Shown here piece by piece: positions 1-64,000 of a stretch of DNA of 64,000 bases (its first letter is position 1; the number at the start of each line of letters is the position of its first letter). The position numbers were made by a program, and so were the translations under genes. The notes beneath the pieces are model-generated. The model made no database searches and was not told the origin of the DNA. It saw only the letters and a list, made by a program, of their open reading frames with translations. The stretch spans positions 8,408,001 through 8,472,000 of the forward strand of contig OX387608.1 of assembly GCA_947568835.1 (NCBI GenBank), read 5' to 3'. Origin of the DNA: Protonemura montana (Eukaryota > Arthropoda > Insecta > Plecoptera > Nemouridae).

Positions 1-3000
1 CGGTTTAACTTCATGGGCAGGAGCAAAGGCAGGCGCGCTCTCGTTTACGGGGTAGACTGTCTTGTTCGCATTCGCCGGCTCGAAGACAGCCTTCCGGCTG
101 ACAGTTTCGAAGACGGGCTTCATCTCCTTGACCGCGTGGAAGCCTGGCTTGTTCTCTTCAGCGGTAAAGCTAAGCTTGCTGACATTTCGCCGCGCTGGCA
201 TGAACACCTGGGCATCGCTCTTGAGTTCCGAGACGATGACGTCTGGCCCCGCTCCTTCCTCGGGCTGGACGCAAGGTTCGTGGGGGGCGGAGAAGCCGTT
301 GGTGGTTGGCACGGCGACTTCAGGCAGGCGGTAGTGCGTCGTGCCCTTTTCGGTGTAGGAAACTGCGGGGTCTTTTATCTCACGGTAGCTGAGGACAGAA
401 CGACGCTCTCTTATTGGTGGGTAGTTTGTGAAGGGTCTGTGAATTTAGATTAACGATAGATTTGATAAGACAAGGAAACAGCTGTGAGCCTGTGATCTTG
501 CATCTTTGAGTGTGGACTACCAATGAGTAGAGCCAAGATTTTACGGTGTTATGATTTCGATAATTTCGTGGTAAGCTTTTTGGATTTCGGTGTTATGGCG
601 GTGTTATGGAAAAAGTACAGAATTTCATGTCTATAACAGATTTCAGACATAGGTGACGAAAAAAAGAAAAAACGTGTTTTTAGCATTAGTTTGATCGAAA
701 TTTTAGTGCTAATTATTTGAATTTTAGCGTTTATAGCTAAATAGAAAAAAGGGGTTTTGCGATCTACATTCAAAAGGAATGAAGATTTAGGGTAAGCACT
801 GGGATCTTTAATAAAGAAGTGATCAATAATAATTACAATAAAGCAAATATTTAGTGTAGGTCCTCAACATTGGTATTTGTTAGGGACTTGGAACAAAATT
901 AATAGCACAAATCAATATTTTACATAAATGCCAGCATGAAATACATTGTATGGCAGTAAGAGCGACACCTACCACTTGTTAAACTGAACATTGAACAAGT
1001 TTCAAGGGTAGCTTCCCTAAAAAACCTCTCTGCATCAACACTGTTCACTGGGGCCCAAATAGTTTGCTAAGTCAGAACTGCAAATGAGAAGTTTGAGATT
1101 TTCATATCCATTGGAATTTGAATTAGACCCACTGCCTGGTACTAACAACATACTTTGCAAGATTGTCTTTTTTCTCCCAGACAAGTCTGGTGTTCCAGAT
1201 TCCACACATCAAAATATACCCATCACTCACAAAGAGTTGCTTTGTTTGATCCTCAAAAGTCAAAGATTTATTACACCCCATTGAAATTTGAAATCCCAGC
1301 TAATCTCTATATAGACTGAATGCATGTAGTGCTGGTGCTCACATGGCAAGGAGGGGAAGATTCAGCCAACCAATGGCAATGGTTTCCTACTGCAAACATT
1401 TTGCCCCACTACTTCTACCCCCTAAGCTTAGGAATGTTGACAGCATTTGATGAGAAACAGACCTGAATATGACAAATTCATGGAAATGTGTGTTTAGAGA
1501 GATAAAATAAACATTTTAAATATTTTGCATGGAAATAAGTGGCTATTTCGCAAAATACACATATTTCAGTGAAATAGCTTCATTATCTCTTAATTTAGCA
1601 TAAAAACAAACGGGTTATTTTATTTGTTTATTTATTTTCCGTGAAATATGGTTTGATAAAAATGAAAAAAAAAACGATTATCTGAAATTTAACATAATTG
1701 GATGGGAAAAGGCTCATTTCGCGATGATTTCCGGAAAATAGTTGATTTCGTTGTTATGGATGATTTTTCGTGAATTTCGCGTTATGTCGCGATGAGCTTC
1801 TTACATATTTGAGATGGGAATTCAATGAATCGCACTCATTTGTAAGAATAACAAGAGATAAGAACAATTCGCGATTTCGCGCATCACCATATAATCGTGG
1901 CTCTACCAATGAGGTATGGCAGCCACTCATAAAAGAAATCATCCTCTAGCCTGAAGGTTTAAGTGGTAAAATGGCTAATAAAAGACAAAAGGTATATATT
2001 ATCTAGCCCAGCAAAAAAAGTGTCAATTCAAATCAATTCACAATATTTTTTTAAGTGCTATTTCTAGGTGTTACCCATTACGAGCATTTCTCAAAAGTAA
2101 TCACTACAAAGTTTTGTAAGTCGCAGGAAGATGTTTGTATTAGGGATGGTTTACGGCATAGTTCTTTCTGAGGCCATCAAATAATAAAAACCAAACCCAC
2201 CTAAAGACATTAAGCTTATGTCGTACTCAACCATAGAAATCATTTCAGGTGACCATGGAAAAAATATCGACAATCATTTGAAACAGCTAGCTATCTTGTT
2301 CACACATCCAAGTTTCGAAAATGTTTTGCAAAATGCCCGCCACTCACGCAATCTGCTCGTGGTGCGGATGCCCGCCGTTGTTGACGGCGTATTCGAGCGG
2401 TCCCGGCGACTGCGGCTCGAACTGCTTGGCGTACCCGCCCCCAGCAACCCCGTCGTGAGGGGCGTACATCGGCTGGGGGTGATACGGCGAGTAGCCCATA
2501 CCGGCCGGCCCCGGATACATTGGCACAGGACCCGGCAGGAAGAGGGGCGGTCCAGTGGCGTGCGCCGCTGCATGGCCTGCGGGGGAAGAGACTGAGACAT
2601 TAGTTTACTAGAAGTAGGACTGCAAAGTTGGAAGCTGGATGACAGCAGTTAAAAAATCAAAACAGCTTTAGGAAAACTTGGTTCTGATGGAGGCACGGAG
2701 ATAGATTTGAAAGAACTGGTTATTAAAAAAAAAACATCACAAAACACATAGTAGAATTAAATTATTTCCCTGAAAATTATATAGCCTGGATGTCATGGTT
2801 GGAGGTGATTATAAGTCAAAATTCACAATACTCTTGTGAAATAATGTGGAATTGTATTTTAAACCAAATTTGCAACAATTTGTTTTCAATCATGCTAAAC
2901 ATATCACACAAAAACAAAGGTATCGCTGTAAAATTACCAATAACAGTAATATTACAACGACGATATTATTGCTCAGTAAGGTGGGCGGGTTATTACCAAT

Positions 3001-6000
3001 AACAAGGTTTTGCTCTGGGGGCGGATGCTAATTATTATTCGCTCATGAAAGATGCCACGCAAACCGCATGCAAATCAGTACTGTATAGGTAGAGCCACGA
3101 TTATATGGTGATGCGGGAAATCGCGAATTGTTCTTATCTCTTGTTATTCTTACAAATGAGTGCGATTCATTGAATTCCCAACTCAAATATGTAAGAAGCT
3201 CATCGCGACAAAATGCGAAATTCACGAAAAATCATCCATAACACCGAAATCAACTATTTCCTGCGAAATCATCGCGAAATGAGCCTTTTCCCATCCAATT
3301 ATCTTAAATTTCAGATAATCTGTTATTTTTTTTCATTTTTATCAAATCATATTTCACGGAAATTAAATAAACAAACCCATTTGTTTTTATGCTAAATTGA
3401 GAGATAATGAAGCTATTTCACTATAATATGTTTATTTTGCGAAATAGCCACTTTTTTCCATGCAAAAATTAAAAATGTTTATTTTATGTCTATAAACACA
3501 CATTTCCATGGATTTGTCATATTCAGGTCTGTTTCTCATCAAATGCTGTCAACATTCCTAAGCTTAGGGGGTAGAAGTAGTGGGGCAAAATGTTTGCTGT
3601 AGGAAACCATTGCCATTGGTTGGCTGAATCTTCCCCTCCTTACCATGTGAGCACCAGCACCACATGCATTCAATCTACCAGTTGTTAGAGATTAGCTGGG
3701 ATTTCAAATTTCAATGGGGTGTAATAAATCTTTGACTTTTGAGGATCAAGCAAAGCAACTTTTTGTGAGTGATGGATATATTTTGATGTGTGGAATCTGG
3801 AACACCAGACTTGTCTGGGAGAAAAAAGACAATCTTGCAAAGTATGTTACTACCAGGCAGTGGGTCTAATTCAAATTCTAATGGACATAAAAATCTCAAA
3901 CCCCTCATTTGCAGTTCTGACTAAGCAAACTATTTGAGCCCCTGTGAACAGTGTTGATGCAGAGGTATTTTTAGTCAATAAAATCTTGCGCTGACTGACG
4001 AAGGAAGAAGAACGAAGGAAGCTACCATTGAAACTTGTTCAATGTTAAGTTTTAACAAGTAGTAGGTGTCCCTCATGCTGTCATACAATGTATTTCATGG
4101 TGGCATTTATGTAAAATATTTATATGTGCTATTAATTTTGTTCCAAGTCCCTTACAAATACCGATGTTGAGGACCTACACTAAATATTTGCTTTATTGTA
4201 ATTATTATTGATCACTTTTTTATTAGAGATCCCAGTGCTTACCCGAAATCTTCATTCCTTTCGAATGTAGATCGCAAAAGCTCTTTTTTTCTATTTAGCT
4301 ATAAACGCTAAAATTCAAATAATTAGCACTAAAATTTCGATAAAACTAATGCTAAAAACACGTAGTACCTTCTTTTTTCGTCACCTATGTCTGAAATCTG
4401 CTATAGACATGAAATTCTGTACTTTTTCCATAACACCGCCATAACACCGAAATCCAAAAAGCTTACCACGAAATTATCGAAATCATAACACCATAAAATC
4501 TTGGCTCTATGTATAGGTACTGGATCAAACCAGTTTGAAATTGAATAAAATACGTTTGAAGTTTGAACATCTTAATAGAACCAAATTTAAAACCGTAGTC
4601 GATAGTAAAATGCTCTGCAAATGCAATGTTGCAAAATGTGATGAGCGAGATGGCTCTTTTCTAGTCTCTATTGAACGAAGCATGATGTTAACAAATTTTT
4701 TTAAAGATAAGAATAACTGAACCAATGGGGCCAGTGGGGCGAAAAAAAACGTATGATATTAATTACTTTCTATCATAGAGATGAAGCAAGAATGGTACAA
4801 TTAAATTATCATGAGAAAAACAAATCTTGAAAGGACTTAGTGGAAAGGATGTGCAAATAATGCCTTTTCGAATCAAATGTCAAAACGTATTACAGTCAAC
4901 GTTGAAAAATCTAATTTTTAACCAAAGTTTTAATACTGAACTGAATGTTGAATTATTTTTACTAGTCTAAGTATTTTGGAGTTATTGTAAAGAATGTTTC
5001 AATTTTGCAGAAATAAAAATCCCAAGTAACTATTTTATAAATTAAGCACATAATAAAATAAGCATGGTAATGCATCTTTGAGAAATTTATCCTCTGAAGT
5101 GCCTTACAGCATGGTGGAGTTATGAACCTTGTGATGTCTTTAGTGTTTATTGTATTAAGAAGGGGCTGTATCAGTTGGAATGGGTTTCGCACAACCATTG
5201 GCCACTTTTTGCGATACACTGACAATTTGACTGAACTGTGGAGCACAAGAAAAGCACAGTGGCCTGCATTTTACTGTGTTTTTCAGTTGTTTTTCAATTT
5301 GACCTCAATTATTCAAGGGGATCAAATAATTCTCACAATCCTAGTAAATATCAAAGAGGCTAACCTACTTGAGCCATTATTACATCCTCCTTCACCGATA
5401 GATATATTTGTTATCACACACCATAATATGTTTAGAAGCAATCATAGTAAAATCATCAAATCAGGTAGTGTTAAGATTAATGAAAATATCAGCAGTGAAT
5501 ATTATTATGTATTACTATAGCATATATTTGACTTGGCTTTTTTATGACTGCGACAGTCATGTAACCTGACTGCTCTAGTCAGAGTTCCTCCATAGACACC
5601 AAACCGTGAGGGTGTTCTGTGATGTTTGGTCTTGTAACTTTCTTTATTGTCCTCTATTAAAACACCGATTCATAATAACTATGTTTATTGGTTGATCCAT
5701 GTAATCTTGAACAGAAATTTATCTAAGATATTATATCTGTTTACCTGGGTAGTAAGCATTGTAAGGATGCTGCACGTATTGCGTAGTCGCTGGTTGGTAC
5801 CCGTGGGGGGCGGCACCGTCCCGAGGGACCTTGTTCAGCTTGGCCCTGCCACGTCCCCTGCCCTGTGACTGGGGCGGAGACTCGTACACCTAAAGCGGAG
5901 CAGTATGTTGCATCAGTTATCATTATTTAAGAAGTATTAGAAGTTAATATGTAATATAAGAAGTAAACAGTTTTAGTGCAATTCTCTCATCTCCAAAATG

Positions 6001-7333
6001 ACATATTTTTAGCCATGAGTTGAACTGAAAAGTTTTAAGTGATTATGCCCCAATTTGGAAAAATTGCCAACCCTCCTTAAACAGAGCAACACGGTTACTG
6101 GTACTGAAACTGAAACTGGTAATCCTGTGCAAGTTTCGGACTCATGGACTCTCCTTTAAACTGTCGTGATTTGAAGTTTCCTTTCACCTATTTCAGACAG
6201 ACTGTTTTATGAGGCACAATGAGGTGGACAAATTAGATAACTTGACTTACCTAGGCTGTGTCTGTATTTCTCTAACAATCAAAAGAGCAACAACTGGGCA
6301 ACATCACCGAGCAATTTATAACTCAAGCGTCTCATGAAAATTTAGTCAAAACATTCGTCACTTACCGCATGGTGGTACCCTAGGTAAGGATGATGCACAC
6401 TGACGTTGGCGGTTACGTTGTTGACGTACACAGATGGCAGGTACATCGGCACAGCGTGGCTCACCGGGACAGCATAGCTCGCCGCTGGCGGGGGCACCGC
6501 AGCCGCTACGTCTAAAGCACACAGGACATGAACAAACAAGGAAATACTTCAGCTGAGTGGCATAAGTGATAATTAAATGCAAATGCAAGTTTGCTGATAG
6601 CCAATTGCTATTAATAAATGAGATGGTCTAAATAGATTACCTACGATTAAAGATCTACAGCTTTTAGTATTGAGAAACTAAATTGATCAGCCACAGGTCC
6701 TACTTTGTTTGTATGGCCTAGAGCCAGGGCCAGCTGCCTTTTAACAGGAACAGAATATGGTCGTAGTATGAGTAAATGGTACACTAACCATAGTTCGGAT
6801 CCTCCCACGGCAGCTCTGGGTATTTGACGCTCCGGTCCGATGCATAGAGCACATTGTTAATGTGATCGAGCTCAGCGTCGTTCACATTGGCAAGGTCGAG
6901 GAACTCGAAGCCCTAAGAATGATGACATGACATTAGACCAGTGCAAGTCATGGGTACCTAATTATTCTTAAGACGGAATTGGGAGTGAGACAGCAACTCA
7001 AGGCCGATCGATCATTGCGCGATTGGTTCTGTCGGTTCAAGATAATGCAAGTCCGATTGGGGAGTTAAGGGAGGACAGAAACCCAGACCAAAGCGACTTG
7101 AGAATGTATAAGTTGTCATTCATTATCGGTTTCGGGAATTGCAAGCAAAAATAGGGATCACCACGTGCAGATAGTGCATGGCGAGTGCAGTCCGTGAGGT
7201 CCTGCCGACGTTTTCAATACGTTTCGTAAAGAGAATTTCCCAACTAGGGTAGCCGTACCAAGTATATTTCATTAGATGATTTATTTGAAAATTTAATAAA
7301 CTTCACAATAGATACCTGGAATGAAGGGTCCAT
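1..7333 (-). CDS. Pro/Tyr-rich protein, N-terminal part of a multi-exon gene cut by the window edge (possibly USP10-like)
   Basis: Six coding exons on the minus strand join in phase: 7333-7316, 6912-6789, 6511-6366, 5889-5745, 2576-2348 and 436-1 (runs off the window). Each intron has GT-AG ends. The product starts MDPSFQ, followed by an acidic stretch GFEFLDLANVNDAELDHIN and then SVKYPELPWEDP. After that comes low-complexity sequence rich in Pro, Tyr, Ala, His and Met, with an RGRGR patch in the fourth exon. The last visible exon is more charged and could lead into a folded domain outside the window. I do not recognise the family with certainty. The SVKYPELPWE stretch loosely recalls the N-terminus of the deubiquitinase USP10 (SSVELPPYSG), which is also followed by disordered sequence, but its FGDF motif is not visible. 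That identification is weak; that this is a real gene is well supported by phase-consistent splicing. The fourth intron (2577-5744) contains one hAT-like element and the fifth (437-2347) another. The promoter is shared with PDE6D. Confidence 0.8.
528..1905 (+). mobile_element. hAT-like non-autonomous DNA transposon, copy 1
   Basis: The 1378 bp element begins TAGAGCCAAGATTTTACGG and ends with the imperfect inverse, ATAATCGTGGCTCTA. It is flanked by an exact 8 bp target-site duplication, CCAATGAG, at 520-527 and 1906-1913. An 8 bp duplication and TAGAG-type termini (the YARNG rule) are typical of hAT elements. Subterminal CGGTGTTATG repeats occur inside the left end. No transposase is encoded. 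A 66-codon frame at 1084-1284 is also open in copy 2, but it resembles no domain I know. The element lies in the intron following the exon at 2348-2576 of the leftward Pro/Tyr-rich gene. Confidence 0.85.
3090..4509 (-). mobile_element. hAT-like non-autonomous DNA transposon, copy 2 (inverted)
   Basis: This 1420 bp copy of the same element as 528-1905 lies in the opposite orientation. It starts TAGAGCCACGATTATATGG and ends CTTGGCTCTA. Its 8 bp duplication, TGTATAGG at 3082-3089 and 4510-4517, differs from that of copy 1. The two copies are therefore separate insertions, not one broken palindrome. The equivalent small open frame is at 3908-3711 on the minus strand, differing by a 3-base indel and a few substitutions. 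The two copies form 1.4 kb inverted arms around 1.2 kb that contains an exon of the host gene. Confidence 0.85.
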
Positions 7334-7699
7334 CGCCTTTTATGAATTAATCAAGACATCGTCACTGATACAAACCGACAGACATGTTTCGCTGCTTGCT
7401 AACTGCATGAGACTACTTCCTGTGACGACACATCCGCTTGAGTGACCTTCGGACTTAGTCGATCGAGTAACAATCAAACGACGAAACGTCAATAACTTGT
7501 GTTTGTGCCTCGAACCGGGTCGGAAGCGCTTTAATTTAATTTACCTGCTCACAAGAACACAGCGGAAGAAAAGAATCATATTAAAACTGAGTGCTAATGC
7601 AATCTCTAAATATGCACTGAGCAATAAGCTGCAGCTTGACGTTTAGTTCCATCCTCAACACACAACCATAACCCTAAAGTGAAGTTCGAAATATCGGTA
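7334..7699. promoter_or_regulatory. Head-to-head intergenic region, probable bidirectional promoter
   Basis: The start codon of the leftward Pro/Tyr-rich gene (7333) and that of PDE6D (7700) point away from each other across 366 bp. Both promoters and 5' UTRs must fit here unless there are upstream noncoding exons. Neither strand shows a strong TATA box close to a start codon. Shared control is inferred from spacing only. Confidence 0.5.
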
Positions 7700-9993
<2,294 letters not shown>

Positions 9994-10907
9994 ACTTTTA
10001 TCGGCATCTTGGCACCGTCGTAGCACCATTTGGCACACAGTGTTCCACAAACCACGCTAGTCTTACGGATAGAGAGCGTAAGGGGCAGGGTAGCGAGGGC
10101 TCCTTTTGTACCAGACACATTCGATGGCCGTCTATTGGCTGAGAGGACCATTTTGTAACTTTTATAAAACGAGTTAGTATTGTTACGCATTTACACCGGT
10201 AATATTTAGTCTCGAGCATTAGTAGACTACAGATTACACCTTGAGATTTAGTTGTGTATATATTTATTGACTTTAAAACAACTAGTTCTTGGCTGAGGTT
10301 ATCTGAAGCATACTGGATACATAAGTTGGGGGAAGGAAAAAGATTGATCTTAACTCATTCATGTTTGCTCTTCTGTAAATTACGAATGCTGGTAATTGGC
10401 AGGGAATTTTATGATTCGAGACAGCAAGTTCTTAAAGTGTGTTCCTAATAGATAAAATATATTAAGTTATCAAGGTCTGAGGCAAAAAGCTAGAAACTAT
10501 GTTATCTTAAGTATATTTCCTCAATAATTTTAAACCAAACAATTACTACGTTCCTTGTTACCCACAATTTTTGCTTTATTTTGGCCATCACAAAATAATA
10601 ATGATCTTCTCCAGAAGCACATTTCATGATTTACATACCTGTTAATAATAATATTAAGGGAACAATAAAGACTCGATTAATATTCCAAAGTTTATTGGAA
10701 AATGCATTGACAGGATGAATAACCTGTAAGCAGAGTTTATTTACGTTTATTCAACAATCACTTGTTAAACATTTCAGGTAGATCATCAACTCCATGATAG
10801 AAAGTGATATTCAATTGTTAATCACGTGTAATCACTTCTATCTAGCCTTTTGGCGCTCTAACCCCTCCTCGATAGCCGCTACTGAAATGTACATATACTT
10901 TTGACGA

Positions 10908-11060
10908 ATGCTGTACGCCCTCGATCCCTTTGCGCTCCTTTGCCCGTGGATGCACCACGCTTTGGCAAAACCGTTTCACGGCCAACGCCTTCTAGATCTC
11001 AAAGTGCACTTCGTCTCGAACAAATTCCTGCCACCGTTTGTGAATTTGACACCAGAATGA
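10908..11060 (+). other. Short open frame with coding-like composition, possible gene remnant
   Basis: A 50-codon frame beginning MLYALDPFALLCPWMHH and ending LPPFVNLTPE uses GC-rich codons like the real exons nearby. An AATAAA lies about 30 bp past its stop. An in-frame TGA sits two codons before the ATG, and the frame is open upstream of that TGA for at least 18 codons. No splice acceptor is seen between the TGA and the ATG. It may be a decayed terminal exon or chance. I do not recognise the sequence. Confidence 0.2.
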
Positions 11061-11356
11061 GTTGCCTGTACATGTTGTTGTTGTTTTTTTTAATAAAAAA
11101 GAAATGTGTAAAGAATGTTTGTAATTTTTGTTTACTTCCTTGAGAAACACTAAAAAGTTAAGTATTACTTTCCAGAAACTCCTTATTTTTATTAGAAACA
11201 GGTGTACGAGAAATATTTATCAAACGAAAGAAGGCGATAAGAATTCTCTGATAAAAAAAATGTACATGTAGGCATCAGGGGCATGCAGTCTAGGGTAGGC
11301 AGGGTAAGCAGTGCCTACCCAGACGTCGTCAATACATTCAACCGAATATTTTTTTC

Positions 11357-11655
11357 AATGAAAGTTAGTACAGCAACTCTATTCACCTTGCTTATCAGTT
11401 ATCAACCTCTCAACAGCATGGATTTGTTGACGAATCCTGTTCGAGTTGTACCATCCTTCAGAAGTGACCTTAAGCTTGTGGACCACTTGGTGCTCTTCGA
11501 AAAAATTAGGCTGCGTACCGGACCGGGCCTTTCCCTCCTCCCTTTTTAGCCTAGGTTAGGTACATCACCGCCCATCCTCATCATTGTCTCGTACGCAGAT
11601 GCCGTTAGACCAGTGCTACAGGGTCTGTTCTCAAAACAGTGCGTCTTTAAGCAAG
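11357..11655 (+). mobile_element. 5S-derived SINE body, head missing
   Basis: It begins at the conserved body motif ATGAAAGTTAGTACAGCAAC and runs through the CCTAGGTTAGGT and GACCAGTG blocks to AAAACAGTGCGTC. The 5S-like head is absent and replaced by unrelated sequence. The body is diverged from the best copies, so this is an old or truncated insertion. Confidence 0.75.
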
Positions 11656-13299
11656 AGATCTTAACCGTCAAAACCAAAGAAGTCAAAACTAACAAGTAAA
11701 CACTGTTTGACATTTCATCCATTGCTGTCACCAATTGCTAGGCGCTGAATACGTTTTGCCATTAAAAACCAGAAACTAGAAATGTATCACATCTAGGCAT
11801 TCATAGTTGGGTTGTAGTTAATTTAAATTTTGACCAGGAAAAGGGGGAGGGGAGATTTAACGACCTTATAAACATTTATTTTAAGCATAAAAAGATTGGT
11901 GACAATGCAGATTCTTTATTACATGAGAAATTACAGTTTTTAAGCCCTCATAACACAGCCCTTGTCAAATGCATTTTTAATTTTTTGCAAATTTCAATGG
12001 GAAGAAAAGAGATGCAAAATAAAGGGTTTAACAATAAATGTAATGATCTTTTGCTGCTCCTTAGTATGTTTTAAGTTTTGATGAAAGTAAATCACACATA
12101 GGACATTATCAAAATAAATCTATAGAATATTAGCTATGTATTCCAGTATGTGAGAGAAAATATGTACCATTTCAAAGCCAATGAATTTGTTTCCACTGAA
12201 TCTTATGTCAAAATTGGCTCTAGAGAGCTTTATTTGGTATCTTCTCTCACTGATGAATTGCTATGATGCATAATGTATAAAATGCAATAATGCTTTAATG
12301 TATTTATTTTGCTACTTTAATGGTCTATTTGTATAAGTACCTGTTGATAGGCTTCTAAGCTTTGTGGAAAAAGATAAAGCAAGTGGATGATAAAACTGAT
12401 AGAAACAGGCAAATAAAAAGTAGAAATAAAAAAATATGTGCAAGACAGCATGGCGTACTTGCATGGCGCTGATGGTCTTAGCTGAAATGACGTTACTCCC
12501 CAGCCCAGCCGCATTATTCCATTGGCAACAAATGCAAATCAACTACACTGCACAAAACACTCTCTGGTTCGTTAAACCAGACCGTGACAACAGAAAGTTG
12601 GCGTTAATACGGCAGAAATTCCCAAACATGAATTATCGTTGGTGAATGTGCGACAGAGAGCATTTCAGTTAGCGAATTTTTATTATTATTTTTTTTTTTA
12701 TTAGACAGGGATATCGGTACTTTGCCTGTGTGATTGCCGATTGGTCGCCAGTTTGCATTTCGTAACAACATTGTAAAAAATATAGTTTTGTTTAAAATCT
12801 TTGCATAATGCTGCCCTATTAGTTGGAATTTGACTCTGTCATCGAATTCTGGCAATTTTTCTAAAACTCTTAACAAATGTAAAAGTTGCAGAGTTGCAAA
12901 AGTAAATGCAAATGTAAAAGCTCACACATTTTAGACAGTTTTTCCTATGTGGTGAAATAAATATCTGTAACCACATCATATTTTTACAGAACTACATCAT
13001 ACCTTGTTTACTTTATTTATATTTCAAAATCAAGGTAGGATATCTTTAGTTAAAAACACTAATTCCCTCTCAAAAATGTAAATCTGCTGGAGAAACTAAA
13101 CCCTGGTCGAACCTTTGCGGAGGTTGTACTAAATTTTTGAGAGGTTGGGGTAGTCACATTCATGATAATGAAACATTAGAATCTTGGCACTTCCAAGGTG
13201 TTATTGTCATTAGACAATTCAGAGTAGAGGATTATTAAACACAAGTTGCAGATGGAGCTGCGCTGGGCTAGGGTATCCGGGCAGAGTTGTCACTACACG

Positions 13300-15569
13300 C
13301 TAGCCTTTGCCGACGCCGATATCTGACTTGCAGCTCGGACACGAGTGCATGGCTCCGCGGCAAGTGTCACAGCAGTATGGAATCAGGCAGCATGGCCAGC
13401 ATCCGCTGAAAGACCAAGACAAGGCATTGATAATTTATTTTTTGAAGTTTTTGAAGTAAATGAGCTTTTCCCATTCATCCCATATGCTTATTTTCATATT
13501 TACAAAAGAAAAGACCTCCTAATTGCTGGTCAGGTGCTCTACCAACTAAGCTATTCGGGCACGCAGACTCTAGCGCCACAGGGTGGGAGAAGGAATCTCC
13601 GCAGGTGGTGGGGGGGGGGGGGGGGGATTTCAAGACAACCTGTACTTGGACGAGTACTAAGAATCTCAAAAATGCTAATTAAACAGACCCACTTACGGTC
13701 TGGGTTGTCACTTTTCCAATAATCCTGTTTAATTCATGAAATATCAACGATATCCGCAGGATATTTTCAGGAGGTTCACGCTTTGTCTTCTGGTTTGATT
13801 GAAGATGTTACAATGTACAAAACAGTAGATACATCAAATGTATATTCAAACGTACATCACAAATGTGTGTGTTTGTCATTTTCTTCTTACATTTTTATTG
13901 AGTTATGAAATATGTGAACATTTATGAGATTAAATTATTTGTAATTCAGATTAGTTTATCATTTCCTGGGAGTGGTTCCTGTAATTAATTGTAATCTGAC
14001 ATCATGATCAAGAATGTCTGGTGCAGTGGACTTTTAGATATCCCAGTATAATTGTGCAAGTTTCAATATGTATCAGTTTTTAACTCTAACCTCTTCCTTG
14101 AGCAAAGTGTGGCTTCCAGTGGAAATTCAAATCCATTTTGTTCACAAATCTTGTTCCTATCATGTTGCCTTTGAGTTGAGCTTCAAAATTCGATCTAATG
14201 GTTCGACATGAGGTCTTAAGCTAAATTGGTGAACACAAGGGAGGGAAGTATGTTTGTGTAGAATTTGAAAGCATTCATAATGAAATTATACTCAATTTTA
14301 TTGGAAGTGTATCTAAAACAATGGATACATATCATGTGGCTTTTCAAAAACCAATATGTGGCTCCCAGTGACCAAATCAGCTACAATTTAAAAGAAATAA
14401 TTAAAAAAATATATAAAAAAAACTGGACCTTTGTATAGTGCACTTTATTTACTCCCGAAAAAATTACTTTCAAGTTAAGAGTGTTGAATTGTTGCAGGTG
14501 TTTGTCACCGCTTAAACAAGAATCAAATATAAATAAAGTAAATACTATTCTATTTGTAATACTCACAAAATGCAAAGGACAAACATCCACAGGTGAGTTT
14601 TGGAGGTGTTCGATCGAGTCACATTGGTGTGCACTTGTTGTTGACAATTGGGGCATCGAATGTTTGCCGGCTGCAAACCCAGGCTCGGCGCTGTAACAGG
14701 AGTTAAAAGTACTTACATATCACAGACATTTAGTGCATACATATTGTGGCATACAATCTAGCCAAGGTGTTTGGTTCTCTGTTCTCTTGCGATCACTGAC
14801 GTTTAGCAACACTGCACCACGCTGCAAATATTTGAAAGGGCGAATTTGGCCAAAGAAACACGATGAGTGTACGGGCTGGTATTTTTTTTTAAATCATTTA
14901 TAGGCCGTACTAAGCCTACTAACCATTCTTTATCATAAGAACTAATTTAATTGCTTTTTAAACTGATGCTAAACATTTTCATCATCTTGAGTCATTGGTT
15001 TGCCAAATTTATTATTTTAATTAAATGTATCAATGTGTTTCTTTAAATTTTTCAAGGAAACATGCATTCAAGTCTCCATCCCTTTGGTTACTCCTCTACT
15101 TCCTCTTACCTATTAAGGCATTGTTTAACCATTTTACTTGTTATCTATCTCCAGATTATTATCCAGTTCCATCACAAGGTCAGGTTGATATGGTTACCCA
15201 CCCAGGAACTGACTTAGCGACGTGTTGCTGAACTTCGGGTCTTTAATAATTGAGAGCACACCAAATCCTGTGGCATTGGTCTCGACAATAACCACTAGAA
15301 ACGAAAAAGTTGCAAAACAATGCGCAAAAGTCATGCAAAAGTCCTTGCGCTTTGAACATGCTAAGGATTGATTTAGGAAGGAACAGGCAAGGTCTTGCCA
15401 ACTACCTTCTTGGCACAAAAAAAAAATCCTTACGAGCTTGAAGGACGGTGACTTGCGGTGACTGGGGGGCGTACTGTGGCTGCCCACCGTACTGCGGCTG
15501 AGCACCGTACTGCGGTGGCGGTCCTCCGTACCCAGGCGCAAATCCAGGCTCAGGCGCTGGAAGAGACAT
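13300..15569 (-). CDS. LITAF: LITAF-domain (SIMPLE-like) endosomal membrane protein
   Basis: Three coding exons on the minus strand, 15569-15434, 14690-14567 and 13405-13300, join in phase to give 121 residues. The N-terminal 45 residues are Pro/Gln/Tyr/Gly repeats (PPPQYGAQPQYGGQPQY), as is usual in this family. The LITAF domain follows: a CPNC knuckle at residues 58-61, a short hydrophobic segment (HLWMFVLCIFGCWPCC), the helix CLIPYCCDTC, then HSCPSC at 107-112. The two Cys pairs bind one zinc and the hydrophobic stretch inserts into the membrane as a monotopic anchor, at late endosomes and lysosomes in studied members. The exon 2 donor is GTGAGT at 14566. An earlier GT would drop WMFVLCI and break the hydrophobic segment, so I chose the later one. 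Family membership is firm; the exact paralogue cannot be assigned. Confidence 0.88.
13517..13578 (-). mobile_element. tRNA-derived SINE, head fragment
   Basis: Read on the minus strand, this has a tRNA-like 5' half with an A-box, TAGCTTAGTTGGTAGAGCAC, preceded by GTGCCCGAA. It lies in the last intron of the LITAF-like gene, just left of a poly-G run. The sequence right after it does not fold as a full tRNA, so it is not a functional tRNA gene. Confidence 0.55.
14766..14826 (+). mobile_element. 5S-like SINE head fragment
   Basis: GGTTCTC...GATCACTGACGTTTAGCAACACTG matches the head of the 5S-derived SINE (GATCACCGAAGTTAAGCAACACTG). The body does not follow. It lies in the first intron of the LITAF-like gene. 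Confidence 0.5.
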
Positions 15570-16383
15570 TCCGAGGTGCCGGTTTTTTTTTTTTTTGGAA
15601 TGGCGAAGTCTCCAGTGACATTAATTTTGAATTTGCGAGTCAAAAGTGATAATATATTATTGAACGGACCTCAAAACTATATCCAGGAGAATTCTTAATT
15701 CCAGCACCATTGTCTCCAAAGCCAAGGAGGCCTATTTTTTACAGGTTTAGTAATTCTCTATCACTTTTCTCACAAAGCATTGAAATTAAGTGTCATTGTT
15801 TCCTGTTGTGTTACTCATCTCAGGGTATAAAGCACTTGATATAAAATTGCTATAAGAGCCGTGCTGGAAATTAGTAGGTGGGGGGTAGTTTTGTTAGTTT
15901 CATCTAGAAACTGCATGCAAATCATGTAGAAGCCAACACCAATGTACCGATCACCACGAAAAACCTCGACACCTTAGAAACCTCAGATAAATCATGCTAA
16001 TACTTTTTAACTATATAATACTCAGGACGTGGAGATCCACGATTTTGGTAGTGCCAAGACTGAAGGTGCTGTGAGTACTTGTAAATTATGATTGATTAAT
16101 AATGCAGACTTCACTCACCACCCTTGAACTCAACTGAAGACATCCTAGACAACTCTGTCCACTGGTTAGCAAAGACGATTTCCTCGGGCTACTAGAAAGA
16201 AAGAAAATACTTGTTGAGTGCGGTCTTCAAGGAGAAAAACTTTAGTTTGTTTTGGTGGAGTTTCATTTCTTATAATTGGGTCCATAGATTTTCACCGTGT
16301 TTTTTCTCATTTGACTTCTTTTTCTGGGTTGAACATCATTTTTAAAGAAAAAAAAATGCCTGAGAAATTTTCAACACCGAACC

Positions 16384-16413
16384 AACCGGTGTTTCCAGCA
16401 TGCCAAACCGTGC
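16384..16413 (-). mobile_element. Terminal fragment of the 5S-derived SINE
   Basis: AACCGGTGTTTCCAGCATGC followed by CAAACCGTGCTGT matches only the first 30 or so bases of the SINE head in reverse orientation. The rest of the element is missing. Confidence 0.4.
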
Positions 16414-16597
16414 TGTATGACAAGAAATGCCATGGGACATTTACTAGACAAAGTACATGTATGTAGTAGTCGATACTATTTTTGGAGGGTCCCGAGCTTT
16501 GGTCCTTAAAATTATCAACTAGTTAATTGCATGAGTTATCAATGGGATTACCAAAGTTACATTCAATATTTTAGTTCGATTCATATTACATTAAGAT

Positions 16598-16776
16598 ACC
16601 TGAACTAGGTAATTTTTTCGTTTTTATTTTAGTGGTTCTTTTGTTATCGGACAAATGTCAGGACTGCTTTCACCCTTGATAAAGTTACATGTGCAAATTA
16701 AGAAAAGTCAGGAAAAATGTGTTGTTAGATAAAATGCGGTTAGATAAAGTAGACATGAGTCTAAAAACCATACTAT
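16598..16776 (+). repeat. Dispersed repeat, family X
   Basis: GAACTAGGTAATT...GGTTCTTTTGTTATCGG...TCAGGACTGCT...CCCTTGATAAAGT is matched, reversed, at 24838-25015. The following block ATGAGTCTAAAAACCAT is matched, reversed, at 56333-56357. The three sites look like pieces of one longer element whose ends I cannot define. Confidence 0.6.
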
Positions 16777-17784
16777 TGCCTTTTACACAGTTGCGAATGC
16801 GGGTGGGCATCTGCTCGGCCCTGACCTTCGCGTTCATCTTATTTTCCCATCTTTTTATTATTATTATGTCAGCCTCAGACATTGCAAATCATCTGCCAAT
16901 AGATGAATAGACTCCATCAAGGTTTCGTGGTGATATATTGACATGCCACTCTATATGCTGTGCAGTTCTGTGATGGATCACGTAGAGATAAAGTGGTAAT
17001 CTCATCTCATGCAAGCAGTTCGCGGAAAATGGCGACAAAATGATTGAGTATAATTCACGATCGATAAGACAATTTATTGCCTCTTCGTTGAACTAGGTGC
17101 AGCTCCTAGTCTGTTTTTTTTTTTTCAAATTTTCTATTGACTTACGTATTTAAAAGAAATGTAGCTCATGATGATGCAATTTACCACCCAAAACGCATCA
17201 ATTTGCTGAAAAAAAACCTTGAACTAACAAGAGAACACTCTTACGCAATTTTAAATACCACTCCATGCTGTCTCAAAACCTCATTACCCACCCGTGTATC
17301 CCCCAACCCCAAACAAAAATTTGACACGGGGCGTTGGATGAAAATCGCTCATCAGCAAACAAAAATCAATTTCCGTGCGTCGTAAACCAAAATTATTTTC
17401 AACCCAAATGATGAGGCTCTTTGAAAAACCGGAATGTGGCATTGACCTGCGTGTCCACCAATTATCAAAATACATGCGATATCTTATTTCATGACGTTAA
17501 AATTTATGGCTACAAACAGCGCGTGTATGTCATATGATATCTGAGATCAGCACAGATACCCAATTGAGCAGTGAAATGGTCTGGCATAGAAGCATACTAT
17601 AAATATTCACTAATTTGATACACTAGGCTTCTTTGGTCTCGCTAATCTTCTAAGCGCTATGCTTCGCAACAACGCAAGCCAATCGATTTAATGGTTGTCA
17701 CATTCAATTACACAATTCATCGCTTTATGTGCGGTGTGTGTTTTAAATTTCGATTTATTCATTTTATGATAAAGAAAATTTTGT

Positions 17785-17945
17785 TAGTGTGAATTCTGAT
17801 TTATATTTCAAATGCTTGCAGAGTATTTTATCGTAAGGAATACTCATAACCTCTCAAAAATCGGTGCCCGAAAGGGGACTCCGTACCCAATTTCCACCTC
17901 CCTCTAAACACTGCCATTTTGAGAGAATTAAATTATCTCCAATGA
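17785..17945 (-). mobile_element. tRNA-derived SINE, 3' half
   Basis: On the minus strand it carries the family signature: GGGCACCGATTTTTGAGAGG, then a TA-rich linker and the tail GCAAGCATTTGAAAT. The tail resembles those at 51841-51895 and 55806-55860. A 5S-derived SINE body follows directly to the right. Confidence 0.55.
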
Positions 17946-18010
17946 GAAGAATACATACAGTCTAGTGGCGCAGTTTTTGAGAGTGTAATGGTGTTTTTAA
18001 TAATAAAGAC

Positions 18011-18380
18011 GCCGAGTCCGGTATTGGATGGGTGATCATCATACAAATGACCAGTTCTGTTCGGGAGAGAGGTTGGAGGGATGAAAGTTAGTACAGCAAC
18101 TTCAATCACATTGCTTATCAACATTTTCTTATCAAATACAGCATGTATTTGTGGAGGAATCCTGTTGTTCGCGTTGTACCGTCTTTCGAAAGGGACGTTA
18201 AGCCGGTGGTCCCCTTGGTGCTCTTCGACAAGAGTGGGCTACGTGCCGGCACCGGGTCTCCCCTCCTTCCTTCTAGGCTATGTTAGGTTCATCATCATCC
18301 TCATCCACTCATTCACAGACGCCATTAGACCAGTGCCGCAGGGCCAGTTGTCAAAACAGTGCGTCGTTAAACACCACACA
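18011..18380 (+). mobile_element. 5S-derived SINE, partial head plus full body
   Basis: It starts inside the head at GCCGAGTCCGGTATTGGATG (5S C-box region) and continues through ATGAAAGTTAGTACAGCAAC to the end block CAAAACAGTGCGTCGTTAAA. The first 60 or so bases of the head are absent. It abuts a tRNA-derived SINE fragment on its left, giving a composite structure. Confidence 0.85.
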
Positions 18381-19150
18381 TCAATCAATCCATTAAGAGC
18401 GTATTAAAAACCGTCGACAGCTTCGGTTTGTGCTCGTTGACTATAATTTTCTCCTGTGGCCAAGCTATATTGTGGTTAAGGGGATTTATTGGGGACCTAT
18501 CGCGGATTTTGCTCTAAATATGTACATTTTGAGCGGATTTCAGTACATTTGATAAGAAAAACGAATCTTCAAAGACTCAGTCACTCTTGTTCCATTGACG
18601 CAATCTTTGAGATATTAATATTGTTCCTAATAATAAAAGGCGTGTCGCCAGTGGCCAAGCTATTATGTGATTAAGGGGACATTAATTGTCGACGAAAAAC
18701 TCGACGGAATCCTTGCTGGACCTTTTTCTTTGCTTATTTTACGTCTTTCGTATTGCAAGGGGGGGGGGGGGGGTGCCGTGACGCACGCTCACGCTTTTTT
18801 ACCCGCGTCCAAATAAACAGAGAGCCAGCGTATATGGAAGATTGGGGCCAACCGCTGGGTGCTACGGTGCTACTTTATAGCAAACAGTTCCAATTCCAGA
18901 AATACAAGAAGTTCCAGATGCATGATCACTGGGATTTCGATTCGTTTCGAAATGTCTGAAATGTAAACCTTCCTACTCTACGAGTGTTGGGGACTTGAGT
19001 TCAAGGATTTGAAATGTTGGCACATAAAGTAAACTTTCGATGTATCCTTGAATTACAAATTGTAACATAACCTAAAATCCACTCGCACTACGTACTTTTT
19101 AGTTTGCGGTGGAGATTGAAGAGGAATTGTAAAAATTTTTATGGGTGATT

Positions 19151-19292
19151 TATTTGTTCTGTTTAACGATGCAATGTTATGACAACTGGCCCTGTGATAC
19201 TGGTCTGATAGTGTCGGCTAATGAGTGGATGATGATGAGGATGATGATGAACCTTACCCAGACTAGAAAGACGAGAAACTCGGAGCAGGCAC
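19151..19292 (-). mobile_element. 5S-derived SINE, 3' end fragment
   Basis: In reverse orientation this is the SINE 3' end: GTTTAACGATGCAATG, CAACTGGCCCTG and a GATGATGATGAGG microsatellite-like block. It degenerates after about 140 bp. Confidence 0.7.
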
Positions 19293-20338
19293 GTAGCCCA
19301 TTCAAATGCAAGCTTTAACAAAAAAAGCCAAACAAGAACAAGAAATTAAACTTAAACATTTTTAATTAAAGTATCACGCCTTTCTTCATCAGAAGAAATT
19401 ATCTTTGCCCCCCCCCCCCCCCCCTTCCCGTTATAATGATAGGTTTTTGGGGATAAAACTTTTTTTCTTGCACGGGTTCTCACTAATACTTGACAATCTG
19501 AGCAAAGAAATTCGGCGTCACAGCTCCCCAATATATTTCTTATCTTACCGCCTCTACCGGCTTTTTTTTTTAATCAAAATGTTCCAAAATGTACCGGCTA
19601 TCTTCCACAAAGGTTCGCTTGTAACTTATCAATCAGATCGTCAGTAAGCAAGAGCTTGTTTTTATATTTGTTATCAAACAACAGACAAACACGTTATCTC
19701 TAAGCCTTTTTATATTTTCTGGTGAAGGAACCACACAGCAGTCTAAACCTAATTCTGTCCAAAAAAAATACGGTAAAATTGTTATCAGCTCTGAAAATCT
19801 GAGAATACCCATTTTTCGTTGGCTGATTTCTTTAAAGTCCGGGAAGGGGCTAAAGTAAAACACTGCTTAGTGGATCCAGCCCCTAATAAAAACAAACAAA
19901 GCTCGTTGAAGATTTCCAAAGACACTTTTGAAAAAAACGAACTTAAAAAACGTTTTTTTGCAGGACTTTGAATTATTACGAACCTGAAATGTCAAAAAAA
20001 AATCCCCGAAAACGAACCAATTTTTAGATAATAATACACTTTTTGATTCAACACACTATATATAGTAACCATCTTCGTAGAATGGGGGTACATGTTTATC
20101 GTATGTCCCCACCAGCTTGGCGGGTCACTTCGGAGTCAATTCGCACGAGTTATTATAGGTGTAGTCATGGGTAGGAACAGAACTTGTCAATAAACACAGA
20201 AAAACAACGGAAATTAACACATTTTTGAACCGCATAAAAATGATGTGGCATTGAGATTAATGCTGTTCACTTTAAACTGTCTTCCTGAAAAATGTCCGCC
20301 AATTGACTCCTTAAACGCGACAAAAATAAACGATGCTG

Positions 20339-20505
20339 CTAGGTGGAGTCACTGTCGTTTCAAGTGTTTAGACATTTAATTTCGTTATTTCTCGCAGATT
20401 ACTCGCAAGGAAGACTGGTTTACACTCAATTAACCTAAACGGTTGATAAAAATGTATCGATATTTTGAGTCATAGTTATTTAACTGTAGAGATTTGTAAA
20501 AAAAA
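20339..20505 (+). repeat. Dispersed repeat, family Y, copy 1
   Basis: GAGTCACTGTCGTTT...GACATTTAATTTCGTTATTTC...CTCAATTAA...GTTATTTAACTGTAGAG is repeated in the same orientation at 36230-36405 within STRIP1 intron 7, about 70-80% similar by eye. Copy 2 carries an extra TATATCGATA-type microsatellite. The origin is unknown. Confidence 0.6.
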
Positions 20506-22182
20506 AAAAAAAAAAATCAAGCGCCATCAAGTGACACCAACCGTTACCACGTGTAGCTGGTTCGCCAGCTTAGCAAAAAAGTTTAACAAATTAACGCTGG
20601 CTCTCTGACTAGACCTATACAATCAATGATATAAGTAATTTCTCATTCTGACAATCTGTATATTTTTCCTAGAAACTCACAGCGGTAACCTATAATAACA
20701 ACCAATTTTAAAATAAACTGTAGTGATTGCTTCCGGCCGATCAGCAAATCAGCACACAGGAATAAGAGTGTGGCATGTGCGTTGTGATTGTTTTCTCTGC
20801 AAGTATCGTGCTTGGTCTGCGCAGCCACCATCAGTGAAACAAGCACCGAGAACCGGGGAAAGATTTTTAGGTTTTACCGTAGACATGAGTCTAAAAACCG
20901 CGACTCAGACCAATCTTCGTAAACTAGTTGGCTCCGCCAACTCAAATTGAGTTGCGTTTTAGATGAGCGTAGCTCTTTCTTTTGGGATCGGCGCACCCCA
21001 AGTTCCCCCAACCCCCTAGTACTTCGTTCGGTTTTTGGTTTATCAAAATTCAACCCAACCGATTTTTATTTACACAGATTGTAGGATTTTTTTTCGTAAA
21101 TGTTTAGTAATTAGAAAACTATTTGATAGGTCTGGCTGAAAAAACGCGTACTGATTCCATCGTTTTTCTGGTAGAGCGGGAACGAACACATCTAACTGTC
21201 ACAATTGTCACACCTGACCAAAATTACAATAAGCTTATTATTATTATGATTGAAGAAAAAAAAACCTTGCATTTGTTGGGTCCAGTGAAATTGAAGATTT
21301 CGCTTGAAGTTTAAAAATGTCTAAATGCTATGAAACCTCTCCCATAGAAGGTAAGTCTTATCATAAGTTTTATTGCTTTTGCTGGAATGTTCAAGATCAA
21401 CAAAGGCAGGCGAAATAAAAATGGAACACTATCTAAAAATGTAACATTTGCTTTTGACTATTTGTATACTTTCACAAAACTTTACTAGCAGAGCTTGAGA
21501 AACAGACTACAGAGTAACCCAGTATGCTATGTGACATCAATTACACCTGTTTTTTTGTGGCTGGTGGCGAGAAATTGAGACATGTCAAGCAGCTGGGACG
21601 AACTCCACCGAGTCTTTTAGCATGCAACGTTTACACAGCTCATCCAAATGAACGTAATGTGACCACTGTGAACTAATCTCGTGGTAAATTATCGGTAATA
21701 GGGAAATCTCTTTAAATTTAAAACTATTTATTTTTTTTTTGTGAGAAAAGAATGAACACGTATTTTTTTTATTTTCTTCTAAATCCAATTTTGAATACAA
21801 TATACCTGTTTAAAATGTTTGCGTTTCAAACTCGTACGAAAACGAGGGTGGCCATTTTTTATGACGTATAGTGAAATCTGACGTCAGTATGACGCATTTA
21901 TTCAGCATTTATTTAGAGTTTAGCCTTGACAGAGATGATACAAAAAACAATTCTTTGAAATTTGTGCCCTATCATGTCTCCTCTCCTCCATGGTATCTTT
22001 TTCTACACACTCTCGGACACCAACAAAGTGAATCCGAAGTCGGCATGCCATCCTGCGCACATTTATGGGTAACCTTAGGACCGTTGAACCAAAAATTCGA
22101 CTATTTATACTCAAATTTTTCTACGATAGTCATTTTCGCTGCCAACTTTGTGAACAACAAAATACAATCAAGCACATATGAG

Positions 22183-22390
22183 ATTCAATGGTGGATTCAA
22201 CGTTTGGTAGCCATGGAGATGCTGAGATCGCTTGACAGAGCTTCTCAATTCTGCTATCTTATGTTACCGCGGGTATATCATGGCCTAGCATAGGAGGTTC
22301 AATGGTAGATTCAATGTTTGGTAGTCATGGAGATGCTGAGATCGCTTGACAGAGCTTCTCAATTCTGCTATCTTATGTTATCACGGGTGT
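22183..22390 (+). repeat. Two-unit tandem duplication, unit about 115 bp
   Basis: Units near 22183-22277 and 22299-22390 share TTTGGTAG, ATGGAGATGCTGAGATCGCT and TTCTCAATTCTGCTATCTTA with few differences. No protein or RNA is recognised in it. Confidence 0.8.
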
Positions 22391-22852
22391 ATAATTCGTT
22401 CAGCGTGTGAACCTACTTTCCCAATAGAGGCGCCACCGGTCGTTTTGGGCTGACTGTCATTTTTAAAAACACTACAAATCATCTCCGTTTGTATATCCTT
22501 CATTTTCCGTTCGCTCGAAAGCTTGCGTCCTGTCAAGATTTGTTTTCCGATCTATATTAAGAACTGTGCTTCCAAAACAACATTGAGAATTATTTTACAG
22601 ACATTAAGTATTATGAAAACTCACCGCTAGTGCCATAACTGAAGTTTCATTCATGAGTTGGTAGCAATGTTGGGGGGTAACCCTTTAATATCTTCTGTGG
22701 AGGGCTAGACAGCAAATTTTTAACCGCAACATATTTTTAATGATAGGAGTAGTTCAAAACGGTTTCCCCCTTGTGCATCGTTAGCATAAAGTGCACTAGC
22801 TAAACAGTGTTATCACGGTACGGGGTACAAGCTTGAATGGCAGCCAATGACC

Positions 22853-23071
22853 TCATCCGCAAATAGACCGGGTATGCTCGCAAGTGATTTGTTCCAAGTC
22901 TTGCTTAGTATAAGCAGTGTCAAAACCGCGCTCGAGCGATATTTGTTTATGCTCTCTCGCCCTCCTGGGTATCCCACCACTGAAGCTTAATTTTCGATGG
23001 GCATTGCGCTGGTATTTCTGCGCGTCCTCTCTTAGCAATTCGTTCTGCAACGCAATTAGGCGAAGCACGAT
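22853..23071 (-). CDS. Candidate unassigned terminal exon, 72 residues
   Basis: On the minus strand a strong acceptor (TTGACCTTGCCTTTCTGCAG) precedes 72 open codons ending in TGA at 22853. The start of the translation, IVLRLIALQNELLREDAQKY, is followed by QRNAHRKLSF and GGIPRRAREHKQ, and would form a charged amphipathic helix followed by a dibasic site. Composition and codon use look coding. A helix plus a dibasic site superficially recalls CRF- or ELH-like prohormones, but there is no amidation Gly before the dibasic pair. No partner exon was found, so the phase is unproven. I do not recognise the family. Confidence 0.3.
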   Translation of the reverse strand: MVLRLIALQNELLREDAQKYQRNAHRKLSFSGGIPRRAREHKQISLERGFDTAYTKQDLEQITCEHTRSICG

Positions 23072-23716
23072 CTGCAGAAAGGCAAGGTCAAGCCCATTTG
23101 TTTTCATATCAGGTATGCAGGCGAAAGAATTTAGAAGCATTGTCTGGCGATCACAGCACCTCAACAAAGACTACCGAATGTTTAATCTAGCATTTAACGT
23201 TGTACAATTGGTTATATTTTTATATCAAAAATGGTAACAAATTTCGAGTAGTCCTTAGCGTTTTCGTGTACACTACGTGAGCGACGAAGTTTTCAATTCT
23301 GAGTAAACCCATTAACACAATCTCTAAAAAGACAGAACGGCTCCAAACATGTTAGGTTTTCGGTTTATTTAATTTTCTTGTTAAAAAACAAACGAAATCA
23401 ATCAATCAAAGCCTCCTATAGTATTTTCAGGATTAGAACCCACAGTCAAAATGGCCGATCACATATGGCCTATTATTTAAAATCTTACGGGTTAAATTTC
23501 AAGATGGCTCTTATCGTCCATTTTAACAAGTAGATCTCTGACAATACTTTGAGTTATTATCCTCGTGTCAATCTTGGAGCCATGCAGTGACCTTGAAACT
23601 CTAGATTGACATATGGGTGGCGCCCTAACGTGTCTGTCAGGTTCCTTTTTTGGTTTCTTTTTTGGTTCAAGAAGTGTAGACAGTAATATTTTACTGTTGC
23701 AGTTGCAACAACAGGA

Positions 23717-23741
23717 GGGGGGGGGGGGGGGGGGGGGGGGG
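23717..23741 (+). repeat. Poly-G run (about 24 bases)
   Basis: This is an almost uninterrupted G tract. Similar tracts occur at about 13609-13626, 18760-18773 and 24601-24618, and C tracts at about 19408-19424 and 29311-29347. Such runs can form G-quadruplexes and are often length-polymorphic or mis-sized by sequencing. Confidence 0.8.
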
Positions 23742-24837
23742 TTGTCTTCTTTCAGAAAAAATTTGAATACGACAAAATCTTTTATTTTGGTTTATGAATA
23801 ACCTTGGTGGGATTGGTTAACACGGATCACATCTCATCTTATCTCATTAGGAAAAAGTTGGCGAATTTCGCTGCTGAGCATGGAAGGTAGGGTGGGGGGG
23901 TACAACAAGGTTGTTTGATGAAAGACCTAAACAGCAAGGACCGCTTACAGAGCAGTATTATCAAATGACCAGCGCTAAGCCTAGCTATAGTCAAGAATGT
24001 GCGATAGGTTTTATTGGCGCAGGAAGCAATCACATTTATGGATATTACGAGTCCTTTGCACTATGATGTCATATCCGTTTTCGATGACATTCACTAGCCA
24101 ATGATTTATATACAGGCTTGCTGCGCGTAAAAGTTCAATCGATTATTAAAAAAATGTCTAAGTTATTGCCTTATAGTTTTAAATTGTTATTTGACACATT
24201 TTTTATCTATTTGTAATCTATATATCTTGTTTTGTTACTTGGTATTGTGGAAACTATAAAATTAAGACAGTTTTTTTCAAGAAATAATCTGCTTTCACTA
24301 GTTTTTAGTAGTTTGCACCGTTATAAAAAAAAAAACGACCAAAAAGACCATAAACACTATTTTACACCTAATTTAAAATAGTTTTTTGACAGCTTACTGC
24401 AAGACCAGCTGAGAAATAAGCGTCTGATTTGGCGAAATTGCACAAAAATGCGGTGCCGAGACCCAGTTTATACCACAGCTCATACGGCGTCTTTTCAAAT
24501 AGCATGCAGACAACTCAATTTTCGCTCTTATTTCGCAGTGTCCGACTGGCAGTGTTCAAGAATGTGAATGGTGGTAGTGTGGTGGTAGTGGTGATAGTAG
24601 GGGGGGGGGGGGGGGGGGCGGCGAAGGGAATTGCGAAAACTACCAAGTCTTAACAAAAATTAAAAAATATATATTACATCGCAATCATTTGTAATTTAAA
24701 TCAGTTTTCAGTGCGATTGAATGTTTTTTAAGGTTGTTTTATTTCAATGGTGATACCCTCTCAAAAATATTTTGCGTTCGGCTTTTCGAGCCCCGATATC
24801 TGTTCACTTACCACTTGAAATAAGGGAGTACGATTAA

Positions 24838-25015
24838 TTGACAAAAAAACTATTTGAACTGGGTTTTGAATGCTAAGTGAAGAACAACTGAATTTCCCAA
24901 CGATTCGTAACTTTTACCTGTTACTTTATCAAGGGTAAGAGCAGTCCTGACAATTTTCCGATAACAAAAGAACCACAAAAATCATAACAATTACCTAGTT
25001 CAAGCATCCTAAATG
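24838..25015 (-). repeat. Dispersed repeat, family X, second copy
   Basis: In reverse it matches 16598-16687 (GGTTCTTTTGTTATCGG, TCAGGACTGCT). Its left part (TGAATGCTAAGTGAAGAACA) matches 56385-56480, which links the three sites into one family. Confidence 0.6.
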
Positions 25016-26315
25016 CATCTAACTAAAATAATCAGGGTCAATAATTATTCAGTTATTTGAGTCAACAATTGAGTTGCGTTCAACAATGAGTTGTGTCTGT
25101 TATTTTTATTGGTGTTCAATTAAAAGTGCAGACTGTAGTAAAAAAAATCTTGACAAGTCTTCAGGAACATGCATACGTTCGATGAAATCAAATCGGTATG
25201 CAACCGCGTTTTTTTTCAGCCACCTTGGACTAAAACTGGCGTGGAAAGTTGAATTTAAGAACGTACGAAACGAAAAGAAATTCAAAGCTTACAACTTCAC
25301 CATGGGTTCTTTCATTAAGTTGTGTATATTTATAATATGTGTATTTGGTACGAAAATATTGAGGCGTTAGGTTCACGGAAAAATTCGTGGAAATTCTAAA
25401 CAAATATTTATATTTTATTTACGGCACTAAATGGCATTAAGGAAATGGAAATCAGAACTGAATCAGCCATTTGGTTTATAAAGCACAAAGAACTCATAAG
25501 TCAAAAACAAATGGGCACGGGATTAAAAGAATTTAAAATTCCGCTTGATATAATCGAAAAATCAACAAGAGTTTTGTGTATTTTTGACTTAGTTACCTTC
25601 GTAAGCCGGGTATTTGCTACGGACTGACGTCTCTCGAACCTGTCTCCTGTGCGTCTATCCCCTCTTCGTTCCTCGCAGCGTCTGGTGTGGCTCGTTGGGA
25701 CGCACCTAAGAGCACCAGCTAAGATTGGCGTCCTCCTAGGCGTCCTACTGACAAGGAGGGGAAGGCGTCTGGGTTAAAATATAGTGGGGCACTCCTGGAC
25801 TTATCAAGAGTGACGCAATTCTGTGCACGTTGGCACGCTTTGTTTTCTATTAAATTTGAAATGCAAACAGTAACTTTAGGAGCTTGGCACACTGTCAGAG
25901 ACATTAAAAGAGGGCGACAGCAGTGAGATAAAAAAAAATCAGGTGGAATGCGATGAAATTAATATGGATTTATTTTTTTCATTCTTGGCATTGGAAAAAA
26001 ATGGCTTTAACTCGTTTTACTGGTAAAATTAACCGAATCACACTGCAGACTTATATTACTTACTTTTTCGAAATATTTTCAAAACTTTTTCAAAACTTTT
26101 TCAGAAATGTTTATTTTATTTATTTATTTATTTATTAACTCCAAAATAACATATGGTATACAAAATTGATATACATGTTGTAGGAGATTCGCGATCCACC
26201 AATAAGATATCACATTAATACAATGTTTGTCAGCAATAAAATGTAAAAGCATAGATAATAACAATAAAAATAATAGAATTCACACCGTGTTTGTAAAGCA
26301 GTCATTAATATTATA

Positions 26316-26759
26316 TTATTATTATTATTTGTGGTGTTTAGCGACGCACTGTTTTGACAACTGGCCCTGCGGCACTGGTCTAATGGCGTCGGTGAATGAG
26401 TGGATGATGATGAGGATGATGATGAACCTAACCTAGCCTAGAAGGGAGGAGGGGAAACCCGATGCCGGCACGTAGCCTACTCCTGTCGAAAAGCACCAAG
26501 GGGACCACCGGCTTCACGTCCCTTCCGAAGGACGGTACAACTCGAACAACAGGATTCCTCCACAAATCCATGCTGTCGAGAGGTTGATAAGCAAGGCGAA
26601 TGAAGTTGCTGTACTAACTTTCATCCCTCCAACCTCTCTCCCGAACAGAACTGGTCATGTGTATAATGGTCACCCATTCAATACCTGACTCAGCGCAGTG
26701 TTGCTTAACTTCGGTGATCTAACGAGAACCGGTGTTTCCAACACGCCAAACCGTTCGGT
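26316..26759 (-). mobile_element. 5S rRNA-derived SINE, full-length copy with 12 bp target-site duplication
   Basis: This 444 bp reverse-oriented element is flanked by ATTAATATTATA at 26304-26315 and 26760-26771. Read on its own strand it starts ACCGAACGGTTTGGCGTG, then CCGGTTCTCGTTAGATCACC, GAAGTTAAGCAACACTGCGC and GGTATTGAATGGGTGACC. These align in order with the A-box/intermediate/C-box promoter of 5S rRNA (GAAGCTAAGCA...AGTACTTGGATGGGTGACC). A 300 bp body of unknown origin follows, with a GAT/CAT-rich tract and an end at GTCGCTAAACACCAC. The tail is an ATA/ATT-type simple repeat. It encodes no protein and would need a LINE partner to move. Confidence 0.9.
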
Positions 26760-26771
26760 ATTAATATTATA

Positions 26772-29697
26772 AAAACACTTTTCTAGTAAGTAAGATTTCA
26801 GGCCAGATTCGAACTGAGATGGCGAGTCCATTGTCTTAATATTGCCTGGTAATTTGTTGAAAATGGTTGGGCACGCTCCACATACTTGTTTGACAAACTT
26901 GGAGGTTCTATATTTGTTTACAAAAATGTCGAGCGTCTGTCTGGTGTCATGGTCATGTACATCCTTATTTACTTGTTGCCTTATTTACTTATTTACATCC
27001 TTATGTTTTGGAGATTGCGGTACCCCGCAGAATTTAGCGTAAGCAAAGCCGAAGTAACAAATAAATGCTTTTGAATAATAGAAATAAAATTCGAAAGCAA
27101 AGATTCTTTAACCTATTGCATTCAGCCGAATTGGTACCTACTTTTGGATTTTTCAAGTTCCCAAATTATGCAAGAAAAAAACGTTTGTTTCGTTTCATAC
27201 AAAATGAGACCAGATGAGATAGAGCGAAGTGTGTAAGATATGTGAGTCTTTCTTAGAATTGAACAAGAAATTGGGTACACCGTGAAGTGAACTGGGTTTA
27301 ATATTAAGAGGAAAAATTAATCTTTGCATTTTAGACGAGAATGAGCATGAGCTTAAGTTAGAAATAAACAAGAAAGAAATCAGATGTTTAGGGATTTTGG
27401 AAATGAATGTAGCAATGATCGAAGATGGAAAAAAAATCAAGGAGAGATTAAAAAACAACTATTTAGTATTTAGTCGTGTTTAGTTAGAGAACTCGGACAC
27501 TGTTTGCATTTTTTTAAATCCATTTAAATATATTAATATTATTAATAAACACTTCACACCTCGTGTTATTTTAAGGGAGCTTTTAAGGGCTGCCATTATT
27601 GGGTGATAAGCTGATTCATAAGAGAATGGATTTTGAGATTAAAAGTTACTTTTGATATCGTGCAAACGTTCAAGGCATTCGAAGAGTGTAGAATCGCTGG
27701 GCTGGTTTTGCGCCTGTAAAAAGAGAAGCTTGGCTAGTAAATAATGACTTACCCTTGTGGGAAAGAATGAGGAGTAGACACAGTATGTGAAGTTAACACA
27801 GTTTATTGTAATCAATTCGGAAGTACAAACTTATTATAAGAATCACTGAATGTAGTAAAGGTACAAGTTGAAGCGTGAGTCAAACTAATAGAGATCGATG
27901 GTCTTAGAAATAGCGTTCTATAAGGATGACTCCTTAACCAAGCACTTAGAAAGGAATGGAAACACGATATAAGGATGAATCCTAACTCGAGTGTTTTTTA
28001 AGGAGATAGTCTTGATTGAATGACTCCAATTAGAAATGTAGGAGATGTATCTTTGACCAGATTTCTTTAAGTTAGATCTTTCTTGCTTTCTACATTATAG
28101 TTTAGCGGTGTATTACAAGAGAGTGAACGAATTCGAATGACTGCCTGAGATCGAATGACTGCCTGAGAACGTGAATGACAGTTGTCAGTTCCTATACATG
28201 CGGTGCTAGGCTTTAACTGGTCGCGTGTGCTAAAATAACCTTTGCCATCGATGCCCTTTGATTAAGTCTATAGTTTGGCACAACAGCTCGTGATTTAGTA
28301 TTGACAGATCTAAGTCATGAGTACAGAGGCGAGTCATCGATGGTTATGTAAAACAATGTGACAATAACAATTTATATTAGGGGTCCTAGATTAAAATATG
28401 CCACCGCAGGTGCGCATTGTTACATTATCATGACGAGAACAATGAAATAGCTTCATTTGCCGAAATTCCATTTTAAGTCAAGTAAAATGTTTATTACAAC
28501 TGTACTACTTCCTGTCGCTGGTCAACCGTTGTGCATGATGCAATATTTTGGAATTTAATTGGTCGGCGTAATTTCAAAGCGTAAAAGTTAAGGGGGTTCG
28601 GGGTTGTATCACCTCCATCTTCTTTTTCTAGAGATTCAGGATACAAAATCAAATTTTTCGATTCAGAATCTGGAAGCAAGAAAAGAAAAATGCGAGTGAA
28701 AGAGTGTTTTTGACTATGCAGACATTTTAAATTTATTTTGGTTTTTAAATGCTATGGTTTCCATTAATACAATGAAGCTCACCAAGAGCCCCGCGGGTAT
28801 GACCAAGATATTAACATTTAAAAATCGGTTTTATCTTGCCTTGGTGTTTGGCAACCCGCGCTACATGGACGTGCATTACATTGCCGAATCTAAAAACTCT
28901 CAGGGGAGTGTTTTTCTTTTTCGTATTTTTCCCAGCTCACACCATTTATAGGTGAATAGCAAATCCTACACTCTCTGTTTTATTTATTTATTTTATTTTT
29001 CTTTTATTTTTTGATCATTCCAACGGTTTTGGCAACTGGAGAAAACTGAACTAGTGGAGGTGCCAGGTTTTCTAAGCTTGGATCGTCAACTTAAAACACG
29101 GCACCTCCATCAAAAAGCTGTTGTCGGGATTTCAGTTATTGGAATGGTTCCCACAGCCATAAAATATCTACATTTTCCATCCATGTATCGTTATGTTAAT
29201 GCTCGAGTAGTCAGGATCAAAAACTGGCCGATGAGAAAACAAAATATAAGAATTTATCGTTTAGTCAGCTGTTATTTTATCCCACCGTCTTCTGTATCAG
29301 AAGTAAATGTCCCCCCCCCCCCCCCCCCCACCCCCCCCCCCCCCCCCACCACAAATAAAAACACATCATAGAACCAGTTGGATACATTTTTTAATCAGGT
29401 CTAGCTTATAAGAATGCTATCTCGATCTACGTCGGTTTCTGATAAAGTTAAAAAATAATTAGACTTCTAGCTTATATATTTTTATTTATCACACTCTGAG
29501 CACTGAAAACTATCTAAATACTTCCCCTGCGTCATATGACTTTCCCTATTGCCTCACTTCCTACACCGGATCTCAAATACTCGTGAACCCACAGAACGCT
29601 TTTTGATTATACACCGCACTATCAAATAGCATAGCTTTTCCGCTCGAAAAGAGAAAAACCTATGCGTCAGACCTCTATTCATCTTTGAGGTTTATTC
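26772..29697. other. AT-rich non-genic stretch
   Basis: No gene is recognised. It contains the poly-C run at 29311-29347 and simple AT-rich sequence. The open frames here lack conserved motifs and splice context. Confidence 0.45.
29311..29347 (+). repeat. Poly-C run (about 37 bases, two A interruptions)
   Basis: This C-rich homopolymer, broken only by single A residues, is the longest such tract in the window and lies in gene-free sequence. Confidence 0.8.
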
Positions 29698-29708
29698 GAT
29701 CGGTTTGA

Positions 29709-30124
29709 TTATTATATTATTATTATTATTTGTGGTGTTTAACGACGCACTGTTTTGACATCTGGCCATGTGGCACTGGTCTAAGGGCGTCGGTGAATGA
29801 GTAGATGAGGATGAGAATGATGATGAACTTAACCTATCCTAGAAGGGAGTAGGGGAAACCTGCTACTCCTGTCGAAGAGCATTAAGGGGACCACCGGCTT
29901 ACAACTCAAACAGCAGGATTCCTCCACAAATCCATGCTGTCGAGAGGTTGATAAGCAAGGCGAATAAAGTTGCTGTACTAACTTTCATCCCTCCAACCTT
30001 TCTCCCGAACATAACTGGTCATGTGTATGATGGTCACCTATCAAATACCTGACTCAGTGCAGTGTTGCTGAACTTCGGTGATCTAACGAGAATCGGTGTT
30101 TCCAGCACGCCGAACCGTTCGGTA
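29709..30124 (-). mobile_element. 5S-derived SINE with 11 bp target-site duplication
   Basis: This 416 bp reverse-oriented copy is flanked by GATCGGTTTGA at 29698-29708 and 30125-30135. It has the full head and body, with a small internal deletion in the block around GGCTTACAACTC, where the usual GTCCCTTCCGAAGGACGG is lost. Its head faces the head of the copy at 30150. Confidence 0.9.
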
Positions 30125-30149
30125 GATCGGTTTGACGAGAGATGGGAAG

Positions 30150-30452
30150 GACGGTTCTCGTGAGATCACCGAAGTTAAGCAACACTGCGCTGGGTCAGAA
30201 TTGGATGGGTGACCATCAGACACATGACCAGTTCTATTCGGTAGAGAGGTTGAAAGGATGAAAGTTAGTACAGCAACTTCATTCGCTTTGCTTATCATCT
30301 CTCGACAGCATGGATTTGTGGAGGAATCATGTTGCTGGCGTTGTACTGTTCTTTGGAAGGGACGTTAAGCCAGTGGTCTCCTTGGTGCACTTTGACAGAA
30401 GTAGGCTACATGCCGGCACCGGTTTCCCCACCCTCTTGTTTAGGCTATTCTT
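30150..30452 (+). mobile_element. 5S-derived SINE, 3'-truncated, head-to-head with its neighbour
   Basis: It begins ACGGTTCTCGTGAGATCACC and GAAGTTAAGCAACACTGCGC, with the C-box region GAATTGGATGGGTGACCATC intact. The body continues to GTTTAGGCTATTC and then stops. Only 25 bp separate it from the preceding reverse-oriented copy, so the two heads form an inverted pair. Confidence 0.85.
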
Positions 30453-31737
30453 TTCGTAACCGTGATTCCATGATTTGACTAGCGCCAAATGACTCATGAC
30501 GCCACCAGACCGAAGTCGAGTGCTCAGCAAGACTGCACGGCTGCAGAGGGTTTCAAGAGTGTGGTACGCGTACCCCCTGGGGTACGGGAAGAGTTTAGTG
30601 GGGGTGCACTTTTCTATAGCTTGAGCTCCACATAACTACTAGACACATTTCAGAATAGTATTTTTTTAATTTTAAGCATGGGGAATCCCACGGATTGAAT
30701 GATTATGTGTCCATGCATTTTTGTCATCTGTAACTATCCATAATTTTCTCAGCTTTCCAATGTATGTATATATATTTATACACATATACATCCTTTTGTT
30801 GTGAGTGGAAATAGGCAGGATTTTTGCATTACTTGTAGCATTGAATTTATAGACACAAACAGAGAGAGCGAGCATAACATTGTGTCTTAGCATCTACTAC
30901 GGTTATTGATTAAAGTTAGCTTTTGATACTTTACAAAACATTATTAACTTTGCAAACTTTAGAAGGAGATAGCAAAATCACTAACTTGCAGATAGTTTAT
31001 TTGAATATAATAAAAATCCAATTCCAATCTCCGAACTGTTTCCAAAAATGGTGCTCCTATTCTGAATCCAAAAATCATATCCAAAAATAAGACAGTTAAA
31101 TAAAACTTGATCTTTAATTAATATTTACATACATTTTTAGATTCCATCGCTCTACTGCTTACTCCGCTACTTTTTTCTACCTGGAAGCTACAATCATTAG
31201 TAACGGCTAGCTTTCGGCTAAATTAGCAATTATGTAGCAGTTAGTAGAAAAGATGCTGTAGGAAAAGAGTGCCTTTAATCTAGGATCTTTGTAGCGACTA
31301 CTTCGTTGTCTACATCCAGCTGAATAATTTTTGTGTCAGTTTGCATCATCATTCAGTTTGTATCAGTTTGTATCATTTTTATATCAAGGGTATTTTGTTA
31401 GAAACGTACAGAAAGGACAACTTTACTTTCCTATTGCTTTAGCTCAATTTATTTGGTTGCTGGAAATGGGTAAGGCGGTAAGCTGTTAGCTCTAAGCACC
31501 ATTTTAGCTATCACATTCTTTTCACAATAAAGTTTGAAAATAATTTGTATTTGGCGCTAAACCTGCCTTACCAATCGCAGGCCGTACGTATCTGTCAGTA
31601 AGAAAATGGCGTTGACGTAGTGCTGTGGGGGCGAAACTTTTAGACAAAAAAGTCAAAATTGTTAGTAGACGGGTATAAAGATGCCACTTTTATTGCTGTT
31701 ATGATACGAAATAAATTTTCTTGTTAATATTGGCACG
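30453..31737. other. Region upstream of STRIP1
   Basis: This is AT-rich sequence leading to the STRIP1 start codon. The STRIP1 promoter and 5' UTR must lie near its right end, but no clear TATA box or initiator could be fixed. No exon was recognised. Confidence 0.45.
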
Positions 31738-34700
31738 ATGGACGCTAACGGGAACGGCAAGCGCGGTATCCCGAAGCTAAGGGATCTGTTCAGCCGTCAG
31801 AGGAACGACTCTGACAGTGGACCAGACTGCCCAGACCTGGAATTTCTCTACGACGATGCGGATTCAATAGAAAATGAAATTGCAGAGCTTTACAGTTACA
31901 CCGAACAGCCCGAGTTTCAACTCAACCTTAAGGCTTTTGAAGACCAGATGAAAGCTTATAAGCTTGGCCCATACTGGCACAAACTCACGGAAAACCAACA
32001 CAGATCGATCGTAATGAAGCTCCTGGACCAACTCGAAGTGTCGAACAAGGTTCTCCGCATGAAGTCTGCACGATGTGTACTCTACTTGGCCCAGGGCTGC
32101 TGGTCGGAAGCACAGTCAGATGCCGAACAGCAAGCGAAGGCTCGACAAAACGTAGTTTTACTCTGCCAGTGCGGGGTTTTTGCTGCATTTGTTGAACTAT
32201 TAAACATTGAAATCGAAAACAGTACTGCAGCATCAACAGCTTTACGAAAACTTGCTGTAAGTCTGGCAGACTCAACAGATCTACGCGTAATTCTAAACGT
32301 TCTCTACATAATGGTGGAAGTAATGCGACTGGAACGCGAAGATGACTCTGAGGAATTCAGAGCACACCGCGAGTCATTCAAATCAGAGCTCGGGATGACG
32401 TACACTGATGAGCTGATTGCGGTCAAGCTTCTTGGCATGGTCACCAGATTTTGTTCAGGATCTGCTCCTCACTTTCCGATGAAGAAAGTGCTTCTCTTGC
32501 TTTGGAAGGTTTGTAATTGTCAGAATTTGGCACATTCTTAAATATTTTAAATCGATGGGGTTGGTTTTATTATTTTAATCAAACTCAGGTAAGCAGTAAA
32601 TGTATTAGGTTGTGGCACAGTGCTTATTTTTACAATAAATGGCTTTAGGTTAAGATTTCTATTCAACATATAATCACTTCATAGTCTGCATCTACTCTTG
32701 TCATTAGATACCTACCGCTTAGCTTTTGACAAAGAGACAGTACATTCCGTGAAGAGACTGGCACCTACTCTCTGGTCTTCATGGCACAACCTATCCAGTA
32801 GCAAAGCTAAATGTGCACATAGGGAGGGAAGAACAAAACCAAAGAAATTGCATTGTTTGCTACTTCAAAGTAGTTATTTGTATAAGACTACTTTTAAAAT
32901 TAATACTGAAAAATAAAATTCCATGTCTAGTTCAATTCCCCAGTGTTGATGAGATAAAATAAAGGTAACAGACCACCTTCAACCATTGTGCAGGTTGTGC
33001 TTGTATCGGTCGGCGGCACGGCAAGTTTGCGCTCAACAAAACGCGAATACCGCGAGGCAGCTGGGTTGACCATCGCGCAGGATACGATGGAAGTGGCGCG
33101 GACGATGCGGGCATCATCACCGCCCGCCTCCGCCGCAGACCTGCTTGAGGCACAGAATCAGAAGCGGTCGAACAGGCCATTCCGGCGCGCGCTTATAAAG
33201 CAGTCGTCGCTTGACGAGCAGATGGGCATGGATTTTGAGAACCAGGACGTCGACAGCGAGGAAATCGACCAGATGCAGGAGTACCAGGTAGGCTTTTGGA
33301 AATAGTATGTATTTCTAACTAATAAATTGCGCGCTTTACGTGGTTATAATTACCGTTTGCTGCTAAACATCCAAAGGCTCAAAAATGTTAGATGTGTGCC
33401 TTAGAAGAACTGCTTCAGACATGTGTATTTCAAGAATAGAGGCCTCTGTTTCTTATTAAGATGAACAGTGGTCCTAGAGGTTAAATTCTCGCTCCTTTGA
33501 CGTAGTCCTTTAAGTAGACGTAGACTTTAGTTAGTAACTTATAAATAGGGAGTACAAACACAATAAAGTCGAAAAAAGTCCTAGCTATTTTTACATTCAT
33601 AGCTTTTTCCTACTTAAAAGATCTCGACTTTCACCCACTTCTGCTAACGTCCTTCCACCAAGACCATGCTCCCAGGTATTAAAATGAAACCTGACCTTAC
33701 CCCAATGTATTCTGTTTGTGCTGACAGGAACAGCTTGAGGAGCGGCCAGACACCCCTGTAGCCCCGCCCAAGGGCAAGGGCCTGCCATGGACACCCAAGG
33801 CACGGCAGAAAGACCTTGACTTGTTCCTGGAAAACACCCGACTCAAGTTCGTCGGCTTTGCACTGCAAGGTAAGCTCAACGAAAAGAACATCAACAGCAA
33901 AGGCTTGCAGCCTCAGGTTCCTTTCCCTATAAGTAGGACAGTAAGAAGGACAGTTAACCTTGAGAATGATAAAAATGAAAATTGAAATGTCTCCATACTG
34001 ACTGACTGCTATGTGAGCATACAACTTGTTGATTAACCCAAGAAATGTGTCGGCGCTGTGTCGCAGTTGGTCAAATACCACGGTTTCTTGTCCTCGACCT
34101 AATGGTCGTCACCCATCCGACACCTGTCTGAGCACTGTGTTGCTTAACCTCTAGGCGATCGAGTCTCCCTGGCTGGACTGCCTCAGCCGATCCACGAAGG
34201 CGTCAAGGTGCTGAAGCAGAACATGTACTTGTCGCTGGCCGAAACGCAGATTACAAAGGAGGAGGAGATTGCCCGGAATCCCATCTCGACGCTTGAGCCA
34301 AACTTCTTGCTAAATCCTGCTGAAGTGCTCTACCAGGTGAGTGCATGATAGAAATCGATGGATTTATCTGGCAAAATTGTTCGCTGCGCAGTCAATGTGG
34401 GTGGGAAATAAGTCTAGAGTTTATATTAGACTAAGATTTGTCAAATCAGGGAAGTGTTTCATAGCATATGGGAGCAGGTGACTATCACTGTTGCCTTTGT
34501 GGTGACGATTCCATGACAGTGAACTATTTAAACCTGGCATTTGAGGGAAAGTTGCCAGAGTCCACACAAAACTCCTCTATTTCTTTCAGATTTAGTTTAA
34601 AGATGTCTGTGACTTGACTTTCAGCCAATTGACAAGTTATACCTTGAAGGTATAACCTTAATTTGTTTGATAACCAATAGTTGCAAATGCTGCTGAATGA

Positions 34701-37659
34701 TTGACTCATAAATGGCATACCTGACAAAGAAGGCACTGTCAACAAGGTGAGAAGTCATAGTGAAGACAACGCTCTTCCTCCGCAGGGAATGCTATCAAAC
34801 CTGCCACAGTACATGATCGCGCTGCTGAAGATCCTCCTCGCCGCAGCACCCACCTCCAAGGCAAAGACTGACTCGATCAACATTATGGCCGACGTGCTAC
34901 CCGAGGAAATGCCGATGACTGTGCTGCAGTCTATGAAGCTCGGCATCGATGTCAATCGTCACAAGGAGATCATCGTGAAGGCTGTGTCTGCTATCTTGCT
35001 GCTGCTGCTCAAGCACTTCAAGCTCAACCACGTCTACCAGTTCGAGTTCATGTCGCAGCATTTGGTGAGCTGGTTGCCATTGAGCATGTTTCTTGAACTA
35101 AATGATCGTTGATCTGGTCAGCAGTCTAGCTGATTACATCTAGCCTCAAGCATTTTCTGAGAAATATCAATTTTATTTATTGATTATTTCCTTGGCTTTC
35201 CATTAACCTTTGTCAGTTCTATTACAGAACTAAATGTTCTGCACGATGAAAACTAAAACTCCATATACCTAGTCGATATAAACTGTGCTCAGCATAAACG
35301 GTATAAGCATCTCATTTGGATTTTAGACAATTCTCTAACATTTAAACCTCCCTTTTCTTTGTGGTAAACTAGACCTGCTCTCTCATTTGGGTCTAAGGAG
35401 GTACTACTAATGTTGGAGAATTGTCTAAGTAAAATAAATCTGCTTAAACCTTCCCAAACCTACTTTTACAATGTACCTGAATTGGCAGTGCCAATTAACC
35501 AAAAGAAAGCAGGGTCTATCCTGGGTTTTGTTTTTGTTTGGAGTAATAGTGAAATGTGTGTAAATTGACACCCTGAAATGTAAGAAGTGATCAAATTCAT
35601 TAAATTATAACAAATTAATAAATATTAGAGTATCTTCTCAAGTCAAACCCCATGTTTTAAATAGGAATAATTTTACTTTTTACAATGACTGACTTTTATT
35701 TTATGCTCCATTTCTGCCTTGCGTAGGTATTTGCAAACTGCATCCCGCTGGTCTTGAAGTTTTTCAATCAAAACATCATGGCCTACGTTGGGGCAAAGAA
35801 CACGATCCCCATCTTGGACTTCCCTTCTTGTGTTATCGGTGACCAACCAGAGCTCACTGCGGAGAGGTCAGTAGGGGCTTCTTGTAGCCAAAACTAGATC
35901 TATGACAAACGTTTCGCTCTGAGCTTACGTAAACATACCTTGGTCGGCAGCTTGGAGATTGGCGACAGCCTGCCATTCGCCTGGCGCAACGTATTCTCGT
36001 GCATCAACCTTCTGCGCATCCTCAACAAGTTGACCAAGTGGAAACACTCGCGAATCATGATGCTGGTACGTTAACTGATATTCTTTTGTTGAGAAATATC
36101 GTCGTTGCATTACTGCCCCCGTTGCTCGATATTGCCTGGTACTGTACTGCCATAGTGCTTATGTTAAACTGTCTTTGCAAAAAATGACTTCCAAATGGCT
36201 ACTTTACCAACAAAAATGTTGGTTGCATCTAGGCTGAGTCACTGTCGTTTTGATTGATATGACATTTAATTTTGTTATTTCTTGCATATTACCTGCATTT
36301 GAGACTGATTTATGCTCAATTAATCTTAATTAATCAACGATTGATATGTATATATCGATATCGATATATCGAGTTATAACTATTTAATTGTAGAGGTTTG
36401 CTAAAAAGGACAGTCACAAGGGTATTACCTGCCGCTACCGTATATCGTAAATCAAGTCCCAAAAAGCAACTGCCTTTATTAAACTAGAATTTCAAAGAGA
36501 CTGCGCTTTGCAGGTGGTGTTTAAGTCGGCACCGATCCTCAAGCGCACGTTAAAGGTGAGACACGCACTCACCCAGCTGTACGTGCTCAAGCTGCTCAAG
36601 ATGCAGACCAAGTACCTCGGCAGGCAGTGGCGTAAGTCAAACATGAAGACCATGAGCGCCATCTACCAGAAAGTGCGCCACCGGCTGAACGATGACTGGG
36701 CGTATGGTAATGACCTCGATGCTCGGCCTTGGGACTTTCAGGTGAGTGGGTGACGGCGTTTGCATAGCGTGTCCGTACTCTGTTGGTTGTAAGAACAAGG
36801 ATACGAGACGTTGGGCACAGTTCCGAAGATGATTGTGCCAAACGCAGATGAAACTTAGGCACCAGCCAAACATGATGGTTTTTAGACTCATGTCTACTTG
36901 ATGTCTACCAGCCAAACAGTTTCCACTTTTAACACCCAACCATGGCTCTGAACCACTTTGCCTTGCCAATTATTAGTGTCCAGTTAAAATAAATAAAATC
37001 CGGTTACAATAAAAATGGATGTATCTGATTGGCTGGGCTCACGGAGATTTATCTTAAATTAATCTTTTCCACGCGGTGCAATAGCAATACTATTACCACT
37101 TTCTACATCTGTAACTTGCATACCATTTATGTGGACATTGAAAAACTGGCTGCTAGTTGGATTGAAAATGTAATGTGTAAAAGAAGCCATAAAGTAATGC
37201 ATTTGTTCAATTTATCAGAAAAACATTGTTAATGATTTTTTAAAAATCCTGCTTCTCTAGAATATTTCTAGTTACTATATTTGCAGCTTCTGGCCAAGGA
37301 TTCTCTGTTAGAATTATCCTTGTATTTAAAAAATGTAAATCAAATGTTTCTAGGTAGGAACTATTACAAACATCATTTGCATTGATGCCCATGCTTGTGA
37401 GTGCACATTCCCCCCTTATCTGACATCGCCGTGCTTGCCTTAGGCTGAAGAGTGCGCCCTCCGTGCGTGCGTCGACCGCTTCAACAACCGCCGCTACAAC
37501 GCTGGCTCGCGCGACCCCGACTACCAACCCGGCGACAACGACATCACAAGCGTCCTCGGCCAGCCGTTCGACCTCACCGACCATTTCAAACAACACTACG
37601 AGGTGTGGCTTCATCGCGAGGTGTACCAACCGCCCGCAATCGCTGCCGCCGAAGGCTAG
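31738..37659 (+). CDS. STRIP1: Striatin-interacting protein 1/2 orthologue (STRIP, FAM40), STRIPAK core subunit
   Basis: Nine exons join in phase: 31738-32508, 32994-33287, 33728-33869, 34155-34336, 34786-35064, 35727-35866, 35951-36065, 36514-36741 and 37444-37659. They give 788 residues against roughly 830 in vertebrate STRIP1. The start is the first ATG of an exon opening MDANGNGKRGIPKLRDLFSR. The N-terminal half is the N1221 region (FQLNLKAFEDQMKAYKLGPY, SPPASAADLLEAQ). The C-terminal half is the DUF3402 region (LPQYMIALLKILLAAAPTSK, QWRKSNMKTMSAIYQKVRHR). STRIP is an armadillo-like scaffold that holds striatin, PP2A and GCKIII kinases together in STRIPAK, which acts on Hippo signalling, cytoskeleton and endosome transport. 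The acidic linker in exon 2 is shorter than in vertebrates. The exon 4 acceptor overlaps a SINE-like fragment (see 34099-34165). A possible poly(A) signal AATAAA lies at 39030-39035. Confidence 0.97.
34099..34165 (-). mobile_element. 5S-derived SINE head fragment at the STRIP1 exon 4 acceptor
   Basis: CTAATGGTCGTCACCCATCC followed by ACACCTG...TGTGTTGCTTAACCTC matches the reversed SINE head (AATGGTCACCCATTCAATAC, GTGTTGCTTAACTTCGGTGA) over about 45 aligned bases. The match runs to the AG of the exon 4 acceptor (exon starts 34155) and weakly into the first bases of the exon. Confidence 0.6.
35324..35427. repeat. Short foldback in STRIP1 intron 5
   Basis: Arms TAGACAATTCTCTAACAT (35324-35341) and ATGTTGGAGAATTGTCTA (35410-35427) are inverted, with one mismatch around a 68 bp loop. 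The size and arms suit a small inverted-repeat element. No duplication of the target was confirmed. Confidence 0.55.
36230..36405 (+). repeat. Dispersed repeat, family Y, copy 2
   Basis: It matches 20339-20505 in the same orientation (GAGTCACTGTCGTTT, GACATTTAATTT). It contains TATATATCGATATCGATATA and lies in STRIP1 intron 7, upstream of exon 8. Confidence 0.6.
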
Positions 37660-39874
37660 CCAATACGTTGACATCAAAGTCTCTAGCGATTAGCTTTCTT
37701 TCGGCACAACGTTGATGTTTCAAAGACGATTACAATACTCTGGAGAGTTTCCTATCGTTGGCATCAGTTGAGATTTCAAGCAACGTTTGTTTGCCATCGG
37801 GGAGTACAATTTTACAGAGAAAATGAGATTTTCTATTAAATTATTTGATTTTATCACAATTTTACTCCAAGATGGCATCCAAAATCAAAAGCAACTTCAA
37901 TTTTGACAGCCTAAAACTATCGTCAAAACCTCCTTGATTGCTTGCTGTTCTAGCAAGGACTTTCGAGTGTCAGACTTGTCTTGAAGCAGATTGGGCAGTC
38001 ATAAACAATCTTAGACAGATGGTATCTTTGCTAGAAGGACATTTAACAAGGGTTTCTACGTAAATGCTGGTTGTACAATGTCCACTTACACAGGTAACTG
38101 GCATTTATTAAGAAAGCACATGTCCATACCTTTGGACATGAACTGCCACGGGGGTAGTGATCATGTAACTTTTTGATTCATTTACCCTGGGAGGTTCCGA
38201 TTTAACGTTAGTGATCTCTAACGAAAAAGTTACATGATCACTACCCAGTACATAGTAAAATCAGCAGATTAAGTATACTTGCTTTTTCAGGACAGTGGCT
38301 GTTCTGAGGTCCCCATATGTCAGAAACGCTAAATATCAGTTGAATTGGATCCTGAAGTTATATCTGATACCCAGAGAGTTGCGAATATTTTTGGTTGATA
38401 CTCGAATTGGATCAGCAGTGTGGAAATGCATTTGAATTGTGTGAAGCGAATCATTGCATTCTAGGTTGTCCATCATCTCTGTCATTTAGAAGCAGTTCAA
38501 AATAGTAATTCTGTAAAAAAATAATATATTATTAGTAGATAGAGCAGCTATCCAGGGGATCATTTTAACCCTGACTACTGTAAATCTTTCTTCACTGCGA
38601 GTTTTTTGAAAAAACTTTGAGCATTTTAGCCAGCTATTGTGACAAGAATCGATCCCAGAAATGAAGTATTTTAACCGCTTATCTGTGTTTTACCAGCCAT
38701 CGTTGGCAAAAATGAACTTATATTTATTTGTAGTCTGTGTGGCGAAACCCATATCCCTTTCCTAACAATACTAAAACGTCACGCGCAGTTTACACTCAGT
38801 TTTTCTATTGCATGTACTCATTGTTTTTTTTGTTTTGAACTAAGTTTTGATATACGTATAGCAGATTTTGTAAAAATCATTTTTAGTGACATGTGTTGAA
38901 CTTGAATGTTTGTTAAAAATTAGTCTTTATAGAATGTACATTGATAAGACGAGAGCCAAGTAGAACATTACATGATTTTATTTATATTATATTAGTTATT
39001 TAATAACTGTATGCCATAGGATTTGTTCAAATAAACACGATCTCGTCGACGATTGTAGTGTCGATGCTGACTGCAACTAACATGACGTTTCTTTCTTGTC
39101 CGACCACAGCAACCTAACCATGTTAGCTCCAATTGAAAGTGGTTGGCTCAAAGTTATAAACAATGCACGCCCAAGCTCCTATTTTTTTCGTAGATTTACC
39201 TGCATTTCTGCGCATCGACTGTTCTACTTGTCTGTAATTGTGTGAATGGATTGGTGTTGCAAAAGGAGTTGTTACGGAACTTACCAAGAAGAGATGTGAT
39301 GGTGGTAAGCCAGAATGGATCGCTTGGATTTGTAAACATTTTGACCAAGGCATAAACCGAAACTCTTACACGGACGAGTAATCGATGGCTTCTTGACACC
39401 TTTACGTCAATACTTAGTAAATTTATAAGAATTCTATGTACCTCTCGCCCAAAGACCTCTCGCCCTTAAACATGTCCAGCCTTTTAATACACTTTCTACC
39501 AACATGTAGCAATCGACCTATTTCTATGAGTGACAGGTATTAGTTATTCTTACTGTCTTCAGAAGAAAACACCAATGCCTATTTTATAGATGAAGGTTGC
39601 CTGTAAGCCAAATTCGTAGCGAACTTTGAATTTATGCGCGCATCGCGCCATATTGACTTCAGCGATCGGGTGGGTGCCTGTGAACTAAGTTTGCGATCTG
39701 CCATTTAACATTTGTTGAGGCAGTGACACATGGTTGGTATCTTGACTTTTAAGATTTTACGTACAAAAAAAACAGTCTAGATATTTTTTGTGAGGTACCC
39801 TTCATCAAAAATCAATTATCCCTTTTTAAGTATTATCTTTACTTCACAGGGCTCTTCTTGAACGAGCAATAACC
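37660..39874. other. STRIP1 3' UTR and PNO1 upstream region
   Basis: It contains the probable STRIP1 3' UTR to about 39050 (AATAAA at 39030-39035), two hairpins (38119-38140 and 38152-38246) and then sequence leading to PNO1. TTCACAG at 39843-39849 looks like an acceptor for a 5' UTR intron of PNO1, which would place the PNO1 promoter further left. Confidence 0.5.
38152..38246. repeat. Long hairpin in the putative STRIP1 3' UTR
   Basis: Arms GGGTAGTGATCATGTAAC plus TTTTT (from 38152) and their inverse AAAAAGTTACATGATCACTA plus CCC (to 38246) pair over about 23 bases with no mismatch. A smaller hairpin, CATGTCCA/TGGACATG, lies just before it at 38119-38140. It could be an RNA structure or a small inverted-repeat transposon. 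Confidence 0.7.
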
Positions 39875-40594
39875 ATGGATACATCAAGTGAGGTTATACC
39901 GTTCCAAACCGTGGCTAGCAAAAAGGCAAAGAAAAGGCGTATGCCAATAGAAGAAGATGACTCGAAGATGGAAGTTATCGAAGGAATTGAAGGAACCAAA
40001 AAGCCCCAACAAGGGACTGCTGCTAAGAAGGCCAAGCCCCATGTTTCTCATTTGGAAATGAGGAAGATTTCCGTTCCCGCTCATCGGTACACTCCTCTGA
40101 AGCGTCAATGGATGAAAATCTTCTCTCCAGTCGTGGAGCACCTTCGCCTCCAGATCCGTTTCAACCTGAAAACTCGTCAAGTTGAGATCCGAACTAGCAA
40201 GGACACAACTGACATCAGCAACCTCCAGAAGGCTGCTGACTTTGTTAAAGCATTTATTGCTGGGTTTGAAATTAATGATGCATTAGCTCTCCTCAGACTT
40301 GATGATCTCTTTGTTGAAACTTTTGAGATCAAAGATGTAAAACCACTGAAAGGAGACCACGTATCTCGGGCTGTCGGGCGTCTTGCTGGACTTGGCGGTA
40401 GAACGAAATTTACAATTGAAAATGTGACCAAGACCAGGATTGTGCTAGCTGACTCAAGAATTCACATCCTAGGCTCGTTCCAGAACATAGCTGTTGCTCG
40501 AAGGGCACTGTGCAACCTTATCCTTGGTTCGCCTCCATCCAAAGTGTATGGCCAACTAAGGAACGTTGCCAACCGAATTTCCCAGAGAGTTTAG
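39875..40594 (+). CDS. PNO1: RNA-binding protein PNO1 (Dim2), small-subunit ribosome assembly factor
   Basis: A single uninterrupted frame gives 239 residues, about the family length (around 250). The first 60 residues are Lys-rich and acidic and probably disordered. The conserved core begins RKISVPAHRYTPLKRQWMKI, continues through NLKTRQVEIRTS, and includes the second KH domain with GRLAGLGGRTKFTIENVTKT and RIHILGSFQNIAVARRALC, ending at NRISQRV. PNO1 joins pre-40S particles in the nucleolus, binds the 3' end of 18S pre-rRNA and holds back NOB1 cleavage at site D. Context CAATAACCATGG suits the chosen start. An upstream acceptor suggests one 5' UTR intron. AATAAA copies at 40899-40908 fit the transcript end. 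The absence of coding introns is unusual beside neighbours with seven to nine exons. Confidence 0.97.
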   Translation: MDTSSEVIPFQTVASKKAKKRRMPIEEDDSKMEVIEGIEGTKKPQQGTAAKKAKPHVSHLEMRKISVPAHRYTPLKRQWMKIFSPVVEHLRLQIRFNLKTRQVEIRTSKDTTDISNLQKAADFVKAFIAGFEINDALALLRLDDLFVETFEIKDVKPLKGDHVSRAVGRLAGLGGRTKFTIENVTKTRIVLADSRIHILGSFQNIAVARRALCNLILGSPPSKVYGQLRNVANRISQRV

Positions 40595-40898
40595 ATAATA
40601 CAAAATCAGATTGTTTTGTGTGCATCAATGTATCATATAAATGTTGTCATCAATTACAAAAGTATAAAGCATATTTAAGAATTGTCCATATATAGTCCAT
40701 GTAGTACATAAGCCAATACCATTTAAAATCATATTGCCATCAACCTTGCAGCCTGGTATACAACCTTAAAGACCTATCCTTATTCTGTGCTACAGCATTG
40801 ATGTATCGCCTTATAGATGCGTATACCTATACTTAAATAGGTTGGCTTAGCTTTTTATGGAATGAAAGTTTTGAATTTTGATTACATTAGTAATATTA

Positions 40899-40908
40899 AA
40901 TAAATAAA
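40899..40908 (+). promoter_or_regulatory. Probable PNO1 poly(A) signals
   Basis: Two overlapping AATAAA hexamers, with a third nearby (CAATAAAG), lie about 305 bp after the PNO1 stop codon. Confidence 0.6.
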
Positions 40909-41207
40909 CAATAAAGTCATCTACCAATTAAATAGTGCAATGTAAGTTGGCGTGGAACAATAAAAGGGTTTCAAATCTGATGGTTCTTAGTTTGTGGTCC
41001 CAAGATACCTTTGATTGTACACGGTTTTACACTCAATGGTTCTACCAGTTCTACCCATTGTCCCCACCAGTCCCCACTTTTCTCTGATTGTTAGTAAAAA
41101 ATGTAAACACTTCACCAGCTGTGTTCTGAGCTGAGCATTCCTAACCTATATTTTGCAGTTTGTTGTGTATCTGTGCTCGTTTCGTATTGAACTGTGCAAA
41201 GAATAAT

Positions 41208-44200
41208 ATGATGTCCGATGAAGAAAGCAACAGTGACTCTGCAGAAAGCGCAAGTTACTCTACAGAAAGCGAAAGTGACTATGCTGTTGAAGAACCTATA
41301 GACATAGAAAGTGTTGACGATGAAGTACCTTTTGCCGATCCAGTCACTACACTGCAGTGTGTTGTAGATGATGAGGAAGAAGAGGAGCAGGAAGAAAGTG
41401 GAGAGTGGTCTTTTGAGACAGACTATGTCATTCTAAAAAATAACCAAACATACCAGGAGCTGATTAAGACAGTGGTTACGCTTCAAGCTCAAAGAGTACA
41501 GATGGTGAAGGTATTTACACACTTAAAAACATTACATCAAACTGTCCAATATCATGATATCATATTACCATTCCTTCACCCATTAAAGTGTTCACTATGA
41601 ATGCATGCCTCTGAAACAAGTCTGCGAAAAGAAAAACATTTTTTTTTTTTTCATTTTGTTCTCACCGTCTTTACATTGCTTTTACGATGATGCCAGCATA
41701 GATGCCAGTTTGGAGGGTTTTACAAAATTATTCTGTTACTGTATTCTGCTGTTGCCCAGGGGTTTGATGGCCCTAGAAATAGCTACGCCGCTTACTTGCT
41801 GAGTTTTCAGGATTTGGAAACGCTGCTTGAGGTCAAGGAACAAGCTCTGAATGATCCGATGGCATTTGTCAAGAAAATGGAAAGACGAGAAAGCTTGGGT
41901 ATTCCACCTCGTTTGGATATTGCAAAGGTTATGAATGGGAAACATCTTATGTTATATATCACAATTTGCTTTTGTGACTGTATTAAAGTCACATCAATGT
42001 GTTTCTAATTGACTTCAGATCCCAGAAATCAACTGGAGCCAGTACAACATTACCCCCCAAGGCGTAGATGGCCCTGCCACAAGAGGCTTCAATCCTAAAG
42101 TTCCAGACATCGATCAAGAAGTAAGCTTTATAATAATTTGAAAATTATGTTGTTGTTATTAAAAATAAAAATTTGTATAGCAACTCCAGGTGTGAAGTGA
42201 GGTTTGGACTGGGATGAATGTTAATCATTTTACCATTATGCTTGGTTGAAGGAAGAGGCGGTGCGCGTGCGGGGCCGTACGTTCAACGAGAGCAAGCCGG
42301 AGACATTCAACCAGCTGTGGACCAGCGAGGAACAGCAGCGGCTTGAGGAACTCCTAGTTGAGTTTCCGCCGGAGGAAAGGGAGTCTCGACGATGGAGCAA
42401 GATTGCAGCTGCTCTTGGTCAGTTGGCCTTTCAATGCATTGCAGTAATTGTGATATAAGTAGCTGCTAGTTGGGGATTGAAGAGCTTATTGAATAGAAAG
42501 ATAGTTGCAATTCTGTAACTATTTTCCAGTGAGATAAGATCTGATTGGAAGCCTTTATGTTTTCCATTGTTAGAATAAAAAAAGAAAAATACTTTCTTAT
42601 CTCATCTCATGCCACTGCATTAAAAGTTACAGAATCCCTCACCAAAAGCAAAAAAAGGTAAAAAAACTTGGTAAAAAATAAAATTCAGAATAAATTCCAA
42701 CCTCGTTCAACGTGGCAATAATAATAGATACGCCAATGCTGGTGGTGCTGTTCTGCCTAAATTCAGCCACAGCACTTTTTTTTTCACTAAAAAAATATAC
42801 AAAAGATTTTTGTAAACAGGATGAGTAGTCAGCAATCCTTTGGTGGCAGCAAATGCATAGTTACACTTTTTTTTATATTTTACAAAAAAAAATATATTTG
42901 TAAATTTGAACTTGGGTCATGCAACATATTAAACTGTCCTAAAATTCCAGTGTAACCAACTTCTTAGTAACCCAAATTCAGACTCCTCGGCATTTAGCAT
43001 ACTAATGATCTGTGTGATATAATAAAACACAAACAAACTAATTTTTTTCCATTACAGGCAACCGCACGAAGAACCAGGTGACGAGCCGCGTGCAAAAATA
43101 CTTCATCAAGTTGCAGCGTGCGGGCCTGCCTGTCCCTGGTCGCGTGCCCCGCTCTGTAGGTTCAGTACACCGTCACGCACACCAGCGATACAACCACCAC
43201 TTGTTCCGTCCGACCACGTTCTTCCCCAGCCACCCGTGCATGAGCGACACTGGGGAAGAAGACGAAGACGAAGATGAAGAAGAAGACTCGTCTGCTCAGG
43301 TAGGTCCCCAATATTGGTGCCAGCCACTAACTGCCCATATAGAATTTAATTTCGTTTGGCTTAACAAGTTTTTCATTTGCTTCATATGTATTCAACAGCT
43401 ATTTAACTATTGTGAATTGGAGAAACGAAAGGAGAAAACAAAACTTACCGAGGTAGACATTTCTGGATAGAAAAGATGACGAGAAGTACTACGTATTTTG
43501 GCACACTGCCTTTTTCACGTCAAGTTATAATGATTTATACGAAGGGTTTCTTGAAAAGTGCATTCCAGATAACAAGTGCCGATCATTTTGCTATTGCAAT
43601 TCAATTCAGTAGCAGGGCTGCTTGTATTTAAATTGATAATCAATAGGTACACTGTATTCAACTTCGAAAATAAGCCAAAAATTCTCGTTAGGAGACAAAG
43701 ATATAATGTTTCTGACGACTTTTTAGTGTTTATTTATTTCAAAGATGTAGTACAGACACATCTTCTATGTAACTCGACAACGTTTGTGATTCCAGGAGGG
43801 TGGTAGCAGCGAATGGTCTGGTGATTCGGAGTCTTCTGAGTCGGAGGACGAGACGATGCAGATCTCAGAGAAAGTGGCCGAGGCATCTGCGTCCCGGGTT
43901 ATTCGGTTGCTGGAGCGCGTGGCCGAAGACAAGGAGAAGGACGTGGAGGGAATGTCGATTGTCAGACACACCAAGTACAAGGTCTGTTGGCTCAATACCG
44001 CATTGAGGAATCGCATCCTTGGATACGGGCTGCATTTAGAAACTTATTGGCAGTGCCAGATTACGGAATGCTCACCAAACCTGAAAAACTGAAAAATTTA
44101 CATGTATATAATGCTCCTGTTTATCTCCTATTGCTAAATACCAAAATACTGGTCAACCAAGATTCTTGCCAAAAATATATATATTTTTTTTTTAATTAAG

Positions 44201-44632
44201 GTATGAAAGGGTTAATGAAAGCTGGTTTGGAGAATAGATGCAATATCTGAAGATCTTGCCATGGGTACCTACTTGTGCAACATTTTGTAAAAATAGCTAG
44301 ATATGTAACCAATTAATCAGGCCAAAACAACCAATTAATTCTTATCCAAAAAAATCAACTTGCTCTCATAGATTCCAGTAATTTTGGGGAAGAAATATGC
44401 AATTTTAGTTTTCTCTGAGAAGTTTTTAAAAGTCACCAGTTCCAACAACAGTGTTAATGTGTAATTGCAGTGCGATTATTGCGAGGAAGAGCCGCTTCTG
44501 GGTACGCGTTGGCATTGTTCCCAGTGCTCCATGGACTACTGCAGTGACTGTGTCGTCACTCAGCTTGACTCGGAATTTCCGCATCCATCTGACCACTACC
44601 TCGAGTCCTTTCGGTTACCTAACGATCGTTGA
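41208..44632 (+). CDS. ZZZ3: ZZ-type zinc finger protein 3 (ZZZ3), ATAC complex subunit
   Basis: Seven coding exons join in phase: 41208-41510, 41811-41927, 42019-42120, 42252-42417, 43058-43299, 43796-43981 and 44471-44632, giving 425 residues. The N-terminus is acidic and Ser-rich. A coiled-coil-like region spans about 80-135 ([20 protein letters not shown]). A SANT/Myb domain follows at about 190-245 ([40 protein letters not shown]). The ZZ finger is the last exon, with CDYC, WHCSQC, DYCSDC and DHY. In animals ZZZ3 is a subunit of the ATAC acetyltransferase complex and its ZZ domain binds the histone H3 tail. Vertebrate ZZZ3 is about twice as long, with a long disordered N-terminus that is absent here. 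The first in-frame ATG pair is at 41208; an acceptor at 41158 implies a 5' UTR intron. AATAAA at 45028-45033 may end the transcript. Confidence 0.95.
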
Positions 44633-45330
44633 CCATCGTCTGATTGTATGCTCTTCGTTCAATTGTCTGTTCCTTCTGACAACATCACCTAATAGATGAA
44701 ATTGATGCTGTCTGAAGATCGAGTATGTATGATATTAAAAATGTAATAGCATTTCAATTTGTTCAAATTGTTCTTGTTCCATAAAGCCACTTTTAAGGTA
44801 TGGTTTACATCAAATCTTGAACTGCATTTCTATGTCAATTATCACCATTGATTTGATCAACAGCATTTAGTATGTTTCACTAAATTACGCAGTCTTTACC
44901 CCCAACTGATCCAGATGCTGTCTTTCGAGAAATATGCTCGAGAAAGTGTGTTTTTGGTGAAAACTTAACGTGGGGTTTACGAAAAGATTTTCTACCTGCC
45001 AGATCAAATTGTTTTGACGAAAATGGGAATAAAATGAATTGCATAAATCTCTATTCTTGGTGTGCTTAAAGCTACAAAATCATAAATTTATATCAAGTTT
45101 GCTAAACGATTTGTATCGTGTTTCTACCACAATTTCCACAATTATCATAAATATAAATATACACAAATATATAAGAAATCACAAGGCAACTCATCTCTTA
45201 CCACGCACGTCGACGCAAACATCTGGTCTGTGTTGTGTCTGTTTTGCAATAAAACATTTTTCGGCAGCCAGACCAGGACTCGTAGGCCAGCTAAGTGATG
45301 CAAGGAGTGACAGGGAGAGAGATTGATCAA

Positions 45331-45663
45331 TTTGTGGTGTTTAACGACGCTCTGTTTTGACAACTGGCCTTGCAGCACTGGTCTAATGGCTTCAGTGAAT
45401 GAGAGGTTGATGATGAACCTAACGTAGCCTAGAAGGGAGGAGGAGAAACCCGGTGCCGGCACGTAGTCTACTCCTGTCGAAGAGCCCCAAGGGGACCACC
45501 GAATTAACGTTCTATCCGAAGGACAGTACAACTCAAACAGCAGGATTCCTCCACAGATCCATGTGGTCAAGAGGTTGATAAGCAAGGCAAGTGAAGTTGC
45601 TGTATTAACTTTCATCCCTGCATCCTCTCTCCCAAACAGAACTGTTCGTGTGTATGATGATCA
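45331..45663 (-). mobile_element. 5S-derived SINE body, head missing
   Basis: It has the reverse-oriented complete body, from TTTGTGGTGTTTAACGACGC to TCTCCCAAACAGAACTG and GTGTATGATGATCAC. It ends exactly where the 5S-like head should begin. Loss of the head by 5' truncation is usual for elements copied by LINE machinery. Confidence 0.85.
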
Positions 45664-45709
45664 CATTAACTTAAAAAAAATGCATAGACAAAAAAAATTA
45701 TTCTAGCGA

Positions 45710-45770
45710 ACACTTTTTTTTTTTGTAAAAATATTTTTTTTTTTTTGTAAAAATATTTTTTTTTTTGCGT
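45710..45770 (+). repeat. T-rich tandem repeat, about 3 units of 20 bases
   Basis: Three near-identical units of poly-T followed by GTAAAAATA lie just right of the SINE at 45331-45663. They are probably slippage products. Confidence 0.75.
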
Positions 45771-46871
45771 AACAATAAACCGGTCTGTAAGGTAAGTGTA
45801 GCCGACAGCTTCGGCCAACAGTTTTTCTGTTTGTTTTGACCAGTTTTGATAGCGCCTGCAGGTCTCTGAACCAAAGACTCTAAACTTTGCTCTAAACACT
45901 ACCAAAAATTGACTGTAATCAGACATTTTTTGTTGGATTAATTTTTATTAGTTTTCTTTTTTGCACAGCCAGTCCATATATTGTTTTATTACCAACGCAC
46001 ATGTTTTTTTTTGTCTCTAAGTTGTTAATTGAAAGCTAAGACAATAGATAGATTGTAAACTTTGATTGTAAGAGCGAGAGGAAAACAAGTAAACGTCAAC
46101 CACCTAGACAACACTTCTTTGCTGCACTTTAGCCCCCTCTCTCTGACCCCCTCTTTAAAACAAGATGGCTGATCGTCAAAGCAGAGGTCAAAGGTTTGAA
46201 CAGAGGTTTGAAGTTTCTGTTTGAAGCATTCGGAATATCTTTGTTTTGTGAAACCGTGCCCTGAATTTTGACTGTAGACTGAAATAAAATGTGTGAACCG
46301 TCAATGTGTGGCTACTTTTGAACACGTTGCTTTCCTTGAATGTGCGTTATGGATATAACATCTTTGTCGAAAATGAATGTTTTAGGTTAAGCTGTGGGAG
46401 TTTGATAACTCTTTCTCAGCATTGTTTTGAACAAATACACAAACAAGTAATCTTTCTTCTATCAATGAAGAAAGATACACATATCCTGTCATCCTGTCCT
46501 AACCTATCCTTCTTTTTTATTTCTATAATCTGTGCTATAACTAGAGGTCTACCTCTAGTTGTGTGTATGATGATGCGTTTGATACTCTGACATTTATTTT
46601 TGTTTTGATTTCAGGTATTGTCCATCGAGACGTAGTCCTGAAGAACAGGGACTACTCCCCTCATTTCCTCGTTAAATTTAGAATATGACGGGTCTTCTTT
46701 ATTCTTAAACAGCCAAGCTTATGAGAAAATGTTTTAAATATTCTATGTACAATTTTCTGTGTACCTACCTAGTCTTCTAACAATTATTTTACCATTGTAT
46801 TATCATAAATTTGCTGATCTACACATATATACAGATGTTTAACCGGCAATCAAGATACTGTTATGACACAG

Positions 46872-47086
46872 GTTATGATGTGTTTTTCGGATTTGCTCTG
46901 CATTGAAGAGGTTTGCAGCCTCTTTTACTCTCTTAAGCGGAATTACTCTCAGCCCTCAATAAACATAAACAACATCATTTTCCTGAAGATGACGAGCCGT
47001 GATTTGTCGAAACGTCGAGACGCGAGACCCTTTCGAGGGCCGTAAACCTCTTCAATGCAGAGCAAATCCGAAAAACACATCATAAC
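46872..47086. mobile_element. Foldback element with 43 bp perfect inverted arms
   Basis: Arms at 46872-46914 and 47044-47086 are exact inverse complements around a 129 bp loop. The loop holds GAAGATGACGAGCCGTGATT followed by TGTCGAAACGTCGAGACGC. Perfect arms suggest recent origin or gene conversion. No transposase is encoded, so this is a miniature inverted-repeat or foldback transposon of unknown superfamily. It ends about 150 bp before a lola-type exon. Confidence 0.75.
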
Positions 47087-47233
47087 ATCAAACCATGTCT
47101 CTGAAAACAACCACACAATCAATCAACAAGACTGTTTTCTAATCTGGTTATTGTAATTGTCAGCATGCTTTTTAAGTCTCCCTTGTTAATGAGACCAACA
47201 TTGTGGCGTAATCCACGTTCTCTTATGTTGCAG

Positions 47234-47451
47234 GACTTGGCAACCATACAAGGCAGATCTACGCTTGCTTTTTGTGTGGTCGGCAATATCTAAGCGAGTG
47301 CAGCTTGCGACGGCATCGCAAGTATGAGTGCAAGGACTCTCGAGACTTCCAGTGCCCAGCTTGCTTTCTCAAGTTCGCCCGCAAAGATAACATGAACAGA
47401 CACCTTAAGAAATCGCATCCACAACATAATTACATGCTTGCACAATGTTGA
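47234..47451 (+). CDS. Lola-type alternative terminal exon with paired C2H2 zinc fingers (first)
   Basis: An acceptor TTATGTTGCAG precedes a frame entered after two bases, ending in TGA at 47449-47451. It encodes two fingers. The first is Y-A-CFLC with SLRRHRKYEC, a C2HC-type. The second is FQCPAC with NMNRHLKKSH, a C2H2 finger. This pairing in one terminal exon is the signature of arthropod BTB genes of the longitudinals-lacking / mod(mdg4) kind, where a common BTB exon is joined to one of many such exons to give different transcription factors. The common BTB exon is not visible in this window. It has the same entry phase as the exon at 47714, consistent with alternative use. Orthology to lola itself is not proven. 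Confidence 0.75.
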
Positions 47452-47713
47452 ATGATTATGAGAGAAACAGTGAAATTGTCTATTGTTTATTTGTACTATG
47501 TGTCTCAAGTGTGCAGTGTCTGTGATATTGTTTTATCTTGCTTTTCAAAGTGTTTTCCTATCATTAAACAATGTGATCACCTAACTGGAATTACTCTCAG
47601 CCCTCAATTGTTTCCTTTACTTTTGGTATAAAAATATTGATTTGAAATTTTATTCTAAAGCATTTGCCCCAAACCAGAAAGATCTTAACATAGCTCTACA
47701 CCTTCTTTTGCAG

Positions 47714-48018
47714 CCGAGGCAGTTGATGAAAGGTTACAAACTCACCATTGCCAGCGTTGCAGCAACTTTGGTTCGATTCTGTGGCTAAAGCTGCATGAGT
47801 GTATATTGAAGCCCAACGTCTGCAGCCGCTGCGGGAAGAGCTACCAGCAAGTTGGATCTCTGCGGAGGCACGTCGAGATAGAGTGCGGGAAACCCCCGCA
47901 CCTCAGTTGCTCGGCATGTGACTTCCGCACAAACTACCAGGCGACGCTGAAGAAACACTTTCTTAGGAAACACACAGTGGCTAGAGACAGACCTGCCAAA
48001 CACAGTGGCAGCACTTGA
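47714..48018 (+). CDS. Lola-type alternative terminal exon with paired C2H2 zinc fingers (second)
   Basis: Acceptor CTTCTTTTGCAG is followed by a frame entered after two bases, as in the exon at 47234, with a stop at 48016-48018. A partial N-terminal knuckle (HHCQRCSNFGSILWLKLHEC) precedes NVCSRCGKSYQQVGSLRRHV, then CSACDFRTNYQATLKKHFLR and KH. The CGKSY...SLRRHVEIECGK arrangement is typical of lola-family isoform exons. The two exons differ strongly in sequence, so they would specify different DNA sites. They could be alternative 3' exons of one BTB gene whose promoter is outside the window, or orphan exons joined by trans-splicing as known for Drosophila lola and mod(mdg4). Confidence 0.75.
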
Positions 48019-49482
48019 AAGAAGCCAGTGATCAATTTTGCATTGCTTGAGAGAACTTGCATAACTGGAAGATTTATTTAATCCATGAATGACTTTACTG
48101 GCTGAAAATTAAATCACAAAACTTGCCAAATTATTATTTTTTTCTTGTTTTCATTATGTTCCTCTTATTCTTATATTTCTTGTAAGAAATTACTACCTTC
48201 AAATTGTGCATACTACTGGTGGCAAATTTCTGTCCTTCTAACGTAGTTTTTATAACATTTTTAATGTTAAATAATTTTTAATCAACCTGTTATTAAATGC
48301 CAAAATCATTTCAATAGAGATATCGTTCTCACAACAAACAATGTCGCTGACATGTTTGTTGCTACTTCAGTCCAAAAACCAAAGACAACTTGTTCAAAGA
48401 TGTATGTTTTTTAACATAAAGTAACGTTAATTATTGAGTCAGGGAATTTTTATTTCATTGACCACTCGAACATCTCTGAGACCCAGTAATATTCCCATCT
48501 TATTTTTATTTGTAAGAAGTTTATTATTAACACCCTCTAAAAATTGATGCCCAAACAGGCACCCAACCCTAATCTCCACCTATTTACGGGTGTTGCTCTA
48601 ACCAATTGAGCTACTTGGACACACAACTTTTGGGATTATTTTAGTGTTTCACACTATAATGTATAGAGCCTGCACAGAGGAAGAAAAAGGAACGGGAGAA
48701 GCGTGTTAGTTAAATTGTAACCTAAAATAACTTGTTTTATTTTTATCTTATTTGGGTCCAGTAATTCTTGCTATCTCCATTATAAATTCCTATTTCCTAC
48801 CTCCCAAGTAGCTCTCTAAGGGTAATTTTAATGTATTTCCCATTTGAACCATCTGAATTTAGGTTGCTAGAGAACCAGGTTTTGTGTTGTTTGGAATGCA
48901 TCAGACATTGAGTGAGATTTTTGCAATGTATGTTTCTAGTTCCACCATTTTTTCAGTCATTTCAGTAGTATTTCAATTGCTGAATTGAGTTGAAAACATG
49001 TGAGTTGTGAAGAATAATTTCTGATAGAATTTCATTGACGAATGATCATTTTTCCATTCTGGAAATTGACCATTTATATTTATGAGCATAACAAAAAAGA
49101 CAAAAAAAAAACCGAAAAAACAAATAGATACTGAATGATGCTGATTTCATAGTGAAGTTTGAATTTATGTACAGAAACTCAACTTTTGAATTCTTTCGCG
49201 TTCATGGGGTCAAAGCCCACCGATCGATTTTACTATAAAATTGGAACCTGCTAGAGCATTCTAGTGACGTCTCTCAGAACCACTTGTACACTGTTGTGCT
49301 GCGACTAGAAGCACCCCATTACGCTGGCTCAAAGTGATGGCCGTCTGACGGAGCGAAGTGATAGAGCAGTCACCGTTTAATCGCCTTACTGCTCGTTTCT
49401 ACCGTTGTCATTCATGAAGCGGCAACATCAATCGACACTACTCTAACCACCACGCGAACGGATTAATGCAAATATAGTCACG
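48019..49482. other. Region between the lola-type exons and PDK
   Basis: AT-rich sequence with one tRNA-derived SINE (48521-48627). ACTATAAAATTGG near 49231-49243 could be a TATA box for PDK, placing transcription start about 220 bp before the ATG. No further zinc-finger exon was found. Confidence 0.45.
48521..48627 (-). mobile_element. tRNA-derived SINE
   Basis: On the minus strand: GTCCAAGTAGCTCAATTGGT (A-box), then GGGTTGGGTGCC (degenerate B-box), then TTTGGGCATCAATTTTTAGA and GGGTGTTAATAATAAA. It has a tRNA-like head and the family-specific 3' tail in a single copy, which shows that the tail fragments elsewhere belong to this SINE. Confidence 0.65.
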
Positions 49483-52400
49483 ATGAGGACTACAAAGGCT
49501 GTGCTCAACAACATTACCAAAATGCTGGACTTTTACTCGCAATTCAACCCGTCGCCGCTTTCGATAAAGAAGTTCATCGATTTCGGTAAGTTAATTTTAT
49601 TTTCTGTTCCCATTGTTGTTGAGATTCTGGATTTATCGAACTACAACATTTTTCTGCGATTTCCGTGATTGACGCTTTGCCCATTTCTTTTAACGCTGTA
49701 GAAGCACGAGATAAAATCCCCGGATGGCGGACTCCCACGTAATTATATCCCTTGGCATTGGCACCGTGCATTTCCATCCTAACTAATAAATCAACACAGT
49801 GAGCCCCAAGCAAATTAGCACCTGCGAAATCGACTAGTTGAATCCGACAGGAAAGGCCAAGAAATATGTCATGGGAGCATCTCACGGGCGACGTCATAAA
49901 ATAAATAACAAGCTCACTCGTCAGCGAAAGTCGTTTCTCGCCGTTGTTTTTGTTATGATCAAATTCATTTGATTTTTAAATCAATACAGATTGATCTCTT
50001 TTCACTTGCGGCGGTCATGACGTAACTTAGATAACGAAAAGCGATTCGAACTGGTTCAATTCGGTGTAAACGTAACGAGAAATTGGGGTCGGGCTAATTT
50101 ACGGCACGCCATGCGACAGTCGTCACGTTTTCATCTAGCTATAGCGTTTGTCTAACACCACGAAATTGCCTTCGCGGTCGAATCACTTTGTCAAGTGCCA
50201 ATGACATCGTGTAGGTTTAGTTCCAGCACGTTCATCATTCCGCAGCTTCGAAACTTGTAGGTCCTGCCAAGGGTTGGTTGACCCCGGGCGCGAGTCCAGA
50301 CTGTGACCCTTCGTGCAACGCCCAAAACCCGGACCTTTCGCAACTCGCGTGTCCTCTTCTGACCTCCAAGGAGGTTTTATTGCTACCATACACGTAAACA
50401 TTGGCTTAAGCATGGTTTATTAGCATCGTTGACCAACGCCTTACGTGCCAAACCAGTGCATTTGGCCTCGGGGGCTTGTTTTGAACCTCATTCGAAACGC
50501 TCATGAACATCTTATCAATACCATATTTTTTTGAGTCGCTTTTACAATTCACATGGAATAGTTATAATAAACAGTGTCATTGGGATGTTATAGAATTTTA
50601 TTATTCTCGAAAGAAATCACTGCAAGTACTACTTTGTTACTGATTTATTGCGATAATTGAGGCCGCTGGCAGTTTTATCATGCAGTTATCTTCCGCGACC
50701 TTTGTTTCTGTGATGATGACATTGACTGCATGTGACATTGGCATACTGTTTATATCTGACCAGACATCTCAGTGCTCTTGTTTACTTAAGCTTTCAAACA
50801 AAGATCTTGTCTTCCTTGCAAGAAAGCTGTCTTCACTATCCTGGTGGTGCAATGAGTTTATTTATTAGCATCAATAGAAAAGGATTGCTAAAAATAAAAA
50901 TAAGTACGTTTCTTACTTCCTCTACCGTATTGATTCCATGAGAGTTGCTATTCCGAGTTTCCAAAAGCGATCGATGAGCACAGAGAGCTCTACTATGTCC
51001 TTTAATGTCGTTCACTATACAAGTTTTACTTGCAATGAAACTTAATGTTTAGTTAGTTCCTTTGGAGAGATCCCACTAGAACTACCCTTTTTTTAACAAG
51101 TAACGATCTCAAGACCCAACAATGTGGTCGCCATAATTCTGCCAGTGAATTCATTCCTATTTTGAACGTAAATAAAAGAAGATCCATAACACATTCAGCA
51201 TCTGCAACTGTTATTACGCGCAATACTTGCTGTATTGTCATGGCCTTGAACTAAAATATTCCTTTCTGGACTTGATTAAGGCCGTTGACCTATGTTTCCC
51301 GCTCTCCGACGGTCATACCAATTTCGACACCCTCGGCTGCCCCCCTACCCCCCTAATTACTTTGAAGATACATTTCTTTTTTCACAGTGATCTGATTTAT
51401 CTTAGAGAAAATAAAATAATCATCAAGGCTCTAAACTTGGCGACACCGTTAGACCATGCCGCAGGGCGTCAAAACAGTGCGTCGTCAAACCATACTAATC
51501 ATCACTGTACTAGAGAAGGGTATCGTCACAGAGATTTGGTATTGCTGGGTTCCGTATCATGTACGGTTGATACAAAAAACTTTATGAGAGAGTGCAAAAT
51601 ATATTTTGACTTTTCTGGCTATTTATATCTATGCAAGGTCGTCCCATGATAGCAGTCGCACCTTTAGTGATATATCTGAATAACGTTGTTTGAGTAGAAT
51701 TTGGCCTTCTGCTGATTTGTGTCCCGCCTGCAAAGAGATGAGCATCGGGTATGTTATTATTAACAACACTATAACCGTCTCAAAAATTGACGCCCAAATG
51801 TTCCCGTTTGGGCATTAATTTTGAGACGGTTATAGTGTTGATAATAATAAAATACCCCGCGTACTGCAAGCGTTTGCAATTTAAATAAGATTTCATCCTA
51901 ATATGACATCGGGTATGGGTCACCGGATTACTTTACTCAGCCTACCAGGCATGTCACGTGTTCTTTTCACTAACACAGCGCTTGAAATCAGGGGAAGAGG
52001 CAGGATGCAACAATAAATCAAAGTACAATTGAGTGAGTGTCTTCTCTGAATTGCTAGAATTGTAATAACCCAATTGCAAACCTCATGGTAATGACAATAA
52101 AGATACTAAAGCACCTGTCACTGGCCACTGCAGGGCTTCTTCAAGACGCATCATTCTTAGTGTCAATGTCATGTTACCATTCAGGTATATCGTTGCTATT
52201 TCCAAAATTGATCATTTTGTGGTGTAGTATGTCGTTTTGGCTGCCTTATTGTTAGGTTCTGTCTCTGGAGAAGGTACCTACCTGTAGATAATTTCATTTT
52301 TTTTTAATAACCAAGCAACATGGCTTGTAGAAAGCAAAATAACTGTCAATAAATCATGTATTGTATAAGATAAAAAAAACAATAAACAAACGAACATTGG

Positions 52401-55400
52401 AGACAACCGAGGTTAAGCAATAGTGGGCTGGATCAGGTATTTGGATGGGTGACCAAGAAATATCATAAATTATTATTGCGCTTATATACCACTCTTTGGC
52501 TATGAGTTTGAAGGGTTTGTAGTTGGTACCTACAACAGCTCTGCATCTAACCGCATTTGTATAGCATGGATTTGTGAAAATTTCACAGAGGTGACATCTA
52601 GTTGGTGGTTTTGATATGAGTAGTCTACATGCTAGCACCAAGTTTCCGTTCCTCCCTTTCAGGCTAGACTATAAATAAGTCCATCTTCATCATCACCCTA
52701 CCATTCATCAATGTCAACTAATAAAAAGAGGTCCCATGTAATGTTAGCTAAATAGAACTAACTGCAATTGTGACGTGACATTTGTTGTAGGTCTGAGTGC
52801 GTGCGAGCGCAAGTCGTTCGTGTTCCTGCGCAAGGAACTCCCAGTGCGGCTGGCCAACATCATGCAGGAGATCCACCTTCTGCCGGAGAACCTGCTCCGG
52901 ATGCCCTCGGTCGGGCTTGTCCGGGACTGGTACGCACGCAGTTTCCTCGAGATTCTCGAGTTTGAGAAAACAGACGTCAATGAAGGCAACCTGGACAGGT
53001 ATGTGGATTCGTTTGGTAGATCCAGCCATTTTTTTAGATATTTCTTTATTATTTATTTATTTGTGGTGTTTAACGACGCACTGTAGTAGATGATGATGAG
53101 GATGATGATGAACCTAACCTAGCCTAGAAGGGAGGAAGGAAATTCCGGTGGCGGCACGTAGTCTACTCCTGTCGAAGAGCACCAAGGGGACCACTGGCTT
53201 AACGTCCCTTCCGAAGGACGGTACAACTCGAATAACAGGATTCCTCCACAAATCCATGCTGTCTAGAGGTTGATAAGCAAGGCAAATGAAGTTGCTGTAC
53301 ACATTTTTATCCCTCTTACCTCTCTCCCGAAAAGAACTGGGCACGTGTATGATGGTCACCCATCCAATACCTGACTCAGCGCAGTGTTGCTTAACTTTGG
53401 TGATCTAACAAGAACCGGTGTTTCCAACATGCCAAACTGTTCGGTTTAGATATTTGATTTAAATTTGTTTAGTATTGCTATTTAAAGTTAAGAAAGTAGA
53501 TGAAATTGAGGGTGGTATATTAAAAGAAAAAAGGTCAAATTCTGCAGAAAAAAGGGTAAGATCAGAAATGGCTATTGCTGCAAAATAACAAATATGTGCC
53601 TACCATATTTACCTACATTTTTCTGTCAAGGCTGTTTTCTTGCATATGTTAGAAATTTCATTTAGGTAGAAGCTGCTGTATAAGCCATACATAAGCGGAT
53701 TTTGTTTTGTTATTTAGTACTTTTACCTTTGCTTGTACTTACCTTGCAGTGCTGGGGGCTTAAGTGGTTTGCCTATTATTATTCATTGAATCCCTTGCAA
53801 GTCCTATTGTACACACCACATGACAAGTGTTTAATTGCGAGATTGTTAAAATGTAGGCATAAATCCAAGCTCCTGAATCTTGAAACATAAGCATGATTTA
53901 CAAGATTGTTGAGGAATTGAAGTCAGTGTTCTAATCTGGGCTCTTTGAAACATTCTTTCAGCCCAATTATTTTTAGAAACTGCAAGCAAGTTTACGTTCA
54001 CTACCCCAGGTTTTTATTAACTAGCAATGGACAGGCAGACTAGAAGTATTCTAAACATTGCTGCCCAGATTAATCACTTTCATTTTGCCTCACCATTAAT
54101 ACAAATAAATCTGCCTCTTGCTGAATCTTGAGTGACCTCTCAGCTACAATATTGATTTACAATCAATCAGTATAATGGTGGTTTCATCGTAATTCATCGT
54201 ATAAATTAAATCAAATCCAACGTGAAGTGATTTCTTGAACCGAGTTAATATGGCTTTCAGTTGGTGTATCCAACTTAGACATATCCATCTCATATCCATC
54301 TAGTACCTTTATGGCTAATACATTGATAGGCTATAAATCATAATACATTTCTGATTTAAATTTGTATGTAAGATAGGGCAGTTTTCCGTTTCTGTGAAAA
54401 ACGCGATTTTTTTAAATACCGCTTTTTTCTTGCAGACGTTTACGTGTTAGATGTCATATGTTCTAAAAACGTAGTAAATTTTCTTCCTTTGTTTAGTGAG
54501 AATTTGGGCAATAACAATAATTAAATCTCAAAATGCCAGAATTGTAAATCTTTGTACAAATCAACTAATTTAAAGTGGAGGTCTAGGGAATTCCAAGAAA
54601 AAGAGTCTGCTGAGATATGTCAGAGATTCTATTCCTAGAGACTTCACCACTTGGTCTCAAGGTTGCTGCATCCTTGTTTATGGTCACATGGGGTAGTCAC
54701 AGGGAGAAAACCAATAGAAATATCCTTGGAGGGGAGAGTGAGTCTTGGCATGTTAGTCATTTCTAAGACTCATGAAAGACTAGAACCAATTTTAAAACCT
54801 TTGCTAAGCTTAGCTTGTGGCATGTGGCTGCCTATTTCCAATGCAGACTCCGAAAGAAACAATGTTGTAACTACCTGCATGCCACCGTTTGGAGATGTGT
54901 AATAAAACAAAATAAATTGTTCAACTAATGTGTGCTACTGTCTTATTATACTGATAGACCATTTCTCCATTCCAATTCTTTAAAATCATGATTTAAAAAC
55001 TTAGTTTTTTCAAAACAGCGATTTTTTTCTAAATTTCCACTGCCAATTCACTACTTTTTGGTATTTATAATGAGAATTTTTCTCTTTTATTATCACCACA
55101 AACTCCTGGCTCTGGCATGAGACTTATATGTAAGAGATATGAAAAAGAAAGGAATAATATGTACCTATAGAGCTTTTGGAAAAGGGGATAAAAGACTGGA
55201 ACCGGCTGGAAATTGCAAGAGAAATGATAGAAAATTGAAAAAAGTTTCAATAAGTGATAAAAACGATTCACTATTTAGTGTTTTGTCATGTTTCGTTTAG
55301 AAAATCGAGCTTGAATATATGTTGTGCAAATCTGTTGGAATAAATTAACAACTTGAATAAATAAATAAAAATGTAGCACTTAGCTTAGGAATAATATTAT

Positions 55401-58400
55401 AATTGGCGGCCGTTTGGTATAAACGTGTCTTTACACGCAACGGTTGGCTTTACTGGGTGTGTGGTTCCAGATTCTGCGAGCGGCTGTCGACGATCCGGAA
55501 CCGACACACGGACGTTGTGCAGACGATGGCACAAGGTGTCCTCGAGCTAAAGGACTCGCACGATGTCGACCACCAGACGGAAAACTCTATCCAGTATTTC
55601 CTCGACCGGTTCTACATGTCGCGGATCAGCATACGCATGCTCATCAACCAGCACAGTGAGTAAAAGATTTTTTTGTTATTAGAAACACTAATACCCTCGC
55701 AAAAATTGATGCCAAAACGAGAACTCGACTACCAATCTCGACCAATCTCCACACAGGGTTCGAGTCCCCATTTGGGCATCAATTTTTGAGAGGTTATTAG
55801 TGCTCCTAATAATAAAATAACGCGCGCATCACAAGCATTTCCTATTCAAATCAGATTTAAGTCTGAGAGTCAAAGGTGTCATTAGAGTCAAAGGCACTAC
55901 CTTAGTGCCCACATACCTTGAGAGCAACCCCCTAACGATCACAAGGAAAAGATCTCTACAGACTAGTTTTTTATTTTGAAGCCAATGAAGTCAGCTGCCT
56001 TACCTTGCTAATTTATATCCAACGTTGCAAAACGCTCTCTGCCTTCTAAGTGAATGGGAAGGTACACAAACAAGGTGATAATTTGCTTGATGGGCATTGC
56101 TCTCAATTAAAAATAAAAATCAGCAGTCACCATCAGAGATAAATTTTCCACTTTTCTAACAGCTTAGATCTTCCGATAATAATAATAAAAGTACAATTTT
56201 ATTTTGAGATTGGTTTCATAATAACAATAACAAATAATAAGAACAACAACAAACATCGTTGTGAGGAACTCGTACAATAAAAAACAACTGTGTTTTAACT
56301 TTTTCAAGAATGCTTCAAGTGATTTTGCAAAATCATGGTTTTTAGACTCCTGTCTACTTTATCTATCCTCGGCACTAGTTGTGACAAAAACTATTTAAAA
56401 TGGGGTTTGAATGCTTAGTGAAGAACAACTAAATTTCCCAACACTTCGTAACTTGTACCTGTTACTTGAAATTTAGCTGTTCTTCCGAAAACTATTTCAA
56501 ATAGTTTTTGTCGATTTTGCAAAATCTTTGCCATTTCTCTTGGACTTTGAATTAACAGGTGAATGACTAAAAAATTTTACACCCCCCTTATTGGTCCATT
56601 GCAAAGATATTCTGTAGTCATATTATAAGAATGGCAGTTGTTACTTTCTTATATAGACGTGGCAACTGTCATTTATTGTTCTGGTCAAATTCTTATTGCT
56701 ACCTAAATATGTATAATATTAAAAATAAACAAACAAAGTAATACATACATAAACTATAGGGGTCTACTTGAAAATTGATGTGGTAAGAATGTAATGTACA
56801 TTAAGTGGTTGTAAAGTTTACTTCATTGTTTCACAAGTACTAGGGAACCTTCAATAGTCACGTCGGTCTAATCGCTGTTCTGACTAAGCAGACGCTGATA
56901 AAAAGATATCTGATGCACTTATATAGTTTGATAGCCACAAAGAGTCATCTTATCAAAGTTCAAGTGGGAAACTATTATTGGAATAAGACAACACAACAAT
57001 AAATAGATAAAACGTTTCATTTCCTTCCTGGTGTTGACAGATAACTGATAGCGAGAATACAGGGATATTACAATAACTGGCTCTTCGAAACGTAATTTGT
57101 GTTGTTTTGCAGATGAGCGTATTTTATTTTGTTCTTTATTCCTTTATTTTCTTTAGAATGGGTTGCCCCGCATACTTCTTTGGGTGTTTTTTGTTCGTTG
57201 CATTTTCCTTCAAATTGTAACAAAATTTCATAGAAATTATGTTGGAACTACGTAACGTTCATGTAGTTTATAAAGTACTAAAACTGCATATTTCCTTACC
57301 ACTGTGTCTGTCCTTTACAAACTCTGAAAGATAATTTATAAAATATACAAATTTCTGTAAATTTTGAATAGTTACAAAACTTTTTGACCGATTTATCTGA
57401 AAAAGACGAAGGGTCTAAGTTGAAAACACAAAAATGTGCTATGCAAATTTGATTCAAATCGGAGTTAGCGTTTGGCCGCTAGAGCGCAAACATATAACAC
57501 ACAAGAAACTTAAAAGTGATTTTTTTTCTGAGGTGTTTGAAATTGAAGATTTTGCTTCGCTTGCTTAGCTCATAAATATATTTTATTTTATTCCTGCATT
57601 TTCATGGATTTTCTATTTAAAAACTCTTGCCAAACTAATTCGATACTTCATTGTTAGCGCTGCTGTTCGGCAAGAGTCCAGAGTCGCTGCACAGCCGGCA
57701 AATCGGTTGCATCGACCCGCACTGTGACCTTGGCAGCGTAGTCAGGGACGCGTACGAAAACGCCAGGTTCCTCTGCGACCAGTACTACTTGGCCTCCCCT
57801 GAGCTGGTCATTACACAACACAATGGTGAGTCATTTACTTGTGGATGGGTTTCAGTCTATGGGCTTGTTTAAAAAAAAAACATATAATTTAATATTGTGA
57901 CTTCACGCATAAAGGCTGGTTTTTCAGTCGTCTGTTTAGAAACTAACTGTCTGTTAATTTGTTATTTGCTTGGCAACGGCCAATCAAAAGCTGTTTTCTG
58001 TTTGTTAAAAGTCTGTTAACTACTAGATATGCCACCGAAAAACCAGCACCAAGTGAATGTGCAGTGCACATGTGGCCCAAAAAGCAGATTCTGCACATTC
58101 TTTGTGCTTTCACAATGAATGATAATTGATAAGACTGTAATTATTGCATGGTGTGTCAGCTGATTTGTGTAGGTATTGTTGGAATTTGACAATAAACACT
58201 TTGGGGAAATGTTTAGATAGGATCATAAAGATTCTAGAACCAGAGCAACTGTGATCGGCTCTCAGGGCAACAACCATTCAGTTTTATTTTTCTGTCGCTC
58301 AGGTGGATTTGGATCACCCCACAGCATTTGATGCCAAAAACACTTTAGACACTAGGCAAACGGTTGTATTGCAAGTCAGTTTAGTTGGTAGTGATGTTTG

Positions 58401-60389
58401 ATTTTCTAATAAAGGAGCTCAGCACAAACTCAGGCTAATTATTACTAAGATAGAACAGAAATTAACAAAATTTTAAGAAAGCTGTCTTCGTTAAAAGACA
58501 TGTGTTCGAAAAAATCAGGAACTAACCTGTTCCGAAGCCATGCCGAAACTGAAAGAATCGTCCTGTGTCGTTGCAGACTTGGACAACAGCAACGACCCGT
58601 TACGGATAGTCTACGTGCCGTCACATCTTTACCACATGCTGTTCGAGCTGTTCAAGAACTCGATGCGCGCTGTCATGGAGCAGCACAGTGCCTCCGAGCA
58701 ATACCCGCCGTTGGAAGTCACGCTTGTCCGTGGCAAGGAAGATATCTGCGTCAAGGTGAGTGGCGTGGCACAGAGTTAAGCAAAAATCTGCCTGTTTGGA
58801 GTTGAGATTGGTGTCCATTAATAGGTCCATTCAATACTGTAAATGTTGCAAGCTTTTTTACACCTAGTCTTCAATAGTGTTGTAGGATTTTGTAATATTG
58901 TAGATTTATAATACCGTTAGGTATGACAAATAATTAACCTTTATTGTAGCCATTTATTGGCTAAAGCAAGGTATAATTTTGTGCAGATACTCAAACTATA
59001 AAACTAAAAATAATGTCATGTGAAAACAAAATGACATGTATTGATGAGAATGAATCCTAGATTCGGGAAGCTGTTGATGGTTAAGTAACGGTGATATGGT
59101 GGCTAGCCCTTTGATGCTGATTGTTTGACATGTTTAACATGTACTAACCAGCATCAGCTTAACCAATAAAAAGTCCTACAACAACGTGGAGTCCCTTTGT
59201 AATCAAACCAATGTTTAAATTTGACCCTAACATTCCTGACGAGTAGTTTTGAATCAACCGTTCTGTTCCCCAATCAGCTCTCCGACCGAGGAGGTGGCAT
59301 CCCACGGTCAGAAACCGACCACCTCTTCAACTACATGTACTCAACGGCACCGCAGCCACCGAAATCCGACGCCCACACCGTCCCGCTGGCCGGGTACGGT
59401 TATGGCCTCCCCATAAGCAGGCTCTACGCCCGGTACTTCCAGGGTGACCTAATACTGCTCTCTTGCGAGGGACACGGCACAGATACCATCGTTTACATGA
59501 AGGTAGGACATTTAGTTTGGTGGTTAGGATGGGTGCAATTGCTGGCAATTGCTGGTGTAATTGGGTCAGCAATTGATACTGAAATTAAATCAATGCAAAA
59601 TAATTTGGATTTTTTAACCATCTGGTACCATTTGTATTTCTGCAAGTTTTACAGGATTTTACACTTGAAGTGGGGTATAAGAAAGAATGAGATATGGAAG
59701 CAGTGAATGCAAAAGCTGTTTCCTTTTCTCCAGTTATTGTTATTACCTGCCTTTTGGCACACCTAGCCAATGAATGGTATAATATTCTGTTTATTTACAT
59801 AGATTGTATACATAAGTGTTATTTTGACTGTCGCTTGTTAAGTTCTTTTAGTATAACAACATTTTTGTGCAAAAAAAAATCTTTAAATTATAAACCTTTT
59901 TTTTTAGTGTGGTATTTTTATAGAAAAAAGCAAAAATGTTTAGCTTGTTCAGTGTTCAAATATTGTTGTTTAATAGAGACATTAAAGTACCAAATGTCAG
60001 CTACAGCTCTTTAAATTGTTTGACGAGATCAAACTATTGTCAGAAACATGGTAAAGCTTGCCGTACTTCTAAACCATAGTTATAAAAAAGTATGCCCTTT
60101 GATAAGGGGGAATTAGCTTTTCAATTTCCCTGCTAATTAACTATTCTGTAAAGGTATTCACACTAAAACCGAGTGATTGTTTACGGTTTTCCACCAGGCG
60201 CTGTCCAATGAAGCCAACGAGCTCCTTCCCATCTTCAACAAAACCTCGCGGCGATTCTACAAGACGACGATCCCAACCGGAGACTGGAGCAGCCAATCGT
60301 CAACAATGGCGACCCGTCACATGACCACCGGGCAGCACAAAGCTCACAAGCTGCCCGTCGGCAGTCCTTCGCAGGCCGTCTCCTGCTAG
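49483..60389 (+). CDS. PDK: Pyruvate dehydrogenase (acetyl-transferring) kinase, mitochondrial
   Basis: Seven exons join in phase: 49483-49585, 52791-52998, 55471-55655, 57658-57825, 58577-58755, 59278-59502 and 60198-60389, giving 419 residues (family 400-435). The N-terminal four-helix domain (residues about 15-180) includes [30 protein letters not shown] and [19 protein letters not shown]. The GHKL ATP-binding domain has the N box ELFKNSMRA (from E245), G1 DRGGG (284-288), G2 GYGYG (320-324), and the C-terminal DW pair (D385, W386) used in dimerisation. PDK phosphorylates the E1-alpha subunit of the pyruvate dehydrogenase complex in the mitochondrial matrix, shutting off acetyl-CoA production from pyruvate. 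The start is the only ATG in exon 1 that gives the conserved helix. The targeting peptide is short. Introns contain several SINEs and foldbacks. Confidence 0.97.
51439..51492 (+). mobile_element. 5S-derived SINE, 3' end fragment
   Basis: GGCGACACCGTTAGACCATG followed by CCGCAGGG...TCAAAACAGTGCGTCGTCAAA is the final 50 bases of the SINE, in intron 1 of PDK. The rest is absent. Confidence 0.6.
51764..51895. mobile_element. Inverted pair of tRNA-SINE 3' halves (hairpin) in PDK intron 1
   Basis: Arms AACACTATAACCGTCTCAAA plus AATTGACGCCCAAA and their inverse pair over about 35 bases around a loop of a few bases. A tail (AATAATAAAATACCCCGCGT) resembling that at 55806 follows. Each arm carries the 3' signature of the tRNA-derived SINE. 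Confidence 0.7.
52395..52715 (+). mobile_element. 5S-derived SINE, highly diverged copy
   Basis: The head GGTTAAGCAATAGTGGGCTG and GGTATTTGGATGGGTGACC is clear. The body is recognisable at GCATGGATTTGTG and at ATGAGTAGTCTACATGCTAG, up to CCATTCATC, but has many changes. It ends about 75 bp before PDK exon 2. Confidence 0.7.
53044..53444 (-). mobile_element. 5S-derived SINE with 11 bp target-site duplication, PDK intron 2
   Basis: This 401 bp reverse copy is flanked by TTTAGATATTT at 53033-53043 and 53445-53455. Full head (GTGTTGCTTAACTTTGGTGA, GGTCACCCATCCAATACC on the plus strand) and body are present, with a deletion near the tail (CGACGCACTGTAGTAG). It begins 46 bp after the exon 2 donor site. 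Confidence 0.9.
54780..54902 (+). pseudogene. Remnant of a hAT transposase C-terminal (dimerisation) domain
   Basis: In frame, [20 protein letters not shown] resembles the LP-x-SNADSER-x-FS motif of the hATC dimerisation domain. The frame ends soon after (MPPFGDV, stop at 54900-54902), and no upstream catalytic region was found. The match is short, so this is a tentative fossil in PDK intron 2. Confidence 0.4.
55683..55860. mobile_element. Inverted pair of tRNA-SINE 3' halves in PDK intron 3
   Basis: The left arm AACACTAATACCCTCGCAAA and the right arm TTTTTGAGAGGTTATTAGTG are inverse. The right half contains a good tRNA B-box (GGGTTCGAGTCCCC at about 55755-55768) before GGGCATCAATTTTTGAGAGG. 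The tail AATAATAAAATAACGCGCGC follows. It lies about 30 bp after the exon 3 donor. Confidence 0.7.
56330..56520. repeat. Dispersed repeat, family X, third site, with internal foldback
   Basis: GGTTTTTAGACTCCTGTCTA matches 16752-16776 in reverse. TGAATGCTTAGTGAAGAACA matches 24838-24920. The ends GACAAAAACTATTT (near 56393) and AAATAGTTTTTGTC (near 56500) are inverted, so the right part can fold back. It lies in PDK intron 3. Confidence 0.6.
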
Positions 60390-62514
60390 CCGCGGAAGAC
60401 TGGTCACGAACCTCACCAGGGTCTAGCTTCCCTGGAAATCGTCAGGTGTAACTGTCCTCGGGAATTTTTTAATCGGAATGCTGGCTGTGCTCCATGAGGT
60501 CTCCATCGACGTTTATTTTGCTCCCGATTTCATGGGGTGCAGAGTAAACAACAAATTAGGCTAGCGTAGAGCAAGGGTTCTATCTAGCATAGCGTCCCGA
60601 CGTGCTAGATATAGCACCACATTTCTCAGCTAGGTTTTCATCGGCTAGCTGTGCATACCACACGACAGCTTGGTTAATTTCAGGTATTAACCGTTCTCGG
60701 TGCTTGATTTTTTTTTTCTAAAATCTTGAATCCTGAATCTAGACTGAATTGTTTACTCCTGGTTAATTAGGGAATCTCAGTTAGAGAAGGGCAGATTAAC
60801 CAGCAAAAAATTAAGAAGCTGTCTGTGTTATTTGGAAACGTATCAAGTGATTTTCCTCCTAATTTGATGGAGAAAAGTCGCAGATCATAAAACTGAAGCT
60901 TGTGTGAGGAACGTTACATGAAACGAATGGTTTCCTACAGAGCCAGGGTCTAACTATCCAAACATATTGTGCTATATGCTAAAAGGGATCACTAACTTTA
61001 CTGGGGATCGAGCTTAAGGATTGAAACATTATCTTGTGATTGTTTGCTCCTTACTTCATTGTTACGACTGAATACACTCTAATTCCTGATATTACCAACT
61101 GCCGATTGCTGTACGCAATCAAATCGGTTCCATTTAGATGCGGATATCAGGAATGAGTTGGTATACAAACTCTGCAATGTGGTGCAGTAAAAATTTTCCG
61201 ATTAAGGTTAGGGATTCTGGTTTGCTGGGTACGGGTAGCTACGGCTGCGATGGAACAGTTGTGGTCTGAGGAGAGTGATGGGGCAAAATTGCCTCGGGGA
61301 AAAAGCTAGACTGAGATCGTGTCGCAAATTCGGCATGATGCGATTGTTAGTTTTGCTAACAGCTCTGTTAGGAATGTAGAGTTTTAACCACATATTAATG
61401 ATAAAATACAAAAGTAAGTAAGGGAGTAGGTACTAGCATTGTTTGCAAGTTTAAATTGTGAACCGTTTTAACTTGTACATCAGTAAATTTTGGGGAGGGA
61501 AAAGAAAACTTAAGATATTGCCATCTAAAATATTGTCATCCCACTAATCAACGGACTCGGCTTCTAGATTTAAAGGCTTCTAGACTAGAAGATTTTTCTT
61601 GACAGTGAAAGAAATGTGTCGTTTGTTAAAGGATCGATAGTAAAATTGCACGCATTAATTTCACAAACATGTGAAGCAATTCAAGTTCACTACTTCTAGT
61701 TTTTTAATTGAACAAACTACAATCTAGTTTACAACTGGTTTTCTATGAGGAAACAATAATAGTTACCACCTACCAGATATATATCTAATGATTTTGTCAA
61801 AAGTGTAAGAAAACTCAAAACTACCAGAACAAATCTAGTAGTTTTGAAAGTCCTGTGCCCAGCCTTACCAATCTTTAAATCACGACAGTTCTGTAGATTG
61901 TTCCTAGCAAAGCCGAGAGCAAAATTGGCAAAAAGATACGATAACTTTGCAAAATCCTGTTAAGAGTATGCAACTTATATGTACATGAATTCAATGTCTG
62001 GCTACATCAGCGAATCCATTGTTATGCAGAATATTTTACTTCATTGTAAGCTTGTAAGAAACGAGTATGTCGTACCCAACAAGTGCTTCGACACTTTTTG
62101 TCAGGTACAGGACTGAAAATGGCTGCCAAGTTTTGCATATTAAGGTTAGCGGTTTTACGATATAATAAGGATGAATGCTTTGACACCCCGGTTTTACTAT
62201 CGCAGTTGCTCCAAGTCTTAAACGCCATGGCACTAGCGCTTTCGCAATCAATTTCTGCTGATAATATCAGAAGGATTGAATGTGTATTCCCTTTCATTGG
62301 TTGAAGCATTTTATTTTTTTAGTCCCTATTTTTATTTGTCAATAACCAGCCAAACTATTTTCTTACAAGCGTTACTAGTTTTAATAACACACGTGTAAAT
62401 ATTTTAGTACATTTTAATGTAATATAAAAAACATAGGAATGATATATCGTTATAGCTGTAAGTTGCTTGTGGAGAGTGTTTTGTCGTTTTTTGGGCATAG
62501 AGCCGAATAAACAG
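60390..62514. other. Convergent 3' region between PDK and DHFR
   Basis: It includes the PDK 3' UTR, of unknown length, and the DHFR 3' UTR. On the minus strand AATAAA occurs at 62336-62331 and 62315-62310, about 200 bp past the DHFR stop. No further gene is recognised. Open frames here lack conserved motifs. Confidence 0.5.
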
Positions 62515-63556
62515 CTAGACGCGTTGGAAGATCTGGAATTTATACTCGATGCCATTCTCCTCTTGCTTTTCTTCTGGCACTTTCTCATCCCTAAAGAAAT
62601 TAATGTATAAAAGTAAAAATAATCTTGTGCTTAGAAAATATTACAGAATCTTGTATTAACATTAAGAATCTACTTATTTAATTCAACAATGTAGAATTCA
62701 AGACGAGAAAACTCACCTGACTTGTGTGAAACCTTCGCTGAGAGGTGGAAAATATGTGTCGCATTCAAACGCCTTTAATATGGATGTTAGGTAAACACGA
62801 TGGCAGTGACTCGAATCCATAGCCGCCTAAAAGCACAGGCCACTCATTATTCAATCATTACTCGCTAAATCTTAGCTTTATTTTTTATCACTGACTCAGA
62901 AAGTTGGATGGGCTTAGTCTGAATATTTCTTGTTATTTTGCAATTTGCAATTTGTTGTAATTTGACTTAAATCCAATGAGACTTAATTTCTAATGGCTTT
63001 ACCTGGTAAACAGAGCTACCGCCGATAACCCAGATGCCCTCAATAACGTCACAGAGAGGTGCCTTATTGACGGCTTCAATAGCAGCATCTAGTGACGAGC
63101 ATACCACCGCTTCTCCGTTAGTTTCACTAAAAAAAACAGGCACATTGCCAGTCAAGATTGCAGAACGAGATATGGTGAGTAAAGACATAAAAACTCATAT
63201 GTTTGCATAGAATGGGAACATACAAGTTTTTCTGTGTGGTAAGTACAATGTTGACTCTTTTAGCGAGTGGTCGATACTTTGGCGGAATCGACTGCCAGGT
63301 CTTTCGACCCATTATGACTGCGTTTTTCTTCAGTGGATCTTCGGTTGTCGAAGTCATACGAGTAAAATATGCCATTTCATTTCTGTAAATCAATTAGATT
63401 CATGTATAAAAGCTAGAAATGAGATTCAATTTGAATTCCATGTGTTGAGGTAGGTCAAAGCAGGTTAGCATACTTTAATCTCCATGGCAAATCCCCGTTC
63501 TTTCCAATACCGAGGTTCTCGCAAGCGGCCGCGATTAAGTTAAGCTTCGTTTGCAT
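62515..63556 (-). CDS. DHFR: Dihydrofolate reductase
   Basis: Five exons on the minus strand join in phase: 63556-63474, 63382-63224, 63126-63003, 62826-62717 and 62590-62515, giving 183 residues (animal DHFR about 187). The enzyme reduces dihydrofolate to tetrahydrofolate with NADPH for thymidylate and purine synthesis in the cytosol. Visible landmarks: start [20 protein letters not shown], the substrate-loop motif DLPWRLK, the acid residue E30, the NADPH-binding GRKTW at 53-57 (the same numbering as vertebrate DHFR), [10 protein letters not shown], and the C-terminal strand [13 protein letters not shown]. Exon 2 ends at a GTATGT donor (63223), which gives the only phase that fits exon 3. 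No stop or frameshift is present. The gene is compact, with introns of about 90-180 bp, unlike PDK next to it, with which it converges. Confidence 0.96.
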
Positions 63557-64000
63557 TCTACAGTGCTATTTATTCGTAAATAAGTACAGAATACAGTAAA
63601 ATCTCTAACGAAAACTTCGAAAGAGTGGATCAGTAGCCACAGGTGGGTTATCTGACAGATCACCCTAGCAAGTATGCAACTCGCCGGACAAGAACGCGCG
63701 CATCTTGAACTTTTCCCCTCAGATGAATTTAGCTTTTTTCGTTTGGATTATGTTCAGCTTTTAAAATAATTTTATCTTGCGCCAGAAAATACCGTTCCGG
63801 TCTATCCTCCTACAGCTATATGCCTTATTGTGTAGCTCATACACCCTACCAAGAAATAATAAAAATAAATACACAGCAAGCATTGTGATTGTACCGTCAT
63901 TGTACATAGTACCAGAGATATAGTACCATTTTCAAGCAAGGCACAAACCAAGAAATTGCTTTTTCCTACATTGCATTGTCGAGATATTTTGGATTGGGTC
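63557..64000. promoter_or_regulatory. DHFR upstream region
   Basis: 444 bp upstream of the DHFR start codon to the window end. It presumably contains the DHFR promoter. No TATA box at a sensible distance and no other exon was recognised. Confidence 0.4.

Follow-up and report, generated by a model that had tools for sequence, protein, structure and literature searches.

SINEs whose 5′ head derives from 5S rRNA are already published for Tribolium and several Lepidoptera, according to the sections available of PMC3272025, PMC8010984 and PMC10886601; the named families are SINE3-1_TC of Tribolium, HaSE3 of Helicoverpa, and PxSE4 and PxSE5 of Plutella (PMC3272025; PMC8010984, same sections). The novelty of such elements in arthropods, which the original prediction had implied, is therefore lost to these reports. 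The word 'tandem' is absent from the main text of PMC3272025 and PMC8010984. Tandem DNA made from SINEs has been described in squamates as SINE-derived satellites (sSats), whose repeats are more uniform in long arrays and which show a subtelomeric preference, stronger in longer loci; in the parts of that paper available, their occurrence elsewhere is left uncertain (Vassetzky et al., 2023; PMC10702118). To judge by the titles of the reports, satellites have also arisen directly from 5S rDNA in the fish Hoplias, the frog Physalaemus and Plantago. No report of a satellite formed from a 5S-derived SINE was found among the open-licence PubMed Central papers listed.

The DNA examined here is a stretch of 64,000 nucleotides of Protonemura montana (the window, C11:8408001–8472000), considered within its assembly of 258,480,905 bp in 34 contigs, 11 of which hold 247.6 Mb. 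We think it very probable that the window carries copies of a 5S-derived, SINE3-type SINE that was mobilised by a LINE, and that an internal duplication at the DNA level turned this SINE into a satellite near the chromosome ends. Positions 26304–26771 of the window hold a complete SINE, in minus orientation, between the two exact copies of a 12-bp target-site duplication (ATTAATATTATA, 26304–26315 and 26760–26771). The copy between them (copy A, 26316–26759, minus strand) belongs to a young subfamily and matches the 439-nt consensus described below at 99.3%; its 5′ end is at 26759, its 5S-derived head occupies 26639–26759 and its (AAT)n tail 26316–26330. Between head (~120 nt) and tail lies a body of ~320 nt, in keeping with the predicted order of a head followed by a body and a simple-repeat tail. 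Copy B (29709–30124, minus strand; 85.4% to the consensus) has an internal deletion and is flanked by an exact 11-bp duplication (GATCGGTTTGA, 29698–29708 and 30125–30135). It was inserted at the 5′ end of an older copy, B2 (30125–30447, plus strand; 85.2% to consensus positions 5–327), which is without its 3′ part; the duplicated target of copy B is therefore itself SINE sequence, its right-hand duplicate being head sequence of copy B2. Copy C (53044–53445, minus strand; 92.0% to consensus 1–362 plus a tail piece) has a deletion near the tail and lies between exact 11-bp duplications (TTTAGATATTT, 53033–53043 and 53445–53455), the first T of the latter, at 53445, possibly also being the final base of the SINE. 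The three exact duplications of 11–12 bp that had been claimed were borne out, reading directly as 12, 11 and 11 bp.

Less complete copies were found at 18010–18381 (plus strand, without the 5′ 65 nt; 88.9% to consensus 66–434), at 45330–45664 (minus strand, without the 5′ 87 nt; 87.0% to 88–434) and, older, at 11358–11653 (plus strand, without the 5′ 136 nt; 79.7% to 137–426). They are accompanied by a 3′ fragment at 19150–19298 (minus strand; 83.0% to 284–436), a decayed copy in two pieces at 52406–52707 (plus strand; matching 46–94 and 262–368), a short fragment at 51441–51490 (plus strand; 83.9% to 370–425) and four even shorter matches at 14781, 15178, 16384 and 34108. The window also contains coding exons for an N1221-like (STRIP-type) protein at 31705–32541 and for PNO1 at 39830–40594, and at 59203–59706 a HATPase_c domain protein that resembles pyruvate dehydrogenase kinase (all by Pfam). 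Elsewhere in the assembly, the 15,885-bp contig C34 represents the mitochondrial genome, with TGA as tryptophan in cox1 and the order cox1-trnL(UAA)-cox2, the anticodon UAA being read from the tRNA loop; this order is the pancrustacean arrangement. Nuclear copies of cox1 were seen at C4:5760925–5777755 (L039, L041), one of them equal to the mitochondrial score (455.5 bits) and hence either a very recent NUMT or an assembly artefact.

Identification of the head rests on comparison with the Rfam 5S_rRNA model (RF00001) and with the host's own genes. The model matched the heads of copy A (26759–26639, minus strand; 64.4 bits) and copy C (53445–53325, minus strand; 56.6 bits) over positions 1–120, while copy B (30123–30003, minus strand; 37.8 bits) and copy B2 (30127–30242, plus strand; 33.1 bits) scored below the cut-off. 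No tRNA or 7SL match was obtained in the window with Rfam (at gathering thresholds and at E up to 0.5) or, for tRNA, with ARAGORN, which agrees with the predicted 5S rather than tRNA or 7SL origin. Canonical 5S genes are present in the host, an aligned example scoring 116.7 bits. Alignment of the head to the host 5S gene had been set in advance as the comparison that could refute a 5S origin; it scored 88, whereas 2000 dinucleotide shuffles averaged –14 and reached at most 15.5, and BLAST gave 82.9% over 76 nt. On the covariance-model alignment the head and the host gene were identical at 76/116 positions, with 26/29 at model positions 19–48, 36/49 at 49–97 and low identity at both ends (7/18 and 7/20). 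The SINE head would thereby retain a putative 5S internal promoter region, in which the limits of the A box, intermediate element and C box were placed from their positions in the Xenopus 5S literature. With these positions the earlier box labels had to be shifted: the A box is GAAGTTAAGCAACACTG, which had been labelled as the intermediate element, and the CTCGTTAGATCACCGAA / GATCACCGAA block, labelled as the A box, lies upstream of it. The quoted TTGGATGGGTGACC reads TTGAATGGGTGACC, one base different, in the copy for which it was named.

The structure of the head was examined on the same alignment. In helix I, 12 positions are changed and 8/9 pairs are kept, 4 of them by two-sided changes; random changes at the same positions did as well in 2,257 of 100,000 trials. 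Because the alignment itself was structure-fitted, this pairing provides only moderate evidence that the head may have been maintained as a 5S-shaped RNA. The head of copy A folds at –43.3 kcal/mol (z = –3.3). Host 5S genes were also seen at the start of C11 (C11:1–19800; L044, L045), interleaved with H1, H2A, H2B, H3 and H4 in a repeat of ~9.5 kb that holds three 5S genes in mixed orientation (histone types partly named by eye).

The family was sampled by a genome search with the window copy, in which the best 40 of 4136 candidate places, the window copy included, were scored and showed 97–100% identity. Thirty loci, again including that of the window, were fetched and gave the 439-nt consensus, from which they diverge by 0–2.05%; because they were chosen as best matches, they represent the young end of the family. 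Of the 30 loci, 27 (all but L019, L035 and L037) had flanking duplications of 9 nt or more (9–14), compared with 3/870 in a cross-locus control. The start of the tail was located in 30/30 loci, and an (AAT)n tail was parsed in 28/30. One might suppose that 5S retropseudogenes had merely landed beside unrelated repeats, so that there would be no SINE family at all, and a head that covers the whole 5S model would suit such pseudogenes. However, head, body and tail form a single 439-nt unit, its start and end words were present in 30/30 fetched loci, the duplications bracket the whole unit in the 27 loci that have them, and independent insertions have the head–body junction in common. The probability that we assign to retropseudogenes is accordingly close to nil.

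The same flanks bear on a second alternative, a small LTR element (TRIM) with a 5S promoter of the Cassandra or Ajax kind, since such elements do carry 5S boxes (PMC10886601, in the portion available). Within 600-bp flanks, 27/30 loci had no common match of at least 40 bp, and of the three exceptions, L012 has an inverted match of 47 bp, while L029 and L033 are inserted in tandem arrays. Direct flank repeats of at least 40 bp were absent from 28/30 loci, L029 and L033 excepted. The duplications of ~9–14 bp differ from the 5 bp of Ajax, and a simple-repeat tail is present, so that an LTR origin has virtually no chance of being correct. The sequence evidence thus supports a SINE with a 5S-derived head, of the SINE3 type. 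The original prediction of a retroposed 5S-headed SINE holds up, given the whole-model Rfam match of the head and the duplications around most of the fetched loci.

Counts of diagnostic words, with at most one mismatch, gave 4,509 + 4,579 occurrences (9,088) for the body, 1,461 + 1,497 for the head and 1,364 + 1,386 for the tail, and the reversed control patterns of all three gave 0 matches in the genome. An exact body word had 0 matches in viral_contigs and 0 in genome_contigs. Insertion of the SINE into SINE or SINE-derived sequence was seen at window 29698–30447 and in L015, L025 and L033. At another locus (L029, C16:27187326–27190771) a young SINE interrupts an unrelated tandem array whose period is ~63 bp. 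Separately, L032:2350–3394 holds a tandem series spaced by 68 bp, in which 22–25 nt are similar to SINE positions 260–284; it is perhaps another short SINE derivative.

Retroposition of the SINE would proceed as follows. RNA polymerase III would transcribe it from the internal 5S promoter of the head, producing an RNA that ends in the body and the (AAT)n tail; this 3′ end would then be recognised by the reverse transcriptase of a LINE and the RNA copied into staggered nicks, giving rise to the duplications of ~9–14 bp. A TTTT within the body was found in 27/28 readable copies of the young subfamily, and full-length Pol III transcription could be weakened by it. When the consensus was compared with 32 reverse transcriptase (RT) loci, 30 of which (L046–L075) included 1.5 kb downstream and two of which (L076, L077; downstream of common long-ORF RT families) included 2.5 kb, no LINE with a corresponding 3′ end was found. 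A 17-nt match in L056 was rejected as a partner end, as it falls inside an RNase H-like reading frame. Also rejected was the only LINE family with a clearly visible 3′ end (L062–L064, L067), in which poly(A) follows unrelated sequence. Of the (AAT)n-type tracts without a SINE tail upstream in the window and the fetched loci, the 61 of 95 that were listed displayed no recurrent LINE end by eye. A LINE ending in GTCGTTAAACACCACAAATAAT-like sequence and an (AAT)n tail would support a partner role. With regard to the distribution of RT sequences, 18 of the best-scoring 30 RT matches fell within C11:50,000–950,000, adjoining the 5S-histone array.

Some SINE copies contain tandem repeats of a 91-bp block that extends from the A box past the C box into the body. 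In two of the fetched loci, L033 (11.1 + 6.4 units) and L018 (5.1 units), SINE positions 50 to ~140 recur in tandem every 91 bp, with 93–96% matches. The junction between units joins SINE position ~146 to position 50 at the 6-mer AAGTTA, which is a direct repeat at ~50–55 and 141–146. A 23-nt junction word that does not occur in the plain consensus was counted 11,930 + 11,772 = 23,702 times with at most one mismatch (reversed control, 0), and multiplied by 91 bp this corresponds to ~2.16 Mb, or 0.83% of the assembly. The relation of the arrays to the SINE was followed on contig C1 in 32 arrays built from the exact junction words listed up to 21.0 Mb. In 21 of these 32 the next feature was an exact SINE body word in phase with the repeat (143 + 91k bp), whereas randomly shifted body positions gave 0.019 on average and never more than 1. 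In further loci the first array unit extends to the SINE 5′ end (L079–L081), or the last unit runs on into the SINE body and tail (L078). The remaining 11/32 C1 arrays had no exact in-phase body word, and the array of L033 has non-SINE sequence at both edges; some arrays have therefore lost or left their SINE.

The reverse order of events, in which the SINE was assembled from a unit of a pre-existing 91-bp satellite, would fit the excess of monomers over SINE bodies (23,702 vs 9,088 words at up to one mismatch) as well as the lack of a SINE at either edge of the L033 array. In contrast, the 5S homology of the SINE head extends ~49 nt upstream of the unit, the unit itself runs into the SINE body, and the 21 in-phase C1 arrays lie inside SINEs. 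We consider a satellite-first origin very improbable and conclude that most placeable arrays originated within a SINE. For this DNA-level process, the second in the history of the element, the AAGTTA direct repeat would be the breakpoint of the internal duplication; breakpoint, phase and location are observed, and recombination would be the mechanism behind the duplication. Its product would be a SINE-derived satellite, the long arrays of which are concentrated near chromosome ends.

Some arrays on C1 are arranged in inverted pairs, and this raised another alternative, in which a Foldback-type DNA transposon would have the arrays as its arms and a dispersed 2-kb sequence between them. Four inverted pairs were found among the listed C1 words, three ~3.45 kb and one ~2.8 kb apart, and the interior sequence was matched at the best 40 of 281 candidate places (L078 included), the others being 91–96% identical. 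However, the arms are SINEs, with body and tail in L078 and with head in L079 and L080, and 28/32 of the exact-word C1 arrays up to 21 Mb lie outside such pairs, which makes a Foldback origin highly unlikely. As L079 and L081 have their left outer flank in common, two SINEs seem to have been inserted into a larger repeat. L078 itself (C1:23320450–23324050) shows a ~2-kb dispersed non-coding sequence between two inverted array-bearing SINEs, and its layout, seemingly that of a larger mobile repeat with two SINEs, recurs elsewhere on C1. It also includes a MITE-like palindromic repeat (L078:2483–2814; 72% self-complementary over ~330 bp) with relatives at 24845–25044 and 56331–56467 of the window.

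A 1011-bp, 11-unit query from L033 gave full-length matches of 94–97% at the best 40 of 3372 candidates, which manual collapsing reduced to 39 arrays (with three pairs <4 kb apart); a two-unit query gave 37 places, hand-collapsed from the best 40 of 1780. With both queries taken from one subterminal array, and so possibly favouring similar arrays, 37/39 of the arrays of about 1 kb or more lay no further than 3 Mb from a chromosome end, where 26.7% would be expected (binomial p = 2e-19), and the two-unit matches were within 3 Mb at 28/37 places and within 5 Mb at 36/37. Young SINE copies were within 3 Mb of an end in 5/40 cases (best 40). For C1, 27/53 exact SINE heads were within 3 Mb of an end (18% expected), 40/100 exact bodies listed up to 21.5 Mb were in the first 3 Mb, and so were 23/32 arrays listed up to 21 Mb. 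These figures indicate that the ends gather SINEs generally and long arrays more strongly; a subterminal bias is thus not unique to the arrays, SINEs also being enriched at the C1 ends. Contig C16 (29.6 Mb) had 0/39 of the long 91-bp arrays and 6/40 young SINEs; it may be a sex chromosome, or its end structure may differ.

Whether the promoter part of the unit is conserved was assessed in 16 complete monomers (10 from L033), which had 29 differences over 44 positions in the promoter part and 17 over 47 in the rest. Selection on the promoter part was thus unsupported, this part being no less variable than the remainder, and at the level of sequence we see no sign of a selected promoter function in the arrays. 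A further reading, which we regard as rather unlikely, is that a Pol III type-1 promoter has become satellite DNA by way of a retroposon: with >20,000 units that include the TFIIIA-binding region, TFIIIA or TFIIIC could bind to the subterminal arrays, which could also be transcribed and act as boundary or heterochromatin elements, and the head RNA may keep the 5S shape. If that were true, a 5S-shaped SINE RNA could use 5S-binding proteins to reach ribosome-bound LINE machinery.

Compared by description, not by consensus letters, the present SINE resembles the insect SINE3 families, which in the sections available likewise combine a 5S head with A, IE and C boxes, a body, a short-repeat tail and target-site duplications, and number thousands of copies (4415 for PxSE4, 1952 for PxSE5). 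It differs in its tail, (AAT)n here vs (TGA)n in PxSE4 and (ATGT)n in PxSE5. Cassandra and Ajax have likewise borrowed 5S promoter boxes, but they are LTR elements, Ajax with 5-bp duplications (PMC10886601, relevant portion). Satellites from 5S rDNA share the 5S origin; their titles name 5S rDNA as the source, whereas the arrays here are in phase inside a SINE. In anatomy the arrays resemble the squamate sSats, which as described in the available parts of PMC10702118 are tandem repeats of an internal SINE part with a terminal unit reaching the SINE end, and have a subtelomeric preference greatest in long arrays (37/39 here). Four or more head-to-tail units of an internal SINE part, as expected of sSats, were found in L033, L018 and the 39 1011-bp arrays, and a terminal unit continuing to the SINE end was found in L078–L081 and in the 21 in-phase arrays of C1, but not in L033. 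In contrast to the reptile sSats, whose source is tRNA-related SINEs (PMC10702118, same parts), the present unit stems from a SINE of 5S origin, spans the entire 5S internal promoter region and is found in an arthropod host. A single chromosome-scale assembly here contains plain SINEs, short duplications and long arrays side by side, which makes it possible to put the steps in order and to date them. The SINE itself thus belongs to a known type, and its satellite is an arthropod case from a different promoter class, an independent one with the same anatomy and chromosome-end concentration as the squamate sSats, which suggests that interspersed DNA may become tandem by a general route.
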